Assembly: GCF_040183065.1 (NCBI RefSeq)
Contig: NC_091126.1
Coordinates: forward strand, 142,663,704 to 142,727,703
Direction of reading: 5' to 3'
Source: Periplaneta americana
Taxonomy: Eukaryota > Arthropoda > Insecta > Blattodea > Blattidae
DNA length: 64,000 nt
Part shown: in pieces, positions 1 through 64,000 of the stretch
Numbering within the stretch: position 1 is the first letter of the stretch
Layout: every line of letters starts with the position of its first letter
Position numbers and translations under genes: made by a program
The notes under the pieces: generated by a model
What the model saw: only the letters and a program-made list of their open reading frames with translations
What the model was told of the DNA's origin: nothing
Database searches by the model: none

Positions 1-322
1 CAACAGGCTTGGAGCTCACATATTTAGTTTTGTACAGCCCCCAAGCCCTTGCAAGGACGCGTTTTGCGTACCTTTTAAATTTTCCTCCCAATTCTCCTTC
101 GATTTTTCGATTTTTCGATCCAAAATTAAAAAAAAAATGAGTTACATATGGGATGTTGTACTTCTTGCAGCTCTTTATCTACTGATATAGTCGGTTTGTG
201 CAAAAATTGTCTAATTCCCCTTCCATAGAGCTCAGAAAACTACTATCAAATGCAAAACTGCTCATATCCATAACGGTTTTTCCTGTTTTCTGACGAATCA
301 CTTCACCTGGTTAAGGCGAGGT
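1..322. other. unannotated flank
   Basis: AT-rich sequence with a short A run near 127-137. I see no gene or named repeat. Confidence 0.5.
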
Positions 323-329
323 TTGCATT

Positions 330-1066
330 TGATAGCCTCAATTAATAAAGAAAATACCAAATATATGAAGAACATAAGATCCAGCGGATTTGCCAACAAT
401 GTTGTTTTAAGAAATGGACATAATTACAATGAAGTAGATTCTTTCAAGTATTTAGGAATACTGATTACTCAAGAAAATACTGCAGATGCGGACATGAGGC
501 ATAAAATTTCAGCAGGAAACAAATGCTTGAGAGCCATTAATAAAACATTGAGTGCGAGATGTATAAGTAAAAAAGCAAAAATTTCATTATAAAAAACAGT
601 AATAAGACCAATTGTGTTTTATGGTAGTGAAACTTGGACGCTGTCTAAGAAAATGGAACAGCAATTGACGACATGGGAGAGGAAAATTTTAAGGAAAATT
701 TATGGTCCAAAATATGAAAATGGTCACTGGAGAATCAGATATAATATAGAGTTGAAAGCTCAATATAGATCTCCAGATATTGTAGTTGAAATTAAAACCC
801 GTAGATTGGAATGTTTGGGACATGTAATCAGGATGGATGATAGCAGAATACCCAAAAAGATTTTAAATTCAAAACCTGAAGGTAGACGCAATATTGGCAG
901 ACAGAAACTTAAGATGGTTGGATGGAGTAGAGGATGATCTAAGGACTTTAGGTGTGAGAAGATGGAGGCAGAAGGCTAAGGGTTAGGCAGGGTTGGAACA
1001 AAATCCTAAGGAAGACCAAGGCGAGACTACAAGTGCCGTAGTGCCGAAGAAGAAGACGAAGAAGAA
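330..1066 (+). mobile_element. LINE 3' end, reverse transcriptase C-terminus, degraded
   Basis: This is the tail of a non-LTR retrotransposon. Two frames (323-592 and 614-937) read YLGILITQ, then YGSETWTLSKK, WERKILRKIYGP and LECLGHVIRMDD. These blocks lie after the catalytic domain in the endonuclease/reverse transcriptase proteins of insect LINEs. The palm domain is absent, so the copy is 5'-truncated. A stop at 590-592 separates the two pieces, and the reading frame shifts again near 920-960. The end is GAA-rich (1040-1070), a typical LINE tail. It cannot transpose. The clade (RTE-, Jockey- or I-like) is undetermined. Confidence 0.85.
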
Positions 1067-1887
1067 GAATCAAAGATAACATATATAACTTCGAGAGTAT
1101 TGCATTCTTAGTTAGTTAAGTTGATTATAACTGTTTAACTTAATTAGCATCCAACAGAAAAGCTAAAGTATGCATCTGCTATAGCTGCGTTGCTGTAATT
1201 TCCAGCGTGCCTCCTTCTCTTTACGTCTTAAGCTGGCCGCGTTGTTGCGTTATTCTATACCTGCTTGTTACCAAGCAGGGCAGTATATAAATAGCCGCTT
1301 ATTAAATGTGGCAGCAATGGAAGTTTATGACATCATTGGCGGCCAATGACAAGACTTGCAAGCAGCCGAGCTACCAAGCTCCAACACAAAGGCAGTTGAT
1401 GAATTCTGGGTATGAAATTGAAAACCGAAACACTTGTGTTGTTGCAAGCCGAATGAATTCGAGGTATGCAATTGGAAACCCAAACACTTCCGCTGTTGCA
1501 AGGCGAAGTAATCACTCCAGTTCTTCTATTCGTGTGTGGAAGGAGGGTTGAGCCTCGGCGATCCAAGCGATAGTGGTGAACTTACAAGTGTAACAGCCAG
1601 CCGCGTTACATTTGAGTGGTGACTGTGGTGTGTGGCTGTTGTATCAACGTGGACAATGGGTAACGAGTGCGAGAAAGCTTACTGTAAGTATTCAAGTTGC
1701 TAAAAGTTTTCCATTATTATTATTACTGTAAGTTATGTACTGAGTGACCAATCGTTCAGCCGTGTCCGCCAAATACCAAACTGAAGTCTTCGGTCATCGT
1801 GACAAGTGCAGAGCGCATATAACATGACATCTACCGACCAACATACGAGATATGAAATGCGAAAGATGGGAATTTAATAGGGATATT
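1067..1887. other. unannotated stretch with TATA-like box
   Basis: TATATAAATAG lies at about 1273-1283 and a donor-like CTGTAAGTATT at about 1681-1691. These could mark a promoter and first exon, or part of an old repeat. No supported reading frame links them. Confidence 0.25.
1401..1508. repeat. two-copy tandem repeat, period 54 bp
   Basis: GAATTC, followed by similar sequence ending GTTGCAAGSCGAA, occurs at 1401 and again at 1455. The copies differ at roughly one base in five. Confidence 0.7.

Positions 1888-1949
<62 letters not shown>
1888..1949. repeat. (AAT)n microsatellite
   Basis: About 20 uninterrupted AAT triplets. Confidence 0.98.
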
Positions 1950-2436
1950 CTGACGAAATATAACATTAAACACGAAGTTACGCAAACCTTTCTGAACCCT
2001 CAAGATTATTGTGCCAATTCGGTAGTGTGGAAGTCGGGAGTAACAGCCAGTGACTACCGTATTATTCATGAAAGTTGGTATGCGTGTAATTTAAGGGACA
2101 CTAGAACTGAGATTTATAACTTTTACAATCTTAATCCGATTTCTCTCATTTTTTAAGCTTTTAATAGATGCATTAATGAAAAGGTGTGCGCAAATTTTCA
2201 GCTCAATCGGACTGCTAATTTCGAAGTTAATTTTATTCTAATTACGTAAATTAGTGATATAATTTTTGATGTTCCATGCACCTTACATTTAAATAGGCCT
2301 ACAACAAATCCATAATTTTTTCTCATGGACCTTGATTCACGTGCAATATTTTAACGTTAAGAAATTCACGATATCTAGATCACTTTAGAAGCAATGCATT
2401 TTATATTTGCATAATATATTTTAAGCTCTTAATTTT
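1950..2436. other. unannotated AT-rich stretch
   Basis: No gene, TIR or SINE head recognised. Confidence 0.4.
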
Positions 2437-2703
2437 CACCATCACCATCATCATCATCATCGGCACTACAGCCCGTTATGAGCCCCGGCCTCCCTCAGTA
2501 GGCGTTTCCATCTGTCTCCGTCCTGTGCAACAGTCCTCCAATTTCTGTATCCCAATCTTACAAGATCCTCCTCCACTCCATCAATCTATCGCAGATGTAG
2601 TCGTCCTCGTCTGCTTTGACCTCCAGGGTTTGTGAGAATAATTCTTTCACAAGGTTCTGATGCATCCATTCTCATTACATGTCCCACCCACCTCAATCTA
2701 TTG
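2437..2703 (-). mobile_element. LINE 3' end fragment with GAT-type tail
   Basis: Read on the minus strand this gives GHVMRMD, then NPGGQSRRGR, GVEEDLVRLGYRNWR and DGDRWKRLLREA, then a stop followed by (GAT)n. That is the extreme C-terminus and microsatellite tail of an insect LINE of the endonuclease/reverse transcriptase type, different from the copy at 330-1066. Only about 80 codons remain, with one in-frame stop in the middle (CGATAG), so it is dead. Confidence 0.8.
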
Positions 2704-3231
2704 GTTTTAATTATATTTATTATATTGGGCTCTTTAAACATGTCTTAATTTTCAAAATACTAAACATTTCTCAGCGTTAGATCCCAGTTAATATAGTGAC
2801 ACAGTTTTGTTTGGCCGCGCGGTTTTCGTTTTCCCGTCATCGTACGCCGCAAGGAGCATATCTACGGCCACCCGGTCTGCCGGCACTGAAACATTTAGTA
2901 CAAGAATTTATACTTCCCTAGCTCAAAGTAGGTATTGAAAATGTTCCCCACCAACTGCTACTCATTGTTGACACCTTTTTTAACTCGTCTTGAAGAGCGT
3001 AATTCATTGCACATGGTTAAATTATGTGGTGCTATATGAAAAAAAGTGATGACGTCACTTGTATCTTGTACAAGAATGCAATAACATGAACCAACTTTCC
3101 ATGCTTATGTTAGCTTCTTGTTGTAAAATAACTTTCAAAAAATATTTTCAATTCCAGTCCAAACATAAAAGGTATTTCAGGTAGAGAAGATAAATGGGAC
3201 ATTCTGCATTCAGAATTTTTACAATATAGTT
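2704..3231. other. unannotated stretch
   Basis: Mixed-composition sequence with no supported gene. Confidence 0.35.
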
Positions 3232-3355
3232 TTCTAGTACAGTGTTCCTCAACATTTTCTATTCACGTCACACCCTAGACGGGCCTAGACTCAACACGGA
3301 ACACCAAAATGATAAGTCCCTCAAAAACATGAAATATGACTCTTAATGTAATCAA

Positions 3356-3357
<2 letters not shown>

Positions 3358-3412
<55 letters not shown>
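3358..3412. repeat. (TTA)n microsatellite inside hAT
   Basis: About 18 TTA triplets near the 3' end of the hAT element. Confidence 0.98.
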
Positions 3413-3413
<1 letters not shown>

Positions 3414-4492
3414 AAATAGAAATAGACTCTTGCATTTATTAACAATTTCTGAACTTCAGTGTAGAAAATACACATTTTCGTTACTAATATTAAAGTAAAT
3501 AACTTTATCCATAACTTCAATGTGATACTTGCACCTGGTTAGCTGTGCACAGGTGGTTGATCCTTGGCGGAATCGTTGACACTGCAAGCCTAATTTCTTC
3601 ATCGATGGATTTGAGTCTCTGCCTCTTTGATGTTTTAATTTCAGTTAACGTCAAGAAGCCCACTTCACACATGATATGTAGTGGAAATTTGAAATAACAT
3701 ATTAACTGCCATTTCGAACATAACCATTCCTTATTGACGACCAAAATTGTTTCCAAAGGCACTTCGAGAAGTTTTAATGTCAGTGTTTTGTCTGCTTTTA
3801 AATCTGGCAGTTCCTCTCGTACGAGTATATTATTCGGAAGATGGTTTGATTCCACAATGAATGGATCACGAACCCAGTCGAAATTTTTAACACTCTCTCC
3901 AAAATAATTCTTTAACTTATGCTGTAAGATTACTTAATGCTCTTTAATGAAGTCCATCAACACTTTATTATCGTCAGCAAGGGACCATACAGTTGGGAAC
4001 ATCTCAAACTACCGATTTTAAATAATCTATATTCACAAATTCAGTTTATTCACAAATATTTGAATCCCAGCCATACTAGTCAGAATATTTTCGTTCCTAA
4101 CTTGCATTTCTCTGTTAAGCTCATTCAAATGTACAAAAATATAGAAAAGATATGCCAACTTAAATACCCATTCATCATTTGCAAATAAATCTGCGTAATC
4201 ATGCTCTGGATATTAAAAAATTCAAGTACGGTACCTCCTCTTTATGGTCAAACATTCTCTCTAACACTTTACCTCGTGATAACCATCGAACTTCTGTATG
4301 TAACAAGAGTGTAATGTGCTCTGATCTATTTCCTGACACAAAACGGAAAAAAACCTCGTATTTAGGGGCCGCGATTTGATGAAGTTGACGACTTTTACTA
4401 CTTCGTCCAACACAATTTTCAGAGGAGATGGCAAAGAGCAACAATGGCTTCGCAGTGAATAAGACAGTGGTTGCTCCGTATGTTAGGATTTA

Positions 4493-5911
4493 GGGTAGAG
4501 TAGCATAAATCGCACCGCTTCCTAAATGGCACCACTGCTAGTTTAAAACAAGTTACTGTAGTAGTGTAGCATCTAGGGGTATTGTTACAATCTACCATAT
4601 GAACTTTCACCATGTCACTTGATTTCTGCCACTTCTTTGTGCTAGCAACGTGGTGATAGAGTATTTAATATAATCGCTCAGGTGGATGTATATTTAGCTA
4701 ACATTTTGTAACTAAATAACGGATTTGTATGCAAAGGAACCCATAATCTTAAGATGTTATTGCTTAAAAGAAATGTTAAAGAACATTTAACTTAGTACGA
4801 TTTTCGAACATGTGGTGATTATAGGCTAGAATGAAGGAAATAATTACTTATGACGTAGTTTCTGAATTCGCATCACTTTGTAGGTGCCTAATTCGCACCG
4901 GTGCGATATGAGCAACTGTAGCAATTCTAGCCGTACAAAATAAGGCCAACAAATTTTAACTGAACTAGGAATGCATCAGGTGGGTGCAATATCAAGTGGT
5001 GAAAAGGGCGTTAATACAACAAGTGTGTGTTTTACAAGCGCACCGGATATTTTGTGCCACCTATGAAAATTTTTAAACGTCAAACAGTACATCAGCTGGT
5101 GTTCTTCCAGGATCGTTATTTGTTTGCTCTGATTCAGGTTACATCAACAGTGAACTATTTGTCGAATAGCTCAAACATTTTATTTGCCACTCAAACCTGC
5201 CATAGAGAAAAATGCTGCTTCTGTATGTCCACCAATACGAACAATTCCAAAAATTTAGAAGCTAGATTATCTCGGGAAAATGATGTGCTCCTATTACAGC
5301 TTCCTCGTCATAATACTCAAAGGCCCAACCTTTGGATGTTTCTATCTTGAAACAATTTCAGACAGCTAAATCATGAAGCAGTTTCTTAGGTGGCTTCGAG
5401 ATAATCGTGGAGAAAAGGTGACGCAGTTTACAGTTTGAACTGCCTGTTGAAGCACATGGCAAATATGTAACAATAAAAAATGCATTCAGGAAGTTTAAAT
5501 GTTAGGTAATTTATGCTGTATTTTTTCAATTTCATTTGAAGATGCGTTACTCTCTTTCATTAATTTCAATAAACTTGTAATTTGCATTTATTACATTATT
5601 CATATTAAATACTGTTCAATATGTTCAATATTAAAAGCTTTCCTTCATCCTGTTCCCTGCAGATAAAGAGGTGCGATTTAAGAAACCGCAGGTGCTATTT
5701 AGGAAACTAGTTGCCTAAATGGCACTACTGACAAGTGTTTCGAAAATGTCATTCTACTTCAGAAATATTAAATCAAATTCAAGGATTCTTTTTTACATGA
5801 AAGGTAAATGTTCTGGGAATGTATTTCTGTAAAGGAATACAGAAAATAAAAACTGTATTGTTCAATAAAAATTATAAATGCTAAAGTGGTGCGATATACG
5901 CAACCTTACCC
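4493..5911 (+). mobile_element. pogo-like Tc1/mariner element in hAT, TA TSD
   Basis: The TIR is GGGTAGAGTAGCATAAATCG on the left and GGGTAAGGTTGCGTATATCG on the right (reverse complement), flanked by TA at 4491-4492 and 5912-5913. Removing the element and one TA restores the hAT frame as H-E-V-N-P-N-I-R, which confirms the exact boundaries. The terminal word ATCGCACC recurs inside in both orientations (near 4505, 4890, 4900, 5670 and 5885). The coding remnant is described separately. Confidence 0.93.
4970..5370 (+). pseudogene. pogo/Tigger-type DDE transposase remnant
   Basis: Translated pieces read HQVGAISSGEKGVNTTSVC, then YFVPPMKIFKR, and further on a degraded form of the HTQxLQPLDV block. 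These are the central and C-terminal blocks of DDE_1 (pogo/jerky) transposases. The pieces lie in different frames, with a stop soon after the PLDV-like block. The DNA-binding N-terminus is missing. A fossil of a plain DNA transposon. Confidence 0.75.
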
Positions 5912-6709
5912 TACTTCATGTACTTTAGCCACGAATCTTTCACTTGGCCTGTCATAGAAACGGTTCCATCTGTACAAATACTATCGCAATCCTCCCATGT
6001 TAATTAATTACGGACCACATATTTATTAGTTGTAAGAAATATTTCTTCACCGGTAGCTCGCTCGAGCAATTCTTTGCAAAAAATAAATTACTTAAAATTA
6101 CATCCACATCAATGTAACGAATGTGGGAAAGAAGGTGTGCGTGACCGACAATATTGGTGGACTCATCGATATGAAGTGACAACTTTTGACTGCTCTTTAT
6201 TTTCTCCTTCATAATGTCTTCGATGTCACTGGAATGCCACTAACACGGCTGGTATGTAGATTCACGCGCATGTAGGTTTTACGGGATATCGAATGGCCTA
6301 TAAGCAAAATATATATTTATGAAAACCTTATCAATTTCTGACAATAGGTAAAAGTTCGCGTCACACCTTTCACCTTGTGAAGGCACACCAGTGTCACGTG
6401 TCACACGGCACACCGGTTGCGGAAATTTGTTCTAGTATAACACAAAGGTTTAGTATCAATACTTAATACAAGACAAATATTCATGAAGCGGTTTTTAAAT
6501 GTCATAAATTCACCTACAGAATAGAAGGTGTGAGAAATTAGGTACTTCTTTAATATGGCTCTAAATACATAATTAATAATAGGAAAATTATCAGATAACA
6601 CAGTGATCATTAAAAATAAACGGCAAATATTTTAATGCACTCCGATCTCAAGAATTCGTAACAATCATTCCATATTGACAAACAAAATTAATGTTTGGTT
6701 TGTTATCAT

Positions 6710-6972
6710 GTCTGATCACATATACATATAAGCCCTAACAGATTGACCATCCCCATGATAAAACCGATAACATTTTGAAGAGAACAACCACCAGGATTGC
6801 CAATGCCGACTGGTAACTACTGCTAGATGGAAGTACAGTTACTCCATGCAATTAAAATGAGAGTTATAATGTGACTTCTTCCGAACTCGCTAGATGGCAG
6901 CATAGAGAAATTGATAAAAGGCGATGCCTTCAAAGCCCATAAATATGATCAAACTGTTATATGTGATCTTGG
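6710..6972. mobile_element. short MITE family X, copy 1
   Basis: The ends are degenerate GTCTGATCACATATA and, reverse-complemented, CCAAGATCACATATA, flanked by TATCAT (6704-6709 and 6974-6979). It aligns along its length with the copy at 31415-31668; both carry GAAGAGAACAACC and TAGATGG/ATATGGCAGC blocks. Confidence 0.8.
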
Positions 6973-6980
6973 GTATCATA

Positions 6981-7040
<60 letters not shown>
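6981..7040. repeat. (AAT)n microsatellite
   Basis: About 20 AAT triplets, directly after MITE copy 1. Confidence 0.97.
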
Positions 7041-7042
<2 letters not shown>

Positions 7043-7094
7043 GTTTAGATACAACAGAAAAATTCATTTTGGCAAACAAAATATATTGCAATAC

Positions 7095-7095
<1 letters not shown>

Positions 7096-7149
<54 letters not shown>

Positions 7150-7218
7150 GTATGTAAGTAAGTAAATAAGTAAATAAATAAATAAGTAAACAAATAAGTA
7201 AATAAATGAATGAATGAA

Positions 7219-7301
<83 letters not shown>
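7096..7301. repeat. (AAAT)n microsatellite
   Basis: About 50 tetranucleotide repeats with AAGT and AATG variants in the middle. A similar AAAT tract lies upstream of the exon in the longer duplicated blocks (15.78, 18.3 and 22.2 kb), so it belongs to the duplicated gene unit. Confidence 0.95.
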
Positions 7302-7343
7302 CAAACACTGTTTGGTTTTCAATATATAGCATATTGATTTTAA

Positions 7344-8073
7344 GGGAACTGAGTAGTGCTACCTGTGCGATTAAAAATTTTCAGTACAGAAGTTCAGTTC
7401 AATATTTCTAGGCTTTTATTGCTCAGATTAGAATAACAATTTTCATGCTCATACAATCAATCATTCTGAATTCAGTGGTATAAAAGACAACTAATTAGTT
7501 TCGTATCCAAGTGCAAAAGAAAAGTCCTAACTGATAACCTGTTTTCCCAATTTGCTAAGTGTACATCATTCCTCGGGTGCACATTATTTCCCACAATTTT
7601 CACTTATATGCCTTGTATTTTTTAAATTACTTAGCAATGTATACTGTAAATTCTAAAGCAAAATTTAATTCAATATTTCACCCCTAGTGAAAGAGAAAAA
7701 TATTGAACTTTGTTTAACATTTTTTGCAATTTTTTCAATGCATATATATATTTTTTCTCGTGTTATGTGCGTGATATGCATAAACCCATAGGTCTACTAA
7801 GTAGAATACAGACTGCAAAAAACACTGTAAAAATTTTATGTAAATTGATTAAGTAGTTTCAGAGAAAAATGCACTTAAGTTTGAAAACTGCATTTAAAAA
7901 AGAAGGACGTATGAATTACATGCACCGTCAAATTTCAAGAGGCTATTTAAAGGGCTTATCTGCAGAACTACTCCCCACAATATGTATATTGTTTTAAAGA
8001 GCAAGTTTTGTACTTTTTTTAATACACAAAATAAAAAATCGGACTTTTGACCCTTAATCACTACCTGGTTCCC
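7344..8073. mobile_element. TTAA-flanked TIR element, non-autonomous
   Basis: The left end GGGAACTGAGTAGTGC and right end GGGAACCAGGTAGTGA (reverse complement) are flanked by TTAA (7340-7343 and 8074-8077). TTAA is the piggyBac target, although piggyBac ends normally begin CCC; a TA-target element is an alternative. There is no coding region. It sits in the first duplicated gene block, between its AAAT tract and exon. Confidence 0.8.
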
Positions 8074-8277
8074 TTAATTGACTTGGTGAGACTTGGTAAG
8101 AGGTTGCAGCACTCGAAAAAGGCATTATTAATTTCACAGGGAATAATCTTGTATGAACGCCACTATAGCGTCGTCCGAGTTTGCTCTGATAAATAATATT
8201 AAGATCTGAAATACATATGAAGATTAACTAATAATTTGCCCAAATTTGGTTTGAAGTGCACGTGTTATGCTCTGCAG

Positions 8278-8379
8278 ATACTGGAAAAACCGCTGAAAGC
8301 GGCAATGGCGAAGACCTGGGACGAACTACTCGCTATAAGAGACGACTAAGAGCAGCAAAAAATTATTTTTCAAGTACAG
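8278..8379 (+). CDS. duplicated cassette exon 1
   Basis: 102 nt between TCTGCAG and GTAAGTTG. In phase 1 it reads D-TGKTAESGNGEDLGRTTR..., open throughout. This is the most upstream intact copy. The alternative phase-0 frame contains a TAA here, which argues for phase 1. It encodes a polar 34-residue segment, acidic then basic, with no known domain. Confidence 0.7.
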
Positions 8380-8786
8380 GTAAGTTGTGCTACAAAATTT
8401 CAACATTCAATATTTATTTCGTAGGTGGTTAGGTTATTATCATTTCAAGGGAGCTTTAAACTTTTAGAAAAAGAAACTCAGAAATCTAATTGATTTGGTT
8501 AGACTTGGTATGAGTTTGCAGCACTCAAAAAAGGAATGATTAATTACACAGGAAATAATCTTATGTGAACGCCACTATAGCGTCTTCCGATTTGGTGAGA
8601 CTTGGTATGAGTTTGCAGCACTCAAAAAAGGAATGATCAATTTCATAGGAAATAATCTATATGAACGCAAGTATAGCATCTTCCGATTTTGCTGCGATCA
8701 ATGATACAAAGATCTGAAATACATATCAAGATGATGTAATATTTTGCCCAAATTTGGTTTTGAAGTACACGTGTTATGCTTTGCAG

Positions 8787-8879
8787 ATACTGGAAACACT
8801 GCTGACAGCGGCAATGGCGAAGACCAGGGACAATCTACTAGAAAACAAGAACCAGCAAAAAATGATTTTTCAAGTAGAG
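8787..8879 (+). CDS. duplicated cassette exon 2
   Basis: 93 nt (31 codons) between TTTGCAG and GTAAATTG. It reads D-TGNTADSGNGEDQGQST. It is nine bases shorter than most copies, so the deletion kept the frame. Confidence 0.7.
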
Positions 8880-9192
8880 GTAAATTGTGGTACAAAATTT
8901 CAAGATTCAACATTTATTTTGTAAGTGGTAAGATTATTGACAGCCTTTCAAGGGAGCTTTAAAATTTTAAAACAATATACTCAGGCCTCTAATTGATTTG
9001 GTGAGAATTGGCAAGAGTTTCCAGCACTGAGAAATGGCATTAATAATGTCATAGGAAATAATCTTACATGAACGCCACTATAGCGGTTTCCGATTTTGCT
9101 CTGATCAATGATACAAAGATCTGAAATGCATATCAAGATGAAGTAATAATTTGCCCAAACTTGGTTTTGAAATATACGTATATGCTTTGCAG

Positions 9193-9294
9193 ATACTGGA
9201 AACACCGCAGAAAGCGGTAATGGCGAAGACCTGGGACGATCTACTCGCTATAAGAGAGGACAAAAACAAGCAAAAAATGATTTTTCAAGTACAG
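9193..9294 (+). CDS. duplicated cassette exon 3
   Basis: 102 nt between TTTGCAG and GTAAATCG. It reads D-TGNTAESGNGEDLGRST and is open in phase 1. Confidence 0.7.
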
Positions 9295-9608
9295 GTAAAT
9301 CGTGGTACAAACTTTCGAGATTCAATATTTATTTCGTAGGCGGTTAATTTATTGACAGCATTTCAAGGGAGCATTAAAATTTTAGACAAAGAAACTCAGA
9401 AGTATAATTGATTTGGTATGAATTGGTATGTGTTTCTAGCACTCAAAAAAGCATTATTAATTTCATAGGAAATGATCTTATATGAACGCCACTATAGCGT
9501 CTTTAGAGTTTGTTCTGATCAATGATACTAAGATCTGAAATACATATCAAGATGAAGTAATACATTTGGCCAAATTTAGTTTTGAAGTACACATGTTATG
9601 CTCTGCCG

Positions 9609-9710
9609 ATACTGGAATTACCACTGACAGCGACAATGGCCAAGACCTGGCACAATATACTAACCATGACAGACGACAAAAATGAGCAAAAAATGGTTTT
9701 TCAAGTACAG
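9609..9710 (+). pseudogene. duplicated exon 4, inactive copy
   Basis: The acceptor is CTGCCG instead of CTGCAG, so the AG is lost, and phase 1 has a TGA near codon 25. It is the only one of the 13 short-array copies with a clear defect. The donor GTAAATTG is kept. The phase-0 frame is open. Confidence 0.7.
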
Positions 9711-10024
9711 GTAAATTGTGGTACAAAATTTCAAGATACAATATTTATTTCGTAGGTGATTAAGTTATTCACAGCATTTCAAGGGAGATTTAAAATTTTA
9801 GACAGAGAAGCTCAGACCTCTAATTGATTTGGTGAAACTTGGTATAAGTTTGCAGCACTAGAAAAATGCATGATTAATTTCATAGGAATTAATCTTATAT
9901 GCACGCCACTATAGCGTCTTCCGATTTTGCTCTCATCAATGATACTAAGATCTGAAATAAATATCAAGATAAAGTAATACTTTGCCCAAATTTGGTTCTG
10001 AAGTCCACGTGTTATGGTTTGCAG

Positions 10025-10126
10025 ATACTGGAAACACCGCTCACAAAGGCAAAGGCGAAGAGCTGCGACAATCTACTCGCCATAAGGGACAACAAAAACC
10101 AGGAAAAAATGATTTTTCAAGCACAG
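10025..10126 (+). CDS. duplicated cassette exon 5
   Basis: 102 nt between TTTGCAG and GTAAATTG. It reads D-TGNTAHKGKGEELRQST. It is more basic than its siblings (DSGNG replaced by HKGKG). Confidence 0.7.
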
Positions 10127-10440
10127 GTAAATTGTGGAACAAAATTACAAGATTCAGTATTTATTTCGTAGGTGGTTAGGTTATTGACAGCATTTCAAGG
10201 GAGCTTTCAAATTTTAGACAAAGAAACTCAGACCTCTAATTGATTTGGTGAGAATTGGTATGAGTTTGCAGCACGCAAAAAAGACATGATTAATTTCATA
10301 GGAAATAATCTTATATGAAAGTCACTATAGCGTCTTCCGATTTTGCTTTGATCAAAGATACAAAGATCTGAAATAATTATCAAAATGAAGTAATGTTTTG
10401 CCCAAGTTTGGTTTTGAAGTACATGTGTTATGCTTTGCAG

Positions 10441-10542
10441 ATACTGGAAACACCGCTGACAGCGGCAATGGCGAAGGACTGGGACAATCTATTCGCCAAA
10501 AGAGACAACAAAAACCAGCAAGAAATGATTTTTCAAGTACAG
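10441..10542 (+). CDS. duplicated cassette exon 6
   Basis: 102 nt between TTTGCAG and GTAAATTG. It reads D-TGNTADSGNGEGLGQSI and is open in phase 1. Confidence 0.7.
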
Positions 10543-10859
10543 GTAAATTGTGGTACAAAATTTCAAGATACAATACTTATTTCGTAGATGGTTAGGTTAT
10601 TGACAGCATTTCAAGGGTACTTTAAATTTTTTTCACATTGAAACTCAGGCCTCTAATTGATTTGGTGAGCTTTGCTAAGTGTTTGCAGCACTGAAAAAAT
10701 GGCAATATAAATTTTATAGGAAATAATCTTATATGAACGCCACTACAGCGTCTTTCGAGTTTGCTCTGATCAATAATACGAAGATCTGAAATACATATAA
10801 AGATGAAGTAATACATTTGCCCAAATTTGGTTTTGAAGTACACATTTTATACTTTGCAG

Positions 10860-10961
10860 ATATTGGAAATATCGCTGACAGCGACAATGGCGAAGACCTG
10901 GGACAATCTACTCGCCATGACAAACGACAAAAAAGAGGAAAAAATGATTTTTCAAGTATGG
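10860..10961 (+). CDS. duplicated cassette exon 7
   Basis: 102 nt between TTTGCAG and GTAAATTG. It reads D-IGNIADSDNGEDLGQST. The exon ends ATG-G rather than ACA-G. Confidence 0.7.
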
Positions 10962-11277
10962 GTAAATTGTGATACAAAATTTCAAGATTCAATATTTATT
11001 TCGTAAGTGGTTAGGTTATTGACAGCATTTCAAGGGAGATTTAAAATTTTAGACAAAGAAACTCATGCCCTCTAATTGATTTGGTGACACTTGGTATGAG
11101 TCTGCAGCACTCAAAAAAGGCATTATTAATTTCATAGGTAATAATATTATAAGAACGACACTACAGCGTCTTTCGAGTTTGCTCTGATCAATGATACTAA
11201 GATCTGAAATAAATATCAAGATGAAGTAATATTTTTGCCCAAATTTGGTTTTGAAGTAAACATGTTATGCTTTGCAG

Positions 11278-11379
11278 GTACTGGAAACACCGCTGGCAGC
11301 GACAATGGTGAAGACCTGGGACAATCTACTCCCCTTGAGAAACGACAAAAACCAGCAGAAAATGATTTTTCATGTACAG
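11278..11379 (+). CDS. duplicated cassette exon 8
   Basis: 102 nt between TTTGCAG and GTAAATTA. It reads G-TGNTAGSDNGEDLGQST. The following intron holds a 256-bp MITE. Confidence 0.7.
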
Positions 11380-11386
11380 GTAAATT

Positions 11387-11642
11387 AAAGCGTTGAGATC
11401 AATAAGCATTCAAGTCCACTTCTGGCCATTCATTTTTTGTAAATTAGAAATTAAATTTTGGATATTTCCACAAGTGTTACGACTTTATAAGTTAGTGAAC
11501 TATTATTTCTTGATCTCTAAAAAACCAGAAATATTACGTGCAATAATAATAAACAGGTAAGAAATATTACTTATTTTTTTTTTTTTGCATTTTCTCGAAA
11601 CTATTGTAAATGGACTTGAATGGTCATTGATCTCACCGCTTT
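11387..11642. mobile_element. MITE with AATT TSD in intron after exon 8
   Basis: The ends AAAGCGTTGAGATCAATAAG and, reverse-complemented, AAAGCGGTGAGATCAATGAC form a ~33-bp TIR that continues into ATTCAAGTCCA. AATT flanks both sides (11383-11386 and 11644-11647, with one unmatched base on the right). The other units have an empty site (GTAAATTGTGG), which proves the insertion. Confidence 0.9.
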
Positions 11643-11955
11643 CAATTGTGGTACAAAATTTCAAGATTCTCTATTTATTTCGTAGGTGGTTAGGTTATTG
11701 ACAGCATTTCAAGGGAGCTTTAAAATTTTAGACAAAGAAGCTCAGACTTCTAATTGGTTTGATGAGACTTCGTAAGAGTTTTGAGCACTCAAAAATGACA
11801 TTATAAATTTCATAGGAAATAATTTTATATGAACGCCACTATAGAGTCTTTCGAGTTTGCTCTGATCAATGATACAAAGATCTGAAATTTATATCAAGAT
11901 GAAGTAATATTTTTGCCCAAATTTGGTTTTGAAATACACATGTTATGCTTTGGAG

Positions 11956-12057
11956 ATATTGGAAATACCGCTGGCAGCGACAATGCTGAAGACCTGGGAC
12001 AATCTACTCACCATGAGAAACGACAAAAACCAGCAAAAAATTATTTTTCAAGTACAG
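11956..12057 (+). CDS. duplicated cassette exon 9
   Basis: 102 nt between CTTTGGAG (G for C, AG kept) and GTAAATTG. It reads D-IGNTAGSDNAEDLGQST. Confidence 0.65.
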
Positions 12058-12372
12058 GTAAATTGTCGTACAAAATTTCAAGATTAAATATTTATTTCGT
12101 AGGTGGTTAGGTTATTGTCAACACTTCAAGGGAGCTTTAAAATTTTAGACAAAGGAACTCAGATATGATATTGATTTGGTGAGGCTTGGTAAGAGTGTGC
12201 ATCACTCAGAGAAGGCATTAATAATGTCATAGGAAATAATGTTATATGGCCGCCACTGTAGCGTCTTTGGAGTTTGCTGTGATCAATGTTACTGATAACT
12301 GAAATTCATATCATTATGTAGTAATAATTTTGCCCAAATTAGGTTTTGAAGTGCACATGATATGCTTTGCAG

Positions 12373-12474
12373 ATATTGGAAATACCGCTGACAACATCAA
12401 TTGCGAAGACCTGGGACAATCTACTCGTAGTGAGGGACGACAAAAACCAGCAGAAACTGATTTTTCAAGTACAG
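12373..12474 (+). CDS. duplicated cassette exon 10
   Basis: 102 nt between TTTGCAG and GTAAATTG. It reads D-IGNTADNINCEDLGQST and is open in phase 1. Confidence 0.7.
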
Positions 12475-12786
12475 GTAAATTGTGGTACAAAATTTCAAAA
12501 TTCAATATTTATTTCTTACGTGGTTAGGTTATTGACAGCATTTCAAGGGATCTTTGACATTTTTGGCAAATAAACTCAGGCCTCTAATTGATTTGGTGAG
12601 ACTTGGTATGAGTTTGCAGCACTCAAAAAAGGCATTAATATCATAGGAAATTACCTTATATGAACTACACTACAACGTATTTCCAGTTTGCTCTGATCAA
12701 TGATAGTAAGATCTGAAATACATATGAAGATGAAGTGATACTTTTTCCCGAATTTAGTTTTGAAGTACACAAGTTATGGTTTGCAG

Positions 12787-12888
12787 TTACTGGAAATGCC
12801 GCTGATAGCGACAATAGCGAAGACCTGGGACAATCTACTCGCCAGGAGAAACGACAAAAACGAGCAAAAAATTATTTTTCAAGTACAG
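12787..12888 (+). CDS. duplicated cassette exon 11
   Basis: 102 nt between TTTGCAG and GTAAATTG. It reads V-TGNAADSDNSEDLGQST and starts with TT like the diverged downstream exons. Confidence 0.7.
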
Positions 12889-13190
12889 GTAAATTGTGGT
12901 ACAAAATTTCAGGATTCATTATTTCTTTCGTAGGTGATTAGTTTATTGACAGAATATCAAGGGAGCTTTACAATTTTACACAAAGGAACTAAGATATCTA
13001 ATTGATTTGGTAGGAGCCTGCAGCATTCAAAAAAGGCATTAATTTCATAGGAAATAATATTATAAGAACGACACTACAGCGTCTTTCGAGTCTGCTCTGA
13101 TCAATGATACAAAGAGCTGGAATACATATCAAGATGAAGTAATACATTTTCCCAAATTTGGTTTTGAAGTACACATGTTATGCTTTGCAG

Positions 13191-13289
13191 ATATCGGAAA
13201 TACCGCTGACAGAGACAATGGCGACCTGGGACAATCTACTCGCCACGAGACACGAGAAAAACGAGCAAAAAATTATTTTTCAAGTACAG
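13191..13289 (+). CDS. duplicated cassette exon 12
   Basis: 99 nt between TTTGCAG and GTAAATTG. It reads D-IGNTADRDNGDLGQST. One codon is missing relative to siblings, so the frame is kept. Confidence 0.7.
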
Positions 13290-13604
13290 GTAAATTGTTG
13301 TACAAACATTCAAGATTCAATATTTATTTCGTAGGTTGTTAGGTTATTGACAGCATTTCAAGGGAGCTTTCAAATTTTAGACAAAGGAACTGAGATATCT
13401 AATTGATTTGGTGAGACTTGTTAACAGTCTGCAGCACTCAAAAAAGGCATTATTAATTTCATAGAAAATAATATTATATGAACGACACTACAGCGTCTTT
13501 CGAGTTTGCTCTGATCGATGATACTAAGATCTGAAATACATATCAAGAAGAAGTAATATTTTTGCTCAAATTTGGTTTTGAAGTACGCATGTTATGCTTT
13601 GCAG

Positions 13605-13706
13605 ATACTGGAAACACCGCTGGCAGCGACAATGGTGAAGACCTGGGACAATCTACTCGCCATGAGAAACGACAAAAACGAGCAAAAAATGATTTTTCAG
13701 ATACAG
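13605..13706 (+). CDS. duplicated cassette exon 13
   Basis: 102 nt between TTTGCAG and GTAAATTG. It reads D-TGNTAGSDNGEDLGQST. Last exon of the short-period array. Confidence 0.7.
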
Positions 13707-14072
13707 GTAAATTGTTTTATAAAAATTTCAAGATTCAATTTTTATTTGTTAGATAATGTTATTGACAGCACTTCAAGGAAGCTTTAAAATTTTAGACAAA
13801 GAAACTCAGACCTCTAAATTGGAAGATACATTTCTCGAGTCCATAACGTTAATGACAATTCTTGTGACTAGTAATTTTGAGGACTACTAAGACGTAACAT
13901 AATACACACATTAATTAAATATTCAGCATTTATTAGCATGCTTAACCTGCCATTTCTATTTACATACCTTCCACTGAGTCTAAGGTAGAAAAAAGTCATT
14001 TCGTGGTACACTAGACATCTAAATAAATGCGGGCCTCCTGGTGATGGGATCAGCATGACACTTAGCCATAGC

Positions 14073-14200
14073 AGAGACATCACGGGACGGTCACAAGACA
14101 ACGAACGAACACCCAGTTTCGTGGACGTAAGATAAATTCTTTTATTGTCCTCGCCGGAAATATAATCCCGGAGCGATTGGTGAGGAAACACACACGCTAC
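14073..14200 (+). other. conserved non-exon block of the long repeats
   Basis: TCACGGGACGGTCACAAGAC, a GTGGACGTAAG donor-like sequence, and GGAGCGATTGGT are shared with B (16415-16530), C (19425-19500) and D (23035-23150). It resembles a small exon (CAG acceptor, GTAAG donor, 52 nt in A and B). But 52 nt breaks phase, and C and D carry stops or a lost donor, so a regulatory or merely inherited block is as likely. Confidence 0.4.
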
Positions 14201-14396
14201 CCACTATTGCCACAAATTTAATATTACATTTTCAACATAAGTGTAAATATTTCTCCAGTTGCTGCCAGGTCTCTGGCTCTCTAATCATTTTTGTGTTTCA
14301 GATGTTTAGCAAATAATAGTGTGCACATGATCACCGAATAAGTGTCTACTCAGAACTCAGGGTTATTTGTAGCGTTGTGTAAGAATACAGGGTGTA

Positions 14397-14881
14397 AGAG
14401 GACCGATGCACAAAATTTAAGAGGTGATTCTACACGTTAAATGTAAGAAAACTTTTATTATATTTTTCCTTCGTTGATTCACCGTTGAGGAAAAAATAGT
14501 CTTTGCCCAATGTTTGTAGCGCTCTATTGCGGTAATGGCCTGAGAGAAATAGCTGATTGCTGGCTATATAAGCAGATAGAAAAAAAAATAAACTTAACGG
14601 TTACTGTCTTGCGTCTTTTTTTTAAATTAAAGCGTTCATCCATGAATTTAAATTGAATAATTGACTGAGTACAGCAGAGGAGGTGGGGGAGGTAAGGAGT
14701 GCAGGCCGCGTTTGGTAGAGTGTATTTCAGTAGCCGTGATGTTGCCAAATGCTTCATAGAAACATAACGATTTCCTCTAAAACGGTGAATGTTAGAGAAA
14801 AAAAACATATTTAGAACTTTCAAATATCTTCTCATGATCTATTACCAGTTTCATTTTGGTGCAGAGGTTACATCCAACCTG
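14397..14881. mobile_element. TA-flanked MITE in block A
   Basis: The ends CAGGGTGTAAGAGGACC and, reverse-complemented, CAGGTTGGATGTAACC lie between TA dinucleotides (14395-14396 and 14882-14883). Block B has no such insert at the matching place (near 17395). No coding region. Confidence 0.75.
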
Positions 14882-15119
14882 TATAGTTCTACTCAGTATA
14901 GGAAACCTTGAAAAGCAAAACTAAAACTTCTATGCTCGTACACGAATCTTTCAAAAGCTTCCATGCTATTAAATTCTGGGTCTTCTTACCTTATACGCTA
15001 AGGAATAGTGAAGCCTACACATTTTTCCTTATTTCTACTTGTTCTAATGATTGTAGTGATTATCAAATGTCGGGCTGAATTTTTTATTTCTTACGAATTT
15101 TGGTACTGACATATCTGTA

Positions 15120-15344
15120 GTGCTCGGGAAAAGTGGCACAAGTCAAAAATGTTAATTTTACAGGAGAATGAAAATAACTGTCTTCAGACTGGTTTATGTC
15201 GATTTGATTTTCTTCTGTATGAATTATTGTAATGGGAGAAATACTTACGTCTCTTTTCCCAAGCGAGCAGATGTTCCTTAAGTTGTAAATAAATTATTAA
15301 AAAATGTTTGTGGAAACTGACTTATACCACTTTTCCCAAGTACT
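15120..15344. mobile_element. short TIR element in block A
   Basis: The left end GTGCTCGGGAAAAGTGGCAC and right end GTACTTGGGAAAAGTGGTAT (reverse complement) face each other. Block B is empty here (GGTACTGA...AGCAAGTGGCAG near 17670-17695). The TSD is not certain. Confidence 0.8.
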
Positions 15345-15774
15345 GCAGGTATATAACAAGTGGCAGTCACATTATAACTGTTATGTTGACAGCATTCTTT
15401 GCTTCTGCCAACGCTCATGAAACGAATGTTACTAGCCAGTGATATTTGAAATTTGAACGTAACTTATAATTAATAATATTATAAATAATTAATAGGGAAC
15501 AGAGTAATTATTAAAATACAGAGCGTATATTTTAATGTTGTATTCGGTTTCGGAATTTGTAGTCTACTAATTATTCCATAGTTTCAAAAAAAATATATAT
15601 ATATATTTTTTTTAATTTAAGGCCCACGTATCGTAAACTGTTTAGTCGTACCAATGAATACCATGTTGCCAAAAATACATTTTAATATTGCATGAATGTA
15701 AGTATCAAATAATAAATAGAGAAACAAAAAAACAAACGAAAGAATGAAAGGAATAAATGAATGCATGCATGAAT

Positions 15775-15797
15775 GAATGAATAAATAAATAAATAAC
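15775..15797. repeat. short AAAT/AATG tract
   Basis: Tetranucleotide tract upstream of the exon in block A, the counterpart of the tracts at 7096, 18313 and 22160. Confidence 0.9.
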
Positions 15798-16039
15798 ACA
15801 ATAGTAGTATTTCAGTACTAGTATAGTGATTTTAAATTCTTTGCTGATATCTGGTAAGATTTGACAACACTAAAAAGACGGCTTTATTAACTCAAGAAGA
15901 ATAGATTCTTCGATGTGAACGCCATTATATTCTCTTTCGTGTTTCTTCTGACAAATCATACAAAGGTCTGAAAAACATGTCAACATGGATTTTTTTTTGC
16001 ACAAAATGGGTTTTAAAGTACACGTGTTATGTTTCGCAG

Positions 16040-16141
16040 TTATCGAAGTCAGCGACGGGAGCGACACTGTCGGCGTCCTGGGACAATCTACTTCCCAAGA
16101 GAGAAAGGAAAAAGCACCAGAAATAAATTCTTTGTGTGAAG
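16040..16141 (+). CDS. diverged cassette exon (block A) with SIM-like motif
   Basis: 102 nt between GTTTCGCAG and GTAAATAA, phase 1. It reads V-IEVSDGSDTVGVLGQST. The GQSTSQER stretch aligns with GQSTRHEK of the short array, so it is the same exon family. VIEV followed by SDGSD fits a SUMO-interacting motif: a hydrophobic core then acidic/serine residues. The phase-0 frame has a stop, so phase 1 is the coding frame. Confidence 0.75.
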
Positions 16142-16676
16142 GTAAATAATTGTAGTACAAGAGTCCAAAATTCAATATTTATTTCACAGGTTGGTAGGTT
16201 ATTGACAGAGTAATTTTGAGGACTACTAAAACGTAAGATAATAAATAGGTTAATTAAATATTCAGCTTTTCATAAAGCGGTTAACCTCTCATTTTTCTTG
16301 AATTACACACAACTGAGAGTAAGGAAGGATAACACACTCCATTGTACACTAGATATCCCACAAATGCAGGACTCATTGTGATGGGAACAGCATGGCGCTG
16401 GGCCACAATAGAGACATCACGGGACGGTCACAAGACAGCAAACGAACACCCAGTTCCGTGGACGTAAGCTAAATTGTTTCATTGCCCTCTGGAGGAACAG
16501 AATCTCGGAACGATTGGTCGGAAAACGTACACGGTACCCGCTATTGCAACCGCAACGGTAGAAATTTAATATTGTATTTCTAAATTGGTATACATATTTC
16601 TCCAACTGCAGCAATACCTCAGCTCTCGAATCATTTTCGTGTGTTTCAGATGTTTAGCGAATAATAGTGTGCATAT

Positions 16677-17349
16677 TAGAGATGAACAAAACTAACTGCC
16701 GCTCTCGATCGCTGTGTTCGTTGCATTTGTCTTTCGAGTCTCGACTCGTCATTCTCGAAATAGCATTTTGTCGGCGTGGAAATATTTCGTAACTTTGAAT
16801 AACATACATCATTGAAATAAATAACATTATAAATGTTTAAATGAGACAAAAAGACAAAACAGAACAGTATCTTAGTTATCAAACTGTTCTGGTTCTATTA
16901 TATTATATTACCTATGGTTATATAAAAAACAATTCTGAAATAAATTTGCATTTCTAAGAAACATAAAACATAACATTAATATCTTTTTACTTGAGATTGC
17001 ACACTTGATCTTAAACATATGAAAAGAAAATTCCTAGCTTTTTAATAAGGGCCTAGTAATTAAATAAAGACTGGGGAACCGATTATTATACACTGAAAGG
17101 AAGAGATGTTTCAAATAGGCTATTGATTGTAATACATATATAACAGTTTCCAATAGATGAAATTTCAGTCAGGTATAAACAACTCAGGCGATTCAAGGCT
17201 GCTTGACTTCGGGAGTCATCAATATCGAGTCTCGGAACACTCACAACCAGTCATTACGTCAAGGATCCGATGTAATACAACTTTGTCTTGCGGGTTTTCG
17301 GCTTTGCAGGCGCTGTTAGTCTCGCTTTCTCGATCGTTGTTCATCTCTA
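16677..17349. mobile_element. hAT-type MITE with perfect 8-bp TSD
   Basis: The ends TAGAGATGAACAA and, reverse-complemented, TAGAGATGAACAAC are flanked by GTGCATAT (16669-16676 and 17350-17357). Block A shows an uninterrupted GTGCACATGATCA site. No transposase remains. Confidence 0.93.
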
Positions 17350-18312
17350 GTGCATATGATCAGAGAATAGGCGTCTGCTTAGAATTCAGGATTATTTGTA
17401 GCATTATTCATATATGGGTTTTTCTTCCAGAAAAAGAGTATAATACTATTCAGAATAGGAAGCGTTGAAAATCGAAGTTCAGGTTCATATGTTGGTACAC
17501 AAATATTTCAAAAGCTTCCACGCCATTCAATTCTGGGTCTTCTTACATTATTCACTGAGGAAGAATGAACCCTACCAAATTTTCCTTATTACTGCATATT
17601 CTAGTGATTGCATTGATTTTCTGTTTGTGAAGTTTAAATTTTTTTTCCCTTTTTTTTCCCGAATTTTGGTACTGAAAAGAATAGCAAGTGGCAGTCATAT
17701 TATTCGGTAATTGTTATGTTGGTAGCATTCTTTGTCTCTGCCAAACGAATGTTGCTAGCGAGTGCTATTTGAAATTTGAACGTAACTAATAATTAATAAT
17801 ATAGGAATTAATAAACCACAAAGTACTAATTAAAAATATAGAACATATAACATATTGGTATGGTATTCGGTTTCGGAATTTGTACTAAACATTCCATATT
17901 TTCAAACAAAATATATATATATTTTATTTTAGTTCTCAATTGAAGGGTCCAGGGGAAAAGCCTGCTAAGTTACAGTTTACTCTTTTTAAAGGACAGCAAG
18001 TTAAAAGTTTCAAGGTCCATTACATTCTATTGTTTCTGAGTTATCATTCTTCAAATATATCTGGCTTAATCAGGTTTTTACTCTGTACAATTAAAAAACA
18101 GAAATCTGTACTCCCTGAGGTATTGCATGGCATCCAAAACAGAAAATCGATAATTTTGGACTTAACACGTTTTTTCACCTGACCATGGCCAAGTGACTAG
18201 TCACACCAATGAATATCAAGTTGTCAAACAAAATAGATTTTGATATTACATGAGTGTAAGTAAGAGTATCATAGAAATACATAAACAAATAAACAAAAAA
18301 CAAACGAACGAC

Positions 18313-18365
18313 TGAAATAAATAAATAAATAGACAGACAGAGAGACAAACAAACAAACAAACAAA

Positions 18366-18408
<43 letters not shown>

Positions 18409-18462
18409 ATAGGTAATTAGGTAAGTAAGTAAATAAATAAATAACTAAATAATTAAATAACT
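18313..18462. repeat. AAAT/AAAC microsatellite
   Basis: AAAT, GACA and AAAC tetranucleotides upstream of the exon in block B. Confidence 0.95.
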
Positions 18463-18529
18463 AATATTTCAGTACATATTATAGTGATTTTACCAGCTCT
18501 GATGATATCTTGTAAGACTTGACACAATT

Positions 18530-18799
18530 GAGGACCGTTTTTGCAAAACTTGCTAACTGCAAAATTTGCAAAATTGAGATTTTGAGGAATTCGTTAACAT
18601 AAGGCAGGCCTCTACATGATGTTAAAGGCGTCTTAGTAAAATTGGATTATTTCCCTTCATTGTGCTGTGTCAAAGTGTGATCGTTTTTTCAAAACTTGGT
18701 TACTCCTAAGTGAGAGTTAGCAGCAAAATTTGCTTACTACAGCGTTTGCCTCTCCTGCAATTTTTTTTTCAGTTAGCAAGTTTTGCAAAAACGGTCCTC
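18530..18799. mobile_element. MITE with AATT TSD and perfect TIR in block B
   Basis: The left end GAGGACCGTTTTTGCAAAAC and its reverse complement on the right are identical through AACTTGCTAACTG, about 30 bp. AATT flanks both sides (18526-18529 and 18800-18803). Block A is empty here. Further inverted copies of TTAGCA and AAACTTG lie inside. Confidence 0.93.
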
Positions 18800-18971
18800 A
18801 ATTAGAAAAACAGCTTTATTAACTTAATGAGAATTAATGTTAGGTGAATGTCTATATTATGATTTTCGCATTTGTTCTGTTCATTGATACCAAGATCTGG
18901 AAAATCATTTCAGTATGGAGTAATATTTATGCACAAATTGGGTTCTGAAGTACATATTTTTTGTTTCGCAG

Positions 18972-19061
18972 TTATCGAAATCAGCGACGACAGCATCATA
19001 GACTACGACCTGAGCAATTCTACTTATGAAACAATATTAGTAGAACCACCAGACTTTGCAG
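18972..19061 (+). CDS. diverged cassette exon (block B) with SIM-like motif
   Basis: 90 nt between GTTTCGCAG and GTAAATTG, phase 1. It reads V-IEISDDSIIDYDLSNST, ending EPPDFA. VIEISDDS is a textbook-like SUMO-interacting motif core. Phase 0 has an early stop. The exon is four codons shorter than most siblings but still divisible by 3. Confidence 0.75.
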
Positions 19062-19782
19062 GTAAATTGTAATCCAAGAGTACAAAATTCAATATTTACT
19101 TCGGAGGTTGGTAAGTTATTGACAGATTATGAAAGAGTATTTGCAATTTTAGACAAACAAAATCATACCTCTAATTTACAACATATTTTATCCATCCCCA
19201 ACCTTAATGATTTCTCTTATGACCAGTAATTTTGAGGACTACTAAGGCGTAACATAGTAGACACATTAATTAAATATTTAGCTTTTTATAACGTCCTTAA
19301 CCTCCCATTTTTTAAATATACACTATTTAGTGTAAGAAAGGAAAATTCATTTTATGGTCCAGTAGATATCCCACAAATGCGGGACTCCTAGCGATAGAAT
19401 CAGAACGACACTTGATCACTGCAGAGACATCACGAGACAGTCACAAGAAAACGAACGAATACTAGTTCTATGGGAGTAAGATAATTTCTTTCACTGCCCT
19501 CACAGAGTTTCATGTTCATGCAAAAGACGACAGCAAACTCTAAACAAAGATAATTTCTTTTATATTTCTTTTAAGATAATCACTTTGGCGCCTTTACTAA
19601 CCTGTAAAATGTATAAACAATAACTTTTGCATGTACTGATATCACGGATATTCTGTCAAAGTACAATAAACTAACGAGGGTATCTTATATTTTACGACGG
19701 AAAGCAAAGGTTTAGGGGAGAGTCGGGTAGTATCGGACATCGGGTAATATCGGACAGTGAGTTTCTATCATCTACCACACGA

Positions 19783-19858
19783 TGATAGTACCTGATTGAC
19801 ATGGTTACGTTTCTGTGATGTCGCATAGAGAAACGTAACCATGACATTCAGGTACTAC
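19783..19858. repeat. internal hairpin of the TIR element
   Basis: GATAGTACCTGATTGACATG continuing into GTTACGTTTCT faces its near-complement across a ~12-bp loop. The ~32-bp stem has a few mismatches. Confidence 0.85.
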
Positions 19859-19869
19859 CATATTTATTA

Positions 19870-21690
19870 TTTATTTATTATTATTTTGCTAATAATTGTA
19901 ACATAAAATATAAAATATACAGAGAAACTTTAGCTCGCCCCTGAAAGTAGAACTCGTGCTTAGGGGCGGATTCCTGAATTGAAATTAATAATTATACAAT
20001 ACAATTATAATTAATAATTATACAATACAATTTGCAATTATAGTATATAAATTTAAATTTACAATTTTTCAATTTTTATAAAATCCACACATAACTATTT
20101 AAATTTAATACTAGAACTATTCGAATTGACAAGATTAGGATATTTAAATATAAATTTGTTATATATTCTTGGGCCTAAATTACTACTATGAATAAATACT
20201 GTAACAGTGTTGCATTTTGGTTCAAACAATCATAAAGAATTCATACCTTTTGTTTCATAACTATGAGAATACAATTCAAAATTATTTCGATATTTATGTA
20301 TGAATTTTATTAATACAATATATTAAATTTGTCTTACGTTAAGTACATTAAAGTCTAGAAACAAATTTTGAGATGGAAAATCAATAGGTTTATGAAGACA
20401 TATTTTAATTATTTTCTTCTGTAATAAATAAAGAGGATTAAAATTGGATTTAAATGAGCTACCCCATCCTATAATTCCATACATAATTACCGATTGAAAT
20501 AAAGTTAAATATATTGTACGTAATAAACTTATTGACAAGTAATTCCACAATAAAACAAAATAATATACTATTTTACGTAATTTATTACAAAGGTAATTAA
20601 TGTGTTGGTTCCATTTTAAATGATTATCGAAAATTATGCCTAAATACTTAACTTCAGAGGACTCTTTAATAATCGGACATTTACACTGTATAAGACAACA
20701 ATCAGAATAAATGTAATTTAATACTCAATATAGATGTAGGAGGTTTGTTAAATTTTTCAGATAATGAGAATGGAATAATTATGGTTTTATTTTCGTTGAT
20801 AGAAAGATAATGTATGTCAAACCATTTTTTTTATTAATTTAAGTCCATTATTTGAATTATTATATGCACCATACCAGGTTTTTCCACCAAAAAGTAAAAC
20901 TGTGTCATCTGCATAAGGATAGTGAACACCATTGTATTGTTGTAAGTCAATTTTTAATAAGTCATTAATATATATTAAAAATAGAATAGGGCCTAGAACT
21001 GTGCCTTGGGGAACACCTATATTAATAATTAAAGGTTCACTTGAATAATTGTCAATTTTCGTTATTTGAATTCTGTCGTTAAGATACGATTTTATTAAGT
21101 TGAAAGCATTACCTTTGATTCCTAATAAGTCTAATTTCTCAATTAAGATATCATGTTTCACTGTATCAAATGCTTTTCTTATGTCCAGGAAAATACCAAT
21201 ACATTTGTTACCTTGATCAAATTCTCTAACAATTTTTTTAGTAACTTTATATATTGCATTATCTGTACTGAATTTTTTTCGAAAACCAAATTGATTATCA
21301 CTTAATATATTATGTTTATCAAGATAATTCATTAATCGAACTTCAATACATTTTTCTAGTAATTTTGAAATACACGAAAGTAATGATATTGGTCTATAAT
21401 TGTTCATATTTCTTTTGTCTCCTGTTTTAAAAACAGGTTTCACAATTGCATTTTTTAATTTATTTGGGAATTTGCCATTTAGAAAACATAAATTAAAAAT
21501 ATGAGTTAGAGGTTTGGCAATATAATTTATAACCTTCTCAACTATTTTAGCACTTACGTTATCAGGACCAGGTGATACATTATTTTTTTTGTAAGTTTTG
21601 GCTATATTGATTATTTCGTCATCTGTTACGGGGTAAAGATACATACAAGCATTTACTGAAGTTACATTGCTAAGGAAATTGTTATTTTTT
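19870..21690 (-). mobile_element. 5'-truncated LINE with reverse transcriptase (Jockey/CR1-like)
   Basis: The minus-strand frame 21644-20817 holds the reverse transcriptase palm: NNVSPGPDNV, NNYRPISLLSCISKLLEK, LDIRKAFDTVKHDIL, VPQGTVLGPILFLIYIND and the catalytic YADDT. A downstream frame (20550-20323) carries the C-terminal LRTIYLTLFQSVIMYGIIGW. The endonuclease domain is missing, so this is a 5'-truncated insertion, and the palm and C-terminal frames are separated by breaks. It inserted inside the small TIR element, so it is younger than that element and than block C. The 3' end is AT-rich near 19870-19880. Confidence 0.9.
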
Positions 21691-21947
21691 TATAGACGAT
21701 ACAATATCCAAGCCAATGTATGGTGGTAGATGAAAGAAACGCACTGTCCGATACTACCCGACTCTACCCTAACTCACATGTTGTATTCTGTTTATTGCCT
21801 TCTGTCAACGTAAATATAAGTTGGAGCCACGAGATTCACTTGTACAAAGATTGCAAACACAGTCAACACAGATATAATACACGTCGAATTTTTTTTCAGT
21901 AGAAACAGTGCTCGCAATGGCTACTTTTCATAGAAGTGTCCAGAATG

Positions 21948-22287
21948 ACAATAAATAAATAAATAGGTAGGAATGTAGGTAGGCAGGTAGGTAGGTAGCT
22001 AGATAGATACACAGACAGACAGATTAGATAGACGGATGGATGGATGGATGGATAGATAGATCGACAGATAGGTAGGTAGGTAGGTAGGTAGGTAGGTAGG
22101 TAGGGTAGATTAGATTAGATTGGATGGATGGATGGATGGATGGATGGATGGATAGGTAGGTAGGTAGATTAAATAAATAAATAAATAAAATAAATAAGTA
22201 AATAAGTAAATAAATAAAATAAATAAATAAATAAACAAATAAACAAACCAACAAACAAACAAACAAACAAACAAACAAACAAACAAA

Positions 22288-22362
<75 letters not shown>

Positions 22363-22365
22363 ATG
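21948..22365. repeat. compound tetranucleotide microsatellite
   Basis: AAAT, GGTA, GATA/GACA, GGAT, AAAC and AAAT tracts in series, plus a short GATTA tract. It is the greatly expanded counterpart of the AAAT tract of blocks A and B. Confidence 0.97.
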
Positions 22366-22587
22366 TTTCAGTTAACACAATAGAGATTTTACCTGTTTCC
22401 GTTTCACCTGGTGAGATTTGGCAACACTGAAAAGATAGCCTTATTAAGATCATAGCAACTAATCTTATGTGAACGCCACTACAGCCTCTTCTCATCAATG
22501 ATATCAAGTTCTGATAATTTTTTTAAGATAAAGTGTTCTTTTCTTTTGCACAATTTGAATTTTGATGTAGACATGTTATGTTTCGCG

Positions 22588-22666
22588 AGATCGGCACTGA
22601 CGACGGCGTGAGACAACAAGCTACTCCCATAAGAGAGAAAAAGATCATCAGAAAATGAAAGTCTAG
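22588..22666 (+). pseudogene. decayed cassette exon (block C)
   Basis: The position and flanks match siblings (GTTATGTTTCGCG before, GTAAATTT after), but the acceptor CAG is CGCG and the frame carries a TGA. Recognisable remnants are GACGACGGCGTGAGACAAC and ATAAGAGAGAAAA. Confidence 0.6.
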
Positions 22667-22822
22667 GTAAATTTGTTGTCGTGCAATTATTCAAGACTAA
22701 ATATTCATTTAATTAACTGGTAGTTTGTGGACAATTTATAATGGAGCGTTAACTTTTAGATAGCCGAAATCAGACCTCGGATTTAGAGTATATATTTTTA
22801 TCGGACGATTAACTTCGGAAGT

Positions 22823-23940
22823 AATTTTTGAAAATGTACATTAGTACTTATACGATCATTAAGATTAAATAAGTAGTAAATACATTAATTAAATATTAAT
22901 TAATTCTTTCTCACTTTGCTTTACCAAAATTTTTACGGCTTATACACGCCTGCGGGTAGCAGAGGAAAATTCGCTGGACACTTTAAAAACGAGGGTCTCT
23001 CTGAACGTGAAATCGGCAAGATGCTGGGCCTTCACAGAGGCATGAAGGGACAGTCACAAGGGAACGAAATCCAGTCCCATGGACGAAAGTTAAGTTCTTT
23101 GACTGCTCATGCCGAGAATATAAACTCAGGGCGATTGGTTAGGAAGCGCATACTCTATCCACATAGGGACTGAATTGGACAGAAATTTAATATCGTATTT
23201 CAAAATGGGTATAAATATTTCTCCAATTTCAGCCCAGTCTCTAATCCATTTTTGCGTCTGGATTGTGAAGCGAATAATAGTGTGAATATGATCAGCGAAT
23301 AGGAAACTTCTTAGAATTCATACTTATTTGTAATGTTATGTTTATGCGGGTTTTTCTCCAACAAAATGTAATGTCTATTAAGTACAGGAAGCCCTAAAAA
23401 TCAAAACTCAGACTACTGTCCTTTTACACGAATGTTCCAAATGCTACCATGCAAGCAGTCTCGTCACAGCTGTTCTTTTCATGTTACACTCCATTCCATT
23501 AATGCCGACACGTTTTGAAGTTCTTTATCCTCTCCCAGTGGCGCACCGATATTCCTCTAGAATTTTGGCATACTCTGCAAACGAGTTCTTAATGTGATGA
23601 ATGAGTAGATAATACTCCAGCATGAACATCACTGAAAACTAGAATACAGTATACGGACGAGTCAAGTCGCACATGCACGGTAAGTGTGAGGGTAGCAGAT
23701 GGATTTCCTTTGTCAGTACGACTAAGAACGTGGCGGCATTAATAGAACGAAATGTACCAAGACCTGGAAAACATTTCGATCTCAAGTAATATTTTTTGGA
23801 CATTTTGCATTTCAAGTACACATTTTGTTTGTCATAGTTATTAAGAAAAACAAGAGCAGCAGTGACTACGGCCAGCATAGCATCCAGGGACAAAAGTTAG
23901 ATAGATATTCCTCGTGTACAGAATTAGACCACGTATCATG
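22823..23940 (+). repeat. long duplicated block D
   Basis: Fourth and most diverged long repeat. It keeps the TTAATTAAATATTAA start, the GGGACAGTCACAAGGGAACG block, the GGGCGATTGGTTAGGAAG block and an exon-like segment, but lacks a long AAAT tract. Confidence 0.75.
23838..23915 (+). CDS. penultimate exon, tentative
   Basis: The acceptor GTCATAG precedes phase-1 V-IKKNKSSSDYGQHSIQGQ. The usual GTAAAT donor is absent. A GTACAG donor at 23916 would end the exon in phase 1 after 78 nt (26 codons) and join the terminal exon in frame. The weak donor makes this uncertain; it may be a decaying copy. Confidence 0.4.
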
Positions 23941-23996
23941 CAACGAGAATCACTTTCTCATGTTGTAGCGTAATTCTGTCATTGGTGATTTCTCAG

Positions 23997-26900
23997 CTGA
24001 GCCGAACAACATTCAGTCACCACCAGAGAACCTGACGCCATCCAAGGAGCATCAGGTCTTCCAGACACGTGGAAAATTTGAAAACTTCACTTACTCTGAC
24101 GAGGAAACCAGAATGTCAGCTGGCAAAGAAGAGGAGGAGCGGTGTGGGGACAGCATTGATAAATTTCTGTCGCCGCAGTCAGATAACACAAAAATGTTCC
24201 CAGTTTATTCAAAAACGGAGATGAAAACTGCGTGGTACGCAACAGAGGAGGCTCATGAAAATTCAAAAAATGAGTCGTCGCCTAAAAGCTTGAAGACAAA
24301 GACATCTCTTGCTCGTTCCGAAACAGAGGTATTTCCTTCATGCTCCAAAATAGATCTGATTCCAGCGTCATCAGATAGAAATGCATCTCTCCGCTGTTCG
24401 GAAAGTCAAAAGTCTCTTGCCTCTTTGGGAAGGTCTGTATCTCCCATCTGTTCCGGACCAAATGTGTCTTCAGACGATTCCGACGAGTTACCTCCTCCCG
24501 CTTGGCCAGAACGGAAGCTACCTACATCTTCCAAACAGGAGAAATTACCATTTTCTTCTGCACCCGAAGTGTCTCTAGTTTCTTTTGAAAGAGGGAAGTC
24601 TTGCAGCTCTTCGAAAAGAGCTGTATCACCATCAAACGTAGCACCGGGCAATAATAGTCTCATTGAAGCGTTGCCTTGCGACTCATCTGACGATGATTTG
24701 CCTCCCATTTGGCCAGAACGGGAGGTATCTAAATCTTCCAAACAGGAGAAATTACTATTGTCTTCTCCACCCCAAGCGTCTCTAGTTTCTTTTGAAAGAG
24801 ATAATTCTTCCAACTCCTTGAAAAGAGCTGTATCAACCTCAAATGTAACATCGAGTAATAATGCTGTCACTGAAGGGAGGATGTCTTGCGATTCATTGGA
24901 CAAGGAATTGCCTCCCGTTTGTTCAAGACGGAAAATAGTATCTAAATCTTCCAAAAGAGATAAATCACTATTCCCATATGGACGAGATGTGTTTCCAGAT
25001 TGTAATAACAGGAAAAAACCTACTAACTCTTCAGGAAAAACTGCGTCACTCTCAAACGTAGTGCCCTATAATTCCACTCTCATCAAAGGAAAGGTGTCTT
25101 GCGAATTTGTAAACGGCGAATTGCAACCCGTTTCGTCAAAAAGGAAAACAATTCCTAGACCTTCAAAAATAGAGAGCTCACTAGTCTCTTCTAAAGGGAG
25201 AAATTCTGTCGTCACATCAATGCCAGAAAAAGCTCCTACACTTTCGTTGCCGGGATGTTCTCCAATCTCTTCACCAAGTGCAATGTCTGATACTAAATCG
25301 TTGCGGGGCAGGTCTAGGCGTCGTTCGCCTGGGAAAAGATGTCGTGAACGATCAACCAGGATGAAATCTCGAGAGCGGTCCCGACGACAGAGATCGTGTG
25401 AGATGTCTTCTGTCTCTTATGCGCAAAAAAGTCGTCCCGAAATTCCACATTCTGTAAAAGAAATCAACAATATTGTACACGAACAATCTGTTATTCAGAA
25501 ACTGCCTGACAATTCTCCAAATACTCCGCATCGAAAGAAGTCTCCCGTATCTCCCTCGCGGGATATGTCTTCTACCATTTCTTCTTCTGTCAGTAACAGT
25601 TCCTCTTCCTTCCAATCGTACATAGTGACTCCCTTACGTTCGTCGCGGCGTAGGAAACGTGACCAATCCCTGCAGGACAGGTCTGCAATAAGTTGCAAAG
25701 CTTGCTCTCGTATGTTATCTAAGGTTACTAATCCTTTCCACAACACGTGGCTCAATCTCACGAAGACTAAACCGTCTGGCATGTGTTGGCTGCTTGAGTG
25801 TCCTATCGACAATTTTCTGCTGGGGCGTCCCCCTGGGTGGAAGCCCCCTAGCCCTTCGCCGACGCAGAGTTCTTCACACATTTCCCTGAGGGAGGAGTCT
25901 CCCACTTCTGCGAATGAAAGTTCTTTCCCTCCTCCATCCAATAATATGATTCCCATGTGTTCGTCGCTAGAGAAGAGAAGTTTTATTCCGTCGCTGCTGG
26001 ATGGGAATCGTGAGCCATCTCTCCAGGACAGGGAGAGGTCGCCTACAAGTTCTCCTGTCCTTTCGCTGAGTAGGAATTCTCCAGATCTTTCACTGAGGCA
26101 GACGCCTCCACACAGTTTCCCGAGAGAGGAGTCTCCCATCTCCACTCTGAATGAGAGTTCTTTTGCCCATCCAACGCATACTGAGACTCCCATATGTTCG
26201 TCGCTACAGAATAATCGTTCTGTTCCATCGTTGCTGGATGGGAATCGTGAGCCATCTCTCCAGAACAGGGAGAGGTCGCCTACAAGTTCTCCTGTCCTTT
26301 CGCTGAGTAGGAATTCTCCAGATCTTTCACTGAGGCAGACGCCTCCACACAGTTTCCCGAGAGAGGAGTCTCCCATCTCCACTCTGAATGAGAGTTCTTT
26401 TGCCCATCCAACGCATACTGAGACTCCCATATGTTCGTCGCTACAGAATAATCGTTCTGTTCCATCGTTGCTGGATGGGAATCGTGAGTCATCTCTCCAG
26501 AACAGGGAGAGGTCGCCTACAAGTTCTCCTGTCCTTTCGCTGAGTAGGAATTCTCCAGATCTTTCACTGAGGCAGACGCCTCCACACAGTTTCCCGAGAG
26601 TGGAGTCTCCCATCTCCACTGTGAATGAGAGTTCTTTTGCCCATCCAACGCATACTGATACTCGCATATGTTCGTCGCTACAGAATGATCGTTCTGTTCC
26701 ATCGTTGCTGGATGGTAATCATGACCCATCTCTTCAGGATAGGTCTTCAGATTCTACATTGAGGGAGCGATCCCCTATAAGATCACTGCCGGAGGAAGAA
26801 TCTTCCAAAGATCCCCTGCGGAAGGTATGTGTTGTACGGCCTATGGTGAGTGGCCAAGCCATTACGGACGAAGAGATAGAAATTGACAGGGATGTTATTA

Positions 26901-27112
26901 ATGAACGTTCTATTCCATCGTTGCTGGATGGGAATCGTGACCCATCTGTCCAGTATAGGGCTTCAGATTTTACTTTGAGGGAGAGATCCCCTATAAGATT
27001 ACTGCAGGAGAAAGAATCTTCCAAAGCTCCCCTGCGGAAGGTATGTCGTGTAGGTCCTAGGGTGCATAGCCCACCCATTACGTTCGAAGAAGCGTTAGAA
27101 ATGGATAGGTAA
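23997..27112 (+). CDS. terminal exon of Ser/Pro/Arg-rich repeat protein
   Basis: The acceptor GGTGATTTCTCAG is followed by phase-1 CT-GAG, open without a stop for about 1,037 codons to TAA at 27110. The first ATG (24113) lies 38 codons inside, so a spliced start upstream is likelier than that ATG. The protein is hydrophilic, about one quarter serine, and built of repeats: three ~70-residue units with ELPP-WPER and KQEKL-SS; an RS-rich stretch near residues 400-435 from the ATG (RSRRRSP, RERSRRQRS); three nearly identical 79-residue units (SLLDGNREPSLQ to CSSLQNNRSVP); and two ~69-residue units ending EEALEMDR or similar. A non-repeated patch near residues 525-575 has CKAC and later CWLLEC, possibly a metal site. 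No known domain was recognised. Composition suggests a disordered nuclear protein; function unknown. Confidence 0.85.
26034..26744 (+). repeat. three 237-bp in-frame coding repeats
   Basis: AGAGGTCGCCTACAAGTTCT starts at 26034, 26271 and 26508. Units 1 and 2 differ at only a few bases and unit 3 at slightly more. Each codes 79 residues. The near identity implies very recent expansion or gene conversion. Confidence 0.97.
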
Positions 27113-28310
27113 TTTCGTCATCAATTTTGCTCATACTATTTTAGTACAGAACCAAAGAATTTCTATACAATTAATTGAGTGCCGAGGTAAAGTTTGATGA
27201 TGATATTCGCACCACACCAAGTACCGTTTTTGTAATATTCACTTCATTTTGCAAGAGATGGAAGTACAGTTGATGGAATAACTTGGAACTTACAACCTTC
27301 CTTAAAGCTTATTTACTTGTTTAGGTCTGTATGTGATTTTATATTTCGCTCTAGGGTTCCGGATTCGTGAGCCACAGAATTAAAAATAATTAAAATTGTA
27401 AATAACATTCAACTTACTAAATTAGAAATAACGATCGTGGAGGTCACTACCTCTGAAGAACTAAAGATGTTGTATTGGTATTGTTCGAATTAACACTAGA
27501 ATCAGTTGAATGTTTTGCAAAATATTTTGTGGTCTCATGTTAACAAAATTCACTACGTTTTACATTGTAATTGAAGCTAATTAACTGATATCCAAAATTC
27601 ATAACAGAAAATAGTGAATTTCGATAAATTGGGCAATATGAGGGTTGAGAAACCTCCACTGCTTTCTGTAAAATGCGGAGTGGACAAATGTGAGGACTAA
27701 CAAACAAATATTCTCCTGGAGCAGAATAAAAATTTATTTTTTTTTATACATTGTCATGAGAATGTTTGCCTGTAAGTCAGAATAAAGTTGACTTTTTTAT
27801 GTTAAATGCATTCCAAAGCCAAAGTGTCCATAATTTAATGCCACTGAACATTTAGGGAGTTTATAATTATTTCATCATAGATACAGAAGATTTTCAAACT
27901 AACACATGGTCTGTAGTATGCAAAATGCTTATTTTTTTACAGTTATCACCAATAATTTAGACACAACTTCTTAATATTGTGGATTCATTTTTTATGTAAT
28001 GTGTATAGAGTTTCACATATTATGTATTAGTATTAAGATGGCTATAGATAGTACGCATTTTTTCTTTGATATATCAATGTATAGTAATAGTTTCATGACC
28101 TTGAAACTGACACATTTCAAGCCTGACCTTATAGAAATTTGTTTTATGTGTTATCATAGTTTAATGTGTTATTAGCTACACTACAGTGTTAAAGAATGTC
28201 TATATGCTACATTTTTTTACCCAAATTTCATGGAATTACATTAAATCTGTCTACAGTATTTGCGGAATATTTCCTAACACTTTTGTTTAGATTTATGAAA
28301 AATAAAGGGT
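27113..28310 (+). other. probable 3' untranslated region
   Basis: AT-rich sequence after the stop, with no reading frame or TIR found. Several polyadenylation signals occur; the true end is not decided by sequence. Confidence 0.5.
27725..27786 (+). terminator. candidate polyadenylation signals
   Basis: AATAAA occurs at 27725-27730 and 27781-27786. Another lies at 28301-28306. All follow the stop at 27112 on the coding strand. Confidence 0.45.
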
Positions 28311-28963
28311 AAAAATTACATTACCTTTTTTTACTACCTTCGATTTTCAGTTGGGCAAAATTCTTTAACAGGCTATTAAAATTATATTTTTAAGAACATT
28401 CTTTTCGAAATGCTTGAGAACATGCACATAGACATTACATACACATTAATTTAAAACAAGAATCAAGAATAACCACTTCAAGTGTGTATATGATCCCCTT
28501 AAACATTTTGTTAAAATATTATAGTATGGTGTTCGGTCAGTGATCGATTACCATGACAGGGGATTAACTTATCATTCATTAAATGCTATTTTTGTACTGC
28601 TGTCTTAAAGTTAACAAACGCAATAAAGGATACTCAACACTCTCTATTGCTGAAATTCTTCCACTGCTAATTCCCAGGAAATGACGCTTATTTCCATCTT
28701 CCTTGAATTTTCCTTGTTCATTTATTGCATATGTACTTATAGAATTCACATGTTTCTCCATTTCCTTTACAGTCATTATTTTCTTCAGTGCATTTGAAGT
28801 GTAGACTACTTTTCAAGCATTAAACCTATTCTGTTCTTGAAACTTCTTAACACTTTAGTCATGTAATCTGAATAGGAGAATATGAAGGGTGTAACAAGAA
28901 GTTATCTAAAAACATTAGGGAAAAATTCCTCATATTTATTAGGAGATGAAAATGTTATACGAA
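28311..28963. other. unannotated AT-rich stretch
   Basis: No recognised repeat or gene. Confidence 0.35.
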
Positions 28964-29574
28964 CATAGCAAGACCAAACGTCCGGATTTTGCCAAACATG
29001 TCCTGCTTTTTACTATTTCGTGAGCTTTTTACGATAAAACCAAAATGTCCGACTTTCTGCCAAATATTGAAATATAGTACGTATGTAATATAAAATCTGA
29101 AAATTTTCTTGGAAGGAATAGATTTTCAGTGGAGTACACTTTTTGAGCAGGTTTTGAGTGTTTCCAAACTTTGCTATATATATGTCAATTCTTTTTTCAA
29201 TAATTGCACAAAGTGCTAATGTTGAGAGGGTGTTTTCACTAATTAACACCCAATGGTCAGATGAAAGAAACAGACTATCAGTAGAAGCAGTAAAGGGTAT
29301 TGTAACAGTACAATACAATTTGAAGTATTTTACACGTAAAGAATATCACAAATATTTATTTAAAATCACGATGCTACTGAAGGACATTTCCTCTTCACAG
29401 AAGTATGAACAATGAAATTGTAAGATTAATAACAATGGATAGCTTTGGTACTGTGTTTTCCTATTGTTTTATTATCCTTAGTGAATGGAAAGGAATTTGT
29501 TGTCAGGCTGTTTTGCAAAATGTCCTGTTTATCCTTTAAATGTCCTGCTTTTAAACATTTTGATCTGGGCACCG
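28964..29574 (+). mobile_element. hAT deletion derivative
   Basis: The left end CATAGCAAGACCAAACGTCC and right end CGGTGCCCAGATCAAAA (reverse complement) are flanked by TATACGAA and TGTACGAA, an 8-bp duplication with one mismatch. Inside (29158-29415), SANVERVFSLINTQWSDERN is the C-terminal dimerisation block of hAT transposases. The remainder of the transposase is deleted. Confidence 0.8.
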
Positions 29575-30420
29575 TGTACGAACATGGGCCAAGAAACGCT
29601 TTCCTTCCTAGTTAGAACTATTTTCCTATCCTGTTTACATTGTAGAGAGTACAAATTAGTTTATTTCTGTGGGAATGGTAAATAATGAAGTTAGGTCACG
29701 TGACACGATAACAACGTAGTACAGTTCGAACAAAACAATAGTGGCAGTGAACCTAAGAATTACTAAATGATACACCACTCTTATGTGTAATTGCATTCTA
29801 ATCAGAAGTAAATCAGAGCATCTACACGGAATCAGACTATTCTGATGTGGGGTTGTTGTTGTTACACGATAACTATGGTGGCATTCCATACTAACTAGCT
29901 TGCGCATCATACACTGTAAGCAGAGTTGTGGAAAAAGATCTCTAACGAGAGGATATTCGTAACTAATGCAAACTCAGTTCTTTCAATAATCACATAATAA
30001 TCCTGTCGTCTGTCTTCCTAGAGTGACTGTTAAGCCTAATAAAACTTCGAAATTTTAGATGAAATAGTGGACAATTTTTACATTTTGTAATGTAATATGT
30101 GTGATTATACTTATATCGCAAATAAATAATACAGTGCGATCGAGAAGTCTCTCCGCAGTGCTTACATGTATGTAGCCGAGAACCCACAAGGCTGAGAATT
30201 CAAGTGCATTTGGTAGAGCTGGAGCACATAAAAACATAAAATATGATGACCTATTGACATGCATTGAATTCTTACACTCTAAAAACGTCACTATGCATGA
30301 TTATAAGCTACGGTATTTTATTAATTTTATTCTGCAATGTACAAAGATATGGCAATCAAGTTAATTTGGACAAATATTTAAGTTTAGATAAACAATGGTG
30401 GAAATTCTTCAATTCCAATA
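29575..30420. other. unannotated stretch
   Basis: No supported feature; it may include the 5' part of the next hAT fragment. Confidence 0.3.
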
Positions 30421-30870
30421 GTTCTGCGAGTACTGAAACTTTCTCAGAACTCTTAAAAATATGTCAATTCTATTTATTTATCCCAAGTCACAATGGAAGT
30501 GCTCAGACAGTATTGTCCCTAATATCTGCTCAATGGACAAAAGAACGAAATCGCATGCTAACGAAGACAGTCAGACGTATCATCATGGTGAAATATAATT
30601 TCAAGGATATGTCCTGTCAACATTTCCATAGTTATTTTTACAAGATAATATAAGTTTGTCTCTTCAGGCTCTTGTGCACAAAGTGGGCTCCACCGATAAG
30701 TAGGGTACAGAAGTAATACTGATCCAGCAACTAATGAGAAAACTAAGGTGAGCCATTGATTTGATCTTTAATTTTGTTCATACCAATTATTTAAAAGTCC
30801 TCCTTTTTTAGCAACATCCTCTTATTTTAGATTCCATGTCCTCCTATAGAATTACTTCTTATGGTAACCC
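30421..30870 (+). mobile_element. second hAT fragment, related family
   Basis: SAQTVLSLISAQWTKERNRM, then VRRIIMVKYNFKDMS, matches the same dimerisation block as at 29158-29415 with changed residues. The downstream sequence (TCCTCTTATTTTAG to TTATGGTAACCCTAG) looks like the right end, but no left TIR was found. Confidence 0.7.
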
Positions 30871-31407
30871 TAGAAATGTGTCGGTTTGAAAAGGTTTTCC
30901 GCTCCTTTCTGAATCGGCGAAAGAGATGATTGCGAGCTATGGATATACAATGGACTGTTGGCAGGAAATGCAGCTGTTGTTGGAGAAGTGTACCCTATAT
31001 CAACCATATATATCTATTTTGACTCGTCATGGCTTCAACTCAAATCTCCAGCTTGGAAAGCCAAAGTTTGCCACTGGGATATCGGTAGGTCTACCACATA
31101 TTAAGTTACCGTAAATCCGAGAAGCGACAGGCCATGAATGGCTAAGGCTGACCAGCCGGCTGCAGGCTTCACGTTCACATGTTTCAGCGGAGGTGAACGA
31201 TCGTCCAACCACAAAAAGGGTATGATGTGATTATCACAATTAACCTCCAGCGTTATTGCTGGTTTTCGTAACCGGATTTCGCTACATATTGTAGTTCTCC
31301 AAATTCATTACGATGCTGGGTGGGCACCGATCCCATACATGGTCAAAATTTAATGAGAAAATTCCTTCCCCACGAAGACTCGTACCAACGCGCATTCCGT
31401 AACGTGA
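30871..31407. other. unannotated stretch
   Basis: Moderately GC-rich sequence, possibly an unrecognised repeat (TGCTGGGTGGGCACCGATCC near 31314). Confidence 0.3.
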
Positions 31408-31414
31408 GTCCTAG

Positions 31415-31668
31415 CCTAGATCATATATGTAACAGATAACTCCTCGCTATGTTAAAATCGGCAGCACTTTGAAGAGAACAACCGCCAATATCGCTACCCG
31501 TCCGCCGTAAACGAACACGAGATGGCAGCACAGTCGCTAATGCAATTCAAATGGGAATTATGACGTGACTCCTTATGTAACAACTATATGGCAGCGTAGT
31601 AAACCTGACAAAAGTTGTTAACCTCAAAGCCTATAAGCTCGACATATCTGTTACATATATGATCTAGG
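31415..31668. mobile_element. short MITE family X, copy 2
   Basis: The TIR CCTAGATCATATATGTAACA is perfect for 24 bp at both ends, flanked by GTCCTAG (31408-31414 and 31669-31675). It is better preserved than the copy at 6710-6972. Confidence 0.93.
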
Positions 31669-31705
31669 GTCCTAGGCATGATACCTCAGACAACGACGTT
31701 ATGAC

Positions 31706-31715
31706 GGGGGGGGGG
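31706..31715. repeat. G homopolymer
   Basis: Ten consecutive G on an AT-rich background, followed about 25 bp later by an A-rich run. A G-quadruplex is unlikely from one tract. Confidence 0.9.
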
Positions 31716-31719
31716 CATA

Positions 31720-33366
31720 TTAAGTCACTGTACAAAAAGAAAAAAAAAAAGAAAATTTATATCTCTGAATTACATACGCTCTTCTTCTGATAACATGATT
31801 AATAAGGTATTTAATTGTCTTCCACTGTTCAAAACTTTTTAGGGATCAGTGGGTTATTCTTTTGAACCAATATCAACAATACATAATAAATGTTATTTCT
31901 GAAGATAGACTCAACAATATGGAATGGATTTATAAAAATTATTTGAAAGCAGATAAACGTTTAAATATACGACAATTTTATTAACAGGTCCCACCGACAC
32001 AATGGTGGCGACTCTGAAGAGAGGCAGAGACTATTCTTTATCGCCATTCTGGTTTGGCTCTGTGCCACGCCCATGTCTGTAGCACATTGTCATGGTGGTC
32101 CAGGAGGAGACTAATACAGCATCCATGACTCGAGATAGAAACAAATATGTTTCAATATGTTCCAATTCTTAGGTCACGTTGACTTGAAGTCACGCGAAAA
32201 CCACTGTTGGGTGTTCGAATCCCATCTACACTATAAATATCGATTATCTGTTCGAAGTATTATAGTACTCTACAGACACATTATCGTGCACATCCCTTGT
32301 CCGCCATATGGAAAGTGTAAAGTAAGTGGAAGGGCAAATTTGCTGACAAAAATTCGACAGGGCTATATTATTGCATTGGAGAAATTCGAATCATAATGTA
32401 TGAAGGAGTAAGGAGTTTGAATAGCAATAAAAATATCGGCATTTGATGCAATTATTTTGCTAATTATGGTAAAAACTTCTGTAACGCAAGTAATATCATA
32501 TAAAATAATTCACTAAAATATATACAGTCTTAAAATGTGTTAATTTGCTGTCAATGTACTGAATTTTACATACGTCTATACACTATGATGATGTAGTTGT
32601 CACAAGATCAACGTTCTTTTAACCCTCCTGTTAACACTGATGGTTTTTCAATATTTTCATTTTGTTTTCTTTTTTAAATTCCTTGTATTTATCCGTTATA
32701 TGCCACCTAACTATTTGAATTAAGAATAATATAAATAATTAACCTACCGTTACTTAAAGTTGTAATTCACATTATTCATGTGGGGTGATCTTGTTACCCC
32801 CTTTATAGTCTATGTCACCCCCCTTGGTTGTCTGTATCATGAAAATTCCAGGATATAAAATTCAAAATGTAGCTAAATTTTCTACATTTCTAAGTTAGTC
32901 TGCTTCCAAATTATTTTATTTTGTGTTATTATAATATTTTTGTTTTTGTTATTCATATTATCATGATGTTTTGTTTCCCAATTTTTTATACTTTATTTCC
33001 ATGTTATGGTCTTTCTAAAAGTGATTTTGTTTCAATAATTATTAGTGGAACCTCTTATAGATATGTTAATTGTAATTTAGATGGTGCTCGAATATTTGAA
33101 TTTCAAGAAGGAAATAAAATTTCATTTTTTAGTTTTATATTTTGATTAATTTATTTTTATAACTTCAGATTTTTTTTTGATTTTATTTCATTATAAACAA
33201 ATGCTTTTTAGATGCAGTAGTGACGCTAAACGACCTTGAAGAGACGCGACACAAAGTTTCAAAGCGCTATCTTCAATGAGACTTGTGTTACACAAGGTTT
33301 TGTTAGCACGTGCATCCACGCATTTCGGAAATCACGATGGACTTGAAACTGAAGCTGAGTGCCAAC
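31720..33366. other. unannotated AT-rich stretch
   Basis: No gene recognised. The words GGGGTGATC, TTACCCCC and TCACCCCCC near 32782-32822 could be internal motifs of a decayed TIR element, but no matching ends were found. Confidence 0.3.
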
Positions 33367-33373
33367 ATCAAAT

Positions 33374-33556
33374 CACAGTCTACTATATACAGTCACGAAG
33401 CTTGAGTTTTGAGGATGCTAGAAACAATAGACTGTGACGGTACTATTTTGCATTGCCTGTAATGAGGCGATATTAGCGATCCTAGTGGTGAGCAACTATC
33501 TAATGTTTGCATATTTACTACGTATTGAGCTTCGCGACTGTATATACTAGACTGTG
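33374..33556. mobile_element. 183-bp MITE family Y, copy 1
   Basis: The ends CACAGTCTACTATATACAGT and, reverse-complemented, CACAGTCTAGTATATACAGT are flanked by ATCAAAT (33367-33373 and 33557-33563). A copy of exactly the same length lies at 44781-44963. Confidence 0.95.
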
Positions 33557-33563
33557 ATCAAAT

Positions 33564-34485
33564 TCTCCCGGAAATCGGCATATGTAATATGTATTCCTGT
33601 AGTTACATAAATATTTTCTGTGAAATTCGTCACTTAGGCCCTTTTTCTATGTTATAATTTCTTGCTTAACCCATATTAAAACAATATACCATGACTTTAA
33701 TGTGTTTATCCAAATACACGTTTGTTTTCTGAGCAGTTAATGAGGATTATTTTAGTATCACGGAATTAGGATATCACTCACGGAATTATTAAAACACTAT
33801 CACGGAATTTGGATCCCTGTCACGGATTTGGGAGCCACTGTATAACAATGAAGAATCTTATATTATATACCAAACTTGTGAAACTGTTAACACTGAATGT
33901 TGTAAAAACTGTAGGTAAGGGACAAATAACTCATTTAGGTGTTATTTGACATTTTTATCACAATTTTGGCATAAATATAGACTTTACTAAATATGTCACG
34001 GAATTAGGCAACTTAGGTTGCCTTTAAGAACGAAATCGACAGGACTTGGATGATTCCGCGGTGCCAGGAGCGTGTTTATTCGTGTAGTATTGCTCTCACG
34101 GACACTGCAATTAATATTTCGGCTGTGACCTGGGTCATGATACTCGGAGCTTGGCGTGATCTGCAGCCATTCCGGCCTTTCGGCTCTCATTGGCCTTCCT
34201 CTCGGTCGAAGGGAATCCACAGTAACCTAAGATACTCTAGACACACACACACGCGCCAACACGAACAGGGATCGAGTGATAGGGGCGGGAGTGTTATATT
34301 ATTAACTAAATCAATGGATAAAGAAACAAATTAACCACTGATATTACGCAATGAAAGAAAGACGAATAACATAACTCTAATATACAAGATTGTTAATAAC
34401 TAGAAACTAGCACAATACGAAAGAAATTTTAGCAAAATATGAAAATATTAAATAAATATTTGAATCCTAAGATATTTACGATGCT
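33564..34485. other. stretch with iterated TCACGGAATT motif
   Basis: TCACGGAATT occurs at about 33758, 33778, 33800 and 33996, with a variant at 33820. A GC-richer part lies at 34020-34260. No gene was supported. The motif iteration resembles that in the TA-flanked elements elsewhere. Confidence 0.4.
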
Positions 34486-34497
34486 AAACCATTTGGG

Positions 34498-35566
34498 GAA
34501 GTTTTATATGATATTCTTATTGAATTTGGTATTCCCAAGAAAGTAGTTCGATTAATTAAAATGTGTCTTAGTGAAACTTACAGCAGAGTCCGTATAGGTC
34601 AGTTACTATCTGATGCTTTTCCAATTCACTGCGGGCTAAAGCAGGGAGATGCATTGTCACCTCTAATTTTTAACTTCGCTCTAGAATATGCCATTAGGAA
34701 TGTTCAGGACAACACAGAGGGTTTGGAATTGAAGGGGTTACATCAGCTTCTTGTCTATGCGGATGACGTAAATATGTTATGAGAAAATCCACAAACGATT
34801 AGGGAAGACACGGAAATTCTACTTGAAGCAAGTAAAGCGATAGGGTTGGAAGTAAATCCCGAAAAGACTAAGTATATGATTATGTCTCGTGACCAGCATA
34901 TTGTACGAAATGGAAATATAAAAATTGGATATTTATCCTTCGAAGAGGTGGAAAAATTAAAATATCTTGGAGCAACAGTAACAAATATAAATGACACTCG
35001 GGAGGAAATTAAATGCTGAATAAATATGGGAAATGCGTGTTATTATTCGGTTGAGAAGTTTTTGTCATCTAGTCTGCTGTCAAAAAATCTGAAGGTTAGA
35101 ATTTATAAAACAATTATATTACCGGTTGTTCTTTATGGTTGTGAAACTTGGACTCTCACTTTGAGAGAGGAACATAGATTAAGGTTCTTAGGAAAATATT
35201 TGGGGCTAAGAGGGATGAAGTTACAGGAGAATGGAGAAAGTTACACAACGCAGAGCTGCACGCATTGCATTCTTCACCTGACATAATTAGGAACATTAAA
35301 TCCAGACGTTTGAGATGTACAGGGCATGTAGCACGTATGGGCGAATCCAGAAATGCATATAGTGTGTTAGCTGGGAGGCCGGCGGGGAAAAGACCTTTGG
35401 GGAGGCCGAGACGTAGATGGGAAGATAATATTAAAATTGATTTGAGGGAAGTGGGATATGATGGTAGAGACTAGATTAATCTTGCTCAGGATAGGGATTA
35501 ATGGCGGGCTTATGCGAGGGCGGCAATGAACCTCCGGGTTCCATAAAGGCCGGTAAGTAAGTAAGT
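34498..35566 (+). mobile_element. 5'-truncated LINE with 12-bp TSD
   Basis: It is flanked by AAACCATTTGGG (34486-34497 and 35567-35578). It codes the reverse transcriptase from [20 protein letters not shown] and the catalytic VYADDVNML through YKTIILPVVLYGCETWTLT to GHVARMGESRNA and RPLGRPRRRWEDN. It ends with (TAAG)n. Breaks include a stop right after the YADD block, a stop after INDTREEIKC, a deletion after EEHRLR that removes the VFENKVLRK-type segment, and a frame change near 35285. It inserted recently enough to keep a perfect TSD but is dead. Confidence 0.95.
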
Positions 35567-36127
35567 AAACCATTTGGGTCAGATTTACACTATTATCCAC
35601 AAAATAAACAATTGAAGGTTGATAATTTTGTCTATAATTATATGATACGCTACCAAATAAAATTAAAGAAATTTGATTCATTGAAACGTTGGGCCGAATA
35701 ACGGTCTATGTTACAATCTGCTAACTCTGCAGGAGGAACAAAAATGTTACTGGTAATAATGAACAGTTTGACTCGTAGACATTTGGTTTTTCACCATTAA
35801 CTTCCCATGACTGTATGAGAAGATTCGAAGAGAACGTCAGGATGTAGACCTTCGGCTCCCCCCTCCTACCAATAATTTATAACACAATGCCAATACGGCG
35901 GTTGCTGTCGTCTGCGATACGACGAACTTTTTTGTTGATTTTCAAGTTCGTTATTTTTTTTGTGGTTATTATATGCTTATTTAAGTTGTGTTAACTCTCG
36001 CTAAGTGGTTTTATTATTATTTTATCAGTCTTAGTATTTATTTTATTATTGTTAATATTTTTGTTTTATCATTATTATTTAATTAATTTGTATTACTATC
36101 TTTGTATTATCTCCGTCACGGTTATTC

Positions 36128-36172
<45 letters not shown>
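36128..36172. repeat. (TTA)n microsatellite
   Basis: About 15 triplets, followed at 36318-36345 by AATAAATATGAATTTGAATT, a tail typical of insect LINE 3' ends. Confidence 0.95.
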
Positions 36173-36175
<3 letters not shown>

Positions 36176-36339
36176 TGTTGTTACTATTATTTCTAACATC
36201 AACATTATTATTGATATCAGTAAAATGTATGCATACTCTACTGGACTGTACCCGAGCACGAGCATATGCTCAATTTGGCTATCTATTCTTATGTACCATT
36301 TCAAGTGTAAATTGTGAATAAATATGAATTTGAATTTGA

Positions 36340-37120
36340 ATGTGAGAATATGTATTATATGACTTTCTTGTTTTAATTCTATCGTACCTGGTTGACATGT
36401 TTCGACCTATTATGGGTCATCCTCAGAACTGGTCGTTGTTGGTCTTGGCGCCTCTTGTTTTATTTCCTATGAGGGTGTGTTTGTGTAGTGTAATGTGGAG
36501 TCAAAGAGTGTGTGTGTTCTGAAATTGAGTTGTGTGTTGAGAATTTAATTGGAGTATGTTTTTGTGTGTCTGTATATTTCATATTGTTCTAGTGTGTTTA
36601 GTTTCTGGCTTTTTTGGTTGGATGTGTAATATTTTCATGTCTGTGTTGATGTCTCTATAGGTGTGGTTAGCATTTGTGATGTGTTCTGCATATGTGGAGG
36701 TATTTTGTAATTTTGTTATGTGTTCTTTGTAACGTGTTTGAAATGATCTGCCCGTCTGTCCTATGTAGAAGTTGTTGCAGGTGTTACATTTGAGTTTGTA
36801 TACGCCTGTGTGGTTGTATTTGTTTGTTTGTGTTGTTTGTGTGTTGAGATGTGTTTGTAGAGTGTTATTTGTTCTGTATGCGATGTAATTTAATTTCTTT
36901 AATGAGGTTGCAATTTTGTGTGTGTTTTTGCTTCCGTATGTTAGTGTGATGTATTTTTTGTGTTCATTTGCTTGTGTTGTATTCTTATGTTTTTTGTGAT
37001 TATGTTTTCTTTTACGTATTATGTTATCTATAATGTTAGGATTGTATCAGTTTTCTTGTGCTATGTATTTAATTATGTTTAGCACTTCGTTGTAATCCTG
37101 TTGGTTCATTGGTTACATCG
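36340..37120 (-). mobile_element. Penelope-like element fragment (GIY-YIG part)
   Basis: The minus-strand reading gives YKLKCNTCNNFYIGQTGRSF, then QTRYKEHI, the GIY-YIG endonuclease core of Penelope-like retroelements, with flanking Asn/Thr/His-rich sequence. The GT-rich look of the plus strand comes from this. No reverse transcriptase was recognised, so it is a broken fragment. Confidence 0.75.
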
Positions 37121-37669
37121 CAGACCGTTGTTCCAACCAAGAAATTCATGGTTGTAACTCGTGTAGAAGCGCCTCTGGCACAGATATTGAAAAACAATTT
37201 TTGTGACAGCTGTATAAGACTATATAGAGCATTATTCCATTGAAAAGTCGATTTTGAAAAATTGTAACATAGACCGTTATTCGGCCCAACGCTTCAATTA
37301 AAGATTTCAGCATAAAATCCTTATCTTAAAATAAGAACTAGATGAGTCAATTTTTTGCAATAAAGAGGGGAAAAATGTTCTTACATTTGCTGGACTCAAC
37401 AATTGGTTGTAATACAACACAAGTAACTACTATTTCCTTGCAAAAAATTACACCATCTGTCAATTAACACTGTTTTGTACGATATATAACCCATGAATAT
37501 GAAAAAATGGACAAATTAAGTAGCCAGAAAAATTGATGGTTGAAACTCGTTTAAGGAGAGAGGTAGGGCCCGTACCATTGGCCTGCAAAAATTTAGTGAA
37601 ATTAATTTTATTTGTATCTCAGGTAAATGAACAAAACTTTTCATCACTTAATTCGAGAAAAATTCGTTC

Positions 37670-37741
37670 CGGCGCCGGGAATCGAACCCGGGGCCTCTCA
37701 GCTCTGGGCGCTGAGCGCTCTTTCCAACTGAGCTATGCCGG
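37670..37741 (-). ncRNA. tRNA-like sequence (SINE head), left arm
   Basis: The minus strand has TAGCTCAGTTGG (A box) and GGGTTCGATTCC (B box) at tRNA spacing. The acceptor ends CCGGC and GCCGG pair, and the D and T stems form. The anticodon region does not give a standard 7-base loop with U33, so it is a tRNA-derived repeat rather than a working tRNA. Confidence 0.7.
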
Positions 37742-37980
37742 GACACGATCCACGGTGCCGGCCGAACTCCTCTCGTTGTAATGTTTTACGGCCTTACTAC
37801 CACCACTTTAGACAATGTAAGTCATACATGCAGGAGCGCATATTTAAATAACTTTATGGCCACATTTAACCTCAGTTTGTGACAACTGCTAACAGTTAAT
37901 ACATCACATATTCATTATATATGAGGTCTCGCCTACCTCATTACAACGAGAGAAGTTCGGCCGGCACCGTGGATCGTGTC

Positions 37981-38053
37981 CCGGCATAGCTCAGTTGGAA
38001 AGAGCGCTCAGCGCGCAGAGCTGAGAGGTCCCGGGTTCGATTCACGGTGCCGG
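37981..38053 (+). ncRNA. tRNA-like sequence (SINE head), right arm
   Basis: Inverted partner of the copy at 37670-37741, with few changes. A and B boxes are both intact, so polymerase III transcription is possible. The anticodon arm is abnormal in the same way. Confidence 0.7.
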
Positions 38054-38163
38054 AACGAATTTTTCTCGAATTAAATGATGATAATACACATTGGCTACTT
38101 CATAGTAGTCGTGTAATATTCAATGAGGTAGGCGAGACCTCATATATAATGAATATGTGATGT

Positions 38164-38553
38164 AAAATCTTTTCATGCTTAATATACACACATTGCACTT
38201 TATGAAACAATATTCAGAATATTAAAGTAGTTATTAATTACCTGGAAAAATAACAAAGTTCCGTAACTGAGTGCGAATTAACTCTGATACTTCACCACCT
38301 GTACTTTGGGTTTGGTCCTAAAGTTTCAGAGTTAATTTATACTCAGTTTTTTGTTTCCCCTGTAAAATTTCCTTTTTGTTGGTTAGCAGGTTTGCACTCT
38401 AAGGCGGCGAAATACATTTTTTTATTTCTTCTTTAGTATTAATGCAATAACCATTACTACATTTTTTACAGTTACAACAAGCATAGAACTATTGTGGATC
38501 CATTATTAGAACTGTGATGATGGATATGAACAAAGCTTTGACATCGTGTAATA
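38164..38553. other. unannotated stretch
   Basis: No supported feature. Confidence 0.3.
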
Positions 38554-38555
38554 TA

Positions 38556-39645
38556 AGGTTCCTGAGCCAAATAACGCCATGTATACCTTTAACGCCACCC
38601 TATTAAAATTTGTTAACGACACACGTTTCGGTAGTGCACTATTGTAGCCTGCATTGGCTTGCAATCTAATGATGAAATGGGTTACTAGCTGTCCGCTGAC
38701 ATTTACGAGTGACATATTCCATCATTTTCCTGTTGTGAATGGCTGTTCTTATATCAAGGTAAGAGGCAATATTTTATTGTGTGTGTTGAGCAAATAATAA
38801 CTATATTAAACTATATATTTTCGTGATCCTTAAACATTCTTCTATGTATAGAAAGTATTTGCTACCTATAAAATTTGAAAATGTTAGAGAAACAGGCATG
38901 TCATGTTTTCAAGTGCTCAGTAGCGCTTTAACGCCATGTGGCGTTAAAGGTCTACATACAAAATTTTAGGTTATGTTAGTACTAAGGCTGACAGTACAGC
39001 ATCAGTGTGAAAACATCAGGAAAATCACTAGGCTGTCAACTTACAAATGTTCAGAATGTGCAGTGATGATATTGGTTCAATTGCTTATCGAACTCTTAAT
39101 TTTTTTTTTATTTTACATAACTTAACTTTTTTTTTTGTTTTACTTATTGGAAAACATTCATATTAAACTAAGGTAAATGCTTTTGTGTTTAATAACTTTC
39201 TACTGTGTCACATTGTCTCTTATTTTTTTTAAGGAGTCACTGGAAAACATATTTTCCTAATTCATCTGGTGTTTCAGTTTCAGATCAAGAATCTATCATT
39301 AGTATTGGTGATTTTGTATCTTTTATTAACAGAAACTCAAATTTATTCCCGCAGTTCTATTTGTGTTGCTTGGGAAAAATAATTCATTAACAAGTATAAG
39401 TGTATAGGTTACTAGAAAATAGGTGGCGTTAATTGGACAGCCTGTTCCTAATAACGCCAGTTTACAAAGTTTTCCTATTTGAGTTCTAATTCTTGTTCGG
39501 TATATAATATATCCATTTTCATTGTGCTATTTTGTAAAGATAAGATTACAGTTTCTATTTCATAATTTTCGTGTTTGTACATAACTTATTTCCAGAGCAA
39601 AAGTGACTGAAGTGTTAAGATGGCGTTATTTGGTACGTGTACCTT
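38556..39645. mobile_element. TA-flanked TIR element, AACGCCA family
   Basis: The ends AGGTTCCTGAGCCAAATAAC and, reverse-complemented, AGGTACACGTACCAAATAAC both continue GCCAT. TA lies at 38554-38555 and 39646-39647. The word TAACGCCA recurs inside in both orientations (near 38590, 38929, 39424 and 39452), including a palindrome TTTAACGCCATGTGGCGTTA at about 38927. No transposase was recognised. Confidence 0.85.
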
Positions 39646-39647
39646 AG

Positions 39648-40687
39648 TCTAAATCGTACATTTGATCATATATATTTGATAAAAATTTTATAATATTCTG
39701 TGACACAATAATTTGATAGTGTAATACAGGCTTGAGACAATAACAATGGAAATAATGCCTCAAGAATTCATTCTGAACTGGGGATATTATCTGCTATTGG
39801 CAGAAAAGAGCAAGTGGCAAGAAAACTGCGAATAGACCACAAATTCTGTATAATGCGACGGCGGGGATGACTATTGCGACAGTCAAAATCAAATTAAAAG
39901 GCAGTGGAGGGCGCAATGAGGTGAGTTTAGATTACGGAGCAGCCACGCAGTGCCGCTAATTTCATGTGTTCATTTTTACAGCGGGTCCCCGAGGAGCACT
40001 CGAACCTCCTCCTGTAAACAGAGTCGCAGACTCCGAGCTCCTTCCTGCCCCAAAGGCGTGCTAATTCGTCCCCTTCGCGACAAGGCCTTCCATAAAGCCG
40101 CGGCCTTTATTTGCTGCAGTTCCTTTAATCCATATTTTAGTCAATTCGAGACTCGCAAAGTCCCGCCCCTACCTGAAGAAGCCGCTGGAGGCAACAAGGA
40201 ATAGTCGTCTACATGTGCAGCGTGAGTTATGTGGCCCTCGCTAATTCCGATACCAATTGCCCCGTGGAGATGGCGCAATACATAATGGCAGCGAGGATAT
40301 ACCGAGGAGTCGTCAACGACGGGGCTGCACTCCCTGTAATGAGCGGAGGCCCAGAGAGCGGGATTTGGCCGACTTGTTCCTCAACGCTACATGCATGCAC
40401 CCTAAATCCCCTGGCTTCTGCAGACCCGTGTTGATACTGTCGCAGCTTCTTCCTCCCGGACTCATCATTAAATATAAAGACAGAGGATTTGCACCTCCTC
40501 GACGCGCGGCAACCACTTCCACGGTTCCGCGCCGATATAACTGTTTGCCTTTTCCTGACGAATCCCGTCGCTGTGGACTTTGTGACCAAGGAGTTCCCTA
40601 ACTCTAACCAACGTCCGTGTATTAGGGAATTTCAGCTAGTACACTGCGGAAAATTACGAATAAAACAATAAACATTTTTATCAACAG
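39648..40687. other. stretch with GC-rich island at 39940-40620
   Basis: About 650 bp markedly richer in G+C and CpG than its surroundings, with overlapping short frames on both strands. It could be a promoter/first-exon region of an unseen gene or an old repeat. No protein similarity recognised. Confidence 0.4.
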
Positions 40688-40689
40688 TA

Positions 40690-41961
40690 CCGTAGAAGAG
40701 GGTAAAGTCGATCAAAATTTTGCAATTTTTTAATGATATTGAGGTTATGCAATGGAGCGAAGTTCCTCAGAAAATAGCATTTTGTCGTCATATCCTTCAC
40801 TTATGAAGATACGTTACAAGAATTGAATTACAATCTATAAAAAACTGTTTTTTATTTGACTTGTGATCGAAGTTACCTGCTTAAATAGGGTAAAGTCGAT
40901 CACCATTGAATTTTTAGTTTAAGATTGATTTGAAAATATTACGGAGTAAAGTCGATCACTGTTTATGTTTTTAAAAAACAAATTAAGTGTATTACATATA
41001 TTTCATTTGTTATAAGGGGTGTAAAAACAATAATAATCTTCAATATATGCCTATAGCATTATATAGTGTAGCCTATCTTTTGTTACTGTGATCATACTAT
41101 TCGATAAAATTAGGCCTATAGGTCTCTACTGTACAATCGTTACTATGATTGCCAATTTATAAAACATAAAACACTTTTTAATACTTCACATACAAACAAA
41201 CAAAGATTTAAGAATTCAAAATTTACATTGAAATACCACCCTTCAATTATAATCTAAAATGCAATTCAACATTGCTTAGGTTTATATCAGATGTTATTTG
41301 AAATCTTCCCCTCCTCATGTCACTTTAGAAACTACGCTGTTCCCATAGTCAGGTACAGAGGGGTGTACAAAATATGTTCCTTTGGCAGTGCTTCTCTTAC
41401 GCAAGAAATTCACCATAATTTTGTCTTCCTCTTTCCCCACTATCCCATCAATATAAGCTATACTATGACACTTTTCTGTTTATAAGTGTTAGTTGGAGGT
41501 ATTTCGGTGAAAAATTTATTCTTCCTGCTGGTTATATCTGTTTCGAGTAGGTCGATGGCATGATCGACTTAGCCCTACAAAGGTACAAGTTTTCTTAAAA
41601 TAATAAGTTTCAATTACGAACTGCAAAACTATTATTTCAGGATACAATCTCAACGAAAAGTACTTACGTATACTTCCTGTCTCCTTTCACTGCTGACGAT
41701 AATTTAGAGTTTGTAAGGCTTTGTTTTCATTTAAGAGAAAAAGTTGAAAATAACAATTTTCACTTCAAAGGTAATTACACAATGTTCCCATTGTTGGCAT
41801 TCGCAGACTTTTTGTTGTCCGTCTCGCTTACATTTACAATGTAAGGCAATGAAGTCAGCATAACAAAATTGTAACAAGTAACTGAGAAAATATATAATTT
41901 TCAATCAAAATCGCTAATGATCGATTTTACACCCAATGATTGACTTTACCCACTTCTACGG
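40690..41961. mobile_element. TA-flanked TIR element, GTAAAGTCGATCA family
   Basis: The ends CCGTAGAAGAGGGTAAAGTC and, reverse-complemented, CCGTAGAAGTGGGTAAAGTC are flanked by TA (40688-40689 and 41962-41963). The word GTAAAGTCGATCA recurs near 40703, 40893 and 40943, and inverted near 41562, 41920 and 41940. No transposase was recognised. Confidence 0.9.
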
Positions 41962-41963
41962 TA

Positions 41964-42115
41964 ATCTCACAAGAGGTTTTGATTTATATAGAGAAAATCA
42001 AAGCTCGAGTGGGATTTAGTTAACTATTACACGATTAGAAGAAAGTATATAAAGATTAGAAGAAATAAAGTACTCCAATACAATAAAATATTAATTGACT
42101 TACGAAAATACAACT
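41964..42115. repeat. dispersed repeat block Z1, copy 1
   Basis: GAGAAAATCAAA, then ACTATTACACGATTAGAAGA and AATACAATAAAATATTAAT, are repeated at 43045-43190. The TA-flanked element at 40690 inserted just before it, at the TA of CAGTAATCTC. Confidence 0.9.
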
Positions 42116-42584
42116 GTCTTCAAATGTATTATTGTACCATCTCAATATTACAAATATTACGCTAGATGGCAGTAGTGTGTCATGATTAGTTGTTTTCTTG
42201 TTATCAGTTGTGCCAACTATGGAATCTTCATTGAACTCTGTGGACGGTTACTAGTTAAGAAGGCTTTGTTGATTCAGTTTCATTTTTATTAAAAAAGTTG
42301 CTTTCGACTTCAATTATACGGATTTCAGTAATCAACGTCACTTGACAGATAATTTTCTTAGTATTAAGCAATCTCTGATACGTGACTATCCATAATATCA
42401 CACAGCAGAAACTATAACCTAACCTAAATATAATAAACAAGTGTTTGAAAAGTTATAATTTGGAATGATGAAATAAGAAAAGTTTTAATTAAGGATGACG
42501 AAATAAAAAATAAACATGAATAATTTTAAAAGGAACAATTATTGAAAGTACAATTTTCAAATATGAATGTTTTAGTGGTTGGTG
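42116..42584. other. unannotated AT-rich stretch
   Basis: Lies between repeat block Z1 and the recombinase fragment; probably part of the same element. Confidence 0.35.
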
Positions 42585-42850
42585 TTACAGTATATTGGAC
42601 GTGTGCGTAAAAGAAGTGGAACTCGTTGATGTACATGGTGCATTCCTCAACTTATTCAGGATTTCCAAATGGTGCTCTTCATTTATTTGTAAATATGGTT
42701 TCAGGGAAGATGCATAGCTATGACCAGTGATCTTTATTAATTCTTGTTCTTGAAAGCCAATACGAGTCATATTTGAAAGTGCTGTGCATCGACTGGAGTG
42801 GTTTGTAACTTTCTGTTTTTGACTTCCAGACCAGTGCCGTTTCAAATGTT
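42585..42850 (-). pseudogene. Crypton-like tyrosine recombinase C-terminal fragment
   Basis: The minus-strand reading gives VTNHSSRCTALSNMTRIGF, then ELIKITGHSYASSLKPYL. The spaced H-x-x-R, T-G-H and final Y are the C-terminal catalytic set of tyrosine recombinases, in the style of Crypton and KIAA1958-like proteins. The rest of the recombinase is missing. A DIRS-type source is an alternative. It lies among repeat blocks Z1 and Z2 that also recur at 43.3 and 62.6 kb and may be the non-coding parts of the same element. Confidence 0.7.
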
Positions 42851-43515
42851 TGCAAACAAAGAAACAAATGCTAAGGTAGTGATAAAAACAAACAAATGTT
42901 TGGGAAGCGATAAAATTAAACAAATGCTAGGGAAGTGATACAATTGTGCGATAAGTAGCCATGATTGGTTGAAAGACGTCCTTTCGTACCGTTTTATTGG
43001 TCAAAAGTAGTATGACGTAGTAAGAGTGTAATAGTCACAGTAATCTCCTATAAGTTTTGATTTACTTAGAGAAAATCAAAATTCGAGTGGTATTTAATAG
43101 ACTATTACACGATTAGAAGAAAGTATATAAAAATTAGGAGAAATAAAGTACTCTAATACAATAAAATATTAATTTACTTACTAAAATTCTAGTTCACGAA
43201 TTTAGCTTCAACAATACGTTTGAACGGAGTCGCCATTGTCAGTTGACTATCTATGCGGTAAATAAATGACGATCGCAAAACATGTTTTACAGTACCGTGA
43301 AGAATTTTCAGTTTGAAATGTGTCAAACAAAGATACAAATGCTATGGAAGTGATAAAAGCAAAGAAATGCTAGGGAAGTGATAAAAACAAATCGTAGGGA
43401 AGTGATAAAATTGTAGCGATAAACAGCCATGATTAGTTGAAACACAACCTTTCGCACCGTTTTATTGGTCAGAAGTACTATGACGTAGTAAAAGTGTAAT
43501 GGTCACTCATAAAGT
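42836..43515. repeat. dispersed repeat blocks Z2 and Z1 (second copies)
   Basis: Z2 contains ACAAATGCTAGGGAAGTGAT and CCGTTTTATTGGTCARAAGT, then TATGACGTAGTAA. It occurs at 42836-43040 and 43300-43515, with Z1 (43045-43190) between, and inverted at 62560-62905. Confidence 0.9.
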
Positions 43516-43593
43516 ACAAGTGGTATATTTTATTAAGGAACGTTACTTGGACTCTTTACTATTACTATTATTTTGGTTCATATAACAGATGAT

Positions 43594-43723
43594 ATGGGGA
43601 AAGGAACTGGCCACCCTACCCCATTATCTCCTGGCTCAGTTGCCTCATGAGTGATGGCTTATTGGTGTCACTTATGAAGTTCAAACCTGTCTTCGGACAG
43701 CTGACCAAACAACAACAAACAAC
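43594..43723 (+). mobile_element. short LINE 3' end with TSD
   Basis: TGGCTTATTGGTGTCACTTA and CTGTCTTCGGACAGCTGACC, then a (CAA/AACA)n tail, make up a recognisable insect LINE 3' end. It is flanked by ATAACAGATGAT and ATAAGAGATGAT (43582-43593 and 43724-43735). Confidence 0.75.
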
Positions 43724-43763
43724 ATAAGAGATGATGTTAATAAGTTCTCAGTAGTCTAGACTA

Positions 43764-44370
43764 CTGGGTGTTCAGTTCAAAATGTGTCATTGCTCGCTGT
43801 ATGTCGTCATGTGGCTAGCCGATGAGCCTAGAGAATTCAATCTTCCTACACTTCCGCAGAGGAGTATTGCCTAAATGCGAGAGAAGTTGCCTAGCAAGTA
43901 CGGCGTTCATTCTGAAGATTACTTACCGATACGTACGGTAACGCCAGTAGTTGCAAGAATGTAAACTGTTTGGAAACACGTACTGAAGTGAGTTTTTTCT
44001 TACTGTCGGGATATGGGGAGAGGGTTAAGGCGATTACTTACGTATTTGTTGACATTAACTTGGACGGTCAACATGGACACGGAGCATTTTGATTTGTGTT
44101 GTGGAATGTTGCCGTACGCAACCGATGATAACAAATACCCTGCGTACGACTTGCCCGCGCAAAACACAGTTCGAAAGAGATTATGGTAGCACACAGACTT
44201 TACAGACCGCCATCTGTTGCTACGACATTCAAGTTATACCGTACACGTTCTCAAGTTCAGATTGAACGCCTTGATTAATAGGCAACTTATCTGACTTAGA
44301 AGTTGAAACTCGCTTCAAATCGCTGACTCACAACAGTGACGTCATGACACACTTTGAAATGAACACCCAG
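43764..44370. mobile_element. TA-flanked TIR element, CTGGGTGTTCA family
   Basis: The ends CTGGGTGTTCAGTTCAAAAT and, reverse-complemented, CTGGGTGTTCATTTCAAAGT are flanked by TA (43762-43763 and 44371-44372). Non-autonomous, probably of Tc1/mariner type. Confidence 0.9.
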
Positions 44371-44372
44371 TA

Positions 44373-44773
44373 TATCACAGGAAAAGTTACTGTATCTCAA
44401 AGTAATAAATTATGCTTTTTATTTATATATATTTATGTATTCATTTACTTAGTTATTTACTTATAATATCTCTATTTGTTTAGTTATTTCATTTTTATTT
44501 ATTTCTTCATTTCACTATTTCTGTGTTTATTATCTTTTCATTTTTATGTATTTTTAATTTAATCATTTATGTATTTGTCTATTTATCCCTTCATTTATTC
44601 GTTCTTTCGTTCATTCACTGTAGTCAACGCCTCAAAGAGCACGATTGGCCTTCCGAAGAGGCAGTACACAACAGAGTTACCATGGCAATAATTACAATCA
44701 TACGTCCTAAGTAAACTTAGACTTGAACACTTAAATTTACAAACATTCCAAATACAAAATTTACCGAATTTGA
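44373..44773. other. T-rich stretch
   Basis: TTTA/TTTAT-rich sequence with no gene. Confidence 0.5.
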
Positions 44774-44780
44774 CTTTTAC

Positions 44781-44963
44781 CACAGTCTACTATATACAGT
44801 CACGAAGCTTGAGTTTTGAGGGTGCTAGAAACAATATACTATGACGGTACTATTTTGCATTGCCTGTAATGAGGCGATATCAGCGATCCTAGTGGTGAGC
44901 AACTATCTAGTGTTTGCATATTTACTACGTATTGAGCTTCGCGACTGTATATACTAGACTGTG
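44781..44963. mobile_element. 183-bp MITE family Y, copy 2
   Basis: Same length and ends as the copy at 33374-33556, differing at only a few positions, with its own TSD CTTTTAC (44774-44780 and 44964-44970). Clearly a recently active family. Confidence 0.96.
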
Positions 44964-44970
44964 CTTTTAC

Positions 44971-46068
44971 CTTACGTACGATGTGATTCGCATAAGCTAC
45001 CATCTTGTAAAAAAGAATATTCCAATCCCACTCTATGCCTACGTTTTAATCATAAAAATATTTATTTCAATGCGCTTATATTGTAAGCCAATGTAGTATG
45101 TTGTTCTCCTGAAAAATGTACTTCAATGCACTTGGAATATTTGTCAATTCAAGTCTTCAATTTGAATTAAGAGAGAAATAAGGAAATTTAAAATATAATG
45201 AACAGAGAATATAAGTTTGTTACAGAAAATAATGACAAGAAATTCATTTGCTTACACTTAAATTTATCTATATAATCTACATTAGATAAATAAATATAAA
45301 TATAAATGAGACTTCCGTCTCTGGGAATAATTATTCTCACATCCGTCTCGTGACTTCCAAAATTTCTCTCTAGGAAAATGCTGTAGTAGTGAATCTAAAC
45401 AGATAGATCCCTTCAAAATCTCATCATAGGCCTATTCGTTAGATTAACAATATTCTTTTGTCAACGACACTAACTTAAAAAGTTGTGTATAAAGTGTAAA
45501 TTAAAATTAAGGTGACGTTTAATATTTAATTTTTTAAGGTTACATGTATTTATTTAGCCTGACGAGTTACTCCCCTGGTTTGAATTGTAAATTATTTATA
45601 AATAGTGTGTAAGAGGATCTTAGACTAGAAATGTTTAGCTTAAATGTAGGTCTGTTTATAAGTATGCATAAGGGTGTAAGTATTTGTCTTATTTGAGCTG
45701 TTGAATCAGTGAAGCGTGGTGAGTCAGTGAAGTTATGGTTTTACAGTGCAGTGAATAGTTCCGATCAGTGATAATTTATAGTGTAAATGAAATGTGTTCT
45801 ATAGTGTCAGTGAAATGTGTCATGGAGTGTCAGAGAAATGTGTCCTAAAGTGACAGTGAAATGCGTCATAGTGCCACTACAGTGAGTGAGATGAGAGTAA
45901 AGTGAAAGACTATTATCAGTACCAATATGAAACTTATGTAGGGCCTATACATATGTAGGTTGTATTGTAAAATTGCGTTCACTTATTACTTAGGTTAATT
46001 TAAGTATTATTATTAATTGTAATTATTGTGTTAAATTGTATTTTGTATTCTTATTGTATTGTGTATAT
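44971..46068. other. unannotated AT-rich stretch, perhaps LINE 3' untranslated part
   Basis: No reading frame. 45770-45900 has four imperfect repeats of AGTGTCAGTGAAATGTGTC. It may continue, across the TIR element, into the LINE-like tail at 46747-46862. Confidence 0.35.
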
Positions 46069-46745
46069 AATTCTGTGGCCGGGAGGTAAAAGGTCTTAAG
46101 TCAATTTTTTGTGAAAATGAAATTTTTATATATTCTGAAAGTGGAAACAACGCTCTACAATTTGGTAAACGGCTAAAGTCAAATAAGACTCCTGACTGGA
46201 TTTATAGAGCGTTACCAAATGTCCTAAGTACTTTCTGAATCGAGCACACACAGAATAAAGGGCTTAAGAATTTTTAATACTTTATTTCTTACAGACCATC
46301 ACATGTTTACTTTCCATGCTTCCCTATTAAAAATGTCTAAATTATATTTTAGCCATTATATCACATACTGATGCCTTTTCCTTTTAAAACTTTAAGCACC
46401 AGGGTAAACAGTCCTATAATTGTTTAAGACCCATTTTGCATTCCTAATAATTTACAGTTCTCATTTATTTTGATACGAAAAAGGTCTTATGTTTAAATAG
46501 TCCCTTCTACTCAGTTTGGATTCTAGTCTTAAAAGGGCTTAAGTGCGGCTAATTTTGGAAATAATCAAGTAAGTTGTTAAATGAGCAACATTACTTATTT
46601 TAGAAGAAATATAAACAAATAATATCCAGGAAAAACCTCTTAATTAGAAAAACTCTATAAATGACACCAATTTCAGTCTTTCTACTGCTCTCCTGAAAAG
46701 TATAAAATTTTTACTTAAGATCTTTTTCCTTCCGGCCACAGAATT
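46069..46745. mobile_element. TIR element, GGTCTTAAG family
   Basis: The ends AATTCTGTGGCCGGGAGGTA and, reverse-complemented, AATTCTGTGGCCGGAAGGAA continue through AAAGRTCTTAAGT. The word GGTCTTAAG, with variants, recurs near 46093, 46261, 46424, 46482 and 46534. The flanks are low-complexity (GTATTGTGTAT on both sides), so the TSD cannot be fixed. Confidence 0.85.
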
Positions 46746-46746
46746 G

Positions 46747-46862
46747 TATTGTGTATTTTATAATTGTATTTGTATTGTGTAATTGTATTGTGTATTGTTT
46801 ACATTGTGTATACCACTGCCACCGGGTGCTTGCCCACTTGCAGTGTAAATAAATACAAACAA
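46747..46862 (+). mobile_element. LINE-like 3' tail
   Basis: CCACTGCCACCGGGTGCTTG, then CCCACTTGCAGTGTAAATAA and AATACAAAC, resemble the 3' end of an insect LINE. No coding part was seen. Confidence 0.5.
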
Positions 46863-47655
46863 ATTATAAATACATTCCTAAGTTCCTAAATTAAAAATGT
46901 AAATCAAGCAATACACAGTTCATACACTCGAGACACACATTCGTAAATACCATATTCGAATGAAATCCAGTTGTATTTAATCTGACAGAGTTAAATGTAA
47001 CAGAGATTTACATGAAACTGTTTTTATCTGTACAGTTTGCGGTCAATTTAGACTCAGCTCTGGCTGAAGCGAAGGACGTAAAAACGCGTGTTGGTTCAAG
47101 CTGTGTTGCTATGGATTGTTTTGAATTAATTTTTTTCTCTTAAATGAACAACAATTTCTTTAGCATGAAATTGTTTCCACACCAGAATGACTTTCCGACC
47201 AGGTTTAATTGTTTTTGGAGCAGAACGTTTCATATGCGCAATCTCCTGAACAACAATTACGATAAGTTAGAACTCTTTTAAATAGCGAAGTCTATAGGCC
47301 GCGCCACCGTTTTTGGCATGTGAAATAAGTAATGGGAACCTTAAGTGAGAGTATCTTACCCTAGCAGTAGTCTATGGGCGATAAAGCTGACAATAAAATT
47401 GTGACTAGCTAATTGTTGATGCGACATGTATTTAGGAGGAGATATCGTTCTCAGCTGCAGTGACAACAGAAACTCACTGACTGGACACTGTACTCAAGCT
47501 TTCAACGCAGGAACGCTATGTAAGGAAAGTCAAGTGCAAGTATCTTTACTTCTGCCGCAGTCTGGGCGGCAAGACTGGCAACTGTGGTTGGCAGATTGCT
47601 GACGTGACGTATATAGGAGGTGTAACCATTCTCAGTTACACTATCAAACTTAACC
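46863..47655. other. unannotated stretch
   Basis: No supported gene or named repeat. Confidence 0.3.
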
Positions 47656-47659
47656 TCAA

Positions 47660-47925
47660 CCGTCCACACCTGTGGAGTAACGGTCAGCGCGTCTGGCTGC
47701 GAAACCAGGTGGCCCGGGTTCGATTCCCGGTCGGGGCAATTTACGTGGTTGAGGTTTTTTCCGGGGTTTTCCCTCAACACAATACTAGCAAATGCTGGGT
47801 AACTTTCGATGCTGGACCCCGGACTCATTTACCGGCATTATCACCTTCATTTCATTCAGACGCTAAATAACCTTAAATGTTGATACAGCGTCGTAAAATA
47901 ACCCAATAAAATAAAATAAAAATAA
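47660..47925 (+). mobile_element. tRNA-derived SINE, nearly full length
   Basis: The head has GTGGAGTAACGGTCAGCGCG and GGGTTCGATTCCCGGTCGGG (B box GGTTCGATTCC). The body has GGTTGAGGTTTTTTCCGGGG and ACTCATTTACCGGCATTATC, and the end has ACAGCGTCGTAAAATAACCC with (AATAA)n. Polymerase III boxes look intact. This is the best preserved SINE in the window. Confidence 0.93.
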
Positions 47926-48018
47926 CTTCAACCAGGTAACTTGCCCCGACCGGAATTCAAACACGGGCCACCTGGTTTCGCGGCCAGATGTGCTGACCGT
48001 TACTCCACAGGTGTGGGC
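47926..48018 (-). mobile_element. truncated SINE head, inverted against the previous SINE
   Basis: The minus strand has CACCTGTGGAGTAACGGTCA and AACCAGGTGGCCCGTGTTTG, then GTCGGGGCAAGTTACCTGG. It lacks the body. It starts directly at the tail of the upstream SINE, so the pair forms a ~90-bp inverted repeat around a 265-bp unit. Confidence 0.9.
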
Positions 48019-49705
48019 TATTTCATTTAAATCTGTGGACAATTAATTATGTATAATTATTGAAGCAGTACAATGTATGAATGAAAATAATTTCCATAGT
48101 TTTTGTGCTTATAAGAAAAATGCGTTCTACTTGTAAACCAAAAAATCGAGTTGCGGTTGTGTCGGGGACACGGCCCTCGGTTTTAGTGAATAGCTTTGGC
48201 TTAAATCAGCAGCTCTAGACGAGATATTTCGTTTGGCACTAAAATCATAACGCTAGCACATCTGAGTCACGAGATATACTGAGCAGAAATTTTCGCCGAC
48301 GCCCAAAATGGCAGCCAGTCGCCACGGTCTTCATCCGCGCCTCGCGCACGCGCGACGTCAAGTCAAGGCCATGCTCGCATCGTAGTCGTATACGCGATCG
48401 AACGAGACCACATTTATTTCAATCGTGGTGTTAGTCACGAAGTTATAGTTTTGGAATTGATCTCACTGCAAACGTTATAGCGAGGTTTCCGTTCTGTTAC
48501 TCCATGTGTAGGTCAGATTTCAGAGACGTAGTTACGTCAAAATGAAATATGTTCTTATTTTGATATCTATTAAATTATTTCACTTAGATGTGTCTAAGTA
48601 ATAGTTCAAGGAAATAACTATAGACGGTAATGGTTTTCGCAGCATGGAGAAGAAAATGAATTCTTGCAGACGTATAAATGTCACCCATAGCAGTGGATCC
48701 TCGCAATATGTCATGTACATTTGTTTAATTTTACTGTACACTTTGGACAGATAGAGGAACATTACAGTGCGGATACTATCTTCCTAAGAGCCATATATAA
48801 CAATCTTAAACACTGGCTGCTCGTCTTCAACATTGCATGGAGTTTTTCGTTTATACTGGAAGCGGAAATTCTATTGTCCTCGAGGGTTGCAAAAGAAAGG
48901 TTCCGAGCAAAAAGAAGGCAAAAGAAGAAAAACGTTACCAAAATGCCGTTAAAACATTTCATATAACTGCCATCCCTTTATGATGTTGAGCATACAGGAA
49001 AACACCATTTGTTTTATAGATGATGTGGAGATATTTATAACTGGTGATAAAAGGTGTCACATCTATTTCAAAGTTTGGCAGGACAATGCTGCTTGTTTCT
49101 TATAGAAAAAAGCGGGGGAAACTCCTCGGGTTTTACACGGAGAGCTGCTTGCAGGGCTTTTTAAAAGAGGCTATACGTATCGGGTGGCAGGATATTCTTC
49201 TGCCCCAACCCATTCCGATGGGGGGGAGAAAGGGTGGAAGGGAGATGGGGCGCGGAAAGTGGCTAGCGGCGGCCACCCGCACACAACCCCATCCTCACTC
49301 ATTCCTTGGCCACCAGTTCCCCATTTTATGTCCCCTTTATACTCTCCCGACGTCACGGAATCGTTCACTTCTGCCTAAGTGCAGCGAGATACGTGAATTC
49401 TCCGGAAAATGCATCCACGACAGAATCGCAGTTTCCTCACTCGTCGCATTCGAATTCTGAGGGTGTGCGCCACAATCCTTCGAGGGCTACAGAGAATGTA
49501 CTAGGTAGCGACCCTTTTAAACTACGGAGTAGTAGTATTTAGAGTAGGTGACCATGAAGTCGCAAGAGAGCACTGGTGGAATAACAATGGCCGAGGAAAC
49601 AAAAGAACGCCGCAGAAACTTATCCGACAACAGCTTTCTCCACTGCAAGTGTCAAACGATGTCATGAAGGTAAGACAATTTATTTATAATATAAAATGAT
49701 AAAAT
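48019..49705. other. unannotated stretch with two GC-rich segments
   Basis: Besides the promoter-like segment at 48290-48420, 49130-49350 is GC- and purine-rich (GATGGGGGGGAGAAAGGGTG). No protein was recognised. A donor-like ATGAAGGTAAGAC lies near 49664. Confidence 0.35.
48290..48420 (+). promoter_or_regulatory. CpG-rich promoter-like segment
   Basis: CAAAATGGCAGCC resembles a YY1-type site, and CGCGCACGCGCGAC and GTATACGCGATCG make it locally CpG-dense on an AT-rich background; CTCGCGCACGCG resembles an NRF1-type site. No following gene was identified. Confidence 0.35.
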
Positions 49706-49713
49706 AAGCTAAT

Positions 49714-50708
49714 AAGTAGGCTTCGTATTCCAGCTACCTAAAGACTGAAGTTAAAGACACACTGGATATATAGTACGCCGAACACTGGTAATGCAACGGA
49801 TAAGGATATAAACAAACAGGTCGAACAACGCTGCGTGTTCGTGGAGTAAAGTCAACTCCCGACATTCTGAAGCTATACTGGTAAACACATTATTGAGCGG
49901 TGATGTTCACTTTCGTTGTGATCTTTGCCGTGAATAATAACGTGCATTCGTAAGTCACGGAACTTGAAATGATTTTATATTGCAAGAAATTCTTTCAATA
50001 GCACATGATGTTATTGGTGCATGATGTAGTACAAGATATTCCTATTGTCTGATATTTTTTCGTGTTTCATTAGGATATTGCATGTCGCTCAACACTGAAA
50101 AGCCACTAATTTTCTATGTAGATACTTCTCTATAAATTCCCTAAAATGTAGATTATTCAATTTATTAATTGGAATGTTGGCACTGAACATCATGGTAGGC
50201 TACACAAATCCATGATATACGTCGAGTTAATATCTTCATAATTTTCAGATTTAAATGGTACTGATTTTTTTAGATTGCGTTCAACACATTTTGTGTCTTT
50301 TGGTATTGCAGTGTATTTCAGTGTAATGTTTTTTTTTTTTTTTCACTTTTACGTTTATTTAACACAATTTATATGTAATGTTGTCTATATTGACAGCGAA
50401 AATATCAGTTCAAAAGGAGTAAAATGTAATGATACGCAAAATTACACGCTTGAGCGTCTTACCTAAGGCATTTTACCTCTGCTATGAACCTTTAATCAGC
50501 CACAAAGATGTAGTTATTTAAATAATACGACTAGTAAGAGCAGTGATCGATAAGACTACTCACTATGACTGCGTCCCGATTTTGACTTTCTAGAGAATTC
50601 GTAACTATTTTGTATACGAAAGTACCTGTACCAGCGCTGTGACGTCACATATACTTCGAATCAAACAACTTCATTCTAGTTTATAGGTAGCTGAAATACG
50701 AAGCCTAC
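49714..50708. mobile_element. TIR element with 6-7-bp TSD
   Basis: The ends GTAGGCTTCGTATTCCAGCT and, reverse-complemented, GTAGGCTTCGTATTTCAGCT continue ACCTA. TAATAA(G) flanks both sides (49708-49714 and 50709-50715). A TSD of 6-7 bp fits P or Dada elements. No transposase was recognised. Confidence 0.88.
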
Positions 50709-50838
50709 TAATAAGAATTAAAATGTGTACATGGATTTATTTTGTGCCAATGACAATGGGGAAATGAGAGGAGTAAAATGTAATGATACGCAAAAAACAC
50801 GTCCTTGCAAGGGAATTCTGGGAATGGGAAAAACTGAT

Positions 50839-50900
50839 ATGTGAACTCCAAGCCTGTTGGCCACTTGTCTGTGAACTCCAAGCCTGTTGGCCACTTGTCT
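50839..50900. repeat. 31-bp perfect tandem duplication
   Basis: TGTGAACTCCAAGCCTGTTG, then GCCACTTGTC, is present twice in a row. Confidence 0.95.
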
Positions 50901-51207
50901 CACCCCGAGATTCGCCGTTCAATGGAGGCAAATTTATTGAAGTATGAATCGGGAAGCCAACAATGATGAACGTAACCTAATAGCTAACCTTTTAGGGGGA
51001 GACGTATGAGGGAATAGCCACAGATTACGATGGACGAACATATTAAAAGACGGTAAATCGAGTGCGATTGCAACAATCTTCGAAAGACAAGGGATCAGAC
51101 CCATTGCACTGTGCGCGTGAAATTCGTGTAATATTACATAAATGTGTAATCGATTGTTGTTTATCCATATATGTAAACCAGAGCGATTATTTTCTGTAAC
51201 ATGAACA

Positions 51208-51470
51208 ATATATATTTTTTACTTGATTGTTTAACGAAGCTGTATCAACTACGAGGTTACTTAGCGTTGATGAGATTGGTGATAGCGAGATAGTATTTGG
51301 CGAGGTGAGCCCGAGGATTCGCCATGGATTACCTGGCATTCACCTTACGGTTGGGGAAAACCTAGGAAAAAACCCAACCTGGTAATCAGCCCAAGCGGAG
51401 ATCGAACACGCGCCCGAGCGCAACTTCAAACCGGCAGGCAAGCTCCTTAACCGGCTGAGTCACCCCGGTG
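51208..51470 (-). mobile_element. tRNA-derived SINE, second family
   Basis: The minus strand begins CACCGGGGTGACTCAGCCGG, with B-box-like GTGTTCGATCTCC, then TGGGTTTTTTCCTAGGTTTT and the tail TGATACAGCTTCGTTAAACA. It has the same body type as the copy at 60535-61137. Its 5' end abuts the Transib element, whose TSD (CGGTG) came from it. Confidence 0.9.
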
Positions 51471-53277
51471 CACAGTGGGACGGATTGCGATTCTAGCCGG
51501 AACAAAATCAATTTTCACACGTTCTCATTTTTATGCGTGTCCTATCTCAAGTTGTTGCTAATGAATCACAGAATGCTTATCTATGAGAAAGAAGCTTTGA
51601 CACTATACATACGGACGTCACACAATGATGTTGACGAGGATTCCCCTCCGTAACCAGTTTTATTGCTCAGCCACGCTGAAATAGTGTAAGAAGCAAGCTT
51701 GTTTTCTGTGATCTGGGAGTGAAACATTTTGTTATTCTGAAATGGAAAATGAAGAACAAGGTTTGTAGATAATTATTATATAAATGGTATGTTCAAAATA
51801 ATTTTGAATTTTTAGAATCGGCACGTTAACTGAACGACGGAAAATGCAATTTTTTAAAACTATTTCTCAAAGTAAACGTTGACTTATAATAGGAGAGTCA
51901 CACAGAGTCACATTTACTTTTATGTCATAATGTAGGTTTAAGTATGCACTTTAAGACTAACCTAGTTTCATTTGCTCCTACTGACCGCTCTGCATGTGGT
52001 TAATTTTTTTCAGACTCGGAACCGCTACCGGTGATTTCGCGCCGTGATCTATTTCCAATACTCGCCAATAAAAGTGGCGACTTGGATGAACTATATAGAT
52101 ATGTTTTGAACAAATTATGTATTGAAACATGTGGTTCTAATAGTGAGAAGTGCATTCATAATATTTTGAAAAATATTCGAAGTAATTTTAACAGACGTTG
52201 GATGCAGTGTCGCCATAAAAAGGATTATTGTCTAAAAAACATTGTTCTTGGCAGGTCAGAGGCAACAACAAATATATTTTTGAAGCTATAAAACAGGGGC
52301 TTATTTCTAGATTTCGCTCTCAATTAGGTCTTCTTATTGACAAACCGAAATGTGGTGGCCCTGGGACATCAAATGACGGCAATATAGCACTTTGTTTGTT
52401 TTTTTTTTTTTTTTGAAAACCCACAAATTACAGCCAATATTACGCTCATTAGTAAGACCTCATTCACAGATTTTCTGTAATTTTATGCACCATTTCATGT
52501 GGATATTCAACATACAGTATATTGAGGCGTTTGAGATGTACACCAATGATACAGCCCATTTATATGTATAATAGATATATCCATGATACTACATGCCATC
52601 CAGCGTCCATAACATACTCATACTGTACATGTAGGAAAAATTGCAGAAACTGTGATACTTCCTATTGGGATGTTATCTGAAGATGCTCAAGAGGCAAGAC
52701 AAAAACATTTACAAAAGTACAGGTTAGATCACGCTAGGAAGTGTCCTCGTGAGAGAAACTTAGATGTCCTACACATGTTGCTAGTATCTTCTGATCCCAT
52801 CATATCCCAAATCAACCGACATCCAAATACAAGAAAATCGAAAATGTAATTTGAGGTAATTAAACTGCTACAAGTACCAGCTGCGAGTGCCAACAACAGC
52901 ACTGCTCAACTGCAACCCCAAGATGAGGACGACAGTAGCGCTAGCGGATCCGACACTTCTGGAGATACAACAGACGCTTCAGATTTCTAAACATGAGTCA
53001 TAAAATTTACTACATATATTACTTTTCTCTTCGTAGTAGTCTGTAAAATAATTTCTATTTACTTTAATTTTTATTTGCATTAGTTTTATGAAATTTCTAT
53101 TACTTTACGATTCTTTTTTTAATAAATAGGCATTCTATACTAAAATAATAATTCTCATACAAATATTTCACCAAATGTCATAATTATTTACCTTCATTTT
53201 GCTATTTTCAACGATTCGAAAGGAATTTATCAATATTAGATTTTGTTCCGGCTAGAATCGCAATCCGTCCCACTGTG
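51471..53277 (+). mobile_element. Transib DNA transposon, internally deleted
   Basis: The two ends are a perfect 39-bp TIR starting CACAGTGGGACGGATTGCGA and ending GGAACAAAATC, with a 5-bp TSD CGGTG (51466-51470 and 53278-53282). A CACAGTG start plus a GC-rich 5-bp TSD defines Transib, the superfamily from which the RAG1 core is thought to derive. At 1.8 kb it is shorter than full Transibs (about 3 kb). Confidence 0.95.
52019..52990 (+). pseudogene. Transib transposase remnant
   Basis: N-terminal and middle pieces read RRDLFPILANKSGDLDELY, then QLGLLIDKPKCGGPGTSNDG. After a T-rich gap (52398-52416) the C-terminal piece reads LPIGMLSEDAQEARQKHLQK and LDVLHMLLVSSDPIISQ. The GTSNDGN and LPIGMLSE blocks are characteristic of Transib transposases. 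The catalytic core between them is largely deleted, and frames change between pieces, with a stop near 52290 and at 52848. Not functional. Confidence 0.8.
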
Positions 53278-53517
53278 CGGTGATGTCAAATTTGTTTTCT
53301 GAATATGTAAATTTTTACCTCATGTTTTGTTATATTTATCAAGAAATCTGGTTTAAAGCCATTACTTAAAAAAACCGTGCCAATTTATGCTACAATATTA
53401 ACTAAATAGACACAGAAAATATGAAATAAATCTAACCACTAAAAGCTGAGATATTGTACACTTTGTAGAGAAAATATAAACTCATGTAACATCATCACTA
53501 GAGACCGGATTTTAAAG

Positions 53518-53708
53518 GGAAAATTTTTGGCGAAAACGTAATACGGCGAACGCCAGTAGGGGAAGTTATCCCCACTTACATGAAATGTGCATTCGACACA
53601 ACACTAGCCTATCACGTAGAGTGTGTGGTGAGCTTGTAGGGGAAAAGTGGAAAGGGGTCGTGGGCGGAGCTTAACGTTCGCCGTATTACGTTTTTCCCAA
53701 ATTTTTCA
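53518..53708. mobile_element. ~190-bp MITE
   Basis: GAAAACGTAATACGGCGAAC on the left and GAAAAACGTAATACGGCGAA on the right (reverse complement) form a ~30-bp TIR. The TSD is not clear because both flanks are A/T-rich. Confidence 0.85.
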
Positions 53709-53779
53709 TCAAAAAAGGACAAAAAAGGGAAAGTTACAGCAAAAAAAAGGACTTGAAAAAGGACTACATTACTCCCCAA

Positions 53780-54005
53780 ACAACTTCAGCACATTCATGG
53801 ATATACATGGCACAAACATTCCTACATTTATATCTTCACAACATAAGGAAAGTGTTGTATTTGATATAGTCAAAGAAGGACTTCAAAATGGACTAATTGA
53901 AAACACACTTCAGCACATTCATGGATACACATAGCATACACAAGCTTATAATTATCGCTTCACAACAGAAGGAAAGTGTTGTATTTGATCACATTCAACA
54001 TTTTA
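53780..54005. repeat. imperfect tandem duplication, period ~123 bp
   Basis: CAGCACATTCATGGATAYAC and GGAAAGTGTTGTATTTGAT each occur twice (53788 and 53911 for the first). Confidence 0.85.
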
Positions 54006-54356
54006 ATATGTTTCAATATGATTCTGCCTCTTTGAATGCAGAATGTCGTTATAAACAGAAAATGACCGCTCAACATCAACTGAAACCAGAGGTAAAAATT
54101 TTCCTTTTATCCTGAACTCTAAATCAGCAAACTTTATTAGGTTTTCAATGTCGGGAATGAGAAGAACGTCGTCGTTTGTTTACATCTCAGGTCAGCGTGC
54201 TCAGGTCACTGTCACAGGGATCGAATGAGTCTCGTTTTGCGCTGTTGTCACATTGCTCAAGTATATATTCGAGACCATACACAAACCAACATTACTGTAA
54301 CTGGAATAGAAATGGTTGAGCATATTACGCAACTGGATGAGGAACAATGGCTCGTA

Positions 54357-54600
54357 CACGCTGTGGAATAACGGTTAGCATGTCTGACCGAGGACGAGCG
54401 GGCCCATGTTCAAATCCTGGTTGATACAAGTTACCTGGTTGAGGTTTTTCCCGGGTTTTCCCTCAACCCATTAAGAGAAAATTTAAGCGCTAGAGCCCGG
54501 GCTCATTTCACTGACATTATCACTTTCATTTCACCCAGATGCAAGATAAACATTGCAGTTGATAAAGCGTTGCAAAATAAACTAATCAAAAATTTATTTA
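54357..54600 (+). mobile_element. tRNA-derived SINE, diverged
   Basis: Same family as 47660-47925: TGTGGAATAACGGTTAGCAT, then GTTACCTGGTTGAGGTTTTT and CTCATTTCACTGACATTATC. The B box is degenerate (TGTTCAAATCC). Older than the 47.7-kb copy. Confidence 0.85.
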
Positions 54601-54944
54601 TAGGTGGAGACACCGGAAGAATATTATTAACGTTTTCAGCTCAATAAAAATTGGTATTATACTTAAGTACGTTGTGAGAGTCTAAATATATATTTGTGGT
54701 ACATTTTGTGTACAAAGCCACAAAAAGTAAGGCAAATGTTTGTGGGAAAAGTTCTGTAGTAGACAGCATGACTATCAGCAGCTCTCACGTTTTAATACCA
54801 AATTTTTTTATCGGCGTAAACGAGATGGAATGACGAGTAAAGGCTGAATTTATACTATTCTACAAGGATCAGAAAGTAGAAAATGCAATGCAAGCACTAC
54901 TCAATGCTATGTCCGTATGTCTAACATTCATTCTAATTAACCAA

Positions 54945-55115
54945 GGTGGTTCATGCGTTATGCACGGGACCCGCATTCGGGAGGTCTGCGGTTTAAATCC
55001 CTCGACCGACCAATCCTGACTGTGATTTTTATTTGGTTTACCACAGTTATTTAAACAAATTCCGGGGTGCAAGTTTCATTGCCACGATCCATTTCCCTTC
55101 CTCTTCCCTGTAGAA
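54945..55115 (+). mobile_element. tRNA-derived SINE, third family
   Basis: The head has GCATTCGGGAGGTCTGCGGT and TTTAAATCCCTCGACCGACC, then TCCTGACTGTGATTTTTATT and CAAATTCCGGGGTGC. The body matches the insect SINE type with a CGACCATCCTGACTG junction. Diverged. Confidence 0.75.
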
Positions 55116-55560
55116 AAAGAATTTAGATTTCATATCATATCATTCATCTTCATCATTTCATTTCATAGGCATATTCAGATCATGACGCATGTCTTCGTCT
55201 GCTTGCAGGAGGGGTGTCCCCTTCGAAACCGTCTCTGGGTTCTGAGCCTTTCGCAATATCTCTGCCAGGATTCAATCTTTAAGAGCATTTTCGAGGTTGC
55301 TTCGACACCTTAGAAGGGCTGTCGGAATGGATCCTGTACTGCTTGTTCACCCTGGTGGATTGAACTTAAGGCGGGAGAATGTAGGGGGCCCATTGAGTGA
55401 GCGGGTGAAGGGTCTCATGCGGCCGGTGGGCTGGTACACCTCTTTCTCATTCACCACAATTCGGGGTGTACAATAGGCTACTGCCGAGCAGATATGCTGA
55501 AGGGTCGTCTCTAACCAGCACCTAGCCACTCAATATTACCATTACCACTACTACACTATC
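55116..55560. other. unannotated stretch
   Basis: Moderately GC-rich; possibly repeat-derived. No gene seen. Confidence 0.3.
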
Positions 55561-55561
55561 T

Positions 55562-55875
55562 AGAAAAAAAGTAATTGGGCACTGTTTTTGCCCTTTTAGA
55601 ATCTCGTGGTATCACCTCTTGTTGCTAAAACAGCAGCCACCCTGCCAAGCATGCTCTCCACTAGTTTGTGTAGGATATACACTGGAATGCGTAGCCATTT
55701 CTCTTGCAACATGACACTCAGTTGGACAATGGAAATTGGCCGCATCTACAGAGACCGCAATCGCCGGTCCAATTCTTCCTAAAGGTGCTCAATTGGATTG
55801 AGATCAGAATTCTGTGTAGGCCATTTCAACCGGTGAACATTATTGTCTGCATACCACTGCATAGTAGCCGCCGAA
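55562..55875 (-). mobile_element. Tc1-like transposase C-terminal fragment
   Basis: The minus-strand reading gives VHRLKWPTQNSDLNPIEHL, a TAG where Trp is expected, EELDRRLRSL, another TAG, then EKWLRIPVYILHKLVESMLG and VAAVLATRGDTTRF. This is the end of a Tc1-family DD34E transposase, including the DLNPIE block with the last catalytic Glu. The N-terminal two thirds are absent and two stops break the rest. Confidence 0.92.
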
Positions 55876-56518
55876 ATGAGGTTTTTTGGGGGGTTTTTCT
55901 CTCACGCCTATGGATGAACTTTATCAGGCGATTAGAATCCCACTCATCTTCGCCACTTCCTTTCCTCCCCCGTCATTCTTTCCTCATCATCCCGTTTCTG
56001 GTTTTTCATATCACTCTATCGGCGGCCTCCCGAAGCTGCTGACTCGACCGGCCTCCGTGGAATGTAGTTCAGCGATGTTGGATGGCTTCTGCAATGGCTC
56101 CCGAGGCGGACCTACTCGGGGGAGGAGATTCGCCTCGGACCGACAGGGGGGCCTTGAGGGAATTTGCCGAAGCAGAAATGGTACATGAATTCTGTCGGCT
56201 GTAGTGATCGGTCGTTAAGGGAGTCATGTGGTTAGGGCAGTGCGCGTAGGGGATCTGTGGCACGCAACTCATTCCATATCGAGGGTTAGCGCAATAGATC
56301 TCAATAGGTTCGAGTGCTGGGCCATCCGTGGCCCCCCTCAGTTAAATTCTATTACATTCCAAATTCCAAGGTATTACTAGGACACGGAGAGGAGAAATTT
56401 GGCCGAGGATCTAATTTAGGCTGGGAGGTTTTTAAAGTGCTGGAAAACTCCAACAAGGGACACAAGAGTTAAAGTCTATCCTGAAGGACATGAGCTCCGG
56501 ATTTTTGCGTCCTGAAAA
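55876..56518. other. repeat-like GC-rich stretch
   Basis: 56230-56350 has a tRNA-like arrangement (GGTTAGGGCAGTGCGCGT, then AGGTTCGAGTGC). The rest (CCCGAGGCGGACCTACTCGG) is unrecognised. Confidence 0.35.
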
Positions 56519-56592
56519 ATCCATCGACCCCATTCGGGTTTGAACCCACAATCCTTGGGTCTAGAGGAGACCGCTTGGTAGCAGTAAGTTGC
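56380..56592 (-). mobile_element. SINE-like repeat with B box
   Basis: The minus strand has TGCTACCAAGCGGTCTCC and GTGGGTTCAAACCC (B box), then TTTTTCAGGACGCAAAAATC and CATGTCCTTCAGGATAGAC. tRNA-like head plus unrelated body. Confidence 0.6.
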
Positions 56593-57440
56593 AAAAAGAA
56601 CCTTGGTAGAGGAGGATTTGAGAATGAGAGTTATCCAGCCTGTCCACCTCAAATTTGAGGAATCGCTCCCTAAAGAGGGTCATTTCACCCCACAGACGTG
56701 CAGAAAAGCCCACAAAGAAATTGTATGTGGATGTCTAAAGCTAGTGACGAAAGTGCAACACTGAACTAAATAAGTCGGTAACAGCTACAGCTGCACAAGT
56801 GATATCAGATCGAAGTTTTATTGTTTAACCCAGTAAATAATTCGAGAGAGTCTGCCGCGTGGATAGGCAGGCAGTTTCGGTAAATTTCCCTACAGCAAGA
56901 GTTACAAAAATAGTTGTTGATCATGTGGAACATGTACTAATGACTACAAAATTTGTTTGGCGGGTGGCTTCGATTGTAGGAGAGCATGAAAGAAGTTAAG
57001 TCACGCCAATCGGAACTCCGGCTTAATGTCTCTCTGGCATGAACACAGGGAAGCAATAACAACGGGCACGCCACACACTGGACGGGCATACCGTAATAAT
57101 TCCCAGACTTCGCTTCGTTTCCTTCCTGGCCACGTTCCTAGTAAACAACGACACGGCGATGTGATAGACCTACTTCTTGCAGATACTTCCAGATTTCAGA
57201 TCAACAAATTATCGGAGGAGGGAGATTTTTCCAGAAATATTCCGTTTTCTGTTCCTATCTCTGTGACGTCTTCAATCCTATCATCTCTTACCAAACTTAC
57301 ACTGTCGGAAATTAAAAAAATTGGCGTCATGAATATGACATATTTCTCAGTGTACAGGGTGTATAAAAAATGTCGCTTCAGAAACATACATAATGGTAGA
57401 GTACGTTAAAATGTACAAAAGGACAAAAACCTAACCCTTA
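56593..57440. other. unannotated stretch
   Basis: The reading frame at 57026-57409 gives no recognisable protein. No repeat identified. Confidence 0.3.
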
Positions 57441-57501
57441 TAATTCGTGATAAGAAAAATTATTACATTACAATTTCAGTCAAAAACGCATCAGATTGGT
57501 A

Positions 57502-58614
57502 CAGGAACATCATTTTATTTTTACTTCAATTTTTATTGTACCTGAGTTTTGGAATGTACTTCACTCCCACCCCTTCTACTAGTAAACTTCCAACCGTTCA
57601 CGACACAGAGCCGAGGGCGCGTAAGCAGTACTGAGTTACTGAGTATAGTACGTTTCAGAAATATGTTCGCGTTTTCCAGTGACGAAAGAGCTTTCAATAT
57701 TGAATCATATTTTCGTACGGGTACTGTCGTCCGTTTCCCTATGTCGCATCCCGGTTTCCCCCACCTGCTTCTGTTCGCTCCTTTGTAAAGTCTAGTAGCT
57801 GGGCTATCTTAGCTCTTTTCTGAAAACATTAATTTCTGTTAGGAATTGGACGTCTACGTAATATTATTCAAGTGTTTAAAATAACTTAAATGAAAGGGCC
57901 TTCTTACGTAATTAACTGTCACGTGATTTCGCCCCCCCTTTCTACAACCCTGCGACAAAACCACTTGAACGGACAGTAGATAGCATTTCTGAGTGATTTT
58001 ATCTTTTCGGTTCGGGCAGAAGTGAAGATTGAATTTACAGTACGTAAGGTACTCTTTTATAGAGTAGGTAAAGAATTATTTCAACATGAGTTACTCGTAC
58101 GAAGGACGAAACTGGTAATTGGAATTAGGTACAATAGTCTATAGTTCGATAATATGGACAAAAGAACTGAAGCGTGTATCGAAATGAACAGCCACCATTT
58201 TCTAAAATGTGTTTAAATATCCATATTATAATTATTTTTCAATTTAACTTCATTCTCTATATAGTATTCTAATGTGCTGTAACAGTACAATATACACTGC
58301 ATAATTAATACTTCCGAATGGATAGCTCAATTCGTGTGTAAAACACTAAGTGTTAATACGGTACTGTATTTTGATTAAACAAAAACCTAATGAAAATTAT
58401 CAAACTCAAAATTGCGATATGTCCTAGTTTACATAAATGGATGAACTACTTTTCTTCCCTCCTATACCTAGTAAAGTGATTTGTATTTTACGCCAGTATC
58501 ATCGAACTCCGTCGTGGAAAGAGTAGCAAACGGTGTTTCCTGTTTCAATCGTTAATAGTAAGGTATAGCCAGGTTAATACTAAAAATGTTAGTAAAAATA
58601 AAATGATGTCCCTG
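57502..58614 (+). mobile_element. mariner-type TIR element in foldback arm
   Basis: The ends CAGGAACATCATTTTATTTT and, reverse-complemented, CAGGGACATCATTTTATTTT are flanked by TA (57500-57501 and 58615-58616). At 57661 a short frame MFAFSSDERAFNIESYFRTG resembles the N-terminal helix-turn-helix (DUF4817-like) of insect mariner-type transposases. No DDE part was seen, so it is a deletion derivative. Confidence 0.85.
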
Positions 58615-58653
58615 TACAAAAACAAGTACTGTTACAATGGTCACAATATAATT

Positions 58654-59622
58654 GAATGGTGAATTTGCAAAACGAGCTAAGTCCGCATTTTGGGGGTTTT
58701 GAATTGAGAGCATGATTATTTACTGTGTGAAAGGGGAACCGTTTAGTAGAAGAATGACTTTAATCCACGACTTTTGTATAATTTTTATTAGCAGCAGAAT
58801 ATTTGGTTAAGGGGTAAAAAACCTTTAGTCGTGGACTTAAGTTATTTTTCCTGTCAAGTACTGAAGAAACTTACATAATATGTAATTTTAATCGTATACT
58901 CACCTGACAAATTATCTTTTATCTGTTGTCATTGTAATTCTTTCCGAACTTATCTCACGTTTACCATTCCTTCCAGTGCATCTTTCAGTAGGCAGTTCTA
59001 TTCAGCCAGTGACACAACCAATTCCCTTTCTACTTCTTGATCATTTTCAGCATCATTCTTCCTCAATACGTTCCAACACAGTGTTTTATCCCCGATCAAA
59101 GAAACCAAAATTCAAGATATTCGTAAAATGCTTAAGTACATTCGTGATGAAGAAGGCATGAATACATTTTACGAAAACATTATAGCATGAGAGACAACAA
59201 AGAATTGAAAGATGAAACTAAGCTGTGGTCTCGTTATAACACTCATAAGAGCTGTCTGTGCTCTTGTGATTAACAAATTGTTCAAAATAATGTTGTTCAA
59301 CAATTGCAATAAGGTCATTTTATGATTTTGGTATAAATACATTTAGTTAAACATGTTTATGTGTCAGTAACCTAATAATTATAATGCAGGATTGAAGTTA
59401 ATTTGCAGAACAACTTAAGTCCTGAAGATAATTAGATTTTTACTACCTGAAGAAGAATACAAAAGTATGAATTTTTATAATAAAACTATTTCTCTTACAT
59501 ATCTCTTACATATAAAAAATTATATTGTAACAATATATGGCTCAGCGAAGCTAAAAACAGTTTTCTTTAATTTCCTCAAAACTACTTCTAGGGACTTAAG
59601 TCGTTTTGCATACTCACCATTC
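58654..59622. mobile_element. AATT-flanked TIR element in foldback arm
   Basis: The ends GAATGGTGAATTTGCAAAAC and, reverse-complemented, GAATGGTGAGTATGCAAAAC continue CGA-TAAGTCC. AATT flanks both sides (58650-58653 and 59623-59626). The word GACTTAAGT recurs near 58836, 59413 and 59592. No transposase was recognised. Confidence 0.88.
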
Positions 59623-60534
59623 AATTCCTGGTAATATCCACGAATATTTTCGATTTTACAAGAAATCATCATCAGGTGGAAGCAATATATTAGACAAGTT
59701 GAACACAAGTGAAACACAAAATATATAAAATGCATACATAATGAGTAAAGCAGTAAGAAAACACTATCATGTTGTCAGCATATTAAAAACAACTAAAAAA
59801 ATAAATGATGACATGTATTCAAGTGATGCATATTTTGGATTGTTAAGAATCACTAAAATGTGAACGTAAAATATGTGTATGCTAAAAGTTAAAATTTAAG
59901 AAGCCATATTTTATGGTAGTTGAAACTGAAGTTCAATGGAATATTGTCACTCGAGTCGATGAGGTGATTAAGACATCTGAAATTAACGAATAAGTAATTT
60001 AAGAATCATAATTGGAAAAAAGAATTAATTGAGAAGCAACAATAGTGTTTTTCTAGTAATACGATAAATGTCATCATTGATTTTTTAAGTTGTTTTTAAT
60101 ACTCTGACACATGATAGTGTTTTATTACTGTTTTACTCATTATGTATGCATTTGATATATTTTGTGTTTCACTTGTGTTCAACTTTTATAATATATTGCT
60201 TCCACCTGATGATGATTTCTTGTAAAATCGAAAATATTCGTGGATATTACCAAGAATTATAATGTGACCATTGTAACAAAACTTGTTTTTGTACCAATCT
60301 GATAAGTTGTTGACTGAAATTGTAATATAATAATTTTTCTTATCATATATTATTCAACTTATCTGAACCTTAACCTCAACATAATATTTAAATTTACCTT
60401 ATAATTCAATTTTCACCTCTTGGCAAATGGAGAAATTGCGCCGTTTTTTTTACAAATAAAAGTGTTTTATCGTTCCAAGAGATTTTCCTATTTTTTTCCT
60501 CATAAATAACGTTTAATGATCTTAATTACTGAGC

Positions 60535-61137
60535 CACTGGCGTAGCTCAGACGATAGAACGATTGCGTGCTTATTTCTGAGTTTCTCTCTGGCGTGGGTT
60601 TGATTCTCGTTTGGGCTGATTAATTAGATGTTTTTTCCGAGGGTTTCTCCAAATGTAAATTAATTAATTAATATTAACAAATGTGTGTATTTTTTACCTT
60701 TTATTTCCGTCGACTATATTAATGTTTTTATTGAATATCACTGGCTTCTGTCCGATTGTCAATTTATATTAATTGTACTTTTTTTCTCTATTTCTCTTTC
60801 TTCTTTTTTTTTTGCTCTTGTATGTTACAGTATTTATTGGTTTGAATTAAGTTACTTACTGTATTCAGTAAACTGTTCTTGTAAATTTTATGTTATATTA
60901 TTGGCTAAGACCACACCGTACACAAGCCTGGCTTTTACGGCAGTGGCTAGAAACATTTTTGTATTATAATTTTATAACTAGCTAGCCAGTTAAATAAAAA
61001 TGAATTAAATACAATTACATAAAAAATTCATGTCGAATCATCGGCTTCATCTCGCCAAATACCATCTCTCTATCACCAATTCCATCGACGCTATATAATT
61101 TAATATTTGATACAGGTTCGTTAAGTAACGAAATTAA
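60535..61137 (+). mobile_element. tRNA-derived SINE interrupted by ~370 bp
   Basis: The head (60535-60655) has CTGGCGTAGCTCAGACGATA and GGGTTTGATTCTCGTTTGGG. The tail (about 61030-61137) has CTCGCCAAATACCATCTCTC and TCGACGCTATATAATTTA. About 25 bp of body is replaced by 370 bp of AT-rich sequence at 60660-61028. Same body family as 51208-51470. Confidence 0.8.
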
Positions 61138-61959
61138 AAATATTTACATTCCTAAATTACATTTTTCCTAAATTTTTTCCGAACGTCTTTTGTTACTAAA
61201 ATATCATTTTTCCTTAAACATTTTTCCTAAAAATTTACTTAAATGTTTTTCCTACGGGACGTTAAAGAAATAACACCAAGGCACCAGGGAACTCCAGTAA
61301 AGACGAGGGATTTGGTGGATGCTCACGTCTTCTTTCCCGCCTAATGTTGTCCAGATTTTCTCGTTCTGGAAAGTGACTTATTAGCCTACTACTACCAGTA
61401 CAGTTCTGAGCTAACTACGCAGTATTTGTGCAGGAGATATTTCAGGCCTTTCTTCTGCAGTTGACTGAAGTGGAGAGGATGGTATTTTTAAAACTTTTTT
61501 CTTATTTGGTGTAAATTTTTTTTTTTGTAGAGAGCTCATAGCTGTGGCAACTCAACCAAATAAAATATTTTGAAAAAAAAATTTGGGGGCCCAAATTTGA
61601 AAAAAAAATGCCCAATGCAGAATTGTACTAAAACCGATATATCTAAACCGTTTTTAAAGATAGATTCAAACAGTTTTTCCAATGTATTTGCAAAAGCATG
61701 CTCTACAAACTGTCTGTAACAGAATTTTGATATTAATCCCTATGTTTGTAAATAAACAATTAAAATTTAATAACAATTTTGTGATTTCCTTTCTTGCAAA
61801 CAAACCGGACATATTTTTAAAATCAAACAATTAACAAAATTCTGTTAGAGAGAAAACTTTCCTAATAGTCTAAAGAATGTGTGTTCTAAATTTCATGCAT
61901 GTACCTTTAATAGTTCAGAAATTATATCCATTTTGGTCTGTCAATGTAGCAAAAAAAAT
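61138..61959. other. unannotated stretch with A-rich runs
   Basis: No gene recognised; several A8-A9 runs near 61575 and 61950. Confidence 0.35.
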
Positions 61960-62300
61960 GAAGTTACTGGAAACCGATAAAAGCGGGCGTGTGATTTAGA
62001 AATCCATAGCGCAGGAAGTTTAAAAATGACGTCTCAACATCCGACAAGGGCACAAATACCCACAAAATGTTGTACAATGCATTTCACACGTATCAAAGGG
62101 TATTTTAAAGAAAAAAAAATTTTGAAAATTTAATTTACTGGAACAACAATAAAAGTCGGCGAGTGATTTAAAAATCCATCACGCAGGAAGTTTAAAAATG
62201 GCGACTCAACATCCGATAAAGGCAAAAATACCCACAAAATATTATGCTATGTATTCCACACATATCACAGAGAATTTTAAAGAATTTGTTTTTGAAAAAA
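61960..62300. repeat. imperfect tandem duplication, period ~171 bp
   Basis: GCAGGAAGTTTAAAAATG, CTCAACATCCGAYAA and AATACCCACAAAAT each occur twice. Confidence 0.92.
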
Positions 62301-62559
62301 TTACTCATTTTTTCACCAAAAAATACCGTCCTCTCCCCTGAAGTTGCTGTTTGACTTGTTCACTTTTTCTTCTTCTTCTTCCGCGTGAGGCGATTATTGG
62401 ATTCTTGATTATGGTAACATCCCGTATAGAAACAGCTCTTACGTTACATTGTTTTTCTTTGCATTTGGGACACCCTCAAAAAATGTTTCCTTTATAGGTT
62501 CAACTTTCATAGTATACAAACCCATTCAATAGTAATTTTGCTCCATTCTTCCTAGACTA

Positions 62560-62905
62560 TTACACTTTTACTAGGTCATACTACTTTTGACCAATAAAAC
62601 GGTACGAAAGGACGTCTTTCAACCAATCATGGCTGCTTATCGCACAATTTTATCACTTTCCTAACATTTGTTTAATTTTATCACTACCCTAGCATTTGTT
62701 TCTTTGTTTACTAACATTTCAAACTGCAAATTCTTTACTGTACTATAAAATATGCTTTGCGATCGTCATTTGTTTCCCGCATAGATAGTCGACTGAAAAT
62801 GGCGGCTCCGTTCGAAAGTTTTGGTGAAGGGAACATTAGTGAAACAGAATTTTTTTACGTCAATTAATATCTATTTTATTGATTAGAGCACTTTATTTCT
62901 TCTAA
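62560..62905 (-). repeat. dispersed repeat block Z2, inverted copy
   Basis: The reverse complement of 43.1-43.5 kb, including TATCTATGCGGGAAACAAAT and the CCGTTTTATTGGTCAAAAGT block. A further partial copy lies at 62920-63055 in the same orientation as 62690-62800. Confidence 0.9.
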
Positions 62906-63055
62906 TCTTTATGTAGGCCTGCTTTCTTCTGTTTTTATCACCTCTCTACTATTTGTTTCTTCGTTTGCCAACATTCCAAACTGCAAGTTCTTTACAGTAC
63001 TATAAAACATGCTTTACGATCGACATTTGTTTACAGCAGAGACTATCAGGTAGAC

Positions 63056-63510
63056 CACGAACCTCGAAACGATAGTGAAATGGTGCCCTATTTTGCTGAT
63101 TGTGAATGCGTCCATCTTGGTCATCTTAGTTAATCTGCGGAATGAGGAAGTTTTCGTGCATATCTTGGTACACGATACCGTCTATGGTGAATTTCGTACT
63201 ACGGCACTACATGAGTCAAACTTGATCTATTGTCTACTTGATTGGAATATTGAACTGTGAGATGCAGCTTTAGTTCCGTTACACACTAAAACGAGAATGC
63301 GTTCGTCGAGCTATAAAAAATGCTTTCCTGTAGCACGAGTAACGGTCGAAATAAGGCACAGCTGAAATTGGTCCTGCTCCCACAGGTAACTTAACCTATA
63401 ATTTTAGCCTATAAAATTTGTATTTTGTGAATGAAATTAAACAATTAATAAAAAGTCAGACGTTCAAATTTTTGTAACATCATCGCATATCAAACACAAA
63501 TACCTTGTAT
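63056..63510. other. unannotated stretch
   Basis: The frame at 63075-63260 gives no recognisable protein. Confidence 0.3.
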
Positions 63511-63511
63511 A

Positions 63512-63558
<47 letters not shown>
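63511..63558. repeat. (AT)n microsatellite
   Basis: About 22 AT dinucleotides. Confidence 0.98.
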
Positions 63559-63561
<3 letters not shown>

Positions 63562-64000
63562 TTCACTGTGTAGCAACATGTCTCGCTGTGAATACATACG
63601 CATTCCTATATAGCTGTCCCCATACAGTTCTTAGTTTCTCGGTGTAGTGTGTAATGTGACGATGAAGTACTAAATAAAGTGCGAAATTCTACTTCCACAT
63701 CTACATCTTCATCTTCTAATTCCATGTCCATTGTAGGCTATCTGAAAAAATTACATTCCTTCATTCAGATTAGGTAACTGCGTTTTCAACAATTCTTCAT
63801 TTAATTAATGTATTAATCAGGTTATAGTAATTATATTATAAGATTTTAAATTATATTATGATTTCAGCAGATAATGAAAATGTATTTATGTTATAATAAT
63901 AAAACAAATTGCTGTACATGTAATTAACATTGTTAAACCTGTATTTCGCTTTTCCCAATTGGCATTATTGAATAATAACATGGAATTTCTTTATTGCAGT
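63559..64000. other. unannotated AT-rich end of window
   Basis: No feature recognised. Confidence 0.35.

Follow-up and report, generated by a model that had tools for sequence, protein, structure and literature searches.

The window analysed here, a stretch of 64,000 nucleotides from the genome of the cockroach Periplaneta americana, contains on its forward strand a tandem array of short exons, a series of longer related blocks and a 3.1-kb exon that can be read as one continuous frame with the intact short exons. Judged from the sequence, the locus is probably (at about 60%) part of a fast-evolving and apparently single-copy orphan gene, in which the intact symmetric exons would be spliced into the 3.1-kb exon. 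The tandem exons most likely encode a region of 34-residue repeats, built in the same way as silk genes that consist of iterated units. Splice sites and reading frame look maintained in this array and residues do not, because the copies are intact more often than neutral simulation predicts, while exon divergence equals intron divergence and amino-acid replacements are not depleted.

Anatomy of the exon array and the large exon

The features of the locus are listed in Table 1. An original prediction of thirteen 416-bp units, each with an exon of 93-102 nt and twelve of them intact, was reproduced from the coordinates, flanks and translations. Two features interrupt the regular spacing of the units, a partial duplication of 97 bp that precedes u2 and an insert that follows u8. 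Exon length is 102 nt in 11 of the 13 units, 93 nt in u2 and 99 nt in u12, and the length differences among all copies, the older ones included, are 9, 3 and 12 nt, as expected from the claim that all lengths are multiples of 3. The acceptor AG is present in 12/13 units, the donor GT in 13/13, and the phase-1 frame is open in 12/13, the sole failure being u4, where a stop and the loss of the acceptor occur together. The predicted 34-residue repeats are hydrophilic and rich in Asp, Asn, Ser, Gln, Lys and Arg; in the units the first half is mostly acidic and the second ranges from neutral to basic.

Table 1. Coordinates of exons and related features within the window
Feature	Position	Strand	Description
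Unit array	8076..13815	+	13 units of ~416 bp, one exon apiece (nhmmer)
Exon u1	8278..8379	+	102 nt, intact in phase 1
Exon u2	8787..8879	+	93 nt, intact
Exon u3	9193..9294	+	102 nt, intact
Exon u4	9609..9710	+	102 nt, broken: CG at acceptor, in-frame stop
Exon u5	10025..10126	+	102 nt, intact
Exon u6	10441..10542	+	102 nt, intact
Exon u7	10860..10961	+	102 nt, intact
Exon u8	11278..11379	+	102 nt, intact
Putative MITE-like insert	11382..11647	.	In intron directly 3' of u8 donor; 40-nt inverted ends
Exon u9	11956..12057	+	102 nt, intact
Exon u10	12373..12474	+	102 nt, intact
Exon u11	12787..12888	+	102 nt, intact
Exon u12	13191..13289	+	99 nt, intact
Exon u13	13605..13706	+	102 nt, intact
Longer related blocks	13816..23996	+	Unit-like piece + long intron, transposon insertions
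Older copy b14	16040..16141	+	102 nt, intact, open in phase 1 only
Older copy b15	18972..19061	+	90 nt, intact, open in phase 1 only
Older copy b16	~22585..22666	+	Dead: no acceptor left; none of the three forward frames is free of stops
Older copy b17	23838..23921	+	Acceptor present, donor lost, runs into stop
Large exon	23997..27112	+	Start ctcag|CTGAG, phase 1 entry, stop 27110-27112

The longer blocks begin near 13.4, 15.8, 18.8 and 22.4 kb. They had been described as four blocks with diverged copies of the same exon; of these copies only b14 and b15 are intact, and b16 and b17 are broken. The exons of b14 and b15 diverge by 38-46% from those of the units and yet are open in phase 1; between these two copies the exon differs by 34% and the intron by 24% (Fisher P=0.068). 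Their translations start with VIEVSD and VIEISD, which we take to resemble a SUMO-interacting motif, and such starts are missing from the units. Both copies whose array frame contains a stop (u4 and b16) belong to the 3/17 that have lost a splice site, an association with P=0.02 by hand calculation that speaks for the favoured reading.

The large exon contains 1,047 codons without a stop (P ~5e-24 at its base composition) and is entered at 23997 in the same phase as the duplicated exons, as had been proposed. It is rich in Ser, Pro and Arg (Ser 19.9%, Pro 10.2%, Gly 2.6%, Ala 3.0%) and includes three families of in-frame internal repeats. The Ser/Pro/Arg-rich tail of 1,038 residues is probably disordered. 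An AlphaFold2 model of residues 531-650 alone had a mean pLDDT of 49.8 and was unusable. At its stop codon the large exon has a donor-like AG|GTAATT, so it may not be the terminal one. Joined in order, the 14 intact copies and the large exon read through 1,506 codons as a single open frame. Every intact exon is symmetric (1-1), so that any subset of them could be joined in frame, as had been expected.

Intactness, divergence and alternative readings

The intactness of 12/13 units is to be compared with means of 4.47-6.57 in neutral simulations, and across seven simulation settings the joint P ranged from 0/6,000 replicates to 0.0052. Each component is weak singly, with P of 0.05-0.17 for stops alone and 0.06-0.15 for splice sites alone. 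The units differ from one another by ~16%, and among them the exon substitution rate equals the intron rate, a result that counts against the reading of the array as part of a gene, as does the death of two of the four older copies. The original prediction would have been undermined by copies that diverge at the pace of introns and carry frame-breaking indels; the first of these is what the substitution rates indicate, whereas broken copies are scarcer than under neutrality. The exon divergence has a three-base periodicity (permutation P 0.04-0.08) that was matched in strength in 0/37 overlapping intron windows, and this speaks for the favoured reading.

In a rival reading that we consider unlikely, the large exon, perhaps with b14 and b15, is part of a real gene, and the 416-bp units are a decaying array: a piece of intron bearing an exon would have expanded in tandem, and its copies would drift neutrally and be either skipped or untranscribed. 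Equal divergence of exons and introns, undepleted replacements (67 among units vs 66.1 expected), the death of one unit and two older copies, and the weakness of every intactness component taken alone would all follow from such decay. Joint intactness, with its neutral P of at most 0.0052, speaks against it, as do the exon indels, every one of which is a multiple of 3, and the comparison with introns, where consensus-open stretches of 45 and 60 nt remain open in 72% and 68% of copies vs 96% and 95% for the exon frame. Exon frames other than phase 1, where the consensus is open, are preserved almost as frequently, and this counts against the favoured reading, as does the openness of phase 0 in 12/13 units. 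Translation in phase 0 would make the units exons of a different product, one that is not continued by the large ORF. The units open in this phase include u4; it is closed by a stop in u1 and also in b14 and b15, its omega is 1.48 and not below 1, and the large ORF can be reached in phase 1 only, which makes this reading very improbable.

Residues that vary between copies and the freedom of symmetric exons to join in any subset would also suit combinatorial or mutually exclusive splicing, with one or a few copies per transcript as in Dscam and many isoforms. Symmetric exons do not need exclusion, and consensus folding within the flanks (z +0.09, 12 units) and within the introns (z +0.22, 10 introns) is no better than that of shuffled columns. 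We regard such splicing as quite improbable. The array had originally been seen as either a combinatorial protein or a long region of 34-residue repeats; the repeat region is the likelier of the two, and a Dscam-like choice is unsupported by the RNA folding.

At the codon level, the variant count is only weakly skewed (synonymous 12 vs 18.7 expected). Phase-1 omega is 2.19 for the 13 units (2dL 7.2-7.3) and 2.14 for 15 copies (2dL 9.9-11.0), the latter to be read against a loosely fitting null (mean 2.4, maximum 2dL 9.8 in 80 replicates). Among 21 intron control frames, one had an omega as high as 2.15 (2dL 5.2). A reverse frame had omega 0.57 (2dL 5.3), and the closed phase-2 frame had omega 0.38 with the largest departure from omega 1 (2dL 14.7), which is in the opposite direction and counts against the favoured reading. 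Positive selection was set aside as a basis for any conclusion. It is rather unlikely, in our judgment, that the units are under diversifying selection in a cockroach-restricted gene engaged in reproductive, chromosomal or immune conflict, with splicing and frame preserved, residues pushed to change and an exon number that varies among individuals.

Relatives and comparable repeat genes

Pfam contained no family at E<=1 for the large ORF or for five joined unit peptides (of 13), PDB sequences no match at E<=0.01, and a protein database none at E<=1 for the whole large ORF among the 7,987 scored candidates with the most words in common, a list that low complexity may have filled, and none at E<=0.1 for its residues 556-640 among 25 candidates. 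Viral contigs gave 3 pattern matches to the large ORF, 0 of them confirmed. The earlier failure to recognise a known family is in keeping with these searches. The protein-database queries were taken from the large ORF, the protein collections may hold few insects and this genome's own protein is unlisted in them; absence from other cockroaches or termites therefore does not follow. Genome-wide, no second place was found for the exon flanks or the large ORF among the best 11-15 candidates scored, and "single copy" here means that none was found, because the genome searches scored the best candidates alone (11 or 15). DNA hits at 9 other places in the genome were rejected as paralogues, since the match there is confined to the initial ~98 bp of the unit, which are a dispersed repeat. 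A search of 60 kb of upstream and 10 kb of downstream sequence found no further units. On the + strand, Pfam domains are lacking from window positions 1-8.1 kb and from L009, the one of six upstream loci that was scanned, and 27.1-57 kb contains reverse transcriptase alone; on the minus strand the scans covered two ORFs. No 5' exon was found in this search, which counts against the favoured reading. A search of the literature on Periplaneta americana and tandem exons found no description of the locus in the entries listed.

Like the cockroach locus, titin PEVK has many short symmetric exons that code for a probably disordered region; its sequence is rich in Pro, Glu, Val and Lys, unlike the Asp/Asn/Ser/Gln/Lys/Arg-rich repeats described here. 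Silk genes offer a similar architecture. Iterated exon-intron units are described for Argiope MaSp2 and flagelliform spidroin, and introns within one such gene are 97.6% similar on average (PMC9779670). As would be the case at the cockroach locus, a repeat protein is encoded there by consecutive exons of like sequence, between which the introns also resemble one another. The row of homologous exons and introns, with exons of matching phase, places the cockroach array among iterated exon-intron repeat genes by architecture, not by descent. Its units differ by ~16%, it has neither a silk-like motif composition nor a Pfam match (large ORF, five units), and the large ORF has no spidroin terminal domain or Gly/Ala-rich motif.

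Tandem duplicated exons within one gene also occur in grass CENP-C, with an excess of replacements in the duplicated region (PMC549713). The copies are few there, and the large ORF has no match to the C-terminal CENP-C cupin domain in Pfam at E<=1; PF11699 had zero matches genome-wide, a weakly informative result, as controls gave signals in 4/14 genomes and none above the cut-off. Dscam, an arthropod gene with arrays of tandem duplicated exons (PMC3236188), differs in that its exons encode immunoglobulin segments and are mutually exclusive, whereas the cockroach exons encode 34 hydrophilic residues, can be joined freely and gave no immunoglobulin match in Pfam (five units and large ORF).

A possible history of the locus

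In the favoured reading, duplication of a symmetric 1-1 exon together with its flanking intron would have produced the blocks of 2-3 kb, and a shorter form of 416 bp would have been amplified in tandem, presumably via unequal crossing-over. Pre-mRNA splicing would join the 12 intact units, b14 and b15 to the 3.1-kb exon, and the product would be a chain of 34-residue repeats followed by the long tail. Since each exon begins and ends in phase 1, copies could be gained, lost or skipped without damage to the frame, and a stop-bearing copy would be harmless once its acceptor is also lost, as in u4. Selection would retain copies that are spliceable and open but leave their residues free, a combination that would fit a spacer-like or conflict-driven repeat region.

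The locus brings together several age classes of copies, namely the units, older intact copies and dead relics. If transcribed, it would be a clear example of orphan-gene growth by tandem exon duplication, and it would allow a direct test of what selection keeps first.

Tandem units, older copies and the large exon

The exons of the tandem units (u1 to u13, numbered along the forward strand) are usually bounded as TGCAG|exon|GTAAAT and measure 102 nt in 11 of the 13 units, with u2 at 93 nt and u12 at 99 nt. An AG acceptor is kept in 12/13 units, a GT donor in 13/13 and an open phase-1 frame in 12/13; the original prediction that 12 of 13 would combine all three is borne out by the same count, the exception being u4, a double failure in which CG replaces the acceptor and a stop lies in frame. 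A 97-bp partial duplication sits ahead of u2, and the insert after the u8 donor has inverted ends of 40 nt (85% complementary). The 5' edge of the unit (first ~98 bp) resembles a dispersed repeat, being 72-79% alike to nine other places in the genome (L016-L024), and a genome search with a probe centred on the older copy b14 (15930-16240; 11 candidates scored) gave 13/13 matches within the locus. Four diverged copies in longer blocks had also been predicted between the units and the large exon; all four are present (b14 to b17), of which only b14 and b15 are intact, making 14/17 intact exon copies overall. Both copies that bear stops in the array frame belong to the three that have lost a splice site (P=0.02, hand calculation).

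Features of the exon array and of other elements, in window positions
Feature	Position	Strand	Remarks
Array of 13 units	8076-13815	+	~416 bp each; one exon per unit
Longer related blocks	13.4-24.0 kb		offsets ~2.4, 2.9-3.0 and 3.6 kb
b14	16040-16141	+	102 nt; intact
b15	18972-19061	+	90 nt; intact
b16		+	broken; acceptor gone, none of the three forward frames open
b17		+	broken; donor gone, runs into stop just ahead of large ORF
Large ORF	23969-27112	+	1,047 codons
MITE-like insert	18526-18803		directly upstream of b15; 39-nt inverted ends, 97%
Element around first RVT_1 ORF	19740-21761		inverted 39-nt ends 19740-19778 / 21723-21761, 92% match
RVT_1 reverse-transcriptase ORF	20820-21689	-	inserted within third long block
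RVT_1 match	34513-34980	+	E 6.8e-17; second reverse transcriptase of window
ORF	36582-37046	-	weak GIY-YIG match, under curated cut-off
Possible tRNA	37666-37742
Possible tRNA	37980-38056
Possible tRNA	47666-47738		Rfam alone, low score
ORFs	3520-3933, 6003-6239	-	possibly hAT-type transposase relics, by resemblance

Among the tRNA calls, tRNA-Trp was made by both programs and tRNA-Cys by ARAGORN alone.

The large exon is placed to start at 23997, in phase 1, by the acceptor ctcag|CTGAG. At the composition of the ORF itself (Ser 19.9%, Pro 10.2%, Arg 8.5%), the chance of 1,047 stop-free codons is ~5e-24. Its internal repeats form three families, all in-frame, and dN is close to dS in 12/13 repeat pairs (ratios 0.76-1.7), the remaining pair being one codon apart. 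The ORF matched no Pfam family at E<=1, no PDB sequence and no relative in the protein database, and in the genome search only itself (15 candidates scored). The gene may extend past 27112, since a donor-like AG|GTAATT overlaps the stop.

When the 14 intact exons are joined to the large exon, the model is 4,521 nt long (phase base and stop counted), with 1,506 open codons and a predicted product of ~166 kDa, 5' end excluded; adding u4 closes the frame at residue 125. From u1 through b15, each of the 15 exons has G as its last base, the next exon giving two bases to the phase-1 codon. Residues 1-15 of the unit repeat have a net charge of -3 to -5 (u5: 0) and the remainder 0 to +7, and in the b14 and b15 peptides both parts are acidic.

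Reading frame and divergence

Phase 0 is likewise open in 12/13 units, and where the consensus has other frames of the exon open, these stay so in 92-94% of copies; the units by themselves leave the frame unfixed. Phase 1 is favoured because it is the sole open phase of b14 and b15 and the phase in which the large ORF is entered. Exon divergence shows a three-base periodicity (0.217, 0.117, 0.142; permutation P 0.039, with P 0.077 and 0.053 by two further measures) that was equalled in 0/37 overlapping intron windows. In phase 1 codon position 2 varies most, giving an omega (dN/dS-type ratio) of 2.19, with a likelihood-ratio statistic against 1 (2dL) of 7.2; the same pattern of variation gives phase 2, closed in all copies, an omega of 0.38 (2dL 14.7). 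The 21 intron control frames range in omega from 0.60 to 2.15, none with a 2dL of 7.2. Periodicity and omega together hint at translation and an excess of replacements, short of proof of positive selection.

Pairs among the 13 units diverge on average by 15.7% over the exon, by 15.4% over the upstream intron (less 25 nt beside the acceptor) and by 16.5% over the downstream intron (less its first 10 nt), and the exon:intron rate ratio of 1.11 over 15 copies marks no significant difference (lnL -2951.43 vs -2951.93). Observed were 67 replacement variants vs 66.1 expected at intron rates, 12 synonymous vs 18.7, and 0 single-change stops vs 4.3, the u4 stop being two changes away from the consensus. 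Compared with the units, b14 and b15 diverge by 38% and 46% in their exons and by less, 24-31%, in their flanks; b14 vs b15, the exon-over-flank excess gives a Fisher P=0.068.

Possible decay, exclusive choice or repeat growth

An array decaying neutrally would account for residues that show no constraint, and partly for that reason it is retained as an unlikely though still credible explanation. Against it stands the number of intact units, taken as those whose two splice sites are kept and whose frame is open: simulated along the tree at intron rates, neutral arrays kept a mean of 4.47-5.71 of 13 vs 12 observed (P 0, 0, 0.001 and 0.0017 under four indel settings with 6,000 replicates apiece), and indel-free simulations, run with exon base frequencies, with the rate set to 0.8 or once more with intron values, kept 5.81-6.57 (P 0.0024-0.0052; 5,000 replicates each). 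Singly the components are weak (stops P 0.05-0.17, splice sites P 0.06-0.15), and a separate stop-only simulation yielded P 0.09 with the 13 units and 0.016 with 15 copies. Intron stretches open in the consensus are still open in 72% of copies at 45 nt and 68% at 60 nt (45 and 9 overlapping windows), vs 96% and 95% for the exon frame. Exclusive choice among the exons, the type represented by the Dscam arrays (PMC3236188), finds no support, consensus folding being no better than that of shuffles (exon flanks z +0.09, 12 units; introns z +0.22, 10).

Iterated exon-intron units are described for spider silk genes in PMC9779670, which cites further such genes, tenascin-X included, and this architecture is common to the silk genes and the cockroach locus; duplicated exons with an excess of replacements occur in grass CENP-C (PMC549713). 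Nothing ties the cockroach gene by descent to silk, CENP-C or Dscam genes, and it is apparently an orphan, that is, without detectable relative in the collections searched, with an architecture already known. Judged from sequence, the best account is a candidate spliced repeat gene, which would grow by exchange of symmetric exon-intron units. That u4 and b16 have each lost both the acceptor and the open frame fits harmless skipping under phase symmetry, by which the gain, loss and skipping of units would do the putative gene no harm.
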